Below, in pieces: positions 1 through 64,000 of a DNA stretch of 64,000 bases. The DNA is from Mesorhizobium sp. 65-26 (GTDB lineage: Bacteria > Pseudomonadota > Alphaproteobacteria > Rhizobiales > Rhizobiaceae). How positions within the stretch are numbered: the first letter of the stretch is position 1; each line of letters opens with the position of its first letter. The notes below the pieces were generated by a model that worked only from the letters and a program-made list of their open reading frames with translations, made no database searches and had not been told where the DNA came from. Position numbers and translations under genes: made by a program. The stretch lies in the NCBI GenBank assembly GCA_001899205.1, contig MKVL01000004.1, positions 265,388-329,387 of the forward strand. Direction: 5' to 3'.

Positions 1-1172
1 TCACACTGGAGAACGGCAAGGCGCGCGCCGACGCTATGGGCGAGGCGGCATACGCGGCCGAGTTCTTTCGCTGGTTCTCCGAGGAAGCGGTGCGGGCCGA
101 GGGGCATCTCGGCCATGCGCCGGCATCGGGCGCACGTATCCTCGTGCACCAGAAGCCTGCCGGTGTCGCCGTTCTCGTGACGCCGTGGAACTATCCGGCG
201 GCCATGGGCACGCGCAAGATCGCGCCGGCGCTGGCGGCCGGCTGCACCGTCGTCATCAAGCCCGCCTCGGAAACGCCCCTCACCATGCTGGCGCTGATGC
301 CTCTGCTCGAGGAAGCCGGGGTTCCGCCGGGTGTGGTCAACGTGCTGCCGAGCCGCCGATCGGGCGCGGTGGTGGACGCCATGCTGCACGATCAGCGCGT
401 GCGCGTGGTGTCGTTCACGGGCTCGACCGGCGTGGGGCGGAAATTGCTACACGCCGCCGCGGACCAGGTGATCAAGCCGGCGATGGAACTCGGTGGCAAT
501 GCTCCCCTGATCGTCTTCGACGACGCCGATATCGATCTCGCCGTCGAGGGAGCCATGGTCGCCAAGATGCGCAACCTTGGCGAAGCCTGCACGGCGGCCA
601 ACCGCCTTTATGTGCATGAGCGGGTGGCGGAGGAATTCACGCAACGCTTCACCGCCCGCATGGCCGCGCTCAAGATGGGCAACGGGCTGGCGCCGGATGT
701 CGATGTCGGCGCGCTGGTCAACGCCGACACGCGCGACAAGGTCGCGGCCTTCGTCGAGGACGCGCTGGCGCGCGGCGCCGAATTGAGGCTGGGCGGGGTC
801 GTGCCAAAAGGACCGGGCTTCTTCTATCCTCCGACGGTGCTGTTCAACGTGCCGGGCGACGCGGCTTGCATGCGCGACGAGATTTTCGGCCCGGTGGCGG
901 CGATCCAGACCTTCGGCGACGCGGACGACGTGGTCGCCCGCGCCAACGACACTGAATACGGCCTCGTCGCCTATGTCTTCACGCAGGACATGCGGCGCGG
1001 GCTCAACGTCTGCGAGCGCTTGGAGTTCGGAATGGTGGGCCTCAATCGCGGGCTCGTCTCCGATCCGGCAGCGCCCTTCGGCGGCGTCAAGCAATCCGGC
1101 CTCGGTCGCGAAGGCGGCAAGGAAGGCATGCTGGAGTTCATGGAAACCCAGTACATCGCGACCAATTGGTGA
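1..1172 (+). CDS. NAD(P)-dependent aldehyde dehydrogenase, succinate-semialdehyde dehydrogenase-like (5' truncated)
   Basis: This soluble enzyme of the ALDH superfamily oxidises an aldehyde, probably a short semialdehyde, to the acid with NAD(P). The gene enters from the left edge: the frame is open from base 3 and reads T-L-E-N-G-K before the first ATG at 36, so that ATG is internal. The cofactor region (VTPWNYPAAM, then KPASETP), the general-base glutamate in MELGGNAP and the nucleophilic cysteine in GEACTAANR are all present. The PFGGVKQSGLGREGG segment near the end is typical of the SSADH branch. The next gene, an E2 acyltransferase, starts 5 bases after the stop, so it belongs to an operon with a 2-oxoacid dehydrogenase complex. 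The family call is firm; the substrate is not. Confidence 0.9.
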   Translation, partial: TLENGKARADAMGEAAYAAEFFRWFSEEAVRAEGHLGHAPASGARILVHQKPAGVAVLVTPWNYPAAMGTRKIAPALAAGCTVVIKPASETPLTMLALMPLLEEAGVPPGVVNVLPSRRSGAVVDAMLHDQRVRVVSFTGSTGVGRKLLHAAADQVIKPAMELGGNAPLIVFDDADIDLAVEGAMVAKMRNLGEACTAANRLYVHERVAEEFTQRFTARMAALKMGNGLAPDVDVGALVNADTRDKVAAFVEDALARGAELRLGGVVPKGPGFFYPPTVLFNVPGDAACMRDEIFGPVAAIQTFGDADDVVARANDTEYGLVAYVFTQDMRRGLNVCERLEFGMVGLNRGLVSDPAAPFGGVKQSGLGREGGKEGMLEFMETQYIATNW

Positions 1173-1177
1173 GCAGC

Positions 1178-2065
1178 ATGACAGCGATCGTCGCCAGCCC
1201 TTCGACAAGGCAGCGTGCCCGCGAGGCGGGCCTGGATCTCACGGCCCTCGCCGCCGAACTCGGTCGGGACACGATTTCATCGGGTGATGTCGACGACAGG
1301 CTGCGGGGCCGGCGCGCTGCCTCCGGTGACGACAACAGCCGCTATTGGGACGTCGACCATGGCCAATACGGTCCTGTGCGCGAGGAGGCGATGAGCCGCT
1401 TCAGCCAGGTGGCTGCCCTCAATCTCGCCGCCGCGCAGCAGCTTATCCCTGCCGTCACGCATCACGACCGCGCCGATATGACGGCGGTCGAGGCGATCCG
1501 CGCCTCGCTGAGGGATGAGGCGCAGGCGAAGGGCGTGAAGATCACCGCGCTTGCCTTCCATGTGAAGGCGCTGGCGCGGACGCTGCGGGATTTCCCGCGG
1601 TTCAACGCCTCGCTCTCGGCCGATGGCGCTACACTCGTCCTCAAGGACTATGTCCATATCGGTATCGCGGTGGACACGCCGCACGGGTTGATGGTGCCGG
1701 TCATCCGCGACGCCGACCGCAAGGGGCTCTGGCGCATTGCCATGGAAGTCGCCGACCTCGCGGCGCGCGCCCAGCAGCGCAAGGTCGGTGCCGGCGAGAT
1801 GGGCGGCGCGTCGATGTCGATCAGCAATCTGGGCGGCATCGGCGGTATCGGCTTCACGCCGATCGTCAATCCACCCGAAGTGGCCATTCTCGGCATTTCG
1901 CGAACCGAGATGGCGCCCGTGTGGAACGGTGACGCTTTCGCGCCAACGCCAATGACGCCGCTCGACCTGAGCTACGACCATCGCGTCGTCAATGGAGCGG
2001 ACGCCGCGCGCTTCCTGGTGCGTTACATCAACCTGTTGGCCGACCCGCGCCGCCTGATCCTCTGA
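1178..2065 (+). CDS. 2-oxoacid dehydrogenase E2 acyltransferase, catalytic core without lipoyl domain
   Basis: This is an acyltransferase (E2) component of a pyruvate- or branched-chain-type 2-oxoacid dehydrogenase complex. It should transfer an acyl group from lipoyl-lysine to CoA. The 295-residue product starts almost directly with a peripheral-subunit-binding domain (about residues 5-45, around REAGLDLTALAAELGRDTI), followed by the catalytic domain. The active-site segment near the C-terminus reads DHRVVNGADAARF, so histidine is kept but the usual aspartate of DHRxxDG is asparagine; some PDH-type E2 proteins show the same change. No lipoyl domain precedes it, so one must come from another subunit upstream. 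ATG 1178 was chosen; a GTG at 1169 in frame would overlap the previous stop. The lpd gene follows 7 bases later. Confidence 0.88.
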   Translation: MTAIVASPSTRQRAREAGLDLTALAAELGRDTISSGDVDDRLRGRRAASGDDNSRYWDVDHGQYGPVREEAMSRFSQVAALNLAAAQQLIPAVTHHDRADMTAVEAIRASLRDEAQAKGVKITALAFHVKALARTLRDFPRFNASLSADGATLVLKDYVHIGIAVDTPHGLMVPVIRDADRKGLWRIAMEVADLAARAQQRKVGAGEMGGASMSISNLGGIGGIGFTPIVNPPEVAILGISRTEMAPVWNGDAFAPTPMTPLDLSYDHRVVNGADAARFLVRYINLLADPRRLIL

Positions 2066-2072
2066 GGCTCCG

Positions 2073-3470
2073 ATGACCGACACGAAGCACGCCGACCTCA
2101 TCGTCATCGGCGCGGGCCCTGGCGGCTACGCGGCCGCCTTCCGCGCCGCCGATCTCGGGCGATCCGTGATCCTCGTCGATGGCAGGAGCACGCTCGGCGG
2201 CGTCTGCCTCAATGAAGGCTGCATTCCCTCCAAGGCGCTGCTGCATGCGGCGCGCGTCATCCACGAGGCGGCCCATATCGGCACGTGGGGCGTCGCGCTC
2301 GGCAAGCCGAAGGTCGATCTCGATGCGCTGCGGCAACGCAAGGATGCGATCGTATCGCAACTCACCGGCGGTCTCGCGCAACTCGCCAGGCGCCGCAAGG
2401 TCGAGCTGGTCTCAGGGCGAGCAGCGCTCGCCGGCGGTGACGAACTTGCCATCACCGACGCCAATGGCGACATCAGACGCTGGACATTTGGCCAGGCGAT
2501 CATCGCCACCGGTTCTTCGCCCGTGCAATTGCCGGGCTGGCCAACGGACAGCCGCATCTGGGATTCGACCGCCGCGCTGGAGCTGCGTTCCCTGCCGCGT
2601 CCCCTGGCGATCGTTGGCGGCGGCATCATCGGGCTCGAAATGGCGACGATCTATTCGGCGCTCGGCTCCGCCGTCACCGTCATCGAGCTTGCCGACCAGG
2701 TGGCGCCGGGCGCCGAGCCGGAGGCTGCCGCGCTGGTTCGAGCCGCGCTTGAAGCCCGGAACTGCGTTGTCCACACGGGAACGCGGGTGACCGGAATCAA
2801 AGCCGGCTCCAAGAGTGTCGCCCTTGCCTGCGAGGGTGGCTTCACGGGCACGGTAGAGGCGGATGCCGTCATCCAGGCCGTGGGTCGGCGCGCAAGCGCC
2901 TCGGCGATCGCGGCCGAAAAGGCCGGCATCGAGATCAGGTCAGATGGCACGATTCCGGTGGATGCGCGGTGCCGCACCAGCCGGCCCAACATCTTCGCGG
3001 TCGGCGACATTACCGGCGGGCCGATGCTGGCGCATCGGGCGACGCATCAGGGCAAGGTCGCGGCCGAGGTGGCCTGTGGCCATGCTGCCGCGTTCGATAC
3101 GACCTTCATCCCCTCCGTCGCATACACCGACCCGGAACTGGCCTGGGTCGGACCGACGACGGCGCAGCTCAAGGTGGCCGGCGTGGCGCACAAGGTCGCC
3201 AGATTTCCCTGGGCGGCCAGCGGTCGTAACCTCGCCTCGGGTGGCGGCGACGGCCTGACGATGATCGCCTACGCGCCGGAGAACGGCCGCGTCCTCGGCG
3301 TCACGATCGTCGGCACGGGCGCCGGCGAGCTGCTGGCGGAGGCCGGGCTCGCGCTGGAGATGGGGGCGACGCTGACCGACCTCGCGCTGACGGTGCACGC
3401 CCATCCCACCCTTTCCGAAACGGTCGCATTTGCCGCCGAGCGCGCGCTGGGCACCCTGACCGACCTCTAG
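2073..3470 (+). CDS. lpdA: Dihydrolipoyl dehydrogenase (E3)
   Basis: This FAD-dependent disulfide oxidoreductase reoxidises dihydrolipoamide with NAD+. The 465-residue protein has the usual length. It shows an FAD-binding GAGPGG near residue 14, the redox-active disulfide Cys45/Cys50 in GGVCLNEGCIPSK, a second nucleotide-binding GGGIIGLE, the FAD motif FAVGDITGG, and the catalytic His-Glu pair in HAHPTLSE near the C-terminus. It sits 7 bases behind the E2 gene and is the last gene of the operon, presumably serving the same complex. No N-terminal lipoyl domain is fused to it, so it does not supply the domain missing from the E2. Confidence 0.95.
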   Translation: MTDTKHADLIVIGAGPGGYAAAFRAADLGRSVILVDGRSTLGGVCLNEGCIPSKALLHAARVIHEAAHIGTWGVALGKPKVDLDALRQRKDAIVSQLTGGLAQLARRRKVELVSGRAALAGGDELAITDANGDIRRWTFGQAIIATGSSPVQLPGWPTDSRIWDSTAALELRSLPRPLAIVGGGIIGLEMATIYSALGSAVTVIELADQVAPGAEPEAAALVRAALEARNCVVHTGTRVTGIKAGSKSVALACEGGFTGTVEADAVIQAVGRRASASAIAAEKAGIEIRSDGTIPVDARCRTSRPNIFAVGDITGGPMLAHRATHQGKVAAEVACGHAAAFDTTFIPSVAYTDPELAWVGPTTAQLKVAGVAHKVARFPWAASGRNLASGGGDGLTMIAYAPENGRVLGVTIVGTGAGELLAEAGLALEMGATLTDLALTVHAHPTLSETVAFAAERALGTLTDL

Positions 3471-3498
3471 TCGGCAAAAGCCGCCGCATGGGTTCGCG

Positions 3499-3520
3499 GC
3501 CGCCGTCACGGCGGCTCTTT
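3499..3520 (+). terminator. Possible weak terminator after lpdA
   Basis: The self-complementary stem GCCGCCGTCACGGCGGC is followed by TCTTT, 28 bases after the lpdA stop. The T-run is short and interrupted, so this is only a plausible terminator between convergent genes. Confidence 0.35.
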
Positions 3521-3563
3521 ACCCCTTGCCCGCGCGTCGCTTTTCCGGTCGGCGTCGGAAGAA

Positions 3564-5093
<1,530 letters not shown>

Positions 5094-5094
5094 G

Positions 5095-6081
5095 CTATTC
5101 GCCCTTTCTCGTGCCGAGGAGCATGATGCGGTCGAGGCCGAGCGCCAGAAGCAGGACGAGCCCCATGACGATCAGCTCGACATAGTTCGGCGTGTTCAGC
5201 AGCCGCAGGCCGTTCTGCACCACCGCCAGCGCCAGCACGCCGCCCAATGTGCGCCACATGTCGCCATAGCCGCCCTTGAGTCGGGTGCCGCCGAGCACGA
5301 CGGCGATGATCGCCCACAGTTCCCAGCTGCGGCCGGCCTGCGGCTCGGCGGTGCCGAGCCGCATGGACAGAAGCACGCCGCTCAACGCCGCGAGGAAACC
5401 GCAAAGGGTGAAATTGATCAGCTTGTGGCGGCCGACGCGGATGCCGGCATCGCGCGCCGCTTCGACATTGTCGCCCACCGCGTAGGCTTCGCGCCCGTGG
5501 CGCGTGCTGGTCAGGAACCACTGGAAGAACAGCACCAGCGCGAAGAAGATCATCGCGGTCAGCGAGATCTGGCCGAGATAGACCTCGGGGATTTCGGTGT
5601 ATTCGAAATCGTTGACGAGAAGCGCGTTGCCGCCGGTGTAGACGAAGACCAGGCCGCGTATGCCGATCAGCGCGCCGAGCGTCACCACGAAGGAGTGCAT
5701 GCCCGAGAGCGCCACCAGCGAGCCGTTGAGCAGGCCCATCGCCGTGCCGGCAAGCAGGGCCGCGGCGATTGCCACGGGCGCGCTGGCGCCGCCATTGTGG
5801 AGGCCGATGGCGAGCGCGCAGGCCAGCGCGAGCGTCGCGCCGACCGACAGATCGATCTCGCCATTGATCATGACCAGCGTCATGCCGATCGCCAGGATGC
5901 CGATGAAGGCGCTTTGGGTCAGGACGTTGGCGAGGTTGTTGACCGTCAGGAAATAAGGCGAGACGACGCTGAAGAAGACGCAGGCTGCGAGCAGGAAGAG
6001 CCAGATGTGGCTGCGCAGCAGAATGGTGCGCGCCATACCCTTGTGGCCGGACAGCGCGGGCTGGGTGAGGGATTGGGTCAT
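5095..6081 (-). CDS. Sugar ABC transporter permease (CUT2/RbsC type), second of pair
   Basis: This integral inner-membrane permease has 328 residues and about eight to ten hydrophobic segments. It carries the RbsC-type hallmark around INGEIDLSVGATLALACALA and the cytoplasmic-loop GGTRLKGGYGDMWRTLGG that contacts the ATPase. The ATG at 6081 overlaps the stop of the upstream permease by four bases (ATGA), which fixes the start and implies translational coupling. The two permeases differ in sequence, so they probably form a heterodimer. The ATPase gene follows immediately. Confidence 0.93.
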   Translation of the reverse strand: MTQSLTQPALSGHKGMARTILLRSHIWLFLLAACVFFSVVSPYFLTVNNLANVLTQSAFIGILAIGMTLVMINGEIDLSVGATLALACALAIGLHNGGASAPVAIAAALLAGTAMGLLNGSLVALSGMHSFVVTLGALIGIRGLVFVYTGGNALLVNDFEYTEIPEVYLGQISLTAMIFFALVLFFQWFLTSTRHGREAYAVGDNVEAARDAGIRVGRHKLINFTLCGFLAALSGVLLSMRLGTAEPQAGRSWELWAIIAVVLGGTRLKGGYGDMWRTLGGVLALAVVQNGLRLLNTPNYVELIVMGLVLLLALGLDRIMLLGTRKGE

Positions 6082-7034
6082 GCCAGGAGCCTTCCGCGCT
6101 TCGCGGCGAGATCGATCCACACGGCCATGATGACGATCGCCCATGTCACCAGCCATTGGACGTAATAGGGGAAGCCCATCAGGATCAGGCCGTTCTCGAT
6201 GAAGCCGAGCATGGCCACGCCAACGATGGTGCGCCAGATGCTGCCGTAGCCTCCGAGCAGCGAGGTGCCGCCAAGGATGATCCCCGCCAGCACCGTCAGC
6301 TCGTAGCCCTGGCCGATCGTGCTTTGCGCGCCCATGACGCGGCTTCCCATGATGATCGCGGCGCATGCCGTCGCCAGGCCGCTGATGAGATAGGTGGCGA
6401 AAACGATCCTGGGCGCCGCGATGCCCGAGAAAATGGAGGCGGTCTCGTTGCCGCCGACAGCGAAGACGGCGCGGCCGAAACGGGTGCGCATCAGCACGAA
6501 GCCGGCCACGGCGGCGCCGAGGACCAGAAGCAGGACGGGCGCCGGAATTCCAAGCACGCTGCCCCTGCCGAAGAAGGAGAACCAGGTCGTGGAGTCCGCG
6601 ACGTTCACGTTGGCGCCGCCGGAATACCAGATCGTCACGCCCTGCAGCAGCGACAGCATGGCGAGCGTGGCAATCAGCGAGTCGAACCGCAGATAGGCGA
6701 CGAGGAAGCCGTTGCAGGCGCCGATCAACAGGCCGCAACACAAGGTGACGGCGAGCGCGCCGGCCGGTCCTATCTGGTTGTGCTGGGAAACGACCAGCAC
6801 CGAGAGAAAGGTGAGGCCGGAGCCGACCGAGAGGTCGAGGCGCCCGGAGATGACGACGAAGGTGACGCCGACGGCGATGGTTCCGACGATAGCGATCTGC
6901 CTGAGCACGCCGAGCAGGTTGCCGACGGTCAAGAAGGTCGGCGCGCTCAACGCGACGATGGCCAGGATCGCCGCGAATGCGATGATCAGGCCGTTGCGCC
7001 TGATGAAATCCCCTGTGGTCAAAGTTGCGATCAT
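6078..7034 (-). CDS. Sugar ABC transporter permease (CUT2/RbsC type), first of pair
   Basis: This 318-residue inner-membrane permease shows the CUT2 signature VISGRLDLSVGSGLTF and the loop GGTSLLGGYGSIWRTIVG. It is the first gene of the leftward transporter operon. The start at 7034 is supported by a GGGAGG Shine-Dalgarno about 7 bases upstream and by alignment of its N-terminus with the partner permease. Two copies of the locus palindrome lie 94 and 189 bases upstream, between this gene and the divergently transcribed binding protein. Confidence 0.93.
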   Translation of the reverse strand: MIATLTTGDFIRRNGLIIAFAAILAIVALSAPTFLTVGNLLGVLRQIAIVGTIAVGVTFVVISGRLDLSVGSGLTFLSVLVVSQHNQIGPAGALAVTLCCGLLIGACNGFLVAYLRFDSLIATLAMLSLLQGVTIWYSGGANVNVADSTTWFSFFGRGSVLGIPAPVLLLVLGAAVAGFVLMRTRFGRAVFAVGGNETASIFSGIAAPRIVFATYLISGLATACAAIIMGSRVMGAQSTIGQGYELTVLAGIILGGTSLLGGYGSIWRTIVGVAMLGFIENGLILMGFPYYVQWLVTWAIVIMAVWIDLAAKRGRLLA

Positions 7035-7127
7035 CGATCGTGCCTCCCACACGCCGTCGCCAGGCCCGGTCATGCCGGGCGTTTTGCTTGGTCTTAGGCG
7101 TAAGGTGGATGCTTCGACAGGCGTAGA

Positions 7128-7144
7128 ATATCCATTTTGGATTT
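7128..7144. promoter_or_regulatory. Operator copy 1 of the sugar locus (TCCATTTTGGA core)
   Basis: The sequence ATATCCATTTTGGATTT matches the locus consensus AAATCCANNTTGGATTT, with an inverted TCCA/TGGA core. It lies in the divergent region between the transporter operon and the binding-protein gene. Its role as a repressor or activator site is inferred from recurrence. Confidence 0.6.
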
Positions 7145-7222
7145 CCATCGGCCGCATGGCCTGCTGTTCGCCGGCTTTGCGGAGCAGCCGGGAAAATGCC
7201 GCTTTCAATCGCCCACCGCCGG

Positions 7223-7239
7223 AAATCCACTTTGGACAA
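7223..7239. promoter_or_regulatory. Operator copy 2 of the sugar locus (TCCACTTTGGA core)
   Basis: The sequence AAATCCACTTTGGACAA is a second copy in the same divergent region, 95 bases centre to centre from copy 1 (about nine helical turns). It lies 105 bases before the binding-protein start. The spacing could allow looping or independent control of the two promoters. Confidence 0.55.
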
Positions 7240-7343
7240 CTGGCGTGTTGTGCGGCGACCGGCTCGTCGCAATCCTTCGCGTATCCGGAAAGAACGCATC
7301 CCGATCCGAGAGGCTCGCGGACGTCAACGGACAACGGAGGAGG

Positions 7344-8345
7344 ATGAGAATGTTCATGAAAGTCTTGACGCGCGCTCTCGCAGGCGCGCTCGTAATCTCG
7401 GCGGTCGCCTCGCATGCGGTGGCGCAGGATGCCCCCGACTGGCTGGGCGGGCCGCTCAAGAAGCCATTGTCGGAAACGCGCATCGGGATCACGGTTCTTT
7501 ATCCCGGCTCGAACTCCTATCAGGCCATGTATGCCAAGGCTGCCGAAGCCTATGCCGCCAAGCTCGGCATCAAGGCGACCGTCATGGACCCGCAAGGCGA
7601 CCCCGCCACGCAGTTCAACCAGCTGCAGGACATGATCTCGCAGAAGATGGACGCCATCGTGCTGTGGCCGACGTCGCAGAACGCGCTCATCCCGGCCGTC
7701 AGGCAGGCCGACCGCGCCGGCATTCCGGTCGTCACGTCGAACTCGCCGATCGGCGAGGCCGGTCAGCCCTACATCAAGGCGCATACGGGCCCGAACGACT
7801 GCGCGCTTGCTAAGCAGGCCGCCGAGATGCTCGGTGATGCCGTGGGCGGCAAGGGCAACATCGTGATCGTCGAAGGCACGCCCGGCTATACAGTGTCCAT
7901 CGTCCGCAACAACTGCTTCCTTGATGTGATGGAAGACAAGTACAAGGATATCAAGATCCTCGGCAGCCAGCCCGCTGACTGGAACCGCGAGAAGGCCCAG
8001 AAGACGATGGAGACCTTCCTCACCCAGTTCGGTGACAAGATCAACGGCGTCTACGCCTTTGACGACGGCATGGGGCTTGGTGTCATCAGCGCGCTGCAGG
8101 CAGCTGGCAAGAAGCCGGGCGAGGTGAAGGTCGTCACCTGCAACCTCTTCGGCGAAGGCTGGGATGCGATCAAGGCCGGCTGGGAAACCGGCTCGGGCAA
8201 GCAGTCGCCGATCGATGACGCCGAACTCGCCATCCGCACCGCGATCAAGGTGGTGAACGGCATCGAGGTGCCGAAGAGCCAGGACATCGAGATCGACAAG
8301 ATCACGGCCACGAACGTCGACAAGTTCGAGCGGCCCAGCTGGTAA
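7344..8345 (+). CDS. Periplasmic sugar-binding protein of the CUT2 ABC transporter (RbsB type)
   Basis: This secreted receptor delivers a sugar or polyol to the two permeases encoded divergently. The 333-residue protein has a Sec signal peptide of about 27 residues ending at SHAVAQ. A Peripla_BP_4-type fold follows, with recognisable segments IGITVLYPGSNSYQAM, QGDPATQFNQLQDMISQKMD and IVLWPTS. GGAGGAGG directly abuts ATG 7344, so the real start may be ATG 7350 or 7356, which have better spacing. The gene is divergent from the permease operon across a 309-base region with two locus palindromes, and a strong bidirectional terminator follows. Confidence 0.93.
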   Translation: MRMFMKVLTRALAGALVISAVASHAVAQDAPDWLGGPLKKPLSETRIGITVLYPGSNSYQAMYAKAAEAYAAKLGIKATVMDPQGDPATQFNQLQDMISQKMDAIVLWPTSQNALIPAVRQADRAGIPVVTSNSPIGEAGQPYIKAHTGPNDCALAKQAAEMLGDAVGGKGNIVIVEGTPGYTVSIVRNNCFLDVMEDKYKDIKILGSQPADWNREKAQKTMETFLTQFGDKINGVYAFDDGMGLGVISALQAAGKKPGEVKVVTCNLFGEGWDAIKAGWETGSGKQSPIDDAELAIRTAIKVVNGIEVPKSQDIEIDKITATNVDKFERPSW

Positions 8346-8397
8346 TCTCCCAGGACGCGGCGCGCGCTCCATCGGGCGCGCGCCGTTCGCGTAACCG

Positions 8398-8434
8398 AAA
8401 AAGACCGGCATTCGTCTGAATGCCGGTCTTTTTC
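8398..8434. terminator. Bidirectional rho-independent terminator
   Basis: AAAAAGACCGGCATTC, a four-base loop, then GAATGCCGGTCTTTTTC form an 11-bp perfect stem flanked by A and T runs. It separates the convergent binding-protein gene and the leftward oxidoreductase operon and can serve both. Confidence 0.9.
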
Positions 8435-8443
8435 GTGAGGCGC

Positions 8444-9568
8444 TCAGATGGCGTCGACGGCGACGTAGGCCCGACTAGCCGCTGACATCGCGGCGGCCTC
8501 GACGACTTTCTGCACCTCCAGGGCTTCCTGGAAATCGGGACTTGCCTTCACCTTGCCGGCATGGGCATCCAGCAGTTCCGCCACCTCGATCACCTTCAGG
8601 TCGTTGAAACCGAGATGATGCCCCGGGGCCGGGCAGAAGCGTCCATAGGGCTCGTGCTCCGGACCGGCCTCGATCCTGGCGAAGCCGTCGCGGCCGCGCG
8701 CCGTTGGTTTCATCAGGAGGAGCTCGTTCATGCGCTCCTGCGTGAAGGCGATGGCCCCCTTGCTGCCGGTGACCTCGAAGTCGAGCTGCATCTTGCGTCC
8801 GGTCGCGGTCCAGTTGGCCTCGATGGACCCGATGATGCCGCGTTCGAAACGGCATAGCATCACTGTGCGGTCGTCCACGGTAACCGGCACGCGGCGGGTA
8901 TCGCCGCGCGAGGCGGGACGGGTCGGCACGACGGTGGCCTGCGCGGCCATGACTTCCGCGATCGGGCCGAGCAGGTAGCGGGCCATCGAAATGATGTGGC
9001 TGCCGATGTCGGCGAGGGCGCCGCCGCCGGCCGGATCCGTACGGAAAGAGTGCGGAACCTCGGGGTCGGCCATGTAGTTCTCCGCGTGGATGCCGCGGAA
9101 GCCGGTGACGTCGCCGATCTCGCCGCTGGCGATGATCTCACGCGCCAGCTTGATCATCGGATTGCGCAGGAAGTTGAAGCCAACCATCGTCACCACGTCG
9201 GCCGCCGAGGCGGCTTCAGTCATGCGGCGCGCGCTTTGCGTGGTCACGGAAAGCGGTTTCTCGCAATAGACCGTCTTGCCGGCTTCGATGGCGGCGATCG
9301 CCATCTCCTCGTGGAGGCTGTTCGGCGCGGTGATGGCAACAATGCCGATACGCGGATCATCGATCAGTCGTCGCCAGTCGCCAGTACCCTCGGCAAAGCC
9401 GAGTGCCTTCGCCGAGTCCCGCGCTGCCTCGTCGGTGACATCGGCGAGCGATATCAGTTCCGGCGCGACCGGAACGTCGAACAGCCCGGCCACGGAGCGA
9501 AATGCGTTGGCGTGGCAGCGGCCCATGAAGCCGGCACCGATCAGCCCTATTCCCACGGATTTCGTCAT
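8444..9568 (-). CDS. Gfo/Idh/MocA-family NAD(P)-dependent dehydrogenase
   Basis: This cytoplasmic sugar or cyclitol dehydrogenase has 374 residues. The N-terminal Rossmann domain starts IGLIGAGFMGRCHANAF, the family motif is CEKPLS, and the C-terminal sheet domain includes GGGALADIGSHIISMARYLLG, where the conserved Asp and His of the active site are expected. The ATG at 9568 overlaps the stop of the upstream dehydrogenase by four bases. Two different members of this family in one operon are common when a sugar is oxidised and then epimerised or re-reduced. The exact substrate cannot be read from the sequence. Confidence 0.9.
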   Translation of the reverse strand: MTKSVGIGLIGAGFMGRCHANAFRSVAGLFDVPVAPELISLADVTDEAARDSAKALGFAEGTGDWRRLIDDPRIGIVAITAPNSLHEEMAIAAIEAGKTVYCEKPLSVTTQSARRMTEAASAADVVTMVGFNFLRNPMIKLAREIIASGEIGDVTGFRGIHAENYMADPEVPHSFRTDPAGGGALADIGSHIISMARYLLGPIAEVMAAQATVVPTRPASRGDTRRVPVTVDDRTVMLCRFERGIIGSIEANWTATGRKMQLDFEVTGSKGAIAFTQERMNELLLMKPTARGRDGFARIEAGPEHEPYGRFCPAPGHHLGFNDLKVIEVAELLDAHAGKVKASPDFQEALEVQKVVEAAAMSAASRAYVAVDAI

Positions 9569-10578
9569 GCGACCGCTCCCTGCAAGCCGGTGGCGATGGC
9601 CTTGCGCTGGCGCATGGAAGCGCCACAGGCGAGCGCCAGCACGAGCGCCCTGCGCCCGTCCTCGACGGTGACGGGAGGCTCCCCGCCCTTAGCCACCATC
9701 CTGTGGAAGGCATCGATCATGCGCGTGAACGCTTCGGCGTAGCGCTCGAGGAAGAAGTGACGAGGACGGGTCTGGGCGGCCATGTAGGCTGACGTGCTGT
9801 GTTTGAGCTGGATGTCGCGGACATTCTCGGTCTGCAGCATCCCTTCGCTGCCGAATGCCTCAATGCGCTGGTCGAAGCCGTAGACCGCACGACGGCTGTT
9901 GCTGATGTGGCAGAGCTTGCCGGCCGGCGTGCGCATCACCGTCATCGCCGTGTCGACATCGCCGATCGCGCCGAGTTCGGGATCGACCATGCAGCTTGCC
10001 GAGGTGAAGACGTCCTCGGGTTCCTCGCCCAGTATCCAGCGGGCGAGATCGAGGTCGTGGATGGTGCTGTCGCAGAAATAGCCGCCGGAGGTGCGGGCAT
10101 AGGCGACCGATGGCGGGATCGGGTCGCGGTTGATGATGGTCAATGTGTGCAAGGCGCCGACCTCTCCGGCGCGCACGGCGTCGCGCAAGGCAGAGACTGT
10201 CGGGTCGAAGCGCCGGTTGAATGCCAGCATGAAGGGCACCGGCCTCGCCTTCAGCACCGCGATTGCCTGGTCGACGCGGCCCATGTCCAGGTCGAGCGGC
10301 TTTTCGCACAGCATCGGCTTGCCCGCCGCGGCGGCGGCCTGGATGTATTCGAGGTGCGTGTTGGTCGGCGTGGCGATGACGACGGCGTCGACGGCGGGAT
10401 CGGCAAGGGCGGTTTCGATGTCGCCGACAGCCCGGCCGCCATAGGCCTCCGCCGCCTCACGCGCCGAGGCTAGGTTCGGATTGAAGACGCTGACCAGCCG
10501 CATCCCGGGATGGGCCGCGATCGCCGGCCCATAGACATGCGCCATCCGTCCGCTGCCGAACAGGCAAATTCCAAGCAT
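9565..10578 (-). CDS. Gfo/Idh/MocA-family dehydrogenase, inositol 2-dehydrogenase-like
   Basis: This 337-residue NAD(P)-dependent dehydrogenase resembles IolG-type inositol 2-dehydrogenases. It shows the Rossmann start GICLFGSGRMAHVYG, the CEKPLDLD motif, FNRRFDPT, and the catalytic-type segment GGYFCDSTIHDLDLARWILG. The start at 10578 has a well-placed GGAGGA. It is the first gene of a two-gene leftward operon that ends at the 8398-8434 terminator. One locus palindrome lies 88 bases upstream, in the divergent region shared with the alcohol dehydrogenase. The inositol-type label is by resemblance only. Confidence 0.88.
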   Translation of the reverse strand: MLGICLFGSGRMAHVYGPAIAAHPGMRLVSVFNPNLASAREAAEAYGGRAVGDIETALADPAVDAVVIATPTNTHLEYIQAAAAAGKPMLCEKPLDLDMGRVDQAIAVLKARPVPFMLAFNRRFDPTVSALRDAVRAGEVGALHTLTIINRDPIPPSVAYARTSGGYFCDSTIHDLDLARWILGEEPEDVFTSASCMVDPELGAIGDVDTAMTVMRTPAGKLCHISNSRRAVYGFDQRIEAFGSEGMLQTENVRDIQLKHSTSAYMAAQTRPRHFFLERYAEAFTRMIDAFHRMVAKGGEPPVTVEDGRRALVLALACGASMRQRKAIATGLQGAVA

Positions 10579-10665
10579 GTTTCCTCCGCTTTGCTGATCG
10601 CGACGCTCCAGGCACATCGCGCGGGGGCATCCTTCCACACCGGTCCGGTCCGCCGAACCGGGCAT

Positions 10666-10682
10666 CCGTCCAAAATGGATTT
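10666..10682. promoter_or_regulatory. Operator copy 3 of the sugar locus (TCCAAAATGGA core)
   Basis: CCGTCCAAAATGGATTT lies between the divergent inositol-dehydrogenase-like operon and the zinc alcohol dehydrogenase, 65 bases before the latter. The core and right arm match the other copies; the left flank is weaker. Confidence 0.6.
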
Positions 10683-10746
10683 TTTGCCCGGAGCGCCGCG
10701 GCGCGCGCTGCTCTAGTCCTCTCGGGATCAATCCGAGGAGGACGAC

Positions 10747-11784
10747 ATGTCGACAATGACCGCCGCTGTGCTCGTGGAGCCGGGCCGTTTCGAAATCGAG
10801 CGTGTTCCCTTGCCGGCTGCTGGTCCGGACGACGTCCTGATCAAGGTGGCCTACTGCGGCATATGCGGCACCGACAGCCACATCTTCGACGGCGGGTTCA
10901 TGCGTCACCGCTTGCCGCTCACTCCCGGCCATGAATTCTCGGGCACCATTGCGGCTGTGGGCAGCGCTGTCTCGCATGTCAGGCTGGGACAGAAGGTCGT
11001 CGTGGACATCAACCATGGCTGCGGCCATTGCTACTTCTGCCGTCGCAACGAGGTGATGAGTTGTCCTTCCGTGGAACAGATCGGCATAGACAGGGCAGGT
11101 GGCTTCGCGAGCCATGTCGTGGTGCCCGGCCGGCTGGTGATCGCTGCCCCGCATGAGGCCGACATGCGGCTTCTGGCGCTGACCGAGCCGGTCGCCTGCG
11201 TGGTGCGCTCGGCGCGCAAGTCCGGCGCGGGTTTTGCGCGCTCCGTGCTGGTGCTCGGCGCGGGGCCGATCGGGAACCTGCATGTGCAGATGATGCGGCT
11301 GGTCGGCGCGGCTCCCATCGTCGTGGCCGACCGCTCTCCGGCGCGTGCCGCGCTTGCCCTGAAGGCCGGCGCCGACGCCGTGGTTTCCAACATGGGCGAC
11401 CTCGACGACACCGTGCGCCGGATGACCGGGGGCAGGGGCGTGGACCTGGCGATCGAGAGCGTCGGGCTCAAGGAACTCTATGCGGCGGCGCTCGGCCTCA
11501 TCCGGTCTGGTGGCCAGATCGCGGTCTTCGGGCTGGCGCATGAGGGTGACACGCTCTCCCTGCCGCTCCTGCCGGCGGTACTCAGGGAATATGGGCTCAA
11601 GGGCTCCGTTGCCGGCATGGGCGAGGACATGCATGACGCGCTGACCTTGCTGACGCATGGTCGCTTCGACGTCGAGCCCTTCACGCGCGCCGTTTATCCG
11701 CTGGAGCGGATCCAGGAAGCGTTCGACACGCTGCGTGATCGGCCTGGCGACCTGAAGACGCTGATCGCGTTGCCGGACAATTGA
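10747..11784 (+). CDS. Zinc-dependent alcohol/polyol dehydrogenase (MDR family)
   Basis: This 345-residue medium-chain dehydrogenase resembles sorbitol/threonine dehydrogenases. Cys37 in CGICGTD and His62-Glu63 in GHEFSG supply the catalytic zinc site. Four cysteines (92, 95, 98 and 106) form the structural zinc site, and VLGAGPIGNLHVQM is the NAD(P)-binding motif. The start has a GAGGAGGAC ribosome-binding site. It is transcribed alone, divergent from the two Gfo/Idh/MocA genes and convergent with the GMC oxidoreductase. The neighbours suggest it oxidises a polyol or sugar taken up by the CUT2 transporter. Confidence 0.92.
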   Translation: MSTMTAAVLVEPGRFEIERVPLPAAGPDDVLIKVAYCGICGTDSHIFDGGFMRHRLPLTPGHEFSGTIAAVGSAVSHVRLGQKVVVDINHGCGHCYFCRRNEVMSCPSVEQIGIDRAGGFASHVVVPGRLVIAAPHEADMRLLALTEPVACVVRSARKSGAGFARSVLVLGAGPIGNLHVQMMRLVGAAPIVVADRSPARAALALKAGADAVVSNMGDLDDTVRRMTGGRGVDLAIESVGLKELYAAALGLIRSGGQIAVFGLAHEGDTLSLPLLPAVLREYGLKGSVAGMGEDMHDALTLLTHGRFDVEPFTRAVYPLERIQEAFDTLRDRPGDLKTLIALPDN

Positions 11785-11798
11785 CCTGGGCTCGGTGG

Positions 11799-13403
11799 CT
11801 AGCGCCGGCTGTCTTCGAGGATCATGTCCGCCGCCCTCTCACCGATCATCACCGTCGGCGCATGGGTGTTGGCGGTGACATGCCCCGGCATGATCGACGC
11901 GTCGGCGATCCGTAACCCCGCCAGCCCGCGAAGGCGAAGCCGTGGGTCCACCACCGCCCGATCATCCACGCCCATGCGGCAACCGCCGACAGGGTGCAGC
12001 AGCGAGAGGCCATTGGCGCGGCAGTATTCGAGCAACGCCTTGTCGCTCTCCTTGTCGCGGCCGGGCGTGATTTCGTTTGCCACGTAGCCGGCCATGGGTT
12101 GCGTCATCGACAGGCGCCGGGCGTGCCGCAGCCCCGCGATGGCGGCCCTGCAGTCGGCCTCGCTCTCCAGGAAGTTGAAGCGGATGGCGGGTTGGGTTCG
12201 AATGTCCGGGGCGGTCGCGTGCACGGAGCCCGTGGCGTCCGGCCGCATGTGCTCGGCAAGGATGGTGAAGCCCGGAAATGGCCGCGGCTTGAGCTGCTCG
12301 TCGGTGCACCAGGCCATGAAGGTGACCATCATGTCGGGCCTTGTCTGGGCAAGCCCCGAAACGATGAAGTCGTTGGCATAATTGCCGTTCGTGGCCATCA
12401 GGCCGGAGCGGTGGAAGAAATAGCGCGCCAGCGCGAGGCCGCCTCGCAGCGGATTGTTGTAGAGGTCGTTGACGGTCAGCGGCTTGGTGCAGCGGCATTC
12501 GAGCCCGACGCCGAAATGATCGCGAAGGTCCTCGCCGACGCCCGGCAGTTCGTGGCGAACATCGATGCCGATACGGCGGAGATGCTCGCCAGCCCCGATG
12601 CCGGAAAGCTCCAGAAGCTGAGGCGAGCCATAGGCGCCGGCACACAGGACCACTTCGGCGCGGGCATTGGCCAGCCTGGGCTCGCCATCCACGCTATAGT
12701 CGACGCCGGTCACGGCGCTTCCCTCGATGCGCAGGCGCGAGACCAGCGCACGCGTGACGATCCGCAGGCTCTTCTGGCCCTTCAGGTAACCCGCCGCTGT
12801 CGACCAGCGACGGCCCTTGCGCGTGGTCACCTGGACATAGCCGGCGCCGATCTGGCTCGGCCCGTTGAAATCGTCATTGCGCGGCGCGCCGAGATTGGCG
12901 GCGGCAGCGATGAACGCGTCGCCGAGTTCGAAGCCGGAAACATCCGAGACGCTGAGCGGGCCACCCACGCCGTGATAGGCGCTGGCGCCGCGCTGCTGGT
13001 CCTCGGATTTCTTGTAGTAAGGCAGGACGTCGTCGAAGCCCCAGCCGGAGCAGCCGGCGGCGGCCCAGGCGTCAAAATCCTCGCGCTGGCCACGCATGTA
13101 GATCATGCCGTTGATCGAGCCGGTACCGCCAAGCACCTTGCCGCGTGGCTGGAACAGGCGCCGTCCGTTCAGTCCGGGCTCGGGCTCCGAGGTGAAGCAC
13201 CAGTTGAGCGCCGGATTGGCGTAAAGGCGGGCATAGCCAAGCGGAATGTGAATCCACGGATTGGTATCGCGACCGCCGGCCTCGAGCAGCAGCACCGAAT
13301 ATCCGGCGTCGCTCAGCCGGCCGGCGACGACGCAGCCGGCGGATCCGGCTCCGATGACCACATAGTCGTAGGTCTCGGCCGAAGTGTCGATCTTGGATGT
13401 CAT
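11799..13403 (-). CDS. GMC-family FAD-dependent oxidoreductase (choline dehydrogenase-like)
   Basis: This flavin-dependent alcohol oxidase or dehydrogenase of the glucose-methanol-choline family has 534 residues from the chosen start. It shows the FAD-binding VVIGAGSAGCVVAGRLSD, GMC signature 1 near GKVLGGTGSINGMIYMRG, signature 2 near GAYGSPQLLELSGIG, and the catalytic histidine regions HPVGGCRMG and TANTHAPTVMIGERAA. ATG 13403 places the N-terminus 11 residues before the FAD strand. An in-frame ATG at 13451 is possible but would add an unusual arginine-rich leader. It is divergent from the HTH/binding-protein fusion across a region that contains a perfect operator palindrome. Confidence 0.92.
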   Translation of the reverse strand: MTSKIDTSAETYDYVVIGAGSAGCVVAGRLSDAGYSVLLLEAGGRDTNPWIHIPLGYARLYANPALNWCFTSEPEPGLNGRRLFQPRGKVLGGTGSINGMIYMRGQREDFDAWAAAGCSGWGFDDVLPYYKKSEDQQRGASAYHGVGGPLSVSDVSGFELGDAFIAAAANLGAPRNDDFNGPSQIGAGYVQVTTRKGRRWSTAAGYLKGQKSLRIVTRALVSRLRIEGSAVTGVDYSVDGEPRLANARAEVVLCAGAYGSPQLLELSGIGAGEHLRRIGIDVRHELPGVGEDLRDHFGVGLECRCTKPLTVNDLYNNPLRGGLALARYFFHRSGLMATNGNYANDFIVSGLAQTRPDMMVTFMAWCTDEQLKPRPFPGFTILAEHMRPDATGSVHATAPDIRTQPAIRFNFLESEADCRAAIAGLRHARRLSMTQPMAGYVANEITPGRDKESDKALLEYCRANGLSLLHPVGGCRMGVDDRAVVDPRLRLRGLAGLRIADASIMPGHVTANTHAPTVMIGERAADMILEDSRR

Positions 13404-13478
13404 GCCGCATTCCCCGGCGGCCGATGGGCGACCGCGGGCCGAATATTCCATGCAGGCCCGAGGGGCAGAACGGTCGAG

Positions 13479-13495
13479 AAATCCAAATTGGATTT
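13479..13495. promoter_or_regulatory. Operator copy 4 of the sugar locus (perfect palindrome)
   Basis: AAATCCAA-A-TTGGATTT is a perfect 8-bp inverted repeat around one central base. It lies 76 bases before the GMC oxidoreductase and 69 bases before the putative regulator, so it could mediate autoregulation. It is the best copy of the set and defines the consensus. Confidence 0.7.
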
Positions 13496-13563
13496 ATCTC
13501 GATACCCCCGAAACGGCACGGGGGTGCAAGCTGGTCGGGATCAATCGCGAACAGGGGCCTGGG

Positions 13564-15273
13564 ATGACGCGCGAGGAACTGCTGCGCATACTCGACTACC
13601 TCGACAAGATGGCGAAGCTGAACAGCGGCCGGGCGGCGCTCGCCGACATCGACGCGCGTTGGAACATCGTCGCCTACACCATACGGCGTCATCTGCAGGG
13701 CAAGCCGCTGACCATCACCTCGCTGGCGGCGGCATCGGGGCTTCCCTACGGAACCGCGATGCGGCGCATCGAAGGGATGGTGACCGAGGGGCTCTTGATG
13801 AAGCGGCCGCGTTCGAAGAGCGGCAAATCCTTCTCGATCCATCCGACCCCGACCTTGATAGGAGAGGTGGAGGGCTACGCCGCCGAGATAAAAGGCCTGA
13901 TCGGCAGCACGTTCGGCTTCAACGGAGGCGATGGCTCGCCCGACGGATTCTTCTTCGGCGGGTCGTACATGGCGGCGCGCATCCTGCCTTATCCGAGCGC
14001 CATGCCGCGCGGCCTTGGCTACGACCGGGTCGTGCGGATCCTGTGCAATTCGGATCCGACCTTCAAGACACTCAACGAGTTCACCAAGAACCTGCGCGAA
14101 TTCTGTGGCGGCGACCTCGAGATTCTGAACCTGCCGCTCGACGACCTGCGCGAGGAAATCCTCGCCAACGCGACGCGCAAGACATCAGCCTATGATGCCA
14201 TCGCCATAGACCTTCCCTGGATTGGCGAATTCGCCAGCCGCGGCGCCATCCTGCCCTTGGACGGGATCATCGAACGCGAGAACTTCGCCTATGCCGACTT
14301 CCACAGCGGCGCTTGGAATGCGGCGCGTCATCAAGGCCGGCAGTTCGGCATTCCCATTCAGCCGACCTACGAATTGCTGTTCTATCGCAGCGACCTTTTC
14401 CAGTTGGCCGGGCTGGACGCACCACGTACGGCGAAGGATGTGCTGACCGCTGCGAGCACGCTGCACCGGGCGGGCGGCTGTCCCTCCGGCATCGTCATGA
14501 ATTACGGGCGCGGTACGCCTGTCGCCCACACCTTCATGCAGACCAAGGCGGCGTTCGGCGAGCCGATCGTCAATCTGCCACGGATCGGCGGCGAACTTGA
14601 TTTCGACCTCTCGGATCTCCGGCCCGAGCATTACCGGCCGCTGATCGATACGCCGATCGGCAGGGAGACGGCGGAGTTCCTGCTCGAACTGCGCGGCTTC
14701 GCTCATCCGCAAAGCCTGCAATGCAACTGGGACAAGCGCATCCGCATCTTCGCGCAAGGGCAGGCGGCCATGTGCTACGAATGGTCGATCCGTGCCGGCG
14801 CCTTCGAGCTGGATCGGTCGTCACCGACCTTCGGGAAGGTCGACTTCGTCCCGCATCCGCGCGGCCCCGAAGGGCGTGGTGTCTCGCCCGTCGGTGGCTT
14901 CTGCCTCTCCATTCCGGCCAATCTCGGCGAAGAGCGCCAGATGAAGGCATGGCGGCTGATCGCCTATCTGACGCAACCCGAGCTGATGAAGTGGTACGTG
15001 CAGAACGGGAGCCTGGTCAGCCCGCGATTCTCGACCAGCGCGGACCCGGAAGTGCGTGCCATGAGCCCGATCATCAGTGCCGTCGATGCCATGGAGAAGC
15101 GAGGCGAGCTGCGCATCTGGCCGCGCCCGCCGATCCCGGAGTTCCACGGCATCAGCAGGGTGCTCGGGGAAGAGATATTCAACATGCTGAGCGGTCGTAT
15201 CTCTCCCGAGGTCTCGCTCAAGCAGGCCCAGAACCGCGTCGATGGCGTTCTGCGAGCCAGTGGGCGTTACTAG
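13564..15273 (+). CDS. Putative one-component regulator: winged HTH fused to a family-1 solute-binding-protein domain
   Basis: The 569-residue protein begins with a helical leader and a winged helix-turn-helix (about residues 48-92: LTITSLAAASGLPYGTAM, then RRIEGMVTEGLLMKRPRSKSGK). A region of about 430 residues follows that resembles ABC-importer binding proteins of the SBP_bac_1 type. Recognisable parts are YDAIAIDLPWIGEFASRGAI, IPIQPTYELLFYRSDLF, GQAAMCYEWSI and FCLSIPANLGEERQMKAW. There is no signal peptide or membrane segment, so it should be cytoplasmic. The neighbouring transporter uses an unrelated Peripla_BP_4 receptor, so this is not a mis-targeted transporter subunit. It probably senses a sugar and binds the locus palindromes. 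ATG 13564 keeps the palindrome at 13479 outside the coding region. SgrR, an HTH joined to an SBP_bac_5 domain, is a partial precedent. Confidence 0.8.
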   Translation: MTREELLRILDYLDKMAKLNSGRAALADIDARWNIVAYTIRRHLQGKPLTITSLAAASGLPYGTAMRRIEGMVTEGLLMKRPRSKSGKSFSIHPTPTLIGEVEGYAAEIKGLIGSTFGFNGGDGSPDGFFFGGSYMAARILPYPSAMPRGLGYDRVVRILCNSDPTFKTLNEFTKNLREFCGGDLEILNLPLDDLREEILANATRKTSAYDAIAIDLPWIGEFASRGAILPLDGIIERENFAYADFHSGAWNAARHQGRQFGIPIQPTYELLFYRSDLFQLAGLDAPRTAKDVLTAASTLHRAGGCPSGIVMNYGRGTPVAHTFMQTKAAFGEPIVNLPRIGGELDFDLSDLRPEHYRPLIDTPIGRETAEFLLELRGFAHPQSLQCNWDKRIRIFAQGQAAMCYEWSIRAGAFELDRSSPTFGKVDFVPHPRGPEGRGVSPVGGFCLSIPANLGEERQMKAWRLIAYLTQPELMKWYVQNGSLVSPRFSTSADPEVRAMSPIISAVDAMEKRGELRIWPRPPIPEFHGISRVLGEEIFNMLSGRISPEVSLKQAQNRVDGVLRASGRY

Positions 15274-15369
15274 CTTCGCCAAGGACCGCTTTCGAATCCG
15301 ACCTGCGATTGGACGCCCACGGTTCTTGTGTGGTCGGGAAGCCGATACGATCCAAGATTTTCGGGAAAT

Positions 15370-15402
15370 TGGTGCCGCTTGCGTGACGCGAACACGCGAC
15401 CC
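15370..15402 (-). repeat. tRNA-Thr 3'-end fragment (att-like direct repeat)
   Basis: On the minus strand the 33 bases match the last 33 bases of the tRNA-Thr at 26529-26604, including the encoded CCA, with a single change that turns the T-loop TTCGAGT into TTCGCGT. The match stops at the anticodon-arm boundary, and no D-arm or acceptor 5' strand follows, so it is not a working tRNA. The rest of the 15274-15664 gap holds nothing else I recognise. Confidence 0.75.
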
Positions 15403-15664
15403 TCTTCGATGGAAGGTTTACAGAGGCCCGCCTTCAGGCAGGCGGCCATCTCATTCGTAACGAAGGTCAATACTTCCGGGGTTCCTGTAGGCCCCCGAGC
15501 CATCGTTCGCGCCTGGAGTCGCGGGAGGAGCGATCCGCATTTGGCCTGGCTTCGGTGGCCGCGACCTTCAGTTGTTTACGAATCCGTAAGTCGCTCCGCC
15601 CAACCCGCACGGCTATAAATGGTCAGGCGAGGGGACATGACGGCAGCCTGAAAGGAAGTTTGCG

Positions 15665-16393
15665 ATGCGATTGCGGTTTGCCTCTATGTTTCCAATTGCT
15701 GCTGTTGCCGGCATTCTGGCACTTGCGCCAAGCGTAGGAATGGCCGCCACCAAGACGGCCAAGGAATGCAATGCCGAATATGCCGCCAACAAACCCGCCA
15801 TTCAGGGTTCTGGCGAGAAGAAAGCGGACTTCATGGCAAAGTGCCGCGCCGGCACCGAGGCCATTCCTGGCGGTGTGACGCCGGCTACCGATGCGGCCCC
15901 CTCCACGAAGACGGCTCCGACGTCGACCAGCGGCGCGGCTGCTGCCGGGAATGTGAAAACGGCGAAGGCGTGCGATGCAGAGTACGCAGCCAACAAAGAC
16001 GCAATCAAGAAATCTGGCGAGACCAAGAAAGATTTCGTCGCCGCGTGTCGGGCTGGAACCGAAGTGATTCCGACCCAGGACACGACTCCGACGCCCTCGA
16101 AACCCGCGCCAACCGTGACGACGGCGCCGGCCACCACCACAACTCGGCCCAAGAGCGTGCCGGCGCCATCCGCGACCACCAAACCGACTGGTGCCAACCA
16201 GTTCGCGACCGAGGGTCAGGCGAAAGCCCGTTGCCCGGCCGGCATCGTGGTGTGGGTGAACCTGAAGTCGAAGATTTTCCACTTCCCCGGAAGCAGAAAC
16301 TACGGGAACACAAAGACAGGTGCCTACATCTGCGAGTCCGACGCAACCGCCTCGGGTTTCCGCGCCGCCGAGAACGAAAAGCAACCACAGTAG
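15665..16393 (+). CDS. Secreted protein of unknown function with duplicated Cys motif
   Basis: I do not recognise a named function. The 242-residue protein has a Sec signal peptide (about residues 1-28). Two diverged copies of a 38-residue unit follow (about 31-68 and 99-136, each with TAKxCxAEYAANKxAI and DFxAxCRAGTExIP), then a Thr/Pro/Ala-rich linker (138-178) and a C-terminal domain (about 183-234: QAKARCPAGIVVWVNLKSKI, then HFPGSRNYGNTKTGAYICE). The C-terminal domain is a pattern I associate with secreted rhizobial proteins that carry a VWVN...YHFPGxRxYGxTKxGxYxCE consensus. Two cysteines per unit could form intra-unit disulfides. The start has an AGGAAG site. It lies just inside the tRNA-bounded segment. 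Confidence 0.8.
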   Translation: MRLRFASMFPIAAVAGILALAPSVGMAATKTAKECNAEYAANKPAIQGSGEKKADFMAKCRAGTEAIPGGVTPATDAAPSTKTAPTSTSGAAAAGNVKTAKACDAEYAANKDAIKKSGETKKDFVAACRAGTEVIPTQDTTPTPSKPAPTVTTAPATTTTRPKSVPAPSATTKPTGANQFATEGQAKARCPAGIVVWVNLKSKIFHFPGSRNYGNTKTGAYICESDATASGFRAAENEKQPQ

Positions 16394-16646
16394 TCCACGA
16401 ATATCCACTCGGGACCGGCGTTTACGTCTCACATTCACCCGCGTGTCCTTCGGGATTCGCGGGCTTCTTGTTTTCAGATCGGGCGTAGATCGACAACCTG
16501 AACCAGGACTTTCGACCTCGGGTATGACGAGGGCAGCACTTCGCTATTTTACGTTGACGATCAGATCGCGGCCGGCCTTGGTTTCTCCCAGGCGCCAAGG
16601 AGGCTTGACGCCGGACAGGTGAGAGCGCCCGGCGCCACAAGCCATT

Positions 16647-16838
16647 TCAATTGGCTGGCGCGCCCTGATGGATTGCTTTCCTGACTTCGGCGCGGAGTGC
16701 CGGCGTGTCCTTTTCGCCATGCGTCGAGACCGCGTGTTGCACGGCCGCATTGATCAATTCGGCCTCGCCATCGGCCGAGATGACAATCGTGCACTTCATT
16801 TCGCTGGGGAATTCTCTGCAGTCGATGTATTGGCGCAT
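16647..16838 (-). CDS. DUF1059-type small protein
   Basis: This 63-residue protein reads MRQYIDCREFPSEMKCTIVI and continues ADGEAELINAAVQHAVSTHG, the compact layout of DUF1059 proteins, for which no biochemical role is established. The start at 16838 has a GGGAGG site 8 bases upstream. Longer in-frame starts upstream would add an arginine-rich, non-conserved leader and were rejected. It stands alone between the secreted protein and the XRE-cupin regulator. Confidence 0.75.
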   Translation of the reverse strand: MRQYIDCREFPSEMKCTIVISADGEAELINAAVQHAVSTHGEKDTPALRAEVRKAIHQGAPAN

Positions 16839-16991
16839 TGTCTTCGCCTCCCTGCGATTAATGCGGAAGGCCATTTTATACCCCGGCGAAGCGAGCGACA
16901 AATCACAAAGCCCGCCACGACAGCGCCTGGCGTCGATGGGCCGGGAATGCACGGGGGGACGACAGGAGGTTCCTGCGATTCCCGGCTAAGG

Positions 16992-17591
16992 CTAGAAGCT
17001 TGGCGGGCTGATTGCCCAGATCACGACGGCCTCTCGCTCGCCCGAATTCTTGTACCTGTGCGGCTCGCCTGACGAATAGGAGCAACTGTCTCCTTCATAG
17101 AGGTGGAAATGTCGCTCGCCGACCCAGATGTCGAGTTCACCCGAGACGACGAAGCCGACGCCATCGCCCTCGTGGGTGTAGCTTTCGGCGCTTTCGGTTC
17201 CCGGCGGCAGCCGCGTATAGATCATCTCCACCTGCAGGCTCATCTTCGGCGTGACGAGCTCGTCGATGATACCGCCCTCATACTGTATCTTCAGGCGGTT
17301 GCCGCTCCTGACGACATAGCCATGCTCTTCCTGCGGCACGGGAGAGGCGCCAGCGAAAAACCACTGCACGGTCACGCCCAGGCTTCGGGCGATGTTCACC
17401 AGCGCCGGAATCGATGGGTAGGCAAGGTTACGCTCGATCTGGCTGATGTAGCCGATGGAAAGGTTGGCGCTTTCCGACAACTGCGAAAGCGTCATCTTGC
17501 GCCGTTTGCGCAAACCACGAATGCGATCCCCAAGAACCGGATCGCCGCCAACAGATCCCAGCCCGGTTTCGGGACCGCTCTCAGACGACAT
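16992..17591 (-). CDS. XRE-family transcriptional regulator with C-terminal cupin
   Basis: This 199-residue regulator has an N-terminal XRE helix-turn-helix (GDRIRGLRKRRKMTLSQLSE, then SANLSIGYISQIERNLAYPS, about residues 20-75). A linker and a cupin sensor barrel follow (about 100-195, with ESYTHEGDGVGFVVSGELDI and SYSSGEPHRYKN). Such proteins commonly control adjacent amine, polyamine or amino-acid catabolic genes. The start at 17591 has a GGAG site; a GTG/ATG further upstream is possible. It is divergent from the flavin oxidoreductase across a region with a 19-bp inverted repeat that is its likely operator. Confidence 0.92.
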   Translation of the reverse strand: MSSESGPETGLGSVGGDPVLGDRIRGLRKRRKMTLSQLSESANLSIGYISQIERNLAYPSIPALVNIARSLGVTVQWFFAGASPVPQEEHGYVVRSGNRLKIQYEGGIIDELVTPKMSLQVEMIYTRLPPGTESAESYTHEGDGVGFVVSGELDIWVGERHFHLYEGDSCSYSSGEPHRYKNSGEREAVVIWAISPPSF

Positions 17592-17785
17592 GCTCACTCC
17601 GGATACAATGCCCAATAAAACGGGCTACCCGACTCGGCCAAAGATCTTTCGTTCTTGTCGATCAAAAGCGCTGTTCGCAAGGTGGGCATTTGGAATTCCA
17701 GCCTTTCCGCACGCAGCCTTCAACGTCGCCAGTCTTTTCAGGCTCAAGGACAACCATTTCACCGCCTGCGATAAATCGCAATGAA

Positions 17786-17832
17786 TTTTGCCATTGGTAA
17801 AAAAATGTCTGGATTTTTTACCATCGGCAAAA
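17786..17832. promoter_or_regulatory. Inverted-repeat operator between XRE-cupin regulator and flavin oxidoreductase
   Basis: TTTTGCCATTGGTAAAAAA and TTTTTTACCATCGGCAAAA are inverted copies (17 of 19 positions match) separated by 9 bases. The element lies 36 bases before the oxidoreductase start and about 195 bases before the regulator start. It is AT-rich in a GC-rich setting and suits binding by a dimeric XRE regulator. Confidence 0.65.
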
Positions 17833-17868
17833 TATGAGAGCGCAGTTTGCCAGCGACGGAGGAGATCG

Positions 17869-19851
17869 ATGGCCAGCGCCGCGCATGCCATACAACCTTC
17901 GACGCCATTCCCGCGCCTTTTCCAACCTTTGCGGATCCGTGGCGTGCGGCTCAAGAATCGTATCATGTCCACCGGGCACGACACGACGCTGCCGACCGAT
18001 GGCCTGGTCAACGATGCGCTGATCGCCTACCACGAGGCGCGGGCGCGGGGCGGCGCCGGGCTTATTGTCAGTCAGGTCGCGGGCGTCCACGAGACGGCGC
18101 GCTACACCTCGCACATGCTCATGGCGACGGAAGACGAATGCATCGCCGGCTATCGGAAGCTGGCCGACATCTGCCATGCGCATGACTGCAAGATATTTTC
18201 CCAGCTTTTCCATCCAGGCCGGGAGATCATGGAAGGCGGCGATGGCCTGCTGACGGTGGCCTACGCGCCATCCGTGTCGCCGAACGAGCGCTTCCGTGTC
18301 ATGCCGCGCGAGCTCGGCAAACGCATGATCGACGAGATCGTTCGCGGCTACGCCGAGGCGGCGCGGCGGATGCACAGGGCGGGACTGGACGGCGTCGAGT
18401 TCGTCGCCAGCCACGGCTACCTGCCGGCGCAGTTCTTCAATCCGCGCGTCAACCGCCGAGTTGATAACTACGGTGGATCGCTGGAGAACCGGCTGCGCTT
18501 CGCGACCGAAGCGCTCGCCGCGATGCGCGCTGCGACGTCCGAGGACTTCGTCATCGGCTTGCGCATCAGCGGCAGCGAACGCGACGAGCACGGCCTGACC
18601 ATGGACGAGGCGCTGGAGGCCTGCCTTGGACTCGAGCCATTGCTCGACTACGTCAATGTCACTGCCGGCACCTCCGCTTCCGCCGGCGGCGCGGTGCATA
18701 TCGTGCCGCCCATGGCTTATCGCAATGCCTATCTGGCAAGCGACGCCGCACGGTTCCGGCAGGCGCTCGACATACCGATCATGGTGGCCGGGCGCATCAA
18801 CCAGCCGCATGAGGCCGAGGCGGTGCTGACGCAGGGTTCCGCGGATGTCTGCGGCATGACGCGGGCACTGATCTGCGATCCCGACATGCCCGCGAAAGCC
18901 GAAGAGGGCCGCACGGACGACATCCGCGCCTGCATCGCCTGCAACCAGGCCTGCATCGGCCATTTCCACCGCGGATTTCCCATCTCCTGCATCCAACATC
19001 CGGAGACGGGGCGCGAGCTCAGATTTGGCAAGCTCGTACCGGCCCCGCGTCCGAAGAAGGTGATGGTCGTGGGGGGCGGTCCGGCCGGAATGAAGGCCGC
19101 CGCCGTCGCGGCCGCCCGGGGGCATCAGGTCACCCTCTATGAGGCGTCCTCACATCTCGGAGGACAGGCGCTGCTGGCCCAGCTGCTGCCGCGCCGCTCC
19201 GAATTCGGCGGCATCGTCACCAATCTTTCGCGCGAACTCGAACTGGCGCAGGTGCGCGTGATGAAGGGCGCGCGCGTCGACCAATCCGTGGTCGACGCGG
19301 AAAAGCCGGATGCGGTGGTCATCGCGACCGGCGCGAGGCCCTACCTTCCGGAAATACCCGATGACGGGAGCGTGCAGGTCGTCGATGCCTGGCAGGTGCT
19401 GAGGAAGCAGGTCAAGACGGGGAGCCGCACGGTGGTGGCGGACTGGCGTTGCGACTGGATCGGACCAGGCATCGCCGAGATGCTGGTCAATGACGGCTGC
19501 AGCGTCGAACTTGCCGTCAACGGCACCCATCCGGGCGAGTTGCTGCCACTCTACGTGCGCGACAACATTGCCGCCGAACTGCACAGGCTTGGCGTGGCCG
19601 TAACCCCATATGCTCGCCTTTTCGGCTGCGACGGCGGCACCGTCTACATGCAGCATACCGCCAGCGAACAGCCGATCATGTTCGAGAATGTCGACACCCT
19701 GGTGCTTTGCCTGGGGCATGAGCCGGTAAGCGAATTGAGCGACATGCTGGCGGGCAAAGTGCCGGAACTGTACGTCATCGGGGACAGCATGGCCCCGCGC
19801 ACGGCGGAGGAGGCCGTCTACGAAGGACTGAAGGTCGGCGCCGCGCTGTAG
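17869..19851 (+). CDS. NADH:flavin oxidoreductase (Old Yellow Enzyme/2,4-dienoyl-CoA reductase family with Fe-S and FAD domains)
   Basis: This 660-residue multidomain flavoenzyme starts with an FMN-binding TIM barrel (FPRLFQPLRIRGVRLKNRIM; FNPRVNRRVDNYGGSLENR). A 4Fe-4S cluster motif follows (CIACNQACIGHFHRGFPISC), then a FAD/NAD-binding module (KVMVVGGGPAGMKAAAVAAA). The layout is shared by trimethylamine dehydrogenase, 2,4-dienoyl-CoA reductase and the N-methylproline (stachydrine) demethylases of rhizobia. With a polyamine-type importer and an XRE-cupin regulator beside it, an N-methylated amine or betaine substrate is the best guess. ATG 17869 follows a strong GGAGGAGA; upstream in-frame starts fall within the operator. 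Confidence 0.9.
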   Translation: MASAAHAIQPSTPFPRLFQPLRIRGVRLKNRIMSTGHDTTLPTDGLVNDALIAYHEARARGGAGLIVSQVAGVHETARYTSHMLMATEDECIAGYRKLADICHAHDCKIFSQLFHPGREIMEGGDGLLTVAYAPSVSPNERFRVMPRELGKRMIDEIVRGYAEAARRMHRAGLDGVEFVASHGYLPAQFFNPRVNRRVDNYGGSLENRLRFATEALAAMRAATSEDFVIGLRISGSERDEHGLTMDEALEACLGLEPLLDYVNVTAGTSASAGGAVHIVPPMAYRNAYLASDAARFRQALDIPIMVAGRINQPHEAEAVLTQGSADVCGMTRALICDPDMPAKAEEGRTDDIRACIACNQACIGHFHRGFPISCIQHPETGRELRFGKLVPAPRPKKVMVVGGGPAGMKAAAVAAARGHQVTLYEASSHLGGQALLAQLLPRRSEFGGIVTNLSRELELAQVRVMKGARVDQSVVDAEKPDAVVIATGARPYLPEIPDDGSVQVVDAWQVLRKQVKTGSRTVVADWRCDWIGPGIAEMLVNDGCSVELAVNGTHPGELLPLYVRDNIAAELHRLGVAVTPYARLFGCDGGTVYMQHTASEQPIMFENVDTLVLCLGHEPVSELSDMLAGKVPELYVIGDSMAPRTAEEAVYEGLKVGAAL

Positions 19852-19980
19852 GCGGCATCGGACAGGCGTGCCGGTCGCCTTCAGGCGCGCCGGATGGGGA
19901 CGTCAAGGGAATGAATGGGGGACGGACCTGCTCGCGAAAAGCCGACAGCCCGTCTTCGAACAAAACTGGAGGAGAAATTC

Positions 19981-21108
19981 ATGGCATTCGAAGGAAAAGG
20001 TATCAGCCGCCGCAGCGCGATGAAGCTTGCGCTCGGCGCGACAATCGGCATGCCCGCGATCCTCGGCCGCGCAAATGTCGCTTCGGCCGAAGCGTCCTTT
20101 GCCGGCGAAGGGCTGATCGTCGTGTCCTGGTCGGGAAATCATGAGCTCAGCTTCCGCGAGGCGGTGGTCAAGCCGTTCAACGAGAAGTACGGCACGAAGG
20201 TCGAAACCGTCGGTGGCTGGGACCAGATGATCGCGCAGATCGTCGCGGCGCCGGCCGACAATCCGCCTTTCGACCTGACGATCGCCGACGAGTATACGAC
20301 CACGACCGGCATGGCGCAGAACGTGTTCACGAAGGTCGACCGGTCGAAGATCCCCGGCAACGCGAACATCTACCCCTGGTTCGACGAGAATCGTGGCCCG
20401 GCGAAGGACTATGGCGTGCCCTTCGGCACAGGCTCGCTGTGGATGCTGACCTCCAAGTCGAGCGGTCTGAAGCCCGAGAGCTGGAAGGGCTTCTGGGACG
20501 AGAAGGCGATGGGCAAATCGACCCTCGACGCGTCCGCCTTCTACTGGGATCTCTGCATCCCGGCGCTGCTCTCCTCCGCCAAGCCCGGCATCGACGAAGT
20601 GTTCGGCTCGCCCGACGAGGTCGAGCTCCTGTTCAAGGAACTGGACAAGCTCAAGGTCGCCAAATGGTACAAGGACGGCGCCGAGCTGACCAATCTGATG
20701 ACCCAGGAAGAGGCGGCGGTGGCGATGATGTATTCCGCCGACGCCTACGGCTTCATCAAGCAGTATGGCGACGATTTCGAAGCCGCCATCCCCAAGGAAG
20801 GAACGGCCTCCTACAGCAACTGGTTCATGAAGGTGCGCGGCACCAAGCATTCGGAGCTCAGCGACCTCTTCCTGGGTTACCTGCTCGAGAAGACAACGCA
20901 GCAGAACTTCCTCAATGCCTCGACCGACTTCATGTCGCTGCAGGGCCTGGAGCCGCCGCCGCACTGGCCGAGCTATCCGCGCAACGAGGAAGCGCTGCGC
21001 GGCACCTACAAGCTGTTCGGCATCGACGGCTGGGACAAGTTCGGCCCGCATTGGGATGCCTACAGCGCCCGCATGAAGGAAACCATCGCCAAGACGACAC
21101 AGGGCTGA
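19981..21108 (+). CDS. Polyamine/amine-type ABC transporter periplasmic binding protein (PotD-like)
   Basis: This 375-residue secreted receptor has a twin-arginine-like leader (GISRRSAMKLALGATIGMPA, cleaved near ASAEA). A family-1 spermidine/putrescine-type binding domain follows, with GLIVVSWSG, FDLTIADEYTT, YGVPFGTGSLWM and AYGFIKQYGDDF. ATG 19981 follows GGAGGAGAAATTC. It heads an ABC importer operon (binding protein, ATPase, two permeases) 130 bases behind the flavin oxidoreductase, and is probably co-regulated with it and supplies its substrate. True polyamines, amino acids or betaines are all possible ligands. Confidence 0.9.
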   Translation: MAFEGKGISRRSAMKLALGATIGMPAILGRANVASAEASFAGEGLIVVSWSGNHELSFREAVVKPFNEKYGTKVETVGGWDQMIAQIVAAPADNPPFDLTIADEYTTTTGMAQNVFTKVDRSKIPGNANIYPWFDENRGPAKDYGVPFGTGSLWMLTSKSSGLKPESWKGFWDEKAMGKSTLDASAFYWDLCIPALLSSAKPGIDEVFGSPDEVELLFKELDKLKVAKWYKDGAELTNLMTQEEAAVAMMYSADAYGFIKQYGDDFEAAIPKEGTASYSNWFMKVRGTKHSELSDLFLGYLLEKTTQQNFLNASTDFMSLQGLEPPPHWPSYPRNEEALRGTYKLFGIDGWDKFGPHWDAYSARMKETIAKTTQG

Positions 21109-21185
21109 TCCCAGGCCTGCGCGAAGCGCCCCCCGCCGGGCGGCGCTTCGCGCGTTTCGACGCGGAGTTGACGGTTTTGGCTGAC

Positions 21186-22220
21186 ATGAATGCACTGGAA
21201 CTCGACAGCGTGCGGCGCGCCTACGGTGGCGTCGTGGCGGTCGACAATGTTTCCATCGACGTGAAACGTGGCGAATTCGTCACCCTGCTCGGCCCGTCGG
21301 GCTCGGGCAAGACGTCGACGTTGCGGCTGATCGGCGGGTTCGAGCGGCCGGATGCCGGCGCGATCCGCATCAACGGCGTCCGTATCGACCACCTGCCCGC
21401 CTACCAGCGCGACACGACGACCATCTTCCAGAGCGGCGCGCTTTTCCCGCACAAGACGGTGGCCGAGAATGTGGCGTATGGCCTTCGCATGCGCGGCATC
21501 ACCAAGGCCGACATCACGCCGCGCGTGAAACAGGCCCTCGAGATCGTCCGGCTCTCCGGCTACGACGAGCGGTATCCGGCGCAATTGTCGGGCGGCCAGA
21601 AGCAGCGCGTGGCGCTGGCCCGGTCGATGGTGGTCCGTCCCGCGATCCTGCTGTTCGACGAACCGCTGTCGGCGCTCGACCTGTCGCTGCGGCTGCAACT
21701 GCGCGCCGAGATCAAGCGCCTCCACGAGGAGATTGGCTTCAGCGCCATCTACGTGACCCACGACCAGGGGGAGGCGATGGCGATGTCTAGCCGTGTCGCG
21801 GTGATGCGCGGCGGCCGGATCGAGCAGATCGACCGTCCCGAAAAGGTGTTTGGCGAGCCGGCCAACGAATTCGTCTACACCTTCATCGGCGAGAGCTGTT
21901 GCCTGAAGGCCTGGATAGCCGCCGGCGCCGCTGCCGACAGTGACGGCGATCCCATCGACCTGCGTCTTTCCAATCCTTTGGGCGAAGGTGCCTGGCGCAT
22001 CTATATCAGGCCGAGCCGGATGCATCTCGGTCGCGCCGACATGCCGAATGGCCTGAAGGCCCGTCTCGATTTCACCGAGTTCCTTGGCGACGTCCACCGC
22101 TACCATTTCAAGGCCGCGAAGCTGGAGTTGTTCGTCGATCATCCGGGAGCTGTCGCGCACAAGCCTGGCGACCTCGTCGATATCGGCTGGCAAACCGCAG
22201 ACATGATCGCCTACCAATGA
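21186..22220 (+). CDS. ABC transporter ATP-binding protein (PotA-like, with TOBE domain)
   Basis: This 344-residue ATPase has Walker A GPSGSGKTS (about residue 37), Q-loop FQSGALFPHKTV, signature LSGGQKQRVALARS, Walker B ILLFDEPLSALD and H-loop YVTHDQGEAMAMS. A C-terminal TOBE-like regulatory region ends near residue 340. It follows the binding protein by 77 bases and overlaps the next permease by four bases, so translation is coupled. Its place in the operon makes it the energiser of the PotD-like receptor's importer. Confidence 0.93.
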   Translation: MNALELDSVRRAYGGVVAVDNVSIDVKRGEFVTLLGPSGSGKTSTLRLIGGFERPDAGAIRINGVRIDHLPAYQRDTTTIFQSGALFPHKTVAENVAYGLRMRGITKADITPRVKQALEIVRLSGYDERYPAQLSGGQKQRVALARSMVVRPAILLFDEPLSALDLSLRLQLRAEIKRLHEEIGFSAIYVTHDQGEAMAMSSRVAVMRGGRIEQIDRPEKVFGEPANEFVYTFIGESCCLKAWIAAGAAADSDGDPIDLRLSNPLGEGAWRIYIRPSRMHLGRADMPNGLKARLDFTEFLGDVHRYHFKAAKLELFVDHPGAVAHKPGDLVDIGWQTADMIAYQ

Positions 22221-23110
22221 GCGCCGTCCCCTCGGAAATGGCCAGGCGAAGGGCCGGGCTGCGCGCGCGGCTGACACCATGGCTGCTGATGGCACCGGCG
22301 CTTCTGATCGCGGTCGCCTTTTTCGGCCTGCCGATCGCATTCATGGCGCGCATGAGCTTCAACGAGCATATCGACCAGCGTTTCTACGTACCCGGCTTCA
22401 CGTTCGAGAGCTACGCCGCCATGCTGACGGACCAGACCTTCCGCGGCGCACTGCTCACCACCATGCGACTGGCATTCGTTTCGTCCATCGTCACGGTTGT
22501 CGTCGGCTACGCCTTCGCGATGCTGGTATGGCTGAAGCCGAAGCGCTGGCGGCTGGCCTTCATCGCACTGGCGCTCTGCCCGCTTCTGATCTCGGAAATC
22601 TCGATCATTTTCGGCTGGTGGATGTTCTTTCCGAAAAACGGCCTGCTCAGCTATGCGCTCGTCTCATCCGGCCTGATCACCGACAAGGTCAGCCTGATGT
22701 ATACCGAGTTCGCCGCGTTTGTCGGTCTCACCTATGTGACCTTGCCGTTCTGCTTCTTCATCCTGCTGTCGATCTTCGACGGCATCGACAAGAAGGTGCT
22801 GGAGGCCAGCGCGGACCTTGGCGCCGGCCCGCTGCGCACCTTCCGTGAGGTGTTGCTGCCGCTCACCAAGGGCGGTATCGCCGCGGCCTTCGCGCAGTCC
22901 TTCATCTGGGCGGTCGGCACCTATGCGACGCCCTCGGCACTTGGCCCGGATACGCTCTGGACGATCGGCTACCTGATCCAGGAACAGATGCTGGGCAAGC
23001 ACAACTGGCCCCGCGCGGCCGCTTTCTCGATCGTGCTGACCATCGGCGTTGCACTGGTGATGGTGATCGTGCGCACGCTGACGTCGAAACGGACCGCGCT
23101 CAATGGCTGA
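22217..23110 (+). CDS. ABC transporter permease (PotB-like)
   Basis: This inner-membrane permease has 297 residues and six predicted transmembrane segments, starting TPWLLMAPALLIAVAFFGLP. The binding-protein-dependent transport loop, EASADLGAGPLRTFREVLLP, contacts the ATPase. It overlaps the ATPase gene by ATGA and the following permease by 8 bases, typical of a tightly coupled importer operon. Confidence 0.92.
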   Translation: MSAVPSEMARRRAGLRARLTPWLLMAPALLIAVAFFGLPIAFMARMSFNEHIDQRFYVPGFTFESYAAMLTDQTFRGALLTTMRLAFVSSIVTVVVGYAFAMLVWLKPKRWRLAFIALALCPLLISEISIIFGWWMFFPKNGLLSYALVSSGLITDKVSLMYTEFAAFVGLTYVTLPFCFFILLSIFDGIDKKVLEASADLGAGPLRTFREVLLPLTKGGIAAAFAQSFIWAVGTYATPSALGPDTLWTIGYLIQEQMLGKHNWPRAAAFSIVLTIGVALVMVIVRTLTSKRTALNG

Positions 23111-23975
23111 CACATCCTCGATCCTGCCGGCGCGCCGGGCCTCCGCCATACCGGTGCCGCGAGCGCGCAAGGACGCGATCGTGCTGCGCGTCCTGACCCT
23201 GGCCTTCACCGTCTTCATCATCGCCTATATCGCGATCCCGGTTCTGGTCACGCTCGCCATGTCCTTCAACGACGCATCGGCGATCCGCTTTCCCATCAAG
23301 GTCTGGTCGCTGAAGTGGTATGGCGATTTCTTCGGCAGCCCGCAGTGGGTCGATGCCCTCGAGAGCAGCATCATCATCGCGCTCGGGACGACGGCCATCT
23401 CGACCATATCCGGGGTCCTCGCGGCCTGGGCGTTCGAGCGTTTCACTTTCGCCTTCAAGCCCCTAGTCTATCTTCTGATCATGCTGCCGCTCTTCATTCC
23501 GGGCGTCGTGCTCGGTCTTGGCGTCGCGATGGCCTTCGGCAACGTCTCGCTGCTGGGCTTCAACGTCTACGGCTCGCGTGCGCTTGTCATGCTCGCGCAT
23601 TCGCTGTGGGCGATGCCGCTGGTCTTCATGCTGATGGAAGCGACCTTCCGCACCGTGGACCATCGCATTGTCGAAGCCTCCTACGATCTCGGCGGCAAGC
23701 CGTTGCGGACCTTCTTCGAGATCGTCCTGCCGTCGGTCTCGACCGGCATCATATCGTCCGCCCTGTTCGCCTTTGTCGTCTCGCTCAACGAATTCGTCAT
23801 GGCGCTCTTCCTCACGACGCGCGATACCCAGACCTTGCCCGTCCTCATGTGGCTGAGCCTGCGCTCGGCCGGAACGCCGCGGCTCGCCGTCGCCTCGGTC
23901 ATCCTCGCCGCCGCCGTCTTCGTGAGCCTTTCGCTGATCATGGTCTGGTACATAAGGCAGCTGCGGAAGACCTAG
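23103..23975 (+). CDS. ABC transporter permease (PotC-like)
   Basis: The second permease of the importer has 290 residues and six hydrophobic segments (VLRVLTLAFTVFIIAYIAIP at the start). The EAA loop reads EASYDLGGKPLRTFFEIVLP. It overlaps the upstream permease by 8 bases and is the last gene of the operon; no clear terminator follows before the convergent MliC-like gene. Confidence 0.92.
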   Translation: MADTSSILPARRASAIPVPRARKDAIVLRVLTLAFTVFIIAYIAIPVLVTLAMSFNDASAIRFPIKVWSLKWYGDFFGSPQWVDALESSIIIALGTTAISTISGVLAAWAFERFTFAFKPLVYLLIMLPLFIPGVVLGLGVAMAFGNVSLLGFNVYGSRALVMLAHSLWAMPLVFMLMEATFRTVDHRIVEASYDLGGKPLRTFFEIVLPSVSTGIISSALFAFVVSLNEFVMALFLTTRDTQTLPVLMWLSLRSAGTPRLAVASVILAAAVFVSLSLIMVWYIRQLRKT

Positions 23976-24042
23976 GCCGGCCGCGCCTTCGATGCGCGAC
24001 CGAACTGAAATGGTCTCTATCTGTTTTCCGGAGGTGAGACGC

Positions 24043-24363
24043 TCAACCGCCGACGCATGAAGACGGTACAGCTCGGCCGACGCCCCACGACAGCTGTCCC
24101 TGTATGATGGTCAGCGTCCAACGGCCGTTTGAAAACGTCGTTCCGTCCTGTCCCTGGGCGGGCAGATCGACCTCGGCCGCGTCGTTGACGGACACAGATG
24201 CGCGATCCCCGAGCAGACGCACTGCCAGGCGCGTGCCGTCCTGGCACTTGTAATTGCTGACCGGGTAGGGATTGCCCACGCCGATCGACGAGCCAGAGGC
24301 GGAGTGCTCGAAGCCTACAATCATCATGGCGCTGATTGCCGCGATCGATAGATTTTTCAGCAC
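24043..24363 (-). CDS. MliC-like small secreted protein (lysozyme-inhibitor fold)
   Basis: This 106-residue exported protein has a hydrophobic leader and a short beta-rich domain that begins YKCQDGTRLAVRLLGDRASV and ends with a second cysteine in VPSSCVGG. The Y-x-C-x-DG-T start and FSNGRWTLTI strand match membrane-bound lysozyme inhibitors of the MliC/PliC group, in which two cysteines pair. I chose the GTG at 24363 because GGGAGG lies 6 bases upstream. No lipobox is evident, so it is probably periplasmic rather than lipid-anchored. It lies convergent to the ABC operon. Confidence 0.6.
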   Translation of the reverse strand: MLKNLSIAAISAMMIVGFEHSASGSSIGVGNPYPVSNYKCQDGTRLAVRLLGDRASVSVNDAAEVDLPAQGQDGTTFSNGRWTLTIIQGQLSWGVGRAVPSSCVGG

Positions 24364-24499
24364 GATAATCCTCCCGACTGGCACGTGGCCGCGGATGAAA
24401 TTGAGAACGTTGTCTTCCCTGCCGGCCGGTGGTGGTTCATTGCATCGGCCAGATGCCGGTCAGCAGGGGAAACACTCGGTGGGATGTCACGCAGCGGAC

Positions 24500-24605
24500 A
24501 TATTCTGATTGATCGGCAAGTGCCTTGCGGAGATGTCCCTTGAACAGGCGGGACACTTCCGGCTGGCTCACGCCCAATGGCTTCGCCGGCCTTTCGCCAA
24601 GGTTG
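24500..24605 (-). pseudogene. Fragment of an XRE-family (HigA-like) regulator
   Basis: On the minus strand the segment reads GERPAKPLGVSQPEVSRLFK then GHLRKALADQ. This closely resembles the recognition helix of small XRE antitoxin-like proteins (...AKxLGVSQPEVSRLLRGHFRDYS...). The similarity starts and stops abruptly and no full-length frame surrounds it, so I read it as a decayed remnant. The rest of the 24364-24674 gap holds nothing I recognise. Confidence 0.4.
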
Positions 24606-24674
24606 GCTTTGCTCCCGTGCAAAAGTCCCGGTGGGCTCGCCAGGACCGGCGAGCCCAGAGCGCCCAGACCGGGC

Positions 24675-25118
24675 TCAGAAGGGCGAGATGCACTGCCGGC
24701 GCGGGCCATTATTGGGCTGCCAGCTATTGTCCGAGACCCGATAGGACCGGTACCGCTGTGAGCACCAGTTCACATGATTGTTCCAAGCGCTGTGATTGTG
24801 CTGGCGGGCAGCCGAGACCGCCATCCCGCCGAGCAGCATTCCGCCAATGAGACCCGCGGCGACGGCGCCATTGTTGTTCCTCGAATGCCAGTGATGGTGC
24901 GGAGGCCTGTGGTGCGGAGGCCTGTGATGCGGCGGCCTGTGATGCGGGGGTCTGTGGTGCGGTGGCCGCGCGCCGTGTCCCGGTCGATGGCGGGGATGCC
25001 TCCTCAGGTCGACATTCGTGACCGTATCGGACACCGACGGCTTCAACGTTACGACGGGCATTGCCCAGGTGGGGGCCGCCATGCTTGCGATGATGGCGGC
25101 GATGATGATGCGCTTCAT
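24675..25118 (-). CDS. BA14K-family protein with His/Pro-rich repeat
   Basis: This 147-residue exported protein ends in the BA14K hallmark ([20 protein letters not shown] then PNNGPRRQC). The family includes a Brucella immunoreactive lectin-like protein. A signal peptide ([20 protein letters not shown]) is followed by a His/Pro/Arg-rich stretch (about 41-78) made of RPPHH units, then a glycine-rich hydrophobic segment (84-103) that may anchor it. The start at 25118 has GGAG 6 bases upstream; an ATG at 25139 is alternative. The histidine repeat could bind metal, but that is a guess. Confidence 0.85.
24896..24970. repeat. Five tandem 15-bp units in the BA14K gene
   Basis: Five consecutive 15-base units (first GGTGCGGAGGCCTGT) encode RPPHH on the minus strand. 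The first two are identical and later ones diverge by one to five bases. The pattern fits slippage-driven growth. Confidence 0.85.
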
Positions 25119-25739
25119 ATGCGTCTCCGTAAATTTCATCTCCCGCCGTAAAACCGGCCTCGGCAGACCTGACATTTTAAGCCAGCACCCGGTTTGCTTG
25201 GAATATGCGGTGAATCCCAAACGTGGGCCGGGCGTGTATTTCTTGCACTCCGGTGCGGCAAACATGTTCTCGAATGGAACGCGGTTTCACTGCCTCAAAT
25301 CGACAGAGACTCGTTGCGCACCATGGATTCTGCGAAGACGAGGGCGCGGATATTCAGGCCCAGCCCCATGATGCGACCGATGAGGGCAATGATGAGCCGA
25401 ACCTTCGCCGGCTGGAACAGTCTGCCAGTTGGCGGCGAGCTATAGCGGCGTAGGCGGCGATGCCCCTCCGGTCGGACGAGAGGCGATCGCCTTCACCGGG
25501 GACGGCTATGGCAAACAGATGTTGCGGTCGGCAGGAATAGCGCCCCAAGTCCGCACGCCTGCGGTACTCCACGTAGCCAGATACATCGAAAAATCACAGG
25601 CTTTCCCTGACGGGTCGATATTCCGGTCTTTCGTGGCCGAGGCTTTCGACCCGTTCGAAGGGGACTGGCGACGTGCTCACTATCCAGCTGCGCTTAAGCG
25701 AGGCCGGATTAAGCCGAACGGCAGTTATTTCTTTCCCGC
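25119..25739. other. Gap without recognised gene
   Basis: Several short frames are open on both strands, but none shows a credible start, domain or codon pattern. The tract lies between the BA14K gene and the ParB-like remnant and probably holds decayed mobile DNA. Confidence 0.5.
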
Positions 25740-25930
25740 CCACTGATCTTCGCGCCGCGTTCTGCGTCGCGCCGGATGCTGCGCTACGATCTGCCAGTAG
25801 CTTTCGCGGTGGCTTCCGAAAACCGGTCGGCAGCTTCGCCAGTTTGGCGAAGCTGGTTATGACCGCCGCCGGTCGCACCATTCTTCGTTTCCGGGTGCAG
25901 GGCTTCGTAGATCTCCTTGCGGCTCGACAT
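25740..25930 (-). pseudogene. ParB-like nuclease-domain protein remnant with in-frame stop
   Basis: On the minus strand the frame reads MSSRKEIYEALHPETKNGAT, then GGGHNQLRQTGEAADRFSEA and TAKATGRS. It then hits TAG at 25784-25786 and continues in the same frame as RSIRRDAERGAKISGRE. The sequence resembles the central part of ParB-domain proteins found on rhizobial mobile elements, where the residue at the stop is normally Glu, so GAG to TAG is the simplest explanation. Both ends are missing. It is one of three decayed fragments near the tRNA. Confidence 0.6.
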
Positions 25931-25954
25931 TTGATGCGGCTATTCCTACCTAAT

Positions 25955-26257
25955 ATGACCTGCTCACGATGCGAGAATCTCGACGAGTGCGTGCGTTTCA
26001 GGACGCGAGGCGAGCTATTTCGCGCGGTCGGCACGATCCGGCAGGCTGTATCCGACGGTGACCTAGAAGAGATTGATGCGGGTCCGACGAAGGGGGCGAT
26101 CGCATTCAGCGATCTGTCCGAGGCGGGGCCGCTCGATGATCTTCTGCTCTATCGCTTTCGCTGTTCCGACTGCGGGCAAAACTTCGTGCTGGGAGCAGAG
26201 ACATATCACGGCAGCGGCGGGTCGTGGGGCAAATCAGCGCCGCTTGGATCGGCGTAA
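25955..26257 (+). CDS. Small conserved zinc-ribbon-like protein of unknown function
   Basis: This 100-residue protein starts MTCSRCENLDECVRFRTRGE and has a second pair of cysteines in YRFRCSDCGQNFVLGAETYH, ending GSGGSWGKSAP. The two CxxC pairs 60 to 70 residues apart could hold one zinc ion. The ETYHGxGGxW ending is a pattern I associate with small uncharacterised proteins scattered through bacteria, but I know no function. The start at 25955 is the ATG just before the first conserved cysteine; 25934 is alternative. It lies amid mobile-element debris. Confidence 0.6.
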   Translation: MTCSRCENLDECVRFRTRGELFRAVGTIRQAVSDGDLEEIDAGPTKGAIAFSDLSEAGPLDDLLLYRFRCSDCGQNFVLGAETYHGSGGSWGKSAPLGSA

Positions 26258-26306
26258 TTGACGTAGCGTCGCTGGGTTGATTCAAGGCTGCCTTTTGGAG
26301 GCAGGT

Positions 26307-26385
26307 GTGAGCAGGGGTGATCTAACCGAAACGGAATGGCGGGTTTTGAAGAGCTTGTTTCCCATCGAACCTGAGAACCGTCCAA
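26307..26385 (+). pseudogene. N-terminal fragment of an IS5-family transposase
   Basis: From GTG 26307 the frame reads SRGDLTETEWRVLKSLFPIE then PENR, the standard opening of IS5-family DDE transposases. After that it turns into unrelated sequence, and the catalytic residues are absent. It is a remnant, about 145 bases from the tRNA 3' end. Confidence 0.6.
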
Positions 26386-26528
26386 CGGTTCCCGGCAAAT
26401 CCCGGCGATTCCCAACCGAACGCCCGATCAATCAGCTCGAAAACACCTTTTCGGGGTGCCCTGGCAGCCGACGGTCATCCCGAAGATCAGGCCAGAGAGG
26501 CCAACGTACTGAATTCTTGAGAGAAAAG

Positions 26529-26604
26529 TGGTGCCGCTTGCGTGACTCGAACACGCGACCCCATCATTACGAATGATGTGCTCTACCAACTGAGCTAAAG
26601 CGGC
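26529..26604 (-). tRNA. tRNA-Thr (anticodon CGT)
   Basis: The minus strand gives a full cloverleaf: acceptor GCCGCTT/AAGCGGC, D-arm with AGCTCAGTTGGTAGAGC, anticodon stem CATCA/TGATG around TTCGTAA (anticodon CGT), T-arm GCGTG-TTCGAGT-CACGC, and an encoded CCA. Its last 33 bases are repeated at 15370-15402. Confidence 0.97.
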
Positions 26605-26919
26605 CCTGGAGAGACCGAGGCCTCCAAGATGGGCTGCGTGATAGACTCAACCGGCCGTGAATTCAAGATGGTCGGTTGCGATTTCGGGATCTGCTTGCCA
26701 ATTCTCGTTAGCGCGCCTCGCGGCGACGCCGGAAACGCTCAGGCATGCATTCCCGGTTGGCTGATGCGCGACGCCAGGCTGCTGTCTGCTATGCTATAAT
26801 GCAGCCGTCCGACCGGCCACGTGGCCGAAAAACCTTCGGAAATCCGGCACGTAGGCCCTAGTTGACGTGGAATGCTGTCGCTCGCCCGTTGATTGATCGG
26901 TCGCCTGCGGCTAACGATC
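26605..26919. other. Gap without recognised gene
   Basis: The 315 bases between the tRNA-Thr and the anchored unknown protein show no convincing gene, repeat or terminator. They should contain the tRNA promoter on the minus strand and the promoter of the next gene. Confidence 0.5.
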
Positions 26920-28074
26920 ATGGCAGGATTGGGCGAGAATGCAGAGGGATCCAGCGTGGACGCGATCGAAAAAGCGATCCGGAGCGCCTTGGAAAAGGGC
27001 AATGCCGACGATCGGGCCTTTCGCGAGAAAGTCTACCGGTCGGCTTTCTCGGCGCTCGACCGCGCGCTTCAGGCCAATCCAAACGTAACGGTGGAAGTGG
27101 CCATCAACCGCCGCAAGGCCGTGCAGGCCAAGATCGCCGAGATCGAATCCGAATTCCTGCCGGCCGTGCCCGATGTCGGCGCGCCAAATGGGGGCGAGGT
27201 TGAGGCGCCCGCGGTCGATCCGGCCGCGTCGCCGAAGTCCGGTTCGACATCATCGCCGGCCGTGTCCGTCGACGGTCCGGCCGACGCGCCCCGGTCGCGC
27301 GTGCTGCCCGTCGTTCCCGACATCATGCCGGATGGCCCGCTGCCGGAAGCGCCGTCGCTCGACACGCGGGGCGACGCGCAGGCCGGCGCCGAAGTGGCGC
27401 CCGACCGTGACGAGCGGCGGATCAGGGGCCCGCGGCTGCCGCTGACGGCGATCTTCCTCGGGGTGACATTGCTCGCGGCCATCGCGATCGGCGGTTACTT
27501 TGCCATGCAGACCGGCGTCTTCAAGACCGCCGCGCAGCTCGACACCGCTCCGCCCCAGCCGCCGCCCACGGTCTCGGACGACGAGGCGCCCGCCCAGGAC
27601 GGCGCGCCGCAGAAACCAGGCGAGCCGGACCAGTCGCGCGACTGGATCAACGTCTTCTCGCCGAACGATCCGACGCATGTCAGCGCGCCTTCCGACGCCA
27701 AGGCCGATGTCATGAAGGACGATACGGGCTCCTTCCTGCGCATCCGTTCCGGGGCGTCCGGTTCGGCCGTCAGCTTCGACGTCGGCCAGGGCATCCTGGA
27801 GAAGATCGCCGGCAAGCATGCCGTCTTCGACATCATCGCCCGCTCCGAGGAAGGCAAGGAGACGCAGATCTCGATCGACTGCAATTTCGGCGAGCTCGGC
27901 GACTGCGGTCGCAAGCGCTATGCCGTCGGCCAGCAGCGCAACGAGTATCTGTTCGACGTGCAATTCCCCGACAAGCATCCCGGTTCGGCGGGAACCATCG
28001 CCATCAATTCCGACTTCGACAAGCAGGGCAAGGCGGTCGACATCTACGAGATCCGCGTCTCGACGAGCCAGTAG
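26920..28074 (+). CDS. Single-pass membrane protein of unknown function
   Basis: I do not recognise this family by function. The roughly 384-residue protein has a cytoplasmic N-terminal helical region (DAIEKAIRSALEKGNADDRA) that resembles a small conserved module in rhizobial proteins. An acidic, Pro/Ala-rich linker and one transmembrane segment (LTAIFLGVTLLAAIAIGGYF, about residue 175) follow. The periplasmic beta-rich domain has HAVFDIIARSEEGKETQISI and a Cys pair in CNFGELGDCGRKRY. The topology suggests a sensor or envelope-binding role, but this is inference. ATG 26920 is the likeliest start; 26893 is alternative. Confidence 0.65.
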   Translation: MAGLGENAEGSSVDAIEKAIRSALEKGNADDRAFREKVYRSAFSALDRALQANPNVTVEVAINRRKAVQAKIAEIESEFLPAVPDVGAPNGGEVEAPAVDPAASPKSGSTSSPAVSVDGPADAPRSRVLPVVPDIMPDGPLPEAPSLDTRGDAQAGAEVAPDRDERRIRGPRLPLTAIFLGVTLLAAIAIGGYFAMQTGVFKTAAQLDTAPPQPPPTVSDDEAPAQDGAPQKPGEPDQSRDWINVFSPNDPTHVSAPSDAKADVMKDDTGSFLRIRSGASGSAVSFDVGQGILEKIAGKHAVFDIIARSEEGKETQISIDCNFGELGDCGRKRYAVGQQRNEYLFDVQFPDKHPGSAGTIAINSDFDKQGKAVDIYEIRVSTSQ

Positions 28075-28097
28075 CGCCCAGCCTCCAGGACAAGGCA

Positions 28098-29705
28098 CTA
28101 CTCCCGGCGGTCGAGCAGCGCCTGCAGCGTTTCGATGCGGTCGGCCTCGCGCGTGGGCTTGTCCCAGCGCAGCCGCGAGATCCGGGGAAAGCGCATGGCG
28201 ACGCCGGACTTGTGCCGCGTCGAGCGGTTGAGCCCTTCGAAAGCCACCTCCAGCACCAGGCCGTTGTCGCGGTCGGCCCTTACCGAGCGCACCGGGCCGA
28301 AGCGCTCGATCGTGTTGTCGCGGACATATTTGTCGATCTGCTTCAGCTCCTCGTCGGTGAAGCCGAAATAGGCCTTGCCGACCGGCACCAGTTCTTCCGA
28401 ACCTTCAGGCCCCGACCAGACGCCGAACGTGTAGTCGGAATAGAAGCTCGAACGCTTGCCATGGCCGCGCTGCGCGTACATGAGCACGGCATCGACCGTA
28501 TGCGGATCGCGCTTCCACTTGAACCATGGCCCCTTCGGGCGGCCGGCGAGATAAGGCGAATCCCAACGCTTCAGCATGACGCCTTCGATGATCGGGTGCG
28601 GCGGCGCCTGCCGCAGGCGCTGCAATTCCTCCCAGCCGGAAAACCCGACCAGCGGCGAAAGATCGAAGCGGCTCGGGTCGAGCGTGCCGACGAACGCCTC
28701 CAGCCGGCTTCGCCTTTCGCGAAAGGGCAGTGCGCGAAGGTCCTCCTCGCCAGCCTGCAGCAGGTCGTAGCAGCGCATGAAAGCCGGATATTGCTGTCTT
28801 ATCTTCGGCGATACCGTCTTCCGGTTCAGCCGTTGCTGCAGGTCCGAGAAGGTGCCGGTCGCCTCCCTGGGATCGCCCACGAGGAGCTCGCCATCGATGG
28901 CACCGGAGAAGGTCATGGCGTCGGCCAGGTCCGGAAAGGCGCCTGACACGTCGTCGCCGGTGCGCGAGTAGAGACGGCGAATCCCGCCCTCACAGATCGC
29001 CTGGACGCGGATGCCGTCCCACTTCCATTCGGCCGCGTAGTCCGCCGGGTCGAGCTTTTCGAGATCGCCGTCCCCGACGGGGTTCGACAGCATCACCGGC
29101 CTGAACAGTGCCATCGCCGCCTTCGCCGGTCTTTCGGCCCTGCCCTCCAGCCATGCGAAGAGTTCGGTGTAGGGCGGCGTCAGCCCATGCCAGAGTTCCT
29201 CGATCTCGGCGACATCGACCTGGCCGAACTCCGCCAGCGCCTGCTTGGCCAGCCGCGCCGAGACGCCGATGCGCAAGCCCCCGGTCACCAGCTTGATGAT
29301 GGCGAAGCGCGCCGAAATGCCGGCGCTGTCGAGAAGCCTGGCCAGCACCTGCGGGCCGTCGGAACGGCTCGCCGCCTGCAGCCGGCCCACCACTTCGGCC
29401 AGCGTTGGCACACGGTTCGGGATTGTTCCCGGCGCCAGCGGCCACACCAGCGACACCGTCTCGGCGAGGTCGCCAACATAGTCGTAGGAATAGCCGAACA
29501 GCACCGGATCCATGCGCTCGGTGATCAGCATGCGCAGCATCGCCGGCTTGACCGAAGCGATCGAGAGATCGCCGGTGATCGCCGCCAGCGCAAGGCCGCG
29601 ATCGGGATCCTCGACGGCTCGGAAATAGTCGATGAGCAGCGTCAGCTTGCCGTTGCGCGACGGCGTCAGCACCAGCCGGTCGAGAAGTTCGGCGAAGCGG
29701 TTCAT
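28098..29705 (-). CDS. ATP-dependent DNA ligase (cisplatin damage-response type)
   Basis: This 535-residue ligase of the group found with a metallo-beta-lactamase exonuclease in many alphaproteobacteria seals nicks with ATP. Adenylation lysine 228 lies in EWKWDGIRV (KxDG motif). An N-terminal alpha-helical DNA-binding domain precedes it. The C-terminal OB domain includes GKRSSFYSDYTFGVW and PRISRLRWDKPTREAD. It is downstream of its partner exonuclease on the same strand, but a 158-bp palindromic element separates them. No DEXH helicase or PdeM-type phosphoesterase, the other usual partners, is in the immediate neighbourhood. Confidence 0.92.
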   Translation of the reverse strand: MNRFAELLDRLVLTPSRNGKLTLLIDYFRAVEDPDRGLALAAITGDLSIASVKPAMLRMLITERMDPVLFGYSYDYVGDLAETVSLVWPLAPGTIPNRVPTLAEVVGRLQAASRSDGPQVLARLLDSAGISARFAIIKLVTGGLRIGVSARLAKQALAEFGQVDVAEIEELWHGLTPPYTELFAWLEGRAERPAKAAMALFRPVMLSNPVGDGDLEKLDPADYAAEWKWDGIRVQAICEGGIRRLYSRTGDDVSGAFPDLADAMTFSGAIDGELLVGDPREATGTFSDLQQRLNRKTVSPKIRQQYPAFMRCYDLLQAGEEDLRALPFRERRSRLEAFVGTLDPSRFDLSPLVGFSGWEELQRLRQAPPHPIIEGVMLKRWDSPYLAGRPKGPWFKWKRDPHTVDAVLMYAQRGHGKRSSFYSDYTFGVWSGPEGSEELVPVGKAYFGFTDEELKQIDKYVRDNTIERFGPVRSVRADRDNGLVLEVAFEGLNRSTRHKSGVAMRFPRISRLRWDKPTREADRIETLQALLDRRE

Positions 29706-29745
29706 GGGAGTATAGACCGCGCCAACAGCGAAAGCCGGTGCGAGA

Positions 29746-29903
29746 CACCCCCCTCTGGCCTGCCGGCCATCTCCCCCGCAAAGGGGGAGATCGGCAGTTT
29801 CGGCCTTGCCGCGTATCCTGCAACGTTTGCGATTGGCGAAAGCCGCCGTGACATCCGATCTCCCCCCTTGCGGGGGAGATGGCCGGCAGGCCAGAGGGGG
29901 GTG
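29746..29903. repeat. Rhizobial palindromic intergenic element (32-bp perfect terminal inverted repeats)
   Basis: Bases 29746-29777 (starting CACCCCCCTCTGGCCTGCCG) and 29872-29903 are perfect inverted copies of each other. Each arm continues into a small internal palindrome (CTCCCCC...GGGGGAGAT; CTCCCCCC...GGGGGAGAT). GC-rich elements of this type are common between genes in rhizobia. It sits between the exonuclease and ligase genes, and as RNA would form a strong hairpin that could attenuate or process the transcript. Confidence 0.85.
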
Positions 29904-29946
29904 GGAAGGATCGCTGGGCTGGCAATCAGCAGATCAAAAAACGCCA

Positions 29947-30957
29947 TCAGTCACCCTCATCCTCGTAACCCACGAGGTGCAGCGGCCTTGCCGCGATCCC
30001 CTCCAGCTCGCACCACCGCACCAGCGCCTCCTCGCGGCCGTGCGTCACCCAGACTTCGCCGGCGCCGGTCTGCCGGATCGTGGCGATGAGCTCGTCCCAG
30101 TCGGCATGGTCGGAGATGATCAGCGGCAGCTCGACGCCGCCCTGCTTGGCGCGTTGGCGGATGCGCATCCATCCCGAGGCGAAGCAGGAGATCGGGTCGG
30201 GAAAGCGGCGGGCCCAGCGGTCGGCGAAGGCCGATGGCGGTCCGATCACGATGGCGCCGGCGAAATCCGCCTTGCCGCCGCTCTCGACCGTGGCCGGTTC
30301 CAGCACGCCGAGGTCTATGCCCTGGCTCTGGTAATATTCGCTGAGCCTGGCCAGCGCGCCATGGATGTGGATCGGCCTGTCATATCCGGCGTCGCGCAGC
30401 AGCCGCATTACGCGCTGAGCCTTGCCCAGCGCGTAGGCGCCGACCAGATGCGACCGTTCGGGGAACTGCGCCGCCGAGGTCAGCAGCCTTGCGATCTCCT
30501 CCGTGTCGGGAGGGTGTCGGAAGACCGGCAGCCCGAAGGTCGCCTCGGTGATGAAGACGTCGCACGGCACCGGCTCGAAGGGCGCGCAGGTCGCATCCCG
30601 CTGGCGCTTGTAGTCACCGGAGGCGACGATGCGCGTTCCCTTGTGCTCCACGGCGATCTGGGCCGACCCCAGCACATGTCCGGCCGGATGGAAGCTGACG
30701 CTGACCTCGCCGATCGCGATGCGCTCGCCCGGTACTGCTGCCTGCGTCGTTCCGGCGAACTGGGGGCCGAGCCGCAACCCCATGATGTCAAGGGTCTGGC
30801 GCGTCGCCAGCACCGAACGATGCCCCGGCCGCGCGTGGTCGGAATGGCCGTGTGTGACCAGCGCCCGGTCGACCGGCTTGACCGGGTCGATGAAGAAATC
30901 GCCGGGTGGGCAATAGAGGCCTTCCGGCCGTGGATGGAGCAGGTCGCTGGCGCGCAT
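29947..30957 (-). CDS. Ligase-associated DNA exonuclease (metallo-beta-lactamase fold)
   Basis: This 336-residue nuclease of the MBL/beta-CASP-like group is found with the damage-response ligase and is thought to trim DNA ends before sealing. The metal-binding motif is THGHSDHARPGH (HxHxDH) near residue 38. Further metal-ligand histidines are expected in HPAGHVLGSAQI, and the C-terminus includes SDHADWDELIATI and VTHGREEAL. The start at 30957 has GGAG 7 bases upstream. The ligase gene follows on the same strand after 241 bases that contain the palindromic element. Confidence 0.92.
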   Translation of the reverse strand: MRASDLLHPRPEGLYCPPGDFFIDPVKPVDRALVTHGHSDHARPGHRSVLATRQTLDIMGLRLGPQFAGTTQAAVPGERIAIGEVSVSFHPAGHVLGSAQIAVEHKGTRIVASGDYKRQRDATCAPFEPVPCDVFITEATFGLPVFRHPPDTEEIARLLTSAAQFPERSHLVGAYALGKAQRVMRLLRDAGYDRPIHIHGALARLSEYYQSQGIDLGVLEPATVESGGKADFAGAIVIGPPSAFADRWARRFPDPISCFASGWMRIRQRAKQGGVELPLIISDHADWDELIATIRQTGAGEVWVTHGREEALVRWCELEGIAARPLHLVGYEDEGD

Positions 30958-31108
30958 CGCTCCAAGATAGGCGCTAATTCCGGCGCGAAAAGCCCGTTGT
31001 CGAAGACTGCTGACTCGTCGGCGAAATCGTACTGGACCCGGTTCTACGCGGACGTCTTTTGCGCTACATGGATGGCAACCGGCCGTTCGCGCCGGCGGAA
31101 CCTTCCAA

Positions 31109-32026
31109 ATGAAGCCGCTGCAGGCCTCGTCCGGTGACCTGAACGCCGATCGTCGCGCCGACTATGCCGAGATGCTCCACGCGTCCGGCGAGCACGGGGC
31201 GGCGGCTGAGCTGTTGCTGGGCGCGCTGGAGCTCGCGCCGCGATGGGCGGCCGGCTGGTTCCGCCTCGGCGAGATGCAGGAAGCCGCGGGCGCACCCGAT
31301 CTGGCGGCGCAGGCCTGGACCATGTCCATGCGTCTCGATCCGGCCGATCGTTTCGGCGCCACGCTCAAACTGCACCTGATCGGCAGGGGTACGGCGGGCG
31401 ACGCGCCGCCGCCGGCCTTCGTCGAAACGCTGTTCGACCAGTATGCCGACACTTTCGACGACGCCCTGGTCGGCAAGCTCGGCTATCGCGTCCCCGAAGT
31501 GCTCGACCAGGCCATCCGCGCGGCAAGACCCGGCCGCTTCAGGCTGGCCTTCGATCTGGGCTGCGGCACCGGCTTGATGGGGCAGCGGCTGCGGCCGATC
31601 GTGGATCGTCTCGAAGGGATGGACATTTCGGCGCGCATGCTGGCCAAGGCGCGGGCGAAAGGCATCTACGACAATCTTGCCCGCGCCGATCTCGGCCATT
31701 TCAGCCATGCCGGACCCGAGGCCGATCTCATCGTCGCGGCCGACGTGTTCATCTATGTCGGCAGGCTCGAAACGGTGATCGCCAGGATCGCCGCGGCATT
31801 GGCCGTGGATGGCCTGTTCGCCTTCTCGATCGAGGCGCTGGCGACGGCTGGCGATGCCGGTTTTGCCTTGCGACCGACGCGTCGCTACGCGCATGCTCTT
31901 GGCTATGTGCGCGGGGTGCTTGAGGCCAACGGCCTGGCAGTGCTTTCGGCCGATACGATGACCATCCGAATGGATCGTGGCGAGCCGGTCGACGGGTTCG
32001 CCATCGTCTCGCGAAAGGTCGGCTGA
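31109..32026 (+). CDS. SAM-dependent methyltransferase with N-terminal TPR-like helices
   Basis: This 305-residue protein opens with helical repeats of TPR character (DYAEMLHASGEHGAAAELLL; WFRLGEMQEAAGAPDLAAQA, about residues 17-75). A class I methyltransferase domain follows, with motif I FDLGCGTGLMGQ, acidic motif II GMDISARML and DLIVAADVFIYV. The PFAM-like pattern PAFVETLFDQYADTFDD precedes the fold. The substrate is unknown; TPR-methyltransferase fusions often act on proteins or quinone-like small molecules. It is a stand-alone gene. Confidence 0.85.
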   Translation: MKPLQASSGDLNADRRADYAEMLHASGEHGAAAELLLGALELAPRWAAGWFRLGEMQEAAGAPDLAAQAWTMSMRLDPADRFGATLKLHLIGRGTAGDAPPPAFVETLFDQYADTFDDALVGKLGYRVPEVLDQAIRAARPGRFRLAFDLGCGTGLMGQRLRPIVDRLEGMDISARMLAKARAKGIYDNLARADLGHFSHAGPEADLIVAADVFIYVGRLETVIARIAAALAVDGLFAFSIEALATAGDAGFALRPTRRYAHALGYVRGVLEANGLAVLSADTMTIRMDRGEPVDGFAIVSRKVG

Positions 32027-32130
32027 GACGCCGTTCGGGAGCCAATCTTTGTTGCGGTTGCGAAAAAGCCCGAATCGGCTGTCACTATGGCTTCGTTCCG
32101 CGTGTGGGTTACGCGGACGGGGAGCATTTC

Positions 32131-32496
32131 ATGAGTTGGAAGTTGATGGCGATGGCATCGTGCCTCGCGGTCGCCGGCTGCGTTGGCGGCAATTCGATGT
32201 CCGAGCGCCAGGACGAAGACGTCCAGTCCTCGCTGCGCTATGACGACGTGCCTTGCGATCAGTTGCTGGCGCAACGGGACGGGCTGGCGCGGCAGTACAA
32301 TCTCGCGGTCGACGTCAAGCCGACTTTCTCCGACCCGGCATTGGGATTCGGCCCGTTCACGCCTGACATACGCTCCAAGCCCAAGCGCGACAGGGACAGG
32401 GCCATCGGCGAGATCGATGCCATGAACCGCTCGATCCTGCGTCGCGACTGTGCCAAGCCGGACAAGCAGAGCAAGGCAGTCGCCTTGCCCGGCTGA
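32131..32496 (+). CDS. Small putative lipoprotein of unknown function
   Basis: This 121-residue protein begins MSWKLMAMASCLAVAGCVGG, a lipoprotein signal with lipobox AVAGC (lipidated Cys at residue 17). The mature part is short and charged, with two further cysteines (PCDQLL, RRDCAKP) that may pair. The start at 32131 has GGGGAG 8 bases upstream. The protein appears conserved in type but I know no function. A P-loop protein gene follows 52 bases later. Confidence 0.75.
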   Translation: MSWKLMAMASCLAVAGCVGGNSMSERQDEDVQSSLRYDDVPCDQLLAQRDGLARQYNLAVDVKPTFSDPALGFGPFTPDIRSKPKRDRDRAIGEIDAMNRSILRRDCAKPDKQSKAVALPG

Positions 32497-32548
32497 AGAT
32501 CCGAAGCCGGCTGTGGCCGGAGATTTATCGCGAGGCTATGTCCTTCCA

Positions 32549-33088
32549 ATGTCGCATCGGATCAGCCTCGAAGAGCTCGGCGACCGCATATGCATCCTCG
32601 GGCCGTCGAACAGCGGCAAGTCGACCCTGGCCAATGCGATCGCTCGCAAGCGCGATCTGTGCCCCATCCATCTCGATCAGTTGCACCACCTGCCGAATAC
32701 GGATTGGCAGCCGCGCCCCAGGGACGAGTTCATCGCCTTGCACGATGACGCGATCGCCGGTCCGCGCTGGGTGATGGACGGCAACTACTCGGTCAGCATG
32801 CCGCAGCGCTTCCAGCGCGCGACGGGCCTGATACTGCTGGACATCTCGACGTCGGCGAGCCTGCTGCGCTATTTCCGCAGAACCCTGTTCGAAACCGCGA
32901 GGTTGGGCGCCCTGGAAGGCGGGCAGGACAGCGTCAAGTGGGACATGATCCACCACATCGCCGTGGTGACGCCGCGAAACCGCGAGCGCTACCGGCTGAT
33001 GTTCGACCGGATCGACCTTCCGAAAGTGCAACTGCCTTCGGTTCGGGCGATCAAGGAAAGCTTTCTGGAATGGGGGTTGGCCCGATAG
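32549..33088 (+). CDS. P-loop adenylate-kinase-like protein (topology-modulation/FlaR-like)
   Basis: This 179-residue P-loop NTPase has Walker A GPSNSGKST near residue 17. The pattern PIHLDQLHHLPNTDWQPRPR, then WVMDGNYS, is typical of the adenylate-kinase-like family often labelled DNA topology modulation protein FlaR. That label is historical and does not establish the function. The start at 32549 is the ATG nearest the first strand; an upstream frame overlaps the lipoprotein gene and was rejected. Confidence 0.8.
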   Translation: MSHRISLEELGDRICILGPSNSGKSTLANAIARKRDLCPIHLDQLHHLPNTDWQPRPRDEFIALHDDAIAGPRWVMDGNYSVSMPQRFQRATGLILLDISTSASLLRYFRRTLFETARLGALEGGQDSVKWDMIHHIAVVTPRNRERYRLMFDRIDLPKVQLPSVRAIKESFLEWGLAR

Positions 33089-33119
33089 CTTGGGCGCCCC
33101 CGCTTCTTCCGGACTTGGC

Positions 33120-34061
33120 TCAGTAACCCGCCTTCAGGTCCACAAGGTTCTCGAGCGCCTCGCCGCGTTCATAAGCATCCATCTGCCTCAGCATGATCGG
33201 CGCCAGGTGAGCGGGGTCCGATGTCGCTGCCGAATGCGGCGTGATGAAGATCTTGGGATGGCCCCAAAGTCGGCTGGTCTTGGGCAAAGGCTCGACCTCG
33301 AACACGTCGAGGCTTGCTTCCTTGAGCGTCCCGTCTTCCAGTGCGCGCAGTATGTCGGCGTCCTTCTGCAGGCGGCCGCGCCCGGCGTTGATCAGCACGG
33401 CGCCGCCGAGACCGTTGCGCCGGCGCAATTCCTTCAGGAGGCTGTAGTTGACGATGCCCTGCGTGCGTGGCGTCAGCGGCAGAAGCACGACCAGTATGTC
33501 GGTGGCGTTGAGGAATGGAATGAGGCCGGCGTCGCCGGCATAGGTCGAGACGCCGGGCATCGGCCGCTCGGTACGCGACCAGCCATTGATGGCAAAGCCG
33601 AGCGAAAGCAGCACCTTGGCCGCCGCGCGGCCGAGCGTGCCGAGCCCCATGATGCCGACGGAGATGTCGCTGGCGGGCCGCTGGGGCGGATCGCGCCACG
33701 CCTTTTTCTGCTGCTGTGCCCGAAAAAGCACGCCCTGCCGATGATGGTCGAGCACCCGCCAGACGACATATTCGGTCATGTACTGGGTAAGATTGTCGGC
33801 AACCACCTTGACGACCGGCACGTCGGGCCGGCCGGGATCGGCGAAGATATGGTCGACGCCGGCGCCGATCGAGAAGATCACGCGCAGGTTGGGCAGCGAG
33901 GCCAGCAGGTTCGGCCGCTGCTTCCACACTACGGCGTAGGTGATCGACGGATCGCTCGCGCCGTCGGGCTCCAGCACCACCTCGCGTTCGGCCGAGAGCA
34001 GCTCGCGCCAGCGCTGCGGCTGGAAGCTGGTGGTGGCGAGCAGGATGCGGCCCTTTTCCAT
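33120..34061 (-). CDS. ghrA: 2-hydroxyacid dehydrogenase, glyoxylate/hydroxypyruvate reductase A-like
   Basis: This 313-residue cytoplasmic NAD(P)H-dependent reductase should act on glyoxylate or hydroxypyruvate. It shows the Rossmann motif GIMGLGTLGRAAAKVL, the catalytic arginine region LINAGRGRLQ, a glutamate in FEVEPLPKTS and the catalytic histidine in TPHSAATSDP. The N-terminal sequence and lack of a long insertion match GhrA rather than SerA. It follows the yej-type operon on the same strand, 25 bases downstream of the ATPase stop, and may be read through from it. Confidence 0.88.
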   Translation of the reverse strand: MEKGRILLATTSFQPQRWRELLSAEREVVLEPDGASDPSITYAVVWKQRPNLLASLPNLRVIFSIGAGVDHIFADPGRPDVPVVKVVADNLTQYMTEYVVWRVLDHHRQGVLFRAQQQKKAWRDPPQRPASDISVGIMGLGTLGRAAAKVLLSLGFAINGWSRTERPMPGVSTYAGDAGLIPFLNATDILVVLLPLTPRTQGIVNYSLLKELRRRNGLGGAVLINAGRGRLQKDADILRALEDGTLKEASLDVFEVEPLPKTSRLWGHPKIFITPHSAATSDPAHLAPIMLRQMDAYERGEALENLVDLKAGY

Positions 34062-34086
34062 GACGATGCTTCCCTGTATCCGCCCG

Positions 34087-35715
34087 CTACTGACTGACGA
34101 CGCCGGTCGGAGCCGTTTCGATCCGGAAGGCGGCCGATATCAACGCGCGCGTGTAGTCGGTCTGCGGCCGTTCGAAAATCTGCTCGGAGGGCCCGGCCTC
34201 GACGACCTGGCCGTTGCGCATGACGATGACGTCGTTGGCGAGCGCCCGGATCACCTTGAGGTCGTGACTGATGAAGAGATAGGCGAGCTGGTGCTTGGCC
34301 TGCAGGTTGCGCAGCAGGTCGACGACCTGCGCCTGCACGCTCATGTCGAGCGCCGAGGTGGGCTCGTCCAACATGACAAAACGCGGGTTGAGCACCATGG
34401 CCCGCGCAATCGCGACGCGCTGGCGCTGGCCGCCGGAGAATTCGTGCGGATAGCGGTTGCGGGTGTCGGGATCGAGCCCGACCTCCTTGAGCACCGCGAC
34501 GACACGATCGTCACGGTCGTCCGGGGAAAGCCGCGGCTCGTGGATCTTCAATCCTTCCTCGATGATCTCGGAGATCGACATGCGCGGGCTGAGCGATCCG
34601 AACGGGTCCTGGAACACGATCTGCAGTTCGCTCCGCAACGGCCGCATGTCGCTGAAGGAGAGCTGGTTGATGTCGCGGCCGTCGAACTGGATGGTCCCCG
34701 TCGACGAGATCATCCGGGCAAGCGTCAGGCCCAGCGTCGTCTTGCCGGAACCGGATTCACCGACCACGCCCAGCGTCTGCCCGGCGCGCACGGTGACGTC
34801 GATGCCGTCGACGGCCTTCACATGGTCGACGGTGCGACGGAAGAAGCCGCGCCTGATCGGGAACCAGACCTTGACGTCCTTGCCTGTCATGACCGCCCTG
34901 GCGTCGGCATTCGCGGCCGGCGGCTTGCCTTTCGGCTCCGCGGCCAGCAGGTGCTTCGTATAGGCGTGCTGCGGGTTGGCGAAGATTTCCCTGGTCGGGC
35001 CGCTTTCGACGATCTTGCCCTTGGTCATCACGCAGACCCGGTCGGCGATCTTGCGCACGATGCCGAGGTCGTGGGTGATGAAGAGCATCGACATGCCCTT
35101 GCGCGCCTTCAGTTTCGCCAGAAGCTCGAGGATCTGCGCCTGCACGGTCACGTCGAGCGCGGTGGTCGGCTCGTCGGCGATCAAAAGCTCGGGCTCGTTG
35201 GCCAGCGCCATGGCAATCATCACGCGCTGGCGCTGGCCGCCGGACAATTGATGCGGATAGGCGTCGAGCCGTTTCTGCGGGTCGCGTATGCCGACCTCGG
35301 TGAGCAGTTCCAGCGTTCGCGCCTGGGCGGCCTTGTCGCCCATCGCCTGATGCAGCTTGAGGATTTCCCCGATCTGCTGCTCGATCGTGTGCAGCGGGTT
35401 GAGCGAGGTCATCGGCTCCTGGAAGATCATGGTGATCTTGTTGCCGCGCACGCGGCGCAGGGCCTTCTCGTTCATCGCCAGTAGGTCGGCGCCCTCGAAC
35501 AGTATCTTCCCGGAGGGATGGCTGGCGCTCGGGTAGGGAAGGAGCTTCAGCACCGAAAGCGCCGAGACCGACTTGCCCGAGCCGGACTCGCCGACCAGCG
35601 CCAGCGTCTCGCCCTTGGCGATGTCGAAAGAAATGTGGTCGACGGCGGTCGACAGCTTGCCGCCTTGCGCGAAGGCGACGCTGAGGTCTTGGACGGAAAG
35701 CAGGGCTTCGCTCAT
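34087..35715 (-). CDS. yejF: Peptide/microcin-type ABC transporter ATP-binding protein (YejF-like, two ABC domains)
   Basis: This 542-residue double ATPase powers a peptide importer. The first cassette has [11 protein letters not shown], signature [15 protein letters not shown] and Walker [13 protein letters not shown]. The second has [12 protein letters not shown], signature [15 protein letters not shown] and [12 protein letters not shown]. Both look catalytically complete. The ATG at 35715 overlaps the YejE-like stop by four bases. It is the last transport gene of a five-gene leftward operon. Confidence 0.94.
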
Positions 35716-36851
35716 TTGAAGGTCTTGCGCGGATCGAAGGCGTCGCGGGTGGCCTCGCCGACGAAGACCAGCAGCGACAGCATCAACGATATGACGACGA
35801 AGCCGGAGATGCCCAGCCATGGCGCGTTGAGGTTGCGTTGCGCCTGCTTTAGCAATTCGCCGAGCGAGGCCGAGCCGGGCGGCAGTCCGAAGCCGAGGTA
35901 GTCGAGCGAGGTCAGGGTCGAAATCGAGCCGCTGAGCAGGAAGGGAAGGAAGGTCAGCGTCGCAACCATGGCGTTGGGCAGAAGGTGCCGGAACATGATG
36001 GTGAGGTTGGGCACGCCAAGCGCGCGGGCGGCGTTGACGTACTCGAAGTTGCGCGCGCGCAGAAACTCCGCCCGCACCACGCCCACCAGCGCCACCCAGG
36101 AAAACAGCAGCATCAGCCCCAGCAGGATGAAGAAGCCGGGCGGCAGGATGGCGGCGACGATCAGCAGCAGGTAGAGCACCGGGATCGCTGACCAGATTTC
36201 GATGAAGCGCTGGAACAGCAGGTCCGTCCAGCCGCCGAAATAGCCCTGTATCGCGCCGGCCGCGACGCCGACGAGGGACGAGCCCACGGTCAGGATGAGG
36301 CCGAAGAGCACGGAGATCCTGAAGCCGTAGATGAGCCGCGCGAACACGTCGCGGGCCTGGTCGTCGGTGCCGAGCCAATTCCAGTTGCCGACGATGCAGT
36401 TCGGGTCGGCCTCCCCTTGGGGATACTGGGCGCAGCGCGTTTTGCGGTCGTAGAGCCAGGATGGCTTGGCGGGCGCGGCCTCGGGAATGGCGTTGTTGAC
36501 GGTCTGGTAGGAGTAGCGGACGGGCGGCCAGATCATCCAGCCATTGGCGTTGATCTCGTCCTGTATCACCGGATCGCGATAGTCGGTGACGGCATAGAAG
36601 CCGCCAAACTTTTCTTCCGGATAGGCGACCAGCACCGGAAACAGGATCTCGCCCTTGTAGGAGGCGATGATCGGCCTGTCGTTGGCGATCAGTTCCGAGC
36701 CGAGCGACAGCACGAACAGCACGAGGAAGAACCAGAGCGACCAGAAGCCGCGTCGGTTGGCCTTGAAGTTCTGCAACCGTCTCTGGTTGAGCGGCGACAG
36801 CCATGGCCGGGCGACACGCCCCGGGATCGTCGCGGCGGCAGCTTCGGCCAT
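35712..36851 (-). CDS. yejE: Peptide ABC transporter permease (YejE-like)
   Basis: This 379-residue inner-membrane permease has the N-terminal segment RLQNFKANRRGFWSLWFFLV, a long periplasmic loop, the YejE-type DDQARDVFARLIYGFRISVL, and the ATPase-contact loop NAARALGVPNLTIMFRHLLP. Its start overlaps the YejB-like stop by one base (TGATG) and its stop overlaps the yejF start by four, so the three genes are coupled. Confidence 0.93.
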   Translation of the reverse strand: MAEAAAATIPGRVARPWLSPLNQRRLQNFKANRRGFWSLWFFLVLFVLSLGSELIANDRPIIASYKGEILFPVLVAYPEEKFGGFYAVTDYRDPVIQDEINANGWMIWPPVRYSYQTVNNAIPEAAPAKPSWLYDRKTRCAQYPQGEADPNCIVGNWNWLGTDDQARDVFARLIYGFRISVLFGLILTVGSSLVGVAAGAIQGYFGGWTDLLFQRFIEIWSAIPVLYLLLIVAAILPPGFFILLGLMLLFSWVALVGVVRAEFLRARNFEYVNAARALGVPNLTIMFRHLLPNAMVATLTFLPFLLSGSISTLTSLDYLGFGLPPGSASLGELLKQAQRNLNAPWLGISGFVVISLMLSLLVFVGEATRDAFDPRKTFK

Positions 36852-37951
36852 CAGACATCCCTCCGGTCGAAGTCGATACGCGGGTCGACCCAGGTGTAGA
36901 CCAGGTCCGACAGGAGGTTGATGAACAGGCCGAGCAGCGAGAAGATGTAAAGGTTGGCGAAGACCACGGGATAATCCCGGTCGAGCACCGACTTGAAGCC
37001 GAGCAGGCCCAGCCCGTCGAGCGAGAAGATGTTCTCGATCAGCAGCGAGCCTGTGAAGAAGGCCGAGATGAAGGCGGCCGGGAAGCCGGCGATGACGATC
37101 AGCATCGCGTTGCGGAAGACGTGGCCGTAGAGCACCTTGTGTTCCGACAGCCCCTTGGCGCGCGCCGTCACCACATACTGCTTGCGGATTTCCTCGAGGA
37201 AGGAGTTCTTGGTCAGCAGCGTCGTGGTGGCGAAGGCCGACAGCACCAGCGCCGTCAGCGGCAGCGTCATGTGCCAGATATAGTCAATGATCCTGTCGGG
37301 CCAGGATAGCTGGCTCCAGTTGTCGGAAACGATGCCGCGCAGCGGGAACCAGTCCCAGAACGAGCCGCCGGCGAAAAGCACCATCAGAAGGATGGCGAAC
37401 AGGAAGCTCGGAATGGCGTAGCCGACGATGACAACGCCGCTCGTCCAGACATCGAAGGTCGAGCCGTCCTTGACCGCTTTTCGGATGCCGAGCGGGATCG
37501 AGATCAGATAGGACAGGAGCGTGATCCATAGGCCGAGCGAGATCGACACCGGCATTTTCTCGAGGATCAGGTCGAGCACCGAAATATCGCGGAAATAGCT
37601 GTCGCCGAAGTCGAAGCGCGCATAGTTCCACAGCATCATGCCGAAGCGTTCGAGCGGCGGCTTGTCGAAGCCGAACTGCTTTTCGAGCTTCTTGATGAAT
37701 TCGGGATCGAGCCCCTGTGCGCCGCGATACTTCGAGCTGACGTCTCCGGCGACGTCGAAATTGCTGGCGTTGGCGCCGGCATCGCCACCGCCGCCGCCGA
37801 GGCGGTCATTGCCACCCTGGTTGGTGAGCCTTGCGATGACTTGCTCGACCGGTCCGCCGGGCGCGAACTGAATGACGGCGAAGGAGATCGCCATGATGCC
37901 GAACAGGGTCGGGATCATCAGAAGGATGCGGCGCAGTATATAGGCGCCCAT
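36851..37951 (-). CDS. yejB: Peptide ABC transporter permease (YejB-like)
   Basis: This 366-residue inner-membrane permease starts [20 protein letters not shown], the usual opening of DppB/YejB permeases. A periplasmic insertion follows ([20 protein letters not shown], then [20 protein letters not shown]), and the coupling loop is [20 protein letters not shown]. The insertion and length fit YejB. It lies 30 bases downstream of the second binding-protein gene. Confidence 0.93.
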
Positions 37952-37981
37952 CAGGCCGCAGGCCCCGCGCGAACGGAAGTG

Positions 37982-39859
37982 TCAGGCTTTGCCAATCTTT
38001 GCCGCCTTGCCCTTGTCTACCCACCACAGCGCTTCGACCGGAAAGCCGAAATCGGGTTTCTGTTCGGGAAATCCGAACATGTCCCAAAAGGCGCTTCGGT
38101 GATTCGCCAGGAACCAACTTGGAATCCAATCGCGCCGTGCGCGCAAGACCCGATCGAGCGCGCGCATGGCAACCGTCAGGCTTTCCCGGTCCTTGGCGGC
38201 GCCGACGGCGTCCAGCAGCGCGTCGATGGCGGGGCTCGATATGCCGGGCAGGTTGCGCGAGCCCGATATGCCGGCGGTGCGCGAATGGAAGAAGATTTCG
38301 AGATCATCGCGGGTCGGCGTCGCCGAAAACGAGAAGGCCGCTGAAATCAGGTCGAAATCGAAGGTCGATTGCCTCAGCTGGTATTGCGCCGAATCGACCA
38401 GCCGGATGGAAGCGTCGATGCCGACCGCCTTCATGTTGGCCACCCAGGGGGAATAGACCTGGACGAAGCCTTCGTCGTCGACCAGGAACTCGGCCGTCAG
38501 CCGCCCGCCCTTGTCGTTAACGACGAGATCGCCCGAGCGCTTCCAACCGGCCTCGTTTAGCAGCTTGGCGGCCTTGCCAAGCAGCTTGCGGTCGCGGCCG
38601 GAACCGTCCGAGGCGGGCTGCGTCACCGCATCGCCGAAGGCCTCCGGCGGAAGCTGGTCTCGCAAAGGCTCGAGCAGGGCCAGTTCCTGGGCAGAGGGTG
38701 AACCCTCGGCGCGGAAATCCGATTTCTCGAAGCAGGACTGCGAACGCTCGTAGGAGCCATAGAAGAAGTTGCGCCGCGTCCATTCGAAATCGAAGCACAG
38801 CGCGATCGCCTCACGCACGCGCGGGTCGCGAAACTGCTCGCGCCGCTGGTTGACGGCGGTCGCCTGCATCGAAGGCACTGTTTCCGCCGGGAATTCATGC
38901 TTGACCACCTTGCCGGCGGTGAAGGCGGGAAAATCGTAGCCCGTTGCCCAGACGCGTGAGGTGAATTCCTCCCGGTAGAAGATCTCACCCTTCTTGAAGG
39001 CCTCGAAGCCAGCCGTGCGGTCCTGATAGAATTCGATCCGGATGCGGCCGAAATTGTTCTGGCCGCGGTTGACCGGCAGGTCGTTGCCCCAATAGTCGGC
39101 CACGCGCTCGTATTCGATCCAGGTGCCCGCCGACCAGCGCCCGACCTTGTAGGCGCCGGAGCCGAGCGGCGGGTTGAGCTGCGAGGAATCGAACGGATTG
39201 GCCGTATAGAAGGCCTTTGACAGGATCGGGAACTGCGCGACGTTGAGGATGGTGCGGGCCGACTGCTTGCCTGAGAATTTGAGCAGCAGCGTGTGCTGAT
39301 CCGTGGCGGTCGCGTCATCGAGATGCGTCAGCGACAGCGAAAAATCCGGATGCCCCTTGTCCTTCAGCAGCTTGTAGGTGAAGGCCGCGTCCTCGGCGGT
39401 CAGCGGCGTTCCGTCGTGAAAACGCGCCTGCGGACGAAGCGCGAAGGTGAAGCTGTTTCGGTCGTCGGAAATCGTCACGCCGTCGGCCACCTGGCCGTAG
39501 ATCGCGTCGGGTTCGTCGAGCGCCCGCACCATCAGGGAATCGAAGCACATCTCCATGCGCTGCGGAGCGTCGCCCTTGGGTACGAAGGAGTTCAGCGTGT
39601 TGAACGTCAAAGGGCTCTGGTTTTGGCCCCAGTTGGGCGGCGAGAAGTTGAAGGTGCCGCCCTGCGGCGCGTCGACGTCGACATAGTCGAAATGGGCGAA
39701 GTCCGGCTTGTATTTGAGATCGCCGAAGGCCGACAGGCCGTGCACTTTCACACCCGTCGGAATGGCCGCGAACAGCTTGCCCGGCAGCAGGGCGGTGGCA
39801 GTCGCCGCGGCTCCGAGCGCCAGGAAGTCACGACGCGGAAGCACCGGTTGCCACCCCAT
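37982..39859 (-). CDS. Peptide ABC transporter binding protein, YejA-like (Tat-type leader)
   Basis: This 625-residue family-5 extracellular binding protein has the twin-arginine-type leader PRRDFLALGAAATATALLPG. Mature segments include FAHFDYVDVDAPQGGTFNFS, NTLNSFVPKG, VADGVTISDDRNSFTFALRP and RREQFRDPRVREAIALCFDF. The N-terminal YVxxDAPxGG pattern matches YejA. It is the second of two paralogous binding proteins in the operon, and its start overlaps the previous stop by one base. Export by Tat would mean folding before transport, unlike its Sec-type sister. Confidence 0.92.
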   Translation of the reverse strand: MGWQPVLPRRDFLALGAAATATALLPGKLFAAIPTGVKVHGLSAFGDLKYKPDFAHFDYVDVDAPQGGTFNFSPPNWGQNQSPLTFNTLNSFVPKGDAPQRMEMCFDSLMVRALDEPDAIYGQVADGVTISDDRNSFTFALRPQARFHDGTPLTAEDAAFTYKLLKDKGHPDFSLSLTHLDDATATDQHTLLLKFSGKQSARTILNVAQFPILSKAFYTANPFDSSQLNPPLGSGAYKVGRWSAGTWIEYERVADYWGNDLPVNRGQNNFGRIRIEFYQDRTAGFEAFKKGEIFYREEFTSRVWATGYDFPAFTAGKVVKHEFPAETVPSMQATAVNQRREQFRDPRVREAIALCFDFEWTRRNFFYGSYERSQSCFEKSDFRAEGSPSAQELALLEPLRDQLPPEAFGDAVTQPASDGSGRDRKLLGKAAKLLNEAGWKRSGDLVVNDKGGRLTAEFLVDDEGFVQVYSPWVANMKAVGIDASIRLVDSAQYQLRQSTFDFDLISAAFSFSATPTRDDLEIFFHSRTAGISGSRNLPGISSPAIDALLDAVGAAKDRESLTVAMRALDRVLRARRDWIPSWFLANHRSAFWDMFGFPEQKPDFGFPVEALWWVDKGKAAKIGKA

Positions 39860-41745
39860 CAGTTGAGGCCCTTGTATTTGGCGGCCAGCGCCTTTTCCTT
39901 CTCGCTATCGATCCACCAGGAATCGGTGTCGGCGCCCAGATAGGCCGGCTGCTTGTCGGGAATGCCGAACTTGTTCCAGTAGGCGTACCAGACCGCCGAA
40001 CGGTAATACTGCGGCACCAGGTAGAAATTCCACAGCAGCACCCGGTCGAGGGCGTGCGTGGTGGCCACCAGGTCGTCTCGATCGGTGGCGAAGATGATGC
40101 GGTCGACCAGCGCATCGACGACCGGATCCTTGATGCCCATCAGATTGCGCGAGCCGGGACTGTCGGCGGCCTTCGAGCTCCAGAAATCACGCTGCTCATT
40201 GCCGGGCGATTCGGACTGCTGAAGCACCGTGGTCACCATGTCGAAGTCGAAGTGGTTTATCCGGTTGATGTATTGCGACGTGTCGATGATGCGCAGGGTA
40301 GCTTCGACGCCGATCTTTCGCAGATTGGCGATGTAGGGGCTGGAAATGATCTGGTCGGTATCGTTCGAGCCGAGAATCTCAAACTTCAAGGGCTCGCCGG
40401 TCTTCGCGTTGACCATCTTGCCGCCCTTGATCACCCAGCCGGCCTGGGCCAGGAGGTCGACAGCCTGCTTGAGATATTTGCGTTCCGCCTGCGGCGAATC
40501 GTAGACGGGCAGCTTGAATTCCTGCGTGAACAGTTCGGGCGGCAGCTTGTCACGGTATTTCTCCAGGATCTCCAGTTCCTTGCCTTGCGGCAGGCCGCTG
40601 GAGGCGAGTTCCGAGCCCTGGAAATAGCTCGATGTCCGGGTGTTGAAGCCGAAGAACAGCGTCCTGTTCATTGTCTCGAAGTCGAACGGCAAGGTCAGCG
40701 CCTCGCGTACCCGGCGATCCTGGAAAATCGGCCGCCGCTGGTTGAACACGAAGCCCTGCATGGGTTGCGCGTGTTCGCTTTCGAAGGTCTTCTTGATCAC
40801 GTCTCCAGCCTGGAAGGCCGGGAAGTTGTAGAAGGTCGCCCATTTGCGCGAGCTCATCTCGCGATGGATGTCGTCGAAGCCGCCCTTGGTGAAGGCCTGC
40901 CATGCGGCATTGTCATCCAGCACGTAGGTGAAGCGCTGGGTATCGAAGTTCTCGCGCCCGATCTTTACCGGCAGCTTGGCACCCCAATAATCCGGTACGC
41001 GTTGCCAGACGATCTCGGAACCCGGCTTGAAGCTGGCGACCTTGTAGGCGGCCGAGCCGAGCGGTATTTCCAGCGTCGGCTTGGTTATGTCGCGTTTCTT
41101 GCCGCTGGCATCCGTGCCTTCCCACCAATGCTTGGGCAGCACGACGAGGTCGCCGAGGATCTTCGGCAGTTCCCGGTTCCCCTTCTGGTTGAAGCGGAAC
41201 TCCACCTCGCGGTCGGAGACGGCCACGGCGTCGGTGACGTTCTCGAAGTAGCGGCTGTACATCGGGCTGTTGGCCTTCAGCACCTGGAACGACCAGATCA
41301 CGTCGTCGACGGTGATTGGCTGGCCGTCATGCCATTTGGCGCGCGGGTCGAGCCTGTAGGTCGCCGAGGAATAGTCGGCCGGATATTTGTAGGCTTCGGC
41401 GACCAGCGGATGGCTGACGCTGCCTTCGTCGGTCGCCTGTTCCATCAGCGTGTCGTAGAGCAGGCCGCCGCCGAACTCGACGAAGCCGGCCGCCGGTGCT
41501 CCCTGCACAATAAAGGGATTGAAGCTGTCATAGGTGCCGAGCACGACATAGTTGCGCGTGCCGCCCTTGGGCGCGTCCGGATTGACGTAGTCATAGCGCT
41601 GGAAGTTCTCGCCGTATTTCGACGGGCCGGTGAGCGAGGACGTGGTGTGCCATTGGTCGTCGGCGACTGCCATCGGTGATGAGACGGCCAGGGAAAGCAG
41701 TGCCAGCGTTGCCGCGAAAAGCGTTCGGGTTCGGCCAGCCATCAT
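39859..41745 (-). CDS. Peptide ABC transporter binding protein, YejA-like (Sec-type leader)
   Basis: This 628-residue family-5 binding protein starts with a Sec leader cleaved near SSPMAVADD. It carries GENFQRYDYVNPDAPKGGTR, YDSFNPFIVQG, MEQATDEGSVSHPLVAEAYK and QRRPIFQDRRVREALTLPFD, closely parallel to the next gene. It is the first gene of the operon, so the importer has two receptors of related but distinct sequence (same length, different leaders). Related YejA systems take up microcin C or other oligopeptides. Confidence 0.92.
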   Translation of the reverse strand: MMAGRTRTLFAATLALLSLAVSSPMAVADDQWHTTSSLTGPSKYGENFQRYDYVNPDAPKGGTRNYVVLGTYDSFNPFIVQGAPAAGFVEFGGGLLYDTLMEQATDEGSVSHPLVAEAYKYPADYSSATYRLDPRAKWHDGQPITVDDVIWSFQVLKANSPMYSRYFENVTDAVAVSDREVEFRFNQKGNRELPKILGDLVVLPKHWWEGTDASGKKRDITKPTLEIPLGSAAYKVASFKPGSEIVWQRVPDYWGAKLPVKIGRENFDTQRFTYVLDDNAAWQAFTKGGFDDIHREMSSRKWATFYNFPAFQAGDVIKKTFESEHAQPMQGFVFNQRRPIFQDRRVREALTLPFDFETMNRTLFFGFNTRTSSYFQGSELASSGLPQGKELEILEKYRDKLPPELFTQEFKLPVYDSPQAERKYLKQAVDLLAQAGWVIKGGKMVNAKTGEPLKFEILGSNDTDQIISSPYIANLRKIGVEATLRIIDTSQYINRINHFDFDMVTTVLQQSESPGNEQRDFWSSKAADSPGSRNLMGIKDPVVDALVDRIIFATDRDDLVATTHALDRVLLWNFYLVPQYYRSAVWYAYWNKFGIPDKQPAYLGADTDSWWIDSEKEKALAAKYKGLN

Positions 41746-41850
41746 GCCTTCGTCCTTTTTCGGTGCGCGTGCGCCAGCAATCTAGATGATTTGTGACGCG
41801 TGAAAACCGCGCCATCCCGCCTTTGTCGTCGCAGATCAATCATTGCCAAT

Positions 41851-41879
41851 AAAAAAGCCGGGCTGAACCCGGCTTTTTC
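41851..41879 (-). terminator. Rho-independent terminator downstream of the cytochrome c gene
   Basis: AAAAAAGCCGGGCTGAACCCGGCTTTTTC reads on either strand as a GCCGGG/CCCGGC stem between A and T runs. It lies between the stop of the leftward cytochrome gene and the start of the leftward yej-type operon, so it ends the former. Confidence 0.9.
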
Positions 41880-41924
41880 ATGGTTTTCGTCGCGGAAACC
41901 AGAGTTGTCATCATGACAAATTGT

Positions 41925-42587
41925 TCATTGAGCGGGCTTCGCCGGCTCGGCCGGCTTCGCAGCCTCGGCTGGCTTGGCGGCTTCCGCCGGCTTGGCAGCA
42001 CCTTCCGCTGGCTTGGCCGTCGCATCGGCAGCGGCGCCGGGCGCCGGCAGCGGCTTGGGATTGTCCGACAGCGTGCGCAGGAAGGCGATGACGTTGGCGC
42101 GGTCCTCGTCCTTCGGCAGACCGGCGAAGCCCATGGCGGTGCCGGCCACGAACTTCTTCGGCGAGGTCAGGAAGTGGTTCAGATTGTCATAGGTCCACTT
42201 CTCCGCGCCACCGTTGGAGAACGTCTTCATGCCGGCCGAATAGGCGAAGCCTTCGTGCTCGGCGACAGGACGGTCGACGAGATCCCAGAGATCCGGACCG
42301 ACCTTGTTCGGGCCGCCCTTCTCGCCGGAGTGGCAGGCCTGGCACTTCTTGAACACGGCGGAGCCGGCCTCGACATTGGCGGTGGCCAGCAGCTCGGCGA
42401 TCGGCTTCGAGGGCGCGGCGGGTGCCGCCGGGCCGCCTTCGGTCGGCTCGGCCGCCACGATGGCGAAGCCGGGCTTCTCGGGCGCGGGCGACGCGAACAG
42501 CGAGTTCGAGACGATGCCCACGGAAAAGATGACGAAGCAGGTTCCGAGGAATCCGGCGAGCAGTTTGTTGACTTCGTTGGAATCCAT
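41925..42587 (-). CDS. cycM: Membrane-anchored cytochrome c (CycM/c552-like)
   Basis: This 220-residue class I cytochrome carries electrons between respiratory complexes on the periplasmic side. An uncleaved N-terminal anchor ([20 protein letters not shown]) and an Ala/Pro/Glu linker precede the haem domain. The haem motif is CQACH near residue 83, with the axial methionine expected in SAGMKTF or GTAMGFAGL. The C-terminus is an unusual tail of repeated AAKPAE units (about 190-220) with no evident structure. The gene is divergent from kdsB and followed by a terminator. Confidence 0.93.
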
Positions 42588-42780
42588 ACGCCCCTTGCTC
42601 CCTTTTCCGGCGGACCGTCCCGTCCACTCCGTCCGTCGGTATCGCGAAAGGCCCCGCAGGGCCAGTCAAATCGGGCGGAAACTAGGTCTTTTGCTCGGGC
42701 GTTGCAACACCTATAAGGGCGCTTCCAGTGAGACCTTTTGCCACTTTTCCACCCGCTTTTTTCAGGCACCCCGCAGTCCG

Positions 42781-43527
42781 ATGTCCACATTGATCCTGAT
42801 ACCGGCCCGCATGGCCTCGACCCGGCTGCCGGGCAAGCCGCTGGCGGACATAGCGGGCGCCCCCATGATTGTGCATGTCGCGCGCCGGGCGGCGGAGGCG
42901 GAACTCGGCCGCGTCGTGGTGGCGACCGACACCAAAAGCGTGGCCGACGCCGTGCAGGCGCATGGGTTCGAGGCAATCATGACTCGTGCCGATCACGAAT
43001 CGGGCTCCGATCGCATTTTCGAGGCGCTGACCGCGCTGGACCCGCGCGGCAAGGTGGAAATCGTGGTCAACGTGCAGGGCGATCTGCCGACGATCGACCC
43101 GGAGATCATCGGCGCGTCGATGCGGCCCCTGGCTGACCCGGCCGTCGATATCGCCACGCTCGGCGTCGAGATCGTGCGCGAGGAAGAAAAGACCAACCAC
43201 AACGTCGTCAAGATCGTGGGCTCGCCGCTTTCCGGCACCCGCCTGCGCGCGCTCTACTTCACGCGCGCCACGGCGCCGTGGGGGGAGGGGCCGCTCTATC
43301 ATCACATCGGCCTCTATGCCTATCGCCGCGCCGCCCTCGAGCGTTTCGTGGCGCTGCGGCCGTCGCCGCTCGAACGGCGCGAACGGCTGGAGCAGTTGCG
43401 CGCGCTGGAGGCCGGCATGCGCATCGACGCCGAGATCGTGCGCTCCGTGCCGCTGGGCGTCGACACGCCCCACGACCTCGATCGCGCCAGAACCATCCTT
43501 GCAACCCGGAATGTCGGACATGCCTGA
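42781..43527 (+). CDS. kdsB: 3-deoxy-manno-octulosonate cytidylyltransferase
   Basis: This 248-residue enzyme activates KDO with CTP for the lipopolysaccharide core. The nucleotide-binding start [20 protein letters not shown], the TDxxxV pattern in [12 protein letters not shown], and [14 protein letters not shown] are all as in KdsB. ATG 42781 lies directly before the signature. The following prephenate dehydratase gene overlaps its end by 8 bases (17 with the alternative start), so the two are co-transcribed, a pairing common in rhizobia. Confidence 0.95.
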
Positions 43528-44383
43528 AAAGACCAACAAGATATCCTTCCAGGGCGAGCCGGGCGCCAATTCCGACACCGCCTGCCGCAACATGTTCCCG
43601 TCGATGGAGCCCTTGCCCTGTCCGACCTTCGAGGACGCGTTCAATGCGGTCGAGACTGGCAAGGCCGAGCTCGCCATGATCCCGATCGAGAACACGATCG
43701 CCGGCCGCGTCGCCGACATCCATCATCTCCTGCCGGAGTCGAAGCTGCATATCATCGGCGAGTATTTCCTGCCGATCCACTTCCAGCTCATGGTGCTGCC
43801 CGGGGTGAAGCGCGAGGAGATCAAGACCGTCCACAGCCACATCCATGCGCTCGGCCAGTGCCGCAAGTACATTCGCAAGAACGGCTGGAAGCCGGTGGTG
43901 GCCGGCGATACGGCCGGGTCGGCGAAGCTGGTCTCCGAGGTCGGGGATCGCACCATGGCGTCGCTCGCGCCGGCGCTCGCCGCGGAGCTCTACGGCCTCG
44001 ACATCATCGAGAAGAACGTCGAGGACACCGACTCGAACGTCACCCGCTTCGTCGTGCTGACCAAGAGCAAGCAGTGGGTCGAGCGCCCGTCGCCCGACGC
44101 CAAGATGATGACCACCTTCATCTTTCGCGTCCGCAACGTTCCGGCGGCGCTCTACAAGGCGATGGGCGGCTTTGCCACCAACGGCGTCAACATGACCAAG
44201 CTCGAGAGCTACCAGCTCGGCGCCTTCACCGCGACGCAGTTCTTCGCCGATATCGAGGGCCACCCCGACGATCCGCTGGTCAAGCTGGCGCTGGACGAAT
44301 TGCGTTTCTTCTCGCGCGAGATGCGTATTGTCGGCGTCTACCCGGCGAGCGAGTCGCGCGAGCAGTGGAAAGTGGCTGACTGA
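43520..44383 (+). CDS. pheA: Prephenate dehydratase
   Basis: This 287-residue single-function enzyme converts prephenate to phenylpyruvate in phenylalanine synthesis. The catalytic domain starts [20 protein letters not shown] and holds [17 protein letters not shown] and the catalytic TRF in [14 protein letters not shown]-terminal ACT domain ([33 protein letters not shown]) should give feedback inhibition by phenylalanine. No chorismate mutase domain is fused. The start at 43520 overlaps kdsB; 43511 in frame is equally possible. Confidence 0.94.
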
Positions 44384-44468
44384 CCGCTCGTCTCGGATCC
44401 GAGCGAAACCCGGTCGCCCGGGCCGTCACGCCGACGGGTGATGGGTGCCAGTGGCGCCCAAGCCGGGG

Positions 44469-44771
44469 TCAGGGCAGGACGAGCGGCACGTAGTCGATTT
44501 CCTGGAATGCCTCGACCTCCGGCACCCAGCGGTCGCGCACGAAGGCGACATGGTCGGGATGCTCATTGTAGGCGGTGTAGGCGCGCTGGTCGGCGAACTC
44601 CATGGAGAAGCCGAACTGGTAGTCGCTCTTGGGGCTGATCTGCCGCAGCGCCTCGAAATGCCGCACGCCCTTGATCGCCGAGAGTATCCGCCTGGCGTCC
44701 GCCAGGAAGCGTTTCTCCTCCAGCGAATGCTGCTGGTGCTTGAGGGTGAAGACGACGGTGTGACGGATCAT
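44469..44771 (-). CDS. Dabb-domain (stress-responsive A/B barrel) protein
   Basis: This 100-residue protein starts MIRHTVVFTLKHQQHSLEEK and carries FGFSMEFADQRAYTAYNEHP, DHVAFVRDRWVPEVEAFQEI near its end, the plan of dimeric Dabb barrels. The biochemical role of most members is unknown. It sits 21 bases behind nudC on the same strand, so the two may be one transcript. Confidence 0.88.
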   Translation of the reverse strand: MIRHTVVFTLKHQQHSLEEKRFLADARRILSAIKGVRHFEALRQISPKSDYQFGFSMEFADQRAYTAYNEHPDHVAFVRDRWVPEVEAFQEIDYVPLVLP

Positions 44772-44792
44772 GCGCGCGGTTTCCTCGCTGTT

Positions 44793-45734
44793 TCAGGCGC
44801 TTTCGGTCCAGGCCCGGATCAGGTGATGGGCGATGGCGCCCTTCGGCGGCGTAAACAGATTGCCGGGATGCTCCCTGGCCAGCATCGAGAGCACCTCGTC
44901 GCGGCCGAACCAGCGGCAATCCTCGAGTTCGTTGAGGTCGGCCTGGATATCTTCGTTGAGCGGCTCGCCGAAACAGCCGATCATCAGCGAATAGGGAAAC
45001 GGCCAGGGCTGGCTGGCGTGGTAGACGACGCGGCCGAGCCTTATGCCGGCTTCCTCGAGGGTCTCGCGGCGCACGGCCGCCTCGATCGTCTCGCCCGGCT
45101 CGATGAAGCCGGCGAGCGCCGAATACATGCCCGGCGCGAAATGCCGTCCGCGTCCGAGCAGGCACTTGTCGCGGGTGACCGTCAGCATGATCGCCACCGG
45201 ATCGGTGCGCGGAAAATGCTCGGCGCCACAGGCCGGGCAGACCCGCTTGTAGCCGCCGGCGCGCATCTGCGTCTCGTGCCCGCATCGGCCGCAGAAGCGG
45301 TGGTTCGCATGCCATGCAAGCAGCGCCGCGCCCTGCGCCATGGCGCCCGCGCTCGCCTCGTCGATCAGCCCCTGCATGTAGACGGAGCGGTAGTCGATCG
45401 CCTTGATCGTCTCGGGCAGCTGTTCGGGATCGATCCCGGCCGGAACCGCCAGCACCGGCCCGCTTGCGTCGAAGCCGAGCAGGACGCCGCCGTCGAGGGC
45501 GATGCCGAGCGGCTGGCCTTCCGCCTCGCCGAACCAGGGGTCCAGCACGTCGCCCAGCATCTTCAGGAACAGCCTGCCGCCATGCATCAGCAGCAACCTG
45601 GCCCGGGGGTCGGCGAGCGCCTTCTGCGTCGCGTCGTCGGCGCGGTTCTCGGACTGACGGTCTATCGCGTTGCCGGCAAATCCGACGAACTGGCTCGGCT
45701 CGCGAAAAGGCGCGTCAAACAGGTGGAAGCTCAT
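44793..45734 (-). CDS. nudC: NAD+ diphosphatase (NudC-like Nudix hydrolase)
   Basis: This 313-residue Nudix enzyme cleaves NAD(H) and can remove NAD caps from RNA in other bacteria. A zinc ribbon (CGRCGHETQM ... CPACGAEHFPRTDP, about residues 150-185) precedes the Nudix box GFIEPGETIEAAVRRETLEE-AG. The NudC-specific SQPWPFPYSLM follows the box, where the family has SQPWPFPxS. The order and length fit NudC rather than a generic Nudix protein. Confidence 0.94.
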   Translation of the reverse strand: MSFHLFDAPFREPSQFVGFAGNAIDRQSENRADDATQKALADPRARLLLMHGGRLFLKMLGDVLDPWFGEAEGQPLGIALDGGVLLGFDASGPVLAVPAGIDPEQLPETIKAIDYRSVYMQGLIDEASAGAMAQGAALLAWHANHRFCGRCGHETQMRAGGYKRVCPACGAEHFPRTDPVAIMLTVTRDKCLLGRGRHFAPGMYSALAGFIEPGETIEAAVRRETLEEAGIRLGRVVYHASQPWPFPYSLMIGCFGEPLNEDIQADLNELEDCRWFGRDEVLSMLAREHPGNLFTPPKGAIAHHLIRAWTESA

Positions 45735-45773
45735 GCTGGCTCGGTGTGTTTCGGGATGGACACGGGGAGAAGT

Positions 45774-46199
45774 CTATAACGCCGCCCTGATCGTTTCGGC
45801 AAACCGGTGCAGGTCCGCGCGGTGATAGGGCTCGCGCATGCCGTATCCCCACACCGGGCCGGGCCAGCCTGGGTCGCCTTCAGAGCGGGCGATGACATGC
45901 ACGTGCAATTGGCGCACGATGTTGCCGAGCGCGCCTGTGTTGATCTTGGCGCAACCGGTGGTCTTCTTCAGCGCCTGCGCCACCATGTTGGTCTCGAAGG
46001 TCAGCATCGCCTGGTCGAGCGGCGTCATGTCGTGGACTTCCTCGGCGCCCGGTCGCTGCGGAACCAGCACCAGCCACGGCCAGCGGCGATCGTTCATGAC
46101 ACGCAATTCGCACAGGCCGAGCCACATCAACTGCTCGCTGTCCGCTTCCAGCCGGGCATCCAGCATGAATCCGGCCTTCAGGCCCGGCAGCATAGGCAT
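45774..46199 (-). CDS. HIT-family protein with altered histidine triad
   Basis: This 141-residue nucleotide-binding protein of the HIT superfamily has the segment GNIVRQLHVHVIARSEGDPG. Two of the three triad histidines (H-V-H) are present; the third triad position is followed by I-A-R rather than the usual H-x-x. The same QLHVHVxAR form is seen in a known sub-branch of HIT proteins, so it may be normal there, but activity on AMP-lysine-type substrates cannot be assumed. The SRP RNA gene lies upstream on the other strand. Confidence 0.85.
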   Translation of the reverse strand: MPMLPGLKAGFMLDARLEADSEQLMWLGLCELRVMNDRRWPWLVLVPQRPGAEEVHDMTPLDQAMLTFETNMVAQALKKTTGCAKINTGALGNIVRQLHVHVIARSEGDPGWPGPVWGYGMREPYHRADLHRFAETIRAAL

Positions 46200-46344
46200 T
46201 TCCTCAAGGTTGCAGTCTTTTCAAGCTCTCGAACGCTAGAGCGGAGGCAAGGGGGCTGCAAGCGAATCATTGGCTCGTCACGGATTGGTGCTCGGATTCT
46301 TGTGCGCACTTGCATTTCACCGCCGAATTGCCGATATGGGGGGT

Positions 46345-46440
46345 GGGAGGTTGGTGGTGGACGATCCACTCGCCAACCGGGTCAGGTCCGGAAGGGAGCA
46401 GCCCTAACGAGCCCGGAACGGGTCATTGTTCCAGCCTCCC
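46345..46440 (+). ncRNA. ffs: Signal recognition particle RNA, small bacterial (4.5S) type
   Basis: The 96-base sequence starts GGGAGGTTGG and ends CCAGCCTCCC, which pair to close the hairpin. The invariant SRP tip GGTCAGGTCCGGAAGGGAGC continues AGCCCTAA at 46379-46407. The RNA binds Ffh and directs membrane proteins to the translocon. It sits 108 bases before dnaX, the usual alphaproteobacterial placement. Confidence 0.95.
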
Positions 46441-46548
46441 GCCTCTTCGCCTTTCTCCCGCGACATTGACGGCGCAAAGCCGTGCGGGCGAAACTATGCG
46501 CGGGAATCGGCCGCCTTTCGGAATGGCCCTTGGAGCTTTTGCGGGCGA

Positions 46549-48363
46549 ATGAGCGAAGCCGGAAACATGGGGGCTGGAAGCCTGGAAACAGGCAAGGCGG
46601 CTGCCTATCGCGTTCTGGCGCGCAAATACCGTCCTTCGAACTTTTCCGAACTCATCGGCCAGGAGCCGATGGTGCGCACGCTCACCAATGCCTTTGCCTC
46701 CGGCCGCATCGCGCAGGCCTGGATGCTGACCGGCGTGCGCGGTGTCGGCAAGACCACGACGGCCCGTATCCTGGCCCGCGCGCTCAACTACAAGACCGCC
46801 ACAGTAGACGGTCCCTCGGTCGATCTCTCTGTGCCGGGCGAGCACTGCCAGGCGATCATGGAAGGCCGCCATGTCGACGTCATCGAGATGGACGCCGCCT
46901 CCCACACCGGCATCGACGACATCAGGGATATCATCGACCGCGTGCGCTACGCCCCGGTGTCGGCGCGCTACAAGGTCTACATCATCGACGAAGTGCACAT
47001 GCTTTCCACCCAGGCCTTCAACGGCCTGCTGAAGACGCTGGAAGAGCCGCCGCCGCACGTCAAGTTCATCTTCGCCACGACCGAAATCCGCAAGGTGCCG
47101 ATCACGGTTCTGTCGCGTTGCCAGCGCTTCGACCTGAGGCGCATCGACGCTGGCGCGCTGGTCGCGCATCTTTCGGCCATCGCCGGCAAGGAAGGCATTT
47201 CCGTCGACGACGAGGCGCTGGCGATGATCGCGCGCGCCGCCGAGGGCTCGGCGCGTGATTCGCTCTCGATCCTCGACCAGGCGATCGCCCATGGCGGCGG
47301 CACGGTCGACGCCGAGGCGGTTCGCGCCATGCTCGGGCTGGCGGATCGCGCCCGCATCGTCGATCTGTTCGAACATGTCATGAAGGGCGACGTGGCGTCG
47401 GCGCTGGCCGAGTTCCGCGCGCAGTACGACACCGGCGCCGATCCGGCCGCCGTGCTGACCGACCTTGCCGAATTCAATCATCTCGTCACCCGCCTGCGCT
47501 TCGTGCCTGGCGCGGCCGACGATGCCTCGCTGGCCGAGGACGAACGCCGGCGCGGCGCCGATTTCGCCAAGAGCCTGTCCGTGCGGGTGCTGTCGCGCAC
47601 GTGGCAGATGCTGCTCAAGGGCATTCCAGAGGTGCAGTCGTCCAACCGGCCGGTCAGCGCTGCCGAGATGGTACTGATCCGGCTCGCCCATGCAGCCGAC
47701 CTGCCGACGCTCGACGAGGCGCTGAAGTCGCTGGAGGGCGCACCGTCGGCACCGCCTGCGCCGCGCCCGAACGGCACGGCTCCCGGTCCCGGCAATGGCG
47801 GCGGCGCCAGCGCGGTGGCGCAGGCGCGGATGCCCGCTTCCAATGGCGGCGCGCAGACGATGCGGCTGGTCGAGACCGAGCCTGCCCCGGCGGCGTTCGT
47901 CCCGGCGCCCGAGCCGGTGGTCGAAACGCCTCCTGTCGTGGTCAAGTCGATCGCCGATATCGTCGCGCTCGCCGACTCCAACCGCGATCTCGCCTTCAAG
48001 GTGCTGGTCAAGCGCTGCATCCGCCTCGTGCGCGTCGAGCCGGGCAGGCTGGATGTCGGCCTGACGGAGGATGCGCCCAAGACCCTGCTCAACGACCTGA
48101 CGACGAAGCTGCGCGCCTGGACCGGGCGGAACTGGCTGGTGTCGCTGTCGAAGGAAGAGGGCGGCCAGACAATCACCCAGGTCGAGACGGCCAAGCGTGA
48201 GACCGCCTTCCTCGACGCCAGGAGCGATCCGGCGGTCGCCGCCATCCTGGAGCGGTTTCCCGGCGCCAAGATCATCGACGTGCGCATACCCGATGCGCCG
48301 GAGGTGGAGACGGCGGAGGCTTCGGAACCGATCGAGCCGGCGCAGGACGACGACGAGATTTGA
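46549..48363 (+). CDS. dnaX: DNA polymerase III subunit gamma/tau
   Basis: This 604-residue clamp-loader ATPase has Walker [21 protein letters not shown] near residue 55, Walker [11 protein letters not shown], the [16 protein letters not shown] stretch and [11 protein letters not shown]. Between Walker A and [12 protein letters not shown] only one cysteine remains ([10 protein letters not shown]), where enterobacterial DnaX has four zinc-binding cysteines. A reduced site is usual in alphaproteobacteria. A Pro/Ala-rich linker (about 445-515) and a C-terminal tau-like domain end it. ATG 46549 lies after GGAG and gives the normal length. Confidence 0.95.
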
Positions 48364-48391
48364 AACAGCACCACGCGTAAAGGATCATCCG

Positions 48392-48715
48392 ATGAAAGAC
48401 CTTCTCGGCCTGATGGGCAAGGCAAAGGAAATGCAGGCCAAGTTCCAGGCCATGCAGGACGAGATCGCCACGCTCGAGGCTACCGGCGTCGCCGGCGGCG
48501 GCCTCGTCGCGGTCACCCTCAGCGGAAAATTCGAGATGAAGTCGCTGAAGATCGACCCTTCCCTGTTCAAGGAAGATGAAGTGGAGATCCTCGAGGACCT
48601 GGTGCTGGCCGCGCACAACGACGCCAGGGCCAAGGTCGAGCAGACCATGCAGGAAAAGACCAAGGCCCTGACGGCTGGTCTGCCCGTGCCGCCCGGAATG
48701 AAACTGCCTTTCTAG
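48392..48715 (+). CDS. YbaB/EbfC nucleoid-associated protein
   Basis: This 107-residue DNA-binding protein of the YbaB family starts [20 protein letters not shown] and ends [12 protein letters not shown], both typical. It forms dimers that bend and compact DNA. It follows dnaX by 28 bases, the conserved order. The third usual partner, recR, is displaced about 1.85 kb downstream by two genes and a repeat element. Confidence 0.94.
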
Positions 48716-48740
48716 AAACCTTTGGGATGGGGCTTCGCGG

Positions 48741-49157
48741 ATGGTCGCGAACATCGAAGACCCGTCCGAAAGGCTGATCGAGCAGCGCTTCCGGAACAGG
48801 ATCTACGAGATACTCGATATTCTAGCCGACTGCGACGCCGGCGTGGACCTCGTCGGCATCAGGGGATACTTCAACCTCTTCGAGGATTTCGTTCATCGCC
48901 CCTCCATCGAGATGGGCCTGTCGGCGCTGTCCAGGGACGAGCGGGCAGCGGTTCTCGAGATCGCCGACCTGCTCGAGCAAGCCAGCGAAGCCAATCCGGA
49001 CTTCACCAGGAACGAGTTCGTCCAGAGCGGCTGGCCGGTGCGAATCGCGCCAAGGGCGAGGGAAGCACGCGACCTGTTTCTCAGGCGAGGGTTGTTCTCG
49101 GAGAAGGTCGAGGAAAGCGAACCCGGCCAGCCGGTCGCTATTCCAACGATTCGCTAA
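48741..49157 (+). CDS. Protein of unknown function
   Basis: This 138-residue soluble protein (starting MVANIEDPSERLIEQRFRNR) has predicted helices throughout and no signal peptide, cysteine motif or recognisable catalytic pattern. It begins 25 bases after ybaB on the same strand and so may be co-transcribed with dnaX-ybaB. The start is not supported by a strong Shine-Dalgarno. It splits the usual dnaX-ybaB-recR series. Confidence 0.65.
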   Translation: MVANIEDPSERLIEQRFRNRIYEILDILADCDAGVDLVGIRGYFNLFEDFVHRPSIEMGLSALSRDERAAVLEIADLLEQASEANPDFTRNEFVQSGWPVRIAPRAREARDLFLRRGLFSEKVEESEPGQPVAIPTIR

Positions 49158-49371
49158 TACATAGCCGCCGAACCGGCATTTTTCCAAAAAAATCCGTTTA
49201 AAATCAATGTATTGCCGTGGAGGGTCGGCCTGTGTTGCTCGGTGCCGGTGGTCGATCAAATATCGTGTCAGATTTGTAACAGTGACCGCACAATAACACT
49301 TTGGCCATCTTTTTGCCCGAAAGTGTCTCATTCTTGCCGCAGCCTGGGGGCGGGCATCGAGAGAGGGTTAC

Positions 49372-50280
49372 TTGTTGATTGCCACGCGCTGGAAGACGCC
49401 GCTGTTGCTCGGCGCCGTCATTTCACCTTTGTTCCTGGCAGCCTGCAGCCAGACCGGCTCGCACGGAATGTCCACCGGCAGTCTGGCCAGTTCGCTCACG
49501 CCGAGCTTCTTCACCACGCGTCCCTATGGGCATACGCCGAAGGACAAGGAGTGCCTTGAGCGGGCGATGTTCTTCGAATCCAACCGGTCGAGCCGCGACG
49601 GCATGGTCGCGGTCGGCACCGTGGTCATGAACCGGCTGCGTTCCGGCAATCATGGCAACACCATCTGCGAGGTCGTCGGTGAGCGCGGGCAGTTCGCGCC
49701 CGGCGTCATGACCCGGCCGATGAATTCGCGCGCGCTGCCTGATGTCGAGGAAGCGGCGCAGGCCGTGCTCAAGGGCGAGCGCAAGGCCAAGCTCAAGAAC
49801 ACGATGTATTTCCACACCGCCGGCCTGCGCTTCCCCTACAAGAATATGCACTACACCATGGTCGCCGGCGGCAATGCCTTCTACGAGAAGCGCGGCCGCA
49901 ACTGGCAGCCGCTGCCCGAAGAGCCGACCGTTGCGGTGGCCTCCGTCGCCTCGCCGACCGCTTCCGTGATGGTCGCGTCCGCCGCACCGGCGCCCGCCGT
50001 GACCACAGTGCGCACGGTTTCCTCGAAGCGGACCTTCGTGACGGCCACCGCGACGGCGAAATCCGCGCGCGTCACCGCTTCGCAGACGATGGTGGCGATG
50101 CAGGAGCCGATGGCGGAGCCGGATGCCGCCCGTTTCGGCGGAACGGCGAACAACAGGGTCATCGCTTCGGTCGAGGCCCCGCCGCAGGAAGCGGCGATGG
50201 GTTTCCAGTCGACGCCTGAAAATACCGATGCCATCGGCGCGCTGATCGCCAGCCAGACGCGGCCCCTGCAGGAATACTGA
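49372..50280 (+). CDS. Secreted cell-wall hydrolase (SleB/Hydrolase_2-type)
   Basis: This 302-residue exported protein has a Sec or lipoprotein leader (LLLGAVISPLFLAACSQTGS, with a possible lipobox FLAAC). The catalytic domain resembles SleB-type glycosidases (ECLERAMFFESNRSSRDGMV; AVGTVVMNRLRS; CEVVGERGQFAPGVM), with a glutamate in AMFFES as the likely acid. A Ser/Thr/Ala-rich tail of about 120 residues follows (after 185). It should cut peptidoglycan during growth or division. The start is TTG at 49372 (TTG 49375 is alternative), with GAGAGGG upstream. Confidence 0.85.
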   Translation: MLIATRWKTPLLLGAVISPLFLAACSQTGSHGMSTGSLASSLTPSFFTTRPYGHTPKDKECLERAMFFESNRSSRDGMVAVGTVVMNRLRSGNHGNTICEVVGERGQFAPGVMTRPMNSRALPDVEEAAQAVLKGERKAKLKNTMYFHTAGLRFPYKNMHYTMVAGGNAFYEKRGRNWQPLPEEPTVAVASVASPTASVMVASAAPAPAVTTVRTVSSKRTFVTATATAKSARVTASQTMVAMQEPMAEPDAARFGGTANNRVIASVEAPPQEAAMGFQSTPENTDAIGALIASQTRPLQEY

Positions 50281-50355
50281 GGCAGCTGACGCCGCGCGGC
50301 AGGGGCTGTCGCCATCCTTGCCGTGCCGAGTTCCAAAGCGGCGCGAAAAATCCTA

Positions 50356-50557
50356 GCGCATGACCCCGAAATCGGAATCGATTTTCGGAAAGGATCATGC
50401 GCCAAACCAAACTGTTAGAGCGCCCTTTGCGCGTCCAAAAGGACGCGCAGCGCTCTAAAGCGCGTCGCGATCCTTCGGATACGCTCCGCACGCATTGGTT
50501 CTCTTTGTTGCGCATGTCCTTGTCCCGAAACCGGGTCCCACTTTCGGGAGACATGCG
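50356..50557. repeat. Composite rhizobial palindromic element upstream of recR
   Basis: Three palindromes lie in a row. 50356-50402 runs GCGCATGACCCCGAAATCGG to GGATCATGCGC. 50417-50456 runs AGAGCGC...GCGCGTCC to GGACGCGCAGCGCTCT. 50511-50557 has CGCATGT/ACATGCG ends around CCCGAAACCGGG. Mosaics of this kind are common in rhizobial intergenic DNA. Together they fill most of the 290 bases before recR and could form three RNA hairpins in its leader. Confidence 0.75.
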
Positions 50558-50570
50558 TTAAACCGATGCG

Positions 50571-51176
50571 ATGTCCAAGCGAATCGCCGGTCCCGAGATC
50601 GAACGCCTGATCCAGCTCCTGGCCAAGGTGCCGGGGCTCGGTCCGCGTTCGGCCAGGCGCGCCGCGCTGCACCTGATCAAGAAGAAAGAACAACTGCTGA
50701 CGCCGCTGGCCGGCGCCATGGCCGAGGCCGCCGACAAGGTGCGCATCTGCTCGACCTGCGGCAATGTCGACACCGCCGATCCATGCCTCATATGCACGGA
50801 TGCGCGCCGCGATCCGGGCACGCTGATTGTCGTCGAGGACGTGTCCGACCTGTGGGCGCTCGAACGGGCGGCGGCGATGAATGTGCGCTACCATGTTCTC
50901 GGCGGCACGCTGTCGCCGCTCGACGGCATCGGCCCCGATCAGCTGAACATCCGCTCGCTCATCGACCGTGTTGCCGGTGGCGAGGTGAAGGAGATCATCC
51001 TGGCCGTCAACGCGACGGTCGAGGGACAGACCACGGCGCACTATCTGACCGACCAGCTTTCTTCCTTCCCGGTCAAGATCACGCGGCTGGCGCATGGCGT
51101 GCCGGTGGGCGGCGAACTCGACTATCTCGACGAGGGGACGCTGGCGGCGGCGCTGCGCTCGAGGACGGCGTTTTGA
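50571..51176 (+). CDS. recR: Recombination mediator protein RecR
   Basis: This 201-residue protein helps RecO load RecA at gaps. The N-terminal HhH region reads [20 protein letters not shown]. The zinc finger is [20 protein letters not shown], and the Toprim core starts [17 protein letters not shown] 50571 fits the family N-terminus. The gene is separated from dnaX-ybaB by two genes and a palindromic mosaic, so it probably has its own promoter. Confidence 0.95.
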
Positions 51177-51189
51177 GGGGGCTTCGGAC

Positions 51190-52446
51190 GTGACTGTTTT
51201 CCTTCGCGGCCTTTGCAGGCTTGCCTTTGCATTTCTGCTGATCTCGCTGCTCGGACCTTTCACCCACCCGGTCTCCGCCGCCGCCATCGACGACCAGTTC
51301 CGTGCCTGGCTGCAGAACGATCTATGGCCCGAGGCCAAGGCGAAAGGCATCTCCAAAAAAACCTTCGATGCCGCCTTCGACGGCGTGAAGCCGAACCTCA
51401 AGCTGCCGGACCTGGTCATGCCGGGCGAGAAGCCGAGCAAGCCACGCAAGCAGGAGCAGGCCGAATTCGGCTCGCCCGGTGCCTACTTCGCCGAGAAGAC
51501 GATCGGCCGCGTCGTCACCGGCGGGCGCGCGCGCGCGGCGGCCAACGCCAGGACGCTCGCCGCCATCGAGAAGCGCTTTGGCGTGCCGGGCTCGATATTG
51601 CTGGCGATCTGGGGCCGCGAGACCGGCTTCGGCGCGGCGAAAATGCCCTACGACGCCTTCGAGGTGCTGGGCACCAAGGCCTTCCTTTCGGCCAGGAAGG
51701 ACTTCTTCCGCACCGAACTGCTTGCCGCGCTGGAGATCGTCGAGCGCGGGCTGGAACCCGTCGGCGCGATGAAATCCTCCTGGGCCGGCGCGCTCGGCCA
51801 GCCGCAGTTCATGCCGACCTCCTTCCTCAAGCATGCGGTCGATTTCGACGGCGACGGCCGCGTCGACATCTGGAATTCGGTGCCTGACGTGCTGGGCTCG
51901 ATCGCCAACTATCTCGACCACTACGGTTGGGTGAAGGGGCGCGGCTGGGGCTTCGAGGTGACGGTGCCTGCAACCGTTTCGTGTTCGCTCGAAGGGCCGG
52001 ACCAGGGCAAGAGGATTGCCGACTGGGCCGCGATGGGGATCAGGCGTGTCGGCGGCAAGCCGTTCCCGGCCGCTGAACTGAAGGCCGAGGGCTTTCTGCT
52101 GATGCCGGCGGGGCGCAGCGGGCCGGCCTTCGTCGTCACGCCCAATTTCTACGTCATCAAGCAGTACAACAACAGCGACCTCTACGGTCTCTTCATCAGC
52201 CATGCCGCCGACCGCATCGCCTCTGGCGACAGCAATTTCGCCGGCAAGTGGGGCGATGTCGGCGGCCTCCTGCGCTCCGACATAGCGGCCCTGCAAAGGG
52301 CGCTCGAAGCCAAGGGCTACGATGTCGGCAGCGCCGACGGCCTCCCCGGCTTCAAGACGCGCCGCTCGATCGGCAAATGGCAGGCCAAGAACGGCCGGCC
52401 GGCCACCTGTTTTCCCGACGCGGACCTTGTCTCGGCGGTTAAGTAG
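51190..52446 (+). CDS. Lytic murein transglycosylase (MltB/SltB-like)
   Basis: This 418-residue exported enzyme cleaves peptidoglycan glycan strands non-hydrolytically. The Sec leader ends near HPVSAAA. The transglycosylase domain has the catalytic glutamate in ILLAIWGRETGFGAAK and the family segment SSWAGALGQPQFMPTSFLKH. A C-terminal PG-binding module (SDIAALQRALEAKGYDVGSA) ends it. The start is GTG 51190 after GGGGGC; it begins 13 bases after recR and may be co-transcribed. Confidence 0.93.
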   Translation: MTVFLRGLCRLAFAFLLISLLGPFTHPVSAAAIDDQFRAWLQNDLWPEAKAKGISKKTFDAAFDGVKPNLKLPDLVMPGEKPSKPRKQEQAEFGSPGAYFAEKTIGRVVTGGRARAAANARTLAAIEKRFGVPGSILLAIWGRETGFGAAKMPYDAFEVLGTKAFLSARKDFFRTELLAALEIVERGLEPVGAMKSSWAGALGQPQFMPTSFLKHAVDFDGDGRVDIWNSVPDVLGSIANYLDHYGWVKGRGWGFEVTVPATVSCSLEGPDQGKRIADWAAMGIRRVGGKPFPAAELKAEGFLLMPAGRSGPAFVVTPNFYVIKQYNNSDLYGLFISHAADRIASGDSNFAGKWGDVGGLLRSDIAALQRALEAKGYDVGSADGLPGFKTRRSIGKWQAKNGRPATCFPDADLVSAVK

Positions 52447-52707
52447 CTGAAACCAAGCCAATTTTTCAGGAAACGCCTGCGAGGCGCGAGGCGTCGCCGA
52501 CGCTTCCGGTCCGCCCGCTTCGCGTCGCCGCAACCGCTGACGATGCGTCATGCAGATGCTCGTTGCCGGTTTCGAGGCCGCCGGATATGGTGTTGACCAA
52601 ATGGACAAAAACCGTGACGGTAATTGTCCGGGCCGCGAGGCCCAAAAAGAATACCGCCCGAGCCGGGAACTCGGGTCGACAAAACAACAAAACAGGGAAC
52701 GATCACC

Positions 52708-54348
52708 ATGATGATGGAAAAGTTTGCTCTTCGCTCTCGTAGCTTGCTTGCGGGGGCGGCGATGACCGCGTTGCTCGTCGGCATAGCGCCCGCCTTCGCC
52801 GTCACGCCGGCCGACACGCTGGTCGAGGGTTTCGCCATCGACGACATCATCTCGATGGATCCGGGCGAGGCGTTCGAATTGTCGACCGCCGAAGTCACCG
52901 GCAACACCTATGATCTGCTGGTACGTCTCGACCTCAGCGATACGTCCAAGGTCAAGGGCGACCTCGCCGAGAGCTGGACCGTCTCGGACGACGGCCTGAC
53001 CTACACCTTCAAGCTCAAGCCCGGCATGAAGTTCGCTTCCGGCAACCCGATCACCGCGGCTGACGTCGCCTATTCGTTCGAGCGCGCGATCAAGCTGGAC
53101 AAGAGCCCGGCCTTCATCATCAACCAGTTCGGCATCAGCGGCGACAATGTCACCGAGAAGGCCAAGGCCGTCGACGACACCACCTTCCAGTTCGTCGTCG
53201 ACAAGGCCTATGCGCCGAGCTTCGTGCTCAACTGCCTCTCGGCCACCGTCGCCTCGGTGGTGGACGCCAAGCTGGTCAAGGAACATGTCGCCGCCGTCAC
53301 GCCAAGCGCCGACTACAAATGGGACAACGATTTCGGCAATGCCTGGCTGAAGACCGGCTATGCCGGTTCCGGCGCCTACAAGCTGCGTGAATGGCGCGCC
53401 AACGAAGCCGTCGTGCTCGAGCGCAACGACAACTACAATGGCGAGAAAGCCAAGCTTGCGCGCGTCATCTACCGCAACATGAAGGAAAGCTCGGCGCAGC
53501 GCCTGGCGCTGGAGGCCGGCGACATCGACGTCGCCCGTAACCTTGAGCCGAACGATCTCGACGCCATCGCCAAGAACGCCGACCTCACCACCACCAGCGC
53601 GCCGAAGGGCACGGTCTATTACATCAGCCTGAACCAGAAGAATGCGAATCTCGCCAAGCCCGAGGTTCGGCAGGCGTTCAAATACCTGATCGACTATGAC
53701 GCCCTGTCCACCACCATCCTCAAGGGCATCGGCGAGATACACCAGTCATTCCTGCCCAAGGGCGACCTTGGCGCTATCAACGACAATCCGTTCAAGCTCG
53801 ACGTCGCCAAGGCCAAGGAGCTGCTTGCCAAGGCCGGCCTGCCGGATGGCTTCAAGGTGACGATGGACGTGCGCAGCGGCCAGCCGACCACCGGCATGGC
53901 GGAATCGATCCAGCAGACCCTCGGCCAGGCCGGCATCCAGCTGGAGATCATTCCGGGCGATGGTAAGCAGACACTGACCAAGTATCGGGCCCGCAATCAC
54001 GACATCTACATCGGCAACTGGGGCCAGGATTATTTCGACCCTAACTCCAACGCCCAGACTTTCGCCTCCAACCCGGACAATTCCGACAACGCCAAGATCA
54101 AGACGCTGGCCTGGCGCAACGCCTGGGACATTCCGGACCTGACCAAGGAGACCGAGGCGGCGTTGCTGGAGAAGGATTCAGGCAAGCGCGCCGATATGTA
54201 CAAGGATCTGCAGCAGAAGATCCTCGACACCAGCCCCTTCGTCATCATCCATCAGCAGTTGGAAGTGGCCGGCGTTCGCAAGAGCCTCAAGGACTTCGCG
54301 CTCGGCCCGAGCTTCGACACCAATTTCGTCTGGTCGGTCTCGAAGTAA
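52708..54348 (+). CDS. Dipeptide/opine-type ABC transporter binding protein (family 5)
   Basis: This 546-residue secreted receptor has a Sec leader ending near APAFAV. It shows family-5 segments FAIDDIISMDPGEAFELSTA, LVRLDLSDTSKVKGDLAESW and TYTFKLKPGMKFASGNPITA, and a C-terminal NWGQDYFDPNSNAQTFASNP. ATG 52708 begins a triple-ATG start after AGGGAA. It heads a complete importer operon with two permeases and two ATPases, for peptides or related compounds. It is not close to the YejA-like pair in this window. Confidence 0.92.
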   Translation: MMMEKFALRSRSLLAGAAMTALLVGIAPAFAVTPADTLVEGFAIDDIISMDPGEAFELSTAEVTGNTYDLLVRLDLSDTSKVKGDLAESWTVSDDGLTYTFKLKPGMKFASGNPITAADVAYSFERAIKLDKSPAFIINQFGISGDNVTEKAKAVDDTTFQFVVDKAYAPSFVLNCLSATVASVVDAKLVKEHVAAVTPSADYKWDNDFGNAWLKTGYAGSGAYKLREWRANEAVVLERNDNYNGEKAKLARVIYRNMKESSAQRLALEAGDIDVARNLEPNDLDAIAKNADLTTTSAPKGTVYYISLNQKNANLAKPEVRQAFKYLIDYDALSTTILKGIGEIHQSFLPKGDLGAINDNPFKLDVAKAKELLAKAGLPDGFKVTMDVRSGQPTTGMAESIQQTLGQAGIQLEIIPGDGKQTLTKYRARNHDIYIGNWGQDYFDPNSNAQTFASNPDNSDNAKIKTLAWRNAWDIPDLTKETEAALLEKDSGKRADMYKDLQQKILDTSPFVIIHQQLEVAGVRKSLKDFALGPSFDTNFVWSVSK

Positions 54349-54366
54349 TCCCGACGGACGCGACGC

Positions 54367-55430
<1,064 letters not shown>

Positions 55431-55434
<4 letters not shown>

Positions 55435-56351
55435 GCGCGCAACCGATCCTTACCCGCCGCGAATGGTTGCTGAGCGACCGGCCTGCCTCGCGCATGCAGG
55501 CCAGGCTCGGCCGCGCCTATGTCGCCTGGCGGCGCTTTTCCGCCAACAGGCTGGCGCTGCTCGGCCTGCTGATCATCATCGCGCTGCTGGTCGTCGCGGC
55601 ACTCGCCGACGTGCTCGCGCCCTATTCGCCGACCATCGGCGACCTCAAGAATGCCCGCCTGCTGGCGCCGGGCGCGGCGCACTGGTTCGGCACCGACGAC
55701 CTTGGTCGCGATATCTACTCGCGCATCGTCTACGGCTCGCGCTGGACGCTCTACGTGGTCATCCTGGTGGCCATCATCGCCGCCCCCATAGGCCTGCTGG
55801 TCGGTACGGTCGCCGGCTATGCCGGCGGCTGGACCGACGCGATACTGATGCGCGTCACCGATATCTTCCTGGCCTTCCCGAAGCTGGTGCTGGCGCTGGC
55901 CTTCGTCGCCGCGCTGGGACCGGGCATCGAGAACGCCGTGCTGGCGATCGCCATCACTTCCTGGCCGCCCTACGCGCGTATCGCGCGCGCCGAGACGCTG
56001 ACGGTACGCAACTCCGACTACATCAAGGCAGTGCAATTGATGGGCGCTTCGCCGTTCCGCATCGTCTTGCGCCACATCATGCCGCTCTGCATCTCCTCGC
56101 TGATCATCCGGGTCACGCTCGACATGGCGGGCATCATCCTGACCGCCGCCGGCCTCGGCTTCCTCGGCCTCGGCGCGCAGCCGCCTCTGCCTGAATGGGG
56201 CGCGATGATCGCGTCGGGCCGCCGTTTCATCCTCGACCAGTGGTGGGTGGCGGGCGCCCCGGGTGGCGCCATCCTCATCGTCAGCCTCGGCTTCAACCTG
56301 TTGGGCGACGGCCTGCGCGACGCGCTCGATCCCCGGAGTGGTGATCAATGA
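55431..56351 (+). CDS. Dipeptide-type ABC transporter permease (DppC-like)
   Basis: This 306-residue permease has the N-terminal OppC-like helix ANRLALLGLLIIIALLVVAA, the conserved GTDDLGRDIYSRIVYGSRWT and the coupling loop KAVQLMGASPFRIVLRHIMP. It starts within ATGA of the upstream permease. Its stop is followed by an exact 14-base tandem duplication that separates it from the ATPase gene by ten bases. Confidence 0.92.
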
Positions 56352-56367
56352 GCGGTGATCAATGAGC
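56340..56367 (+). repeat. Exact 14-bp tandem duplication at a gene junction
   Basis: GGTGATCAATGAGC occurs at 56340-56353 and again at 56354-56367. The first copy contains the permease stop and an ATG that opens only five codons before a stop (MSGDQ); the second contains the ATPase start. A single copy would give the ATGA overlap seen at other junctions of this operon. Confidence 0.9.
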
Positions 56368-57195
56368 ACGCTCCTGGATGTCGAGGATCTGCGCGTCACC
56401 TATCCGACGCGCACCGGCGTGATCGAGGCCGTGCGCGGGGTTTCCTTCCAGCTCGGCCGCGAGCGGCTGGGCATCGTCGGCGAGAGCGGCTCTGGCAAGT
56501 CGCAGACCGGCCGCGCGATCATGGGGTTGACGCCGCCGCAGGCGCAGGTCTCGGCCAAAAAACTCGCCTTCGACGGGATCGATCTCATGGCGGCATCGCC
56601 GCGCGAGCGCCGGGCGCTGCGCGGCAACCGCATCGCGATGATCCTGCAGGATCCGAAATATTCGCTCGATCCGGTGATGAGCATCGGCCGCCAGATCGTC
56701 GAGACGCTGCGCGCGCATGAAAGGGTCTCCAAGGCGGAGGCGCGAGAGCGGGCTCTCGCCATGCTGGAGGCGGTGCAGATCCGCGACCCGGCGCGCGTCT
56801 TCGACCTGCACCCGCACGAGGTTTCTGGCGGCATGGGCCAGCGCGCCATGATCGCCATGATGCTGATCGCCGGTCCGGAGCTGATGATCGCCGACGAGCC
56901 GACCTCGGCGCTTGACGTGACCGTGCAGCTCGACGTGCTCAAGATCCTCGACAAGCTCGTCGCCGAGCGCGGCATGGGCCTGATCTTCATCTCGCACGAC
57001 CTGCGGCTCGTCTCGTCCTTCTGCGACCGGGTCATCGTCATGTATGCCGGCAAGGTGGTCGAGCAGATCAAGGCATCCGAGCTTCGCAACGCCCAGCATC
57101 CCTACACGCTCGGCCTGCTCGACTGCATGCCCAGGATCGACGCCGACCGCCATCCGCTGCCGGTGCTCGACCGCAAACCGGAGTGGGCGGCATGA
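56362..57195 (+). CDS. Dipeptide-type ABC transporter ATP-binding protein (DppD-like)
   Basis: This 277-residue ATPase has Walker [12 protein letters not shown] near residue 40, Q-loop LQDPKYSLDPV, signature SGGMGQRAMIAMM and Walker [13 protein letters not shown]. The signature reads V-S-G-G-M rather than L-S-G-G-Q, as often in DppD/OppD. The C-terminal zinc or iron-sulfur cysteine cluster of many DppD proteins is absent, leaving a single Cys near residue 254, and the protein is shorter than typical DppD. It overlaps the next ATPase by four bases. Confidence 0.92.
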   Translation: MSTLLDVEDLRVTYPTRTGVIEAVRGVSFQLGRERLGIVGESGSGKSQTGRAIMGLTPPQAQVSAKKLAFDGIDLMAASPRERRALRGNRIAMILQDPKYSLDPVMSIGRQIVETLRAHERVSKAEARERALAMLEAVQIRDPARVFDLHPHEVSGGMGQRAMIAMMLIAGPELMIADEPTSALDVTVQLDVLKILDKLVAERGMGLIFISHDLRLVSSFCDRVIVMYAGKVVEQIKASELRNAQHPYTLGLLDCMPRIDADRHPLPVLDRKPEWAA

Positions 57196-57938
57196 CGGCG
57201 GCGCTCGCGATAGACCGTCTTGAGGTGGTTTTCGACCGCTTCCGCGCCCTGAAGGGCGTCAGCCTCGAGGTGCAGCCGGGTGAATCCTTCGGCCTGGTCG
57301 GGGAGTCCGGCTCCGGCAAGTCGACGCTGCTGAGGGCGATCGCAGGCCTCGCTCCGGTCACCTCCGGCGGCATCGCCGTTGATGGCCGGACATTGGGCCG
57401 CGGCCGCGACAAGGCCTTCTACCGCCAGGTGCAGATGGTCTTCCAGGACCCGTACGGGTCGCTGCACCCGCGCCAGACCGTCGACCGCCTGTTGCAGGAA
57501 CCGCTGGCCATCCACGGTGTCGCCGACGGCGAGCGGCGCATCCAGCGCGCGCTCGACGAGGTCGGTCTCGGCAACGGCTTCCGCTTCCGCTACGCGCACC
57601 AGCTCTCCGGCGGCCAGCGCCAGCGCGTGGCGATTGCGCGCGCGCTCATCCTCGAACCTTCCATCCTTCTGCTCGACGAGCCGACATCGGCGCTCGATGC
57701 CTCCGTGCAGGCCGAGGTGCTGAACCTGCTGGAGGAGGTGCGGCGCCGCCGCAAGCTCACCTTCCTGATGGTCAGCCACGACCTCGCCGTCATCACCCAT
57801 ATGTGCGAGCGGTTGATGGTGATGCAGAATGGCGAGGCGGTGGAGAACCTTGCCGCGAGCGACCTAGTCGAACGCAAGGTGACGAAGGACTATACCCGCA
57901 ACCTGCTCAAGGCGAGCGAGGGGTTTGTGAGGGCGTAG
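57192..57938 (+). CDS. Dipeptide-type ABC transporter ATP-binding protein (DppF-like)
   Basis: This 248-residue ATPase has Walker [12 protein letters not shown] near residue 39, Q-loop FQDPYGSLHPRQT, signature [15 protein letters not shown] and Walker [15 protein letters not shown]. It starts at the ATGA overlap with the preceding ATPase and is the last gene of the operon. It is shorter than usual DppF because the C-terminal extension that binds the permease interface is brief. Confidence 0.92.
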   Translation: MTAALAIDRLEVVFDRFRALKGVSLEVQPGESFGLVGESGSGKSTLLRAIAGLAPVTSGGIAVDGRTLGRGRDKAFYRQVQMVFQDPYGSLHPRQTVDRLLQEPLAIHGVADGERRIQRALDEVGLGNGFRFRYAHQLSGGQRQRVAIARALILEPSILLLDEPTSALDASVQAEVLNLLEEVRRRRKLTFLMVSHDLAVITHMCERLMVMQNGEAVENLAASDLVERKVTKDYTRNLLKASEGFVRA

Positions 57939-57983
57939 CTCGTCGCATCCTGCCGATTTCCACTCTCGATGAGCGGCGCGCCC

Positions 57984-60900
57984 TCAGGCCGCGCCGCCTT
58001 CCAATGCCGCTTCGCCGTGACCGCCCTGGTCTTCCGCACCCTGCCTGGGCTCCTTGATCCTGAACCACGTCACATAGAGCGCGGGCAGGAAGAGCAGCGT
58101 GATCGCCGTGCCGGCGATGATGCCGCCCATCATGGAATAGGCCATCGGTCCCCAGAACACCTCGCGCGCGATCGGGATCAGCGCGAGGCTGGCGGCGGCC
58201 GCCGTCAGCGCGATCGGCCGCATGCGGTGCTCGGTCGCCTCGATCACGGCCGCCCAGCGATCCTTGCCCTCCGCCACGAGGTCCTCGATCTGCACGATTA
58301 GGATCACCGAGTTGCGGATCAGGATGCCGATCAGCGCCAGCACGCCGAGGATGGCCACGAAGCCGAGCGGCGCGCCGCTCGGCACCAGTGCCGCCACCAC
58401 GCCGATCAGTCCGAGCGGCGCCACGGCGACGACCAGGAACAGGCGCTGGAAGCTCTGCAACTGTACCATCAGGATGGTCGCCATGATGAACAGCATCAGC
58501 GGCACCACGGCCGCGATCGGTCCCTGGCTGTTGGCGCTTTCCTCGACCGAACCGGCGGTGGCGATCGCATAGCCTGGCGGCAGCTTGGCGATGAAGGCCT
58601 CGACCGATGGTTTCAGCTCGTTCACGACGGTGGCCGGAAGCGCGTCGCCGACCAGCCCGGCGCGCACGGTGATGGTCGGGATGCGGTCGCGCCGCCACAC
58701 CGTCGGCTGCTCCAGCTCGTAACGGAAGTTGGCCACCGCGGCGAGCGGGATCGCCTCGCCGTTTCCGGTCGGAAGCTGCATGTTCTGCAGCGTCTCGATC
58801 GAGCCGCGCTCGGCCTCGCGCGAGCGGGCCACGACGTTGATCAGGTAGGTGGCGTCGCGCACCTGGGTGATGGTGGTGCCGCCAACGGTGCTGTTGAGCG
58901 CACTGGCGATGTCGGAGGAGGTGATGCCGAGCTGGCGCGCCTTGTCCTGCAGCACGTCGACTCTCAGCACGCGCTGCGGCTCGTTCCAGTCGAATGTGGG
59001 GGCGGCAAGCTTCGGGTTGGCCGAAATGAGGCCGGCGAACTGCTGCGCCAGCTCGCGCACCGTCTGGATGTCAGGTCCGCTGACGCGATACTGCACCGGC
59101 CGGCCGACCGGTGGGCCGAGTTCGAGCAGCTTGACGAAGGCGTCGGTGCCGACGAACTCCTCGCGCAGCAGCTTCTCCAGCGCCGGCTTCACCCGGTTGC
59201 GGGCCTCGATGCTCTTGGTGACGATGACCGTCTGTCCGAAATAGGGGTTCGCCGGCTGCACGTCATAGGCAAGCACGAAGCGCACGGCGCCCTGGCCGAT
59301 ATAGGACGAGAAGTGATCGATGTCGGGATTGCCGGCCAGCGCGCGCTGCTCGAAACGCTCCATCTGGTCGCGCGTCTCGGCGATCGATGAATTCTGCGGC
59401 AGGTTCCAGTCGACGATCAGCTCCGGCCTGTCGGATGGCGGGAAGAACTGCTGCTGCACCAGCCCGAAGCCGGCGATCGAGGCGGCGAAGAGGATTACGG
59501 TGGCGATGATGGTCAGCCAATGCCGGCGCACCGAGAAGACCAGCACGCGCCGGAACAGCATGGTGAAGCGCCCGGGCTGGTCATGGTGCTTGGTCTTCAT
59601 CGCTGCCGGCAGGATGGTCACGCCGAGAAGGGGCGCGAACAGCACCGCCACGATCCAGGACACCAGCAGCGACACGGCGATGACGACGAACAGCGTGAAA
59701 GTGTACTCGCCGGCGGCACTGGAATTGAGGCCGATCGGGATGAAGCCGGCCACCGTCACCAGCGTGCCCGTCAGCATCGGGAAGGCGGTGGAGGTGTAGA
59801 CATAGGTCGCGGCCTTCCGCAGGCTGTCGCCCACCTCCAGCCGCGCGACCATCATCTCGACCGCGATCATGGCGTCGTCGACCAGCAGGCCGAGCGCGAT
59901 GATCAGCGCGCCAAGCGAAATGCGCTGCAACGAGATGCCGAGATAGGCCATGACCACGAAGGTGATGGCGAGCACCAGCGGGATCGACAATGCCACGACG
60001 AAGCCCGCGCGCAGGCCGAGGCTGATAAAGGAGACCGCCAGCACGATGGCGACCGCCTCGAACAGCGCACGCGTGAAGCCGGACACCGCGTCCCTGACGA
60101 TGACCGGCTGGTCCGCCACCAGGTGCACGCCGACGCCCACCGGCAGGTCGGCCAGCACCCTGTCCATCTCCTTGTGCAGCGCCGTGCCGAATTCGAGCAG
60201 ATTGGCGTTCGGCTTCATGCCGATGGCGAGACCGATCGCATCCTGGCCGTTGAAGCGGAACAGCGCCGTCGGCGGGTCGACATAGCCCCGCGTGATCGTC
60301 GCCACGTCGCTCAGCCGGAAGAAGCGGTCGTTGACGCGCAGGTTGATGGCGCGCAGGCTTTCCTCGGAGGTGAACTGACCTCCGACGCGCACGCTGATGC
60401 GCTCGGGTCCGGACTGGATGACACCAGACGGCGTGATGGCGTTCTGCGCCTGCAGGCTGGCCAGGATGGCCTGCTGGTTGAGGCCGAGCGCCGCGATCTG
60501 CCGCGTCGAGAATTCGAGGTAGATCGCCTCGTCCTGGGCGCCGACGAGGTCGACTTTGCCGGCGTTCGGCACCGTCAGGATGCGGGTTCGAACATCCTCG
60601 ACATAATCGCGCAATTGCCGGGGCGTCAGCCCATCCGACGTGAAGGCGTAGATGTTGCCGTAGACATCGCCGAAGCGGTCGTTGAAGAACGGTCCCTGCA
60701 CGCCTTGCGGAAACTGCGGCCAGATGTCGTTGACCATGTTGCGCACCTGCAGCCAGGTCGGCACGACGTCGCGCGCCCTGGTGGTCGGCTTCAGGTTGAC
60801 GAAGATGACGGTCTTGCCGGCGGTGGTGACGGACTTGGTGTAGTCGAGGCTGTCGAGTTCCTCGAGCTTCTTCTCGATGCGGTCGGTCACCTGGCGCACG

Positions 60901-61085
60901 GTCTCGTTCACCGAGGCGCCGGGCCAGTTGGCCTGGATCACCATCGTCTTGATGGTGAAGGCCGGATCCTCCTCGCGTCCGAGATTGAGGTAGGAGAAGA
61001 CGCCGGCCACCATGAAGACCAGCATGAAATACCAGACCAGCGAACGATGGCTGAGCGCCCAGTCGGAGAGATTGAAGCCTTTCAT
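57984..61085 (-). CDS. RND-family multidrug efflux transporter (HAE1/AcrB-like)
   Basis: This 1033-residue inner-membrane pump uses the proton gradient. It has twelve predicted transmembrane helices in two halves, with the opening LSHRSLVWYFMLVFMVAGVF, the PGASVNETVRQVT motif in the first periplasmic loop, GLLVDDAMIAVEMMVARLE in TM4 with the proton-relay aspartates, and RMRPIALTAAAASLALIPIA in the second half. Its start overlaps the adaptor stop by ATGA. It is the third gene of a leftward operon. No outer-membrane channel gene is adjacent, so it probably uses one encoded elsewhere. Confidence 0.95.
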   Translation of the reverse strand: MKGFNLSDWALSHRSLVWYFMLVFMVAGVFSYLNLGREEDPAFTIKTMVIQANWPGASVNETVRQVTDRIEKKLEELDSLDYTKSVTTAGKTVIFVNLKPTTRARDVVPTWLQVRNMVNDIWPQFPQGVQGPFFNDRFGDVYGNIYAFTSDGLTPRQLRDYVEDVRTRILTVPNAGKVDLVGAQDEAIYLEFSTRQIAALGLNQQAILASLQAQNAITPSGVIQSGPERISVRVGGQFTSEESLRAINLRVNDRFFRLSDVATITRGYVDPPTALFRFNGQDAIGLAIGMKPNANLLEFGTALHKEMDRVLADLPVGVGVHLVADQPVIVRDAVSGFTRALFEAVAIVLAVSFISLGLRAGFVVALSIPLVLAITFVVMAYLGISLQRISLGALIIALGLLVDDAMIAVEMMVARLEVGDSLRKAATYVYTSTAFPMLTGTLVTVAGFIPIGLNSSAAGEYTFTLFVVIAVSLLVSWIVAVLFAPLLGVTILPAAMKTKHHDQPGRFTMLFRRVLVFSVRRHWLTIIATVILFAASIAGFGLVQQQFFPPSDRPELIVDWNLPQNSSIAETRDQMERFEQRALAGNPDIDHFSSYIGQGAVRFVLAYDVQPANPYFGQTVIVTKSIEARNRVKPALEKLLREEFVGTDAFVKLLELGPPVGRPVQYRVSGPDIQTVRELAQQFAGLISANPKLAAPTFDWNEPQRVLRVDVLQDKARQLGITSSDIASALNSTVGGTTITQVRDATYLINVVARSREAERGSIETLQNMQLPTGNGEAIPLAAVANFRYELEQPTVWRRDRIPTITVRAGLVGDALPATVVNELKPSVEAFIAKLPPGYAIATAGSVEESANSQGPIAAVVPLMLFIMATILMVQLQSFQRLFLVVAVAPLGLIGVVAALVPSGAPLGFVAILGVLALIGILIRNSVILIVQIEDLVAEGKDRWAAVIEATEHRMRPIALTAAAASLALIPIAREVFWGPMAYSMMGGIIAGTAITLLFLPALYVTWFRIKEPRQGAEDQGGHGEAALEGGAA

Positions 61086-62155
61086 GAGGCCCCTCCCTCG
61101 GGCACCCTGACCTTCTGGCCTTCGCTCAGGCTGTGGACGCCGGCGGTGACGACGCGCATGCCGGCGTCGAGCCCCGATTCCACGGTGAAGGTGCCGCCGT
61201 TCCTGGCGGCGATCTTGATCTCTCGCGTGCTGACGCTGGAGGTCTTGGGGTCGACGACCCACACCTTCTGCGCGCCGTCCTTTTCGAGCAGCGCCGAGTT
61301 GGGCAGCTCGATCGTCGGCGCGACGTTGGTGGCACGGGTCGCGGTGATCGTCGAGCCGAGGCGGAACGCCACTGGCGGGTCGACCAGCGTCAGGCGCACG
61401 CGGCGGGTTCGCGTCGAGCCCTCCGCCTGCGGCGCGATCTCGCGCAGCTTGGCTTCCGTCCTGATCGACGGCAGCGACTGCAGCACGACCTCGAACGGCG
61501 CCCCGACCGCGAGATCGCCGGTCAGCTGGTCGGGAATGTCGACCACCGCCTCGCGCGGATCCGTGCGCGCCACGGTGACGACCGTCTGACCCGGCGAAAC
61601 CGTCTGGCCGACTTCGGCGCCGACGGCCGTGACCACGCCGTCGAAGTCGGAGAACAGCCTGGTATAGCCGAGCTGTTCCTGGGATTTGGCAAGCGCGGCA
61701 TTGGCGCGCTCGACGCCGGCCGCCGCCGATTGCCGGGCCTGCTGTGCGGCATCGAACACGGCCTGCGAGGTGTTGGCGGAAGCAAGCAGGGCGCGCTGGC
61801 GCTCTTCGCTCGCGGCGGCGTTGGCGAATTGCGCCTGGGCGTTGGACAGTTCAGCCCTTGCCGCTTGCAGTGCAAGCTCCAGCGCCGTCGGGTCGAGCGC
61901 CGCGATCGTCGTTCCCTTGGTCACGATGTCGCCGACCTTGACGTCGCGCGAGACGACGCGGCCGAGCAGGCGGAAGGCGAGGTCGGCGCTGAATTGCGGC
62001 GCGATCGAGCCGGCGAAACCGAAACTCTGCGTTGTCCTCGGCTCGACGACCACCGACAGGACCGGCCGAACGATCTCCGGTGCCTTCTCGTCCGATTGCG
62101 AGCAGGCGGCGAGCGCCGCCAGCAGCAGGATGGCGGAAATGCGATGCGGGATCAT
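61082..62155 (-). CDS. RND efflux periplasmic adaptor (membrane-fusion) lipoprotein, second of pair
   Basis: This 357-residue adaptor has a lipoprotein leader (SAILLLAALAACSQ, lipid on Cys18). Barrel, lipoyl-like and alpha-hairpin domains follow (GRVVSRDVKVGDIVTKGTTI; coiled coil about residues 85-155; GVVTAVGAEVGQTVSPGQTV). It links the pump to an outer-membrane channel. It starts in a four-base overlap with the upstream adaptor and ends in one with the pump gene. Confidence 0.92.
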   Translation of the reverse strand: MIPHRISAILLLAALAACSQSDEKAPEIVRPVLSVVVEPRTTQSFGFAGSIAPQFSADLAFRLLGRVVSRDVKVGDIVTKGTTIAALDPTALELALQAARAELSNAQAQFANAAASEERQRALLASANTSQAVFDAAQQARQSAAAGVERANAALAKSQEQLGYTRLFSDFDGVVTAVGAEVGQTVSPGQTVVTVARTDPREAVVDIPDQLTGDLAVGAPFEVVLQSLPSIRTEAKLREIAPQAEGSTRTRRVRLTLVDPPVAFRLGSTITATRATNVAPTIELPNSALLEKDGAQKVWVVDPKTSSVSTREIKIAARNGGTFTVESGLDAGMRVVTAGVHSLSEGQKVRVPEGGAS

Positions 62156-63288
62156 TGGCCAGCTCCCGCGATCTCGACCGTCTGTCCCGGGCTGAGCAAC
62201 TGTCCGCCCGCGGTGACGACGTTCTGGCCCGCCTCCAGCCCCTTGTCGATGACGACGACGCCGGAATCGAATGCCAGCACGCCGACCGGCGTGGTGGCCA
62301 CCGCCTTGGTCGAGGGATCGACCACCCAGACAGCCGGCTTGCCGGCGCTGGACGTCAGTGCCTGCCAGGGCAGAAGGATCGCCTGCGTCGGCTTGGCGCT
62401 GATGGTGCCGATCACGGCGGCGCCAAGCGGCAGGCCGGCGGGTGTGTCGGGGATCGCCACCTTGACGCGGATCGATCCCGAGGCCGGGTCGACCGCAGGC
62501 GATATCTCGCGCACCTGGCCCGTCGCCGTGACCTGCGGGTCCGACAGCAGCGTGATCGTCACCGCCGGCGCCGAGGGCGTCCGGGCAACGAGCGTCTCGT
62601 GCACGTTGAACACCGCGTCCCGGTCGCCGTCCTCGGCGACGGTGAAGACGGTCTGCGCCGCCTGCACCACCTGGCCGGCCTCTACCTGGCGGGCGGTGAT
62701 AACGCCAGCGGCGCCTGCCTTGAGTTCGGTGAAGGAGAGGTTTTCCTTGGCATTGGCTAGCGCGCTTTGCGCGGCGTCCACGCTGCCCTGCGACACCTTC
62801 AGCGCCTGGTCGGCCGCGTCATAGTCGCGCCGCGTGGTGAAGCCCTGGGAAAGCAGCGTCTTTTGCCGTTGGAACGCCGCGGCCGCCTGCGTCAGCTGCG
62901 CCTGCGCGGCGTCGAGATCGGCCTGCGCGGAACGCAGGTCGGATTCCTGCTCCTGCGGATCGATCCGCGCCAGCACGGTGCCCTGGTCGACATGCTGGCC
63001 GACATCGACGAGCCGTTCGGCGACGCGACCGCCGACGCGGAAAGACAGGTTGTTGAGCGTGCGCGCCGCGATCACGCCGGTCAGCGAGGTCCTCGGCGCA
63101 TAGTCCGCCAGGGCCACGGTTTCGGTGCGCACCATGACCGGCAGTTTACGGACAGAGGCGGTCTGCTCCTTCTGGCAGGCGGCCAGCGCCGCCGCGCAGC
63201 AGAACAGCGCCGCGAAGGCCTGGAAGGACAAATGGCTTGAAGCTTTGACTGATGGCGGCGAGACGGACGGTTTCGCGTTCCTGCTCAT
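62152..63288 (-). CDS. RND efflux periplasmic adaptor lipoprotein, first of pair
   Basis: This 378-residue adaptor has a lipoprotein-type leader (FAALFCCAAALAACQKEQ), the lipoyl-like GRVAERLVDVGQHVDQGTVL, a coiled-coil hairpin (about 105-185) and the beta-barrel part GVITARQVEAGQVVQAAQTV. The start at 63288 has AGGGGAA upstream; a longer in-frame extension was rejected because it has no conservation pattern. The paired adaptor genes suggest a heteromeric adaptor ring or a recent duplication. Confidence 0.92.
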   Translation of the reverse strand: MSRNAKPSVSPPSVKASSHLSFQAFAALFCCAAALAACQKEQTASVRKLPVMVRTETVALADYAPRTSLTGVIAARTLNNLSFRVGGRVAERLVDVGQHVDQGTVLARIDPQEQESDLRSAQADLDAAQAQLTQAAAAFQRQKTLLSQGFTTRRDYDAADQALKVSQGSVDAAQSALANAKENLSFTELKAGAAGVITARQVEAGQVVQAAQTVFTVAEDGDRDAVFNVHETLVARTPSAPAVTITLLSDPQVTATGQVREISPAVDPASGSIRVKVAIPDTPAGLPLGAAVIGTISAKPTQAILLPWQALTSSAGKPAVWVVDPSTKAVATTPVGVLAFDSGVVVIDKGLEAGQNVVTAGGQLLSPGQTVEIAGAGQ

Positions 63289-63517
63289 GGTTCCCCTCAG
63301 CCGCGGGCCGCACGCGGACGGCGATACCGCTCGGATATAGCGAGGATAATCGATCGCAGGGAAAAGGGAACCTCCCTCGTATGCGTATCGAGCGGCACAC
63401 CGGGAGGCCAGGCCCAATCGCCGCCTCTCGCTGCCGACTTGAGGAAAACGTGAAATAAGGCCAGAAGACAGGCTGGCAGCATCGAACCAGACGGGCGCGG
63501 GCCCGATGAGGGAGACC

Positions 63518-64000
63518 ATGAAGAATTCAGCGATTGCCGAACGCAAGAACCAGTCGATCTCGCGCGGCGTGGGCATGACCACGCAAGTCTATGCCGAGCG
63601 CGCGGAAAATTCGGAGATCTGGGATGTCGAGGGGCGCCGCTACATCGATTTCTCGTCCGGCATCGCCGTGGTCAACACCGGCCATCGCCATCCGAAGGTG
63701 ATCGAGGCGGTCAAGGCGCAACTCGACCGCTTCACGCACACCTGCCATCAGGTCGTGCCCTATGAGAGCTACGTGCACCTTGCCGAGCGCCTCAACGGCA
63801 TGTTGCCCGGCAAGTTCGACAAGAAGACGATCTTCGTCACCACCGGCGCCGAGGCGGTCGAGAACGCCATCAAGATCGCGCGCAACGCCACCGGCCGCCA
63901 GGCCGTCATCGCCTTCGCCGGCGGCTTCCACGGCCGCACCTTCATGGGCATGGCGCTGACCGGCAAGGTGGTGCCCTACAAGGTCGGCTTCGGCGCCATG
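63518..64000 (+). CDS. gabT: Class III aminotransferase, 4-aminobutyrate aminotransferase-like (3' truncated)
   Basis: The first 161 residues of a PLP-dependent aminotransferase are visible, cut by the right edge. They start MKNSAIAERKNQSISRGVGM and include EIWDVEGRRYIDFSSGIAVV, then NTGHRHPKV and FVTTGAEAVENAIKIARNAT and AFAGGFHGRT. The pattern fits GabT, which makes succinate semialdehyde from GABA. The PLP lysine is beyond the window. GAGGGAGACC precedes the ATG. It is divergent from the RND operon. Ornithine/acetylornithine aminotransferase is the main alternative. Confidence 0.85.
   Translation, partial: MKNSAIAERKNQSISRGVGMTTQVYAERAENSEIWDVEGRRYIDFSSGIAVVNTGHRHPKVIEAVKAQLDRFTHTCHQVVPYESYVHLAERLNGMLPGKFDKKTIFVTTGAEAVENAIKIARNATGRQAVIAFAGGFHGRTFMGMALTGKVVPYKVGFGAM

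Follow-up and report, generated by a model that had tools for sequence, protein, structure and literature searches.

The gene at positions 13564..15273 of the window (the whole stretch of 64,000 nucleotides of Mesorhizobium sp. 65-26 that was analysed) very probably encodes a cytoplasmic gene switch, in which a sugar-receptor fold is joined to a DNA-binding head. Our best reading, with a probability of roughly 0.87, is that the product is a cytoplasmic one-component regulator that senses a sugar-like ligand, binds the repeat TRTCCANNNTGGAYA through a winged helix-turn-helix (HTH), and controls the neighbouring CUT2 uptake and oxidation pathway. The domain make-up, the lack of an export signal, the conservation of the family, the conserved repeat with its placement, and the conservation of the gene cluster were all computed directly. 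The regulatory role is well supported by these computations, and ligand sensing by the solute-binding (SBP) half is likely. The gene and its domains are as follows.

13564..15273, plus strand: HTH-SBP regulator gene, ATG start, 569 aa; the open reading frame was confirmed
13699..13839, plus strand: winged HTH, residues about 46-92, from Pfam, scans of members, profile against PDB, and alignment
14026..15270, plus strand: complete SBP_bac_1 domain (type II, MalE/TMBP-like), residues about 155-569, from Pfam and the family profile

The C-terminal assignment is the clearer of the two. SBP_bac_1 (PF01547) matches residues 189-473 of the 569-aa protein with an E-value of 2e-19 (71.2 bits against a curated Pfam cut-off of 26), SBP_bac_8 matches residues 172-497 (E 4e-16), and all 29 family members scanned singly match SBP_bac_1 at E up to 0.1. 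A phmmer comparison of the whole protein with PDB gave matches confined to residue 159 onward (best 60 of 62 chains). A profile of 44 family members aligns with solved sugar and polyol receptors from profile position about 156 to 565, including 5iai (7.5e-59, positions 156-560), the trehalose/maltose receptor TMBP (1eu8; 2.8e-40), and a sorbitol receptor (4rya; 3.2e-34); because the profile spans whole solved receptors, the SBP half is a complete fold. The first-pass annotation, made from the letters alone, had described an SBP_bac_1-type region here and had allowed that it might score as another family, which it did not.

The same annotation had placed a winged HTH at the N-terminus, and this too holds, at residues about 46-92, when other members and the 44-member profile are brought in. 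Pfam matches to the 569-aa protein alone are sub-threshold, both for HTH_IclR (residues 46-80, E 0.0025, 18 bits against a cut-off of 22) and for MarR_2 (13.5 bits against 27). Among the 29 members scanned singly at E up to 0.1, 17 match MarR_2 (best 4.6e-5) and eight match HTH_IclR (best 2.2e-7). The first 112 columns of the 44-member profile, compared with PDB, match mainly winged-HTH chains, among them TubR (7.9e-4) and SlyA/MarR (4.5e-3); a few pentatricopeptide chains are also matched at chance-like values of 0.3-0.7. Residues A65 and R67 in the winged HTH are invariant across the 44 aligned members.

These proteins form a real, widespread and mostly mislabelled regulator family; where annotation was visible, most members are named 'extracellular solute-binding protein'. 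Full-length members were found in 5 of 61 near-relative genomes, 28 of 297 genomes of the order (37 matched at 1e-60, nine of them via a receptor without the HTH part), 9 of 28 genomes of one family, 8 of 385 genomes of the class, and 6 of 398 genomes of the phylum (7 matched); these genome sets overlap, and the order, class and phylum searches scored only three to four candidates per genome. The weakest full-length member in the order search scores 626 bits, and receptors lacking the HTH score no higher than 236 with one exception at 476, a signal-bearing cousin in genome G238; divergent full-length members in the class search score 528 bits. Among 72,556 plasmid records 34 match at 1e-40, two of them from Paraburkholderia and the others listed under Alphaproteobacteria genera. 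The family is also represented in part on a contig binned as Oceanospirillaceae. In a phage collection there were matches to the SBP half only, in three records, and no full-length HTH-SBP match. The genome of the window carries three members, of which the second lies 20 kb upstream, outside the window (41% identical), and the third on another contig (37% identical). Within the genus 3 of 37 searched genomes have a full-length member, and the family is therefore accessory there.

A tree of the members was divided by hand into groups I, II, IIIa, IIIb (an eight-row clade plus L082), IV and V, with L046 as an outlier; the duplicates L064 and L080 were excluded from the tree and from the set of upstream regions. 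Divergent members (L122-L124, and L126 in G728) occur in three 1.4-Mb genomes, each of which has TATTCANNNTGAATA at -46 to -55. Of their loci, the one examined (37% GC) again contains CUT2, SDR, M24 peptidase and E1 genes.

In the window the regulator gene lies beside a cluster of transport and oxidoreductase genes.

3564..5093, minus strand: CUT2 ATPase (ABC_tran)
5095..6081, minus strand: second CUT2 permease, start approximate
6078..7034, minus strand: CUT2 permease (BPD_transp_2)
7350..8345, plus strand: CUT2 receptor, Peripla_BP_4 (E 6.8e-57), signal peptide-like N-terminus by eye
8444..9568, minus strand: Gfo/Idh/MocA oxidoreductase 1
9565..10578, minus strand: Gfo/Idh/MocA oxidoreductase 2
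10747..11784, plus strand: zinc-dependent alcohol dehydrogenase family protein
11799..13403, minus strand: GMC oxidoreductase, divergent from the regulator

The Peripla_BP_4 match agrees with the earlier claim that the local transporter uses a receptor of a different type. Seven relatives (L025-L030 and L032) keep most of the cluster, with identities of 58-64% for GMC, 59-67% for Gfo/Idh1 and 54-58% for Gfo/Idh2; CUT2 genes are also present, and the zinc dehydrogenase was not found in these seven clusters. A survey of 42 loci, using our own reference set for the CUT1 and CUT2 calls and leaving out L128 (a duplicate of L025) and loci under 12 kb such as L031, gave 33 with at least two CUT2 genes, five with CUT1 only, and four with neither, as raw counts without a background rate; the HTH-SBP order beside CUT2 transporters, for which the first-pass annotation had proposed a search, is thus a recurrent one.

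The other neighbours vary by clade. Clade II members are accompanied by 2-oxo acid dehydrogenase, SSADH and M24 peptidase-like genes, and often by ThuA, and ring-cleavage genes adjoin the regulator in part of clade IV. Six clade IV loci (L041, L042, L043, L044, L045 and L106) contain YciI together with varying Gfo/Idh, butanediol-type dehydrogenase, intradiol dioxygenase and maleylacetate reductase genes, the last two in five of the six; such gene sets perhaps encode a pathway from a cyclitol-like compound to hydroxyquinol. At five of the nine clade I loci (window positions 1-13403 with L099; L027, L028, L029 and L097) a second HTH-SBP gene or genes of the clade II type adjoin, either 2-oxo acid dehydrogenase/SSADH or ThuA with a second CUT2 ATPase, which suggests two linked pathway halves under near-identical operators. 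Positions 16992-22220 of the window hold a separate group, with an XRE-cupin regulator, an Old Yellow Enzyme-like FMN/FAD protein, a solute-binding protein and an ABC ATPase, in which no operator match was found at up to 2 mismatches.

Four candidate operators lie in this cluster.

13479..13495, no strand assigned: candidate operator 1, perfect 17-mer palindrome AAATCCAAATTGGATTT, GMC/regulator intergenic region, 68 bp before the ATG
7128..7144, no strand assigned: candidate operator 2, ATATCCATTTTGGATTT, divergent promoter of the permease and CUT2 receptor
7224..7238, no strand assigned: candidate operator 3, AATCCACTTTGGACA, same promoter region as operator 2, 95 bp apart
10667..10681, no strand assigned: candidate operator 4, CGTCCAAAATGGATT, divergent promoter of Gfo/Idh2 and the zinc dehydrogenase; 2 mismatches, the weakest

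The first of these, in front of the gene, is the 17-bp palindrome of the first-pass annotation, and it is perfect. A search of the 64 kb with AAATCCAANTTGGATTT at up to 3 mismatches returned this site and that at 7128 only (0.03 expected). With TRTCCANNNTGGAYA at up to 2 mismatches there are seven matches in the window against 2.48 expected, a number reached in one of 100 shuffles; four of the seven (7129, 7224, 10667 and 13480) fall within the three divergent intergenic regions, which make up about 640 of the 64000 bases, and those at 13385, 16402 and 26948 look like chance. The four sites span all three divergent promoters of the CUT2 transporter/oxidoreductase cluster. A scan of window positions 6900-15500 for sigma-70-type promoters found none. 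In the 6.84-Mb genome the exact core ATCCANNNTGGAT occurs at four places, two of them in the cluster, and the reversed control at none. A looser consensus at up to 1 mismatch occurs at 46 places, six of which adjoin the genome's three family members, against nine for the reversed control; the looser consensus lacks specificity here, and the core ATCCANNNTGGAT is the more specific of the two.

The repeat was recovered across the family from the 300 bp before every member, which gave 60 distinct upstream regions. Every exact 5-mer inverted repeat with a gap of 1-9 was counted, and ATCCA-N3-TGGAT ranks first, in 16 of the 60; the second and third (six and four regions) are overlapping forms of it, and the others reach at most three among the matches listed. 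The half-site TATCCA at one mismatch is found in 17 regions, permuted half-sites in at most two and other gaps in at most one. At up to 2 mismatches TRTCCANNNTGGAYA occurs in 33 of 60 regions (shuffle mean 1.56, maximum 5 in 100 shuffles) and at up to 1 mismatch in 19 (0.11, maximum 1), counts to be read with the consensus having been derived from the same regions and related sequences not being independent. Of the permuted controls run for TRTCCANNNTGGAYA, TATCCR alone scores high (18), being a nearly identical pattern, and the next-highest scores 2. A chance palindrome is ruled out by its rarity in the window, its top rank among repeats, and the shuffle controls.

The distribution of the site follows the tree. 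Within 300 bp and at up to 2 mismatches it precedes all members of clades I (9/9), II (18/18) and IIIa (4/4), 31 of 31 together, and one of nine in IIIb, one of 16 in IV, none of three in V, and not the outlier L046 (0/1); for L001 the best upstream match is a chance hit at -179, tied at 2 mismatches with the palindrome site. In all 18 clade II regions a second copy (up to 3 mismatches) lies exactly 21 bp away, other spacings being seen once each. Among 11 later non-duplicate members (L125 being excluded as the same gene as L025), six have a site within 300 bp at up to 2 mismatches (three weak, from low-GC genomes). Exhaustive inverted-repeat counts for a separate operator in IIIb, IV and V gave no repeat shared by more than three members.

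The 27 members without an upstream site include some with one at another promoter of the cluster and some with none. In clade V the regulator gene is an internal or the last gene of the CUT2 operon, and both loci examined of its three members (L103 and L104) have a perfect site before the CUT2 operon that holds it. A perfect site (L101) or a one-mismatch site (L102) stands between the regulator gene and a CUT1 operon, the clade IV locus L106 has a site before its ring-cleavage gene set, the third cluster of the window's genome (L100) has a one-mismatch site before E1alpha, and L129 and L131 have a site before other cluster genes. At L030 one-mismatch sites precede the regulator, the CUT2 genes and GMC alike. 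No site at up to 1 mismatch was found anywhere in the stretches examined of L096, L105, L107, L108 and L130. The 35 long loci (662,823 bases) together contain 10 perfect sites and 33 with one mismatch or better, where 10 shuffles gave means of 0.2 and 2.5. In the 42-locus survey 38 sites with one mismatch or better lie outside recognised genes and four inside; sites within unrecognised genes are counted among the 38, of which a few look like chance.

Three other readings have to be weighed. That the protein is an ordinary exported ABC-transporter receptor, with a mis-called or unusual N-terminus, would accord with the product names of its relatives and most database annotations, with the homology of the SBP half to periplasmic receptors, and with the signal peptide-like start of the related G238 protein. 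Export was judged by hydropathy and closed reading frames. The Kyte-Doolittle 19-residue maximum of the protein is 1.05 overall and 0.41 in the first 60 aa, and none of 60 members reaches 1.6 in the first 60 aa (highest 1.54), against 1.82 for the G238 cousin by the same measure. In seven relatives (L026, L056, L025, L027, L067, L029 and L045) the reading frame is already closed 2-10 codons upstream of the start, so that they have no room for an upstream signal peptide. On these two results an exported receptor with a wrong start is rejected, and they uphold the first-pass claim that the signal peptide is missing; the upstream start that might have supplied one did not turn up. With the HTH conserved as well, and a CUT2 receptor with a signal peptide-like start already in the cluster, we regard export as scarcely credible.

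It is also quite improbable that some other regulator uses the palindrome as its operator and that the HTH-SBP protein acts elsewhere. Most IIIb and IV members lack a site directly upstream, and some members have another regulator close by (of the FCD type in L034, AraC in L036, and one in L035). These neighbours vary from locus to locus, however, whereas the site accompanies the HTH-SBP gene across differing clusters and gene orders, including the perfect sites before the CUT2 operons of L103 and L104. Nor do the cores of three clade I clusters (L025, L030 and L032) contain an unrecognised open reading frame of at least 130 aa that could encode such a regulator; L026 has six unrecognised frames, one PAS-like by eye, all beyond Gfo/Idh1. 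A third reading accepts a DNA-binding regulator and supposes that its SBP half no longer binds a small ligand and serves as a structural or protein-docking part, for instance in reading the state of the transporter. Regulators that respond to the state of a transporter are known, and ligand binding by the SBP half is a prediction. Against it, W219, T268, E270, G444 and G445 are identical in all 44 aligned rows and position 446 is aromatic in all 44, while position 407 varies (W, Y, H or A); by the profile alignment and the TMBP pocket numbers, several of the invariant positions fall at the sugar pocket. Invariant positions lining the pocket in this alignment argue that a ligand is still bound, and we consider the loss of ligand binding unlikely.

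The preferred reading, a sugar-sensing regulator as the first-pass annotation had proposed, is supported by the domains, the lack of export, and an operator-like repeat conserved in three clades. We infer DNA binding, dimer state, ligand and sign of control as follows. The winged HTH would bind the inverted repeat TRTCCANNNTGGAYA, presumably as a dimer, and the tandem sites of clade II, at 21 bp or two helical turns, would suit two dimers on one DNA face. The SBP_bac_1 half would act as a Venus-flytrap sensor closing on a sugar-, polyol- or cyclitol-like molecule, the likely ligands given that the nearest solved relatives are named sugar or sorbitol receptors; the 'sugar' part of the reading, based on relatives and neighbours, is likely, and the molecule sensed would be the substrate or an early product of the neighbouring pathway. 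The targets in the window would be the three divergent promoters, serving the CUT2 transporter, the Gfo/Idh and zinc dehydrogenase genes, and the GMC oxidoreductase with the regulator itself. Our guess for the sign of control is repression relieved by ligand.

Behind the full-length regulator of the G238 locus (L095; 7955-9691) stands, at 9830-11173, a 448-aa protein whose start resembles a signal peptide, and CUT1 permeases and ATPases come next. Aligned over 415 positions, the mature part of the 448-aa protein shares 40% identity with residues 155-569 of the window protein, a closeness matched by many regulators. The tree, which has several long branches, puts it inside the SBP clade of the regulators (100/99) without fixing its exact position. 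It could be what is left of the source receptor, or else a sensor domain exported again, and the two G238 proteins possibly form an inside/outside receptor pair.

If the preferred reading is true, a regulator family across Alphaproteobacteria, and also on two Paraburkholderia plasmids, has been mislabelled as transport receptors, and its operator makes it possible to deduce the family's regulons from genome sequences and offers a way into CUT2 pathways that lack assigned substrates. Receptors of the MalE class would then also have become cytoplasmic sensors, besides the LacI-like type I and SgrR-like SBP_bac_5 types. More tentatively, and at rather less than even odds, a whole MalE-type Venus-flytrap receptor may have been recruited independently into the cytoplasm and given rise to a large family of sugar regulators, so far without a name, that parallels LacI and has an operator code of its own (TRTCCANNNTGGAYA, as a tandem at 21 bp). 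The G238 lineage, at least, also has this receptor domain behind a signal peptide, in the transporter receptor that directly follows the regulator, so that a single fold may read one and the same ligand both within the cell and outside it.

A GntR plus SBP_bac_1 architecture may occur in Paenibacillus; the literature searched, in which few subscription papers were included, showed no sign of it. The same literature held no description of a winged HTH fused to SBP_bac_1, of its operator or of its regulon, in keeping with the earlier remark that no such family had been characterised. The nearest winged-HTH matches are to IclR and MarR, from which the window protein differs in the approximately 415 residues of SBP_bac_1 that follow; membership of either family is rejected on the sub-threshold HTH_IclR and MarR_2 scores and, for IclR, on the absence of its effector domain from the Pfam matches. 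The solved receptors 5iai, 1eu8 and 4rya align with the receptor domain over its whole length and are transport receptors without a DNA-binding domain, and the export signal of SBP_bac_1 transporter receptors is absent here by hydropathy and closed frames.

The closest parallels are functional ones. LacI/GalR regulators join an HTH to the type I (Peripla_BP) receptor fold common to sugar transporters, and have palindromic operators and local sugar regulons. The window protein resembles them in joining an HTH to a transporter-type receptor fold, with a palindromic candidate operator and a probable local sugar regulon, but its fold is type II and MalE-like and its HTH is another one; no Peripla_BP effector domain is among its six Pfam families at E up to 1. 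The SgrR family is marked by an SBP_bac_5 domain and an SgrR-type N-terminal domain, and neither is among those six. SgrR of E. coli and DsvR share with the window protein an N-terminal HTH, a C-terminal solute-binding domain of the ABC-receptor type, a link to sugar control and, by sequence, a non-exported location; theirs is SBP_bac_5 instead of SBP_bac_1, and the surroundings are other. In a preprint, DsvR of V. cholerae is an SgrR-like protein with an HTH plus an SBP_bac5 domain and has a proposed 11-bp box, unlike the repeat found here (PMC13060122), and according to another paper certain SBP Pfam domains are used by regulators for sensing (PMC9602780); the kind is therefore already known. 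The window protein appears to function in the manner of SgrR or LacI, but on the tests made here it belongs to neither family.
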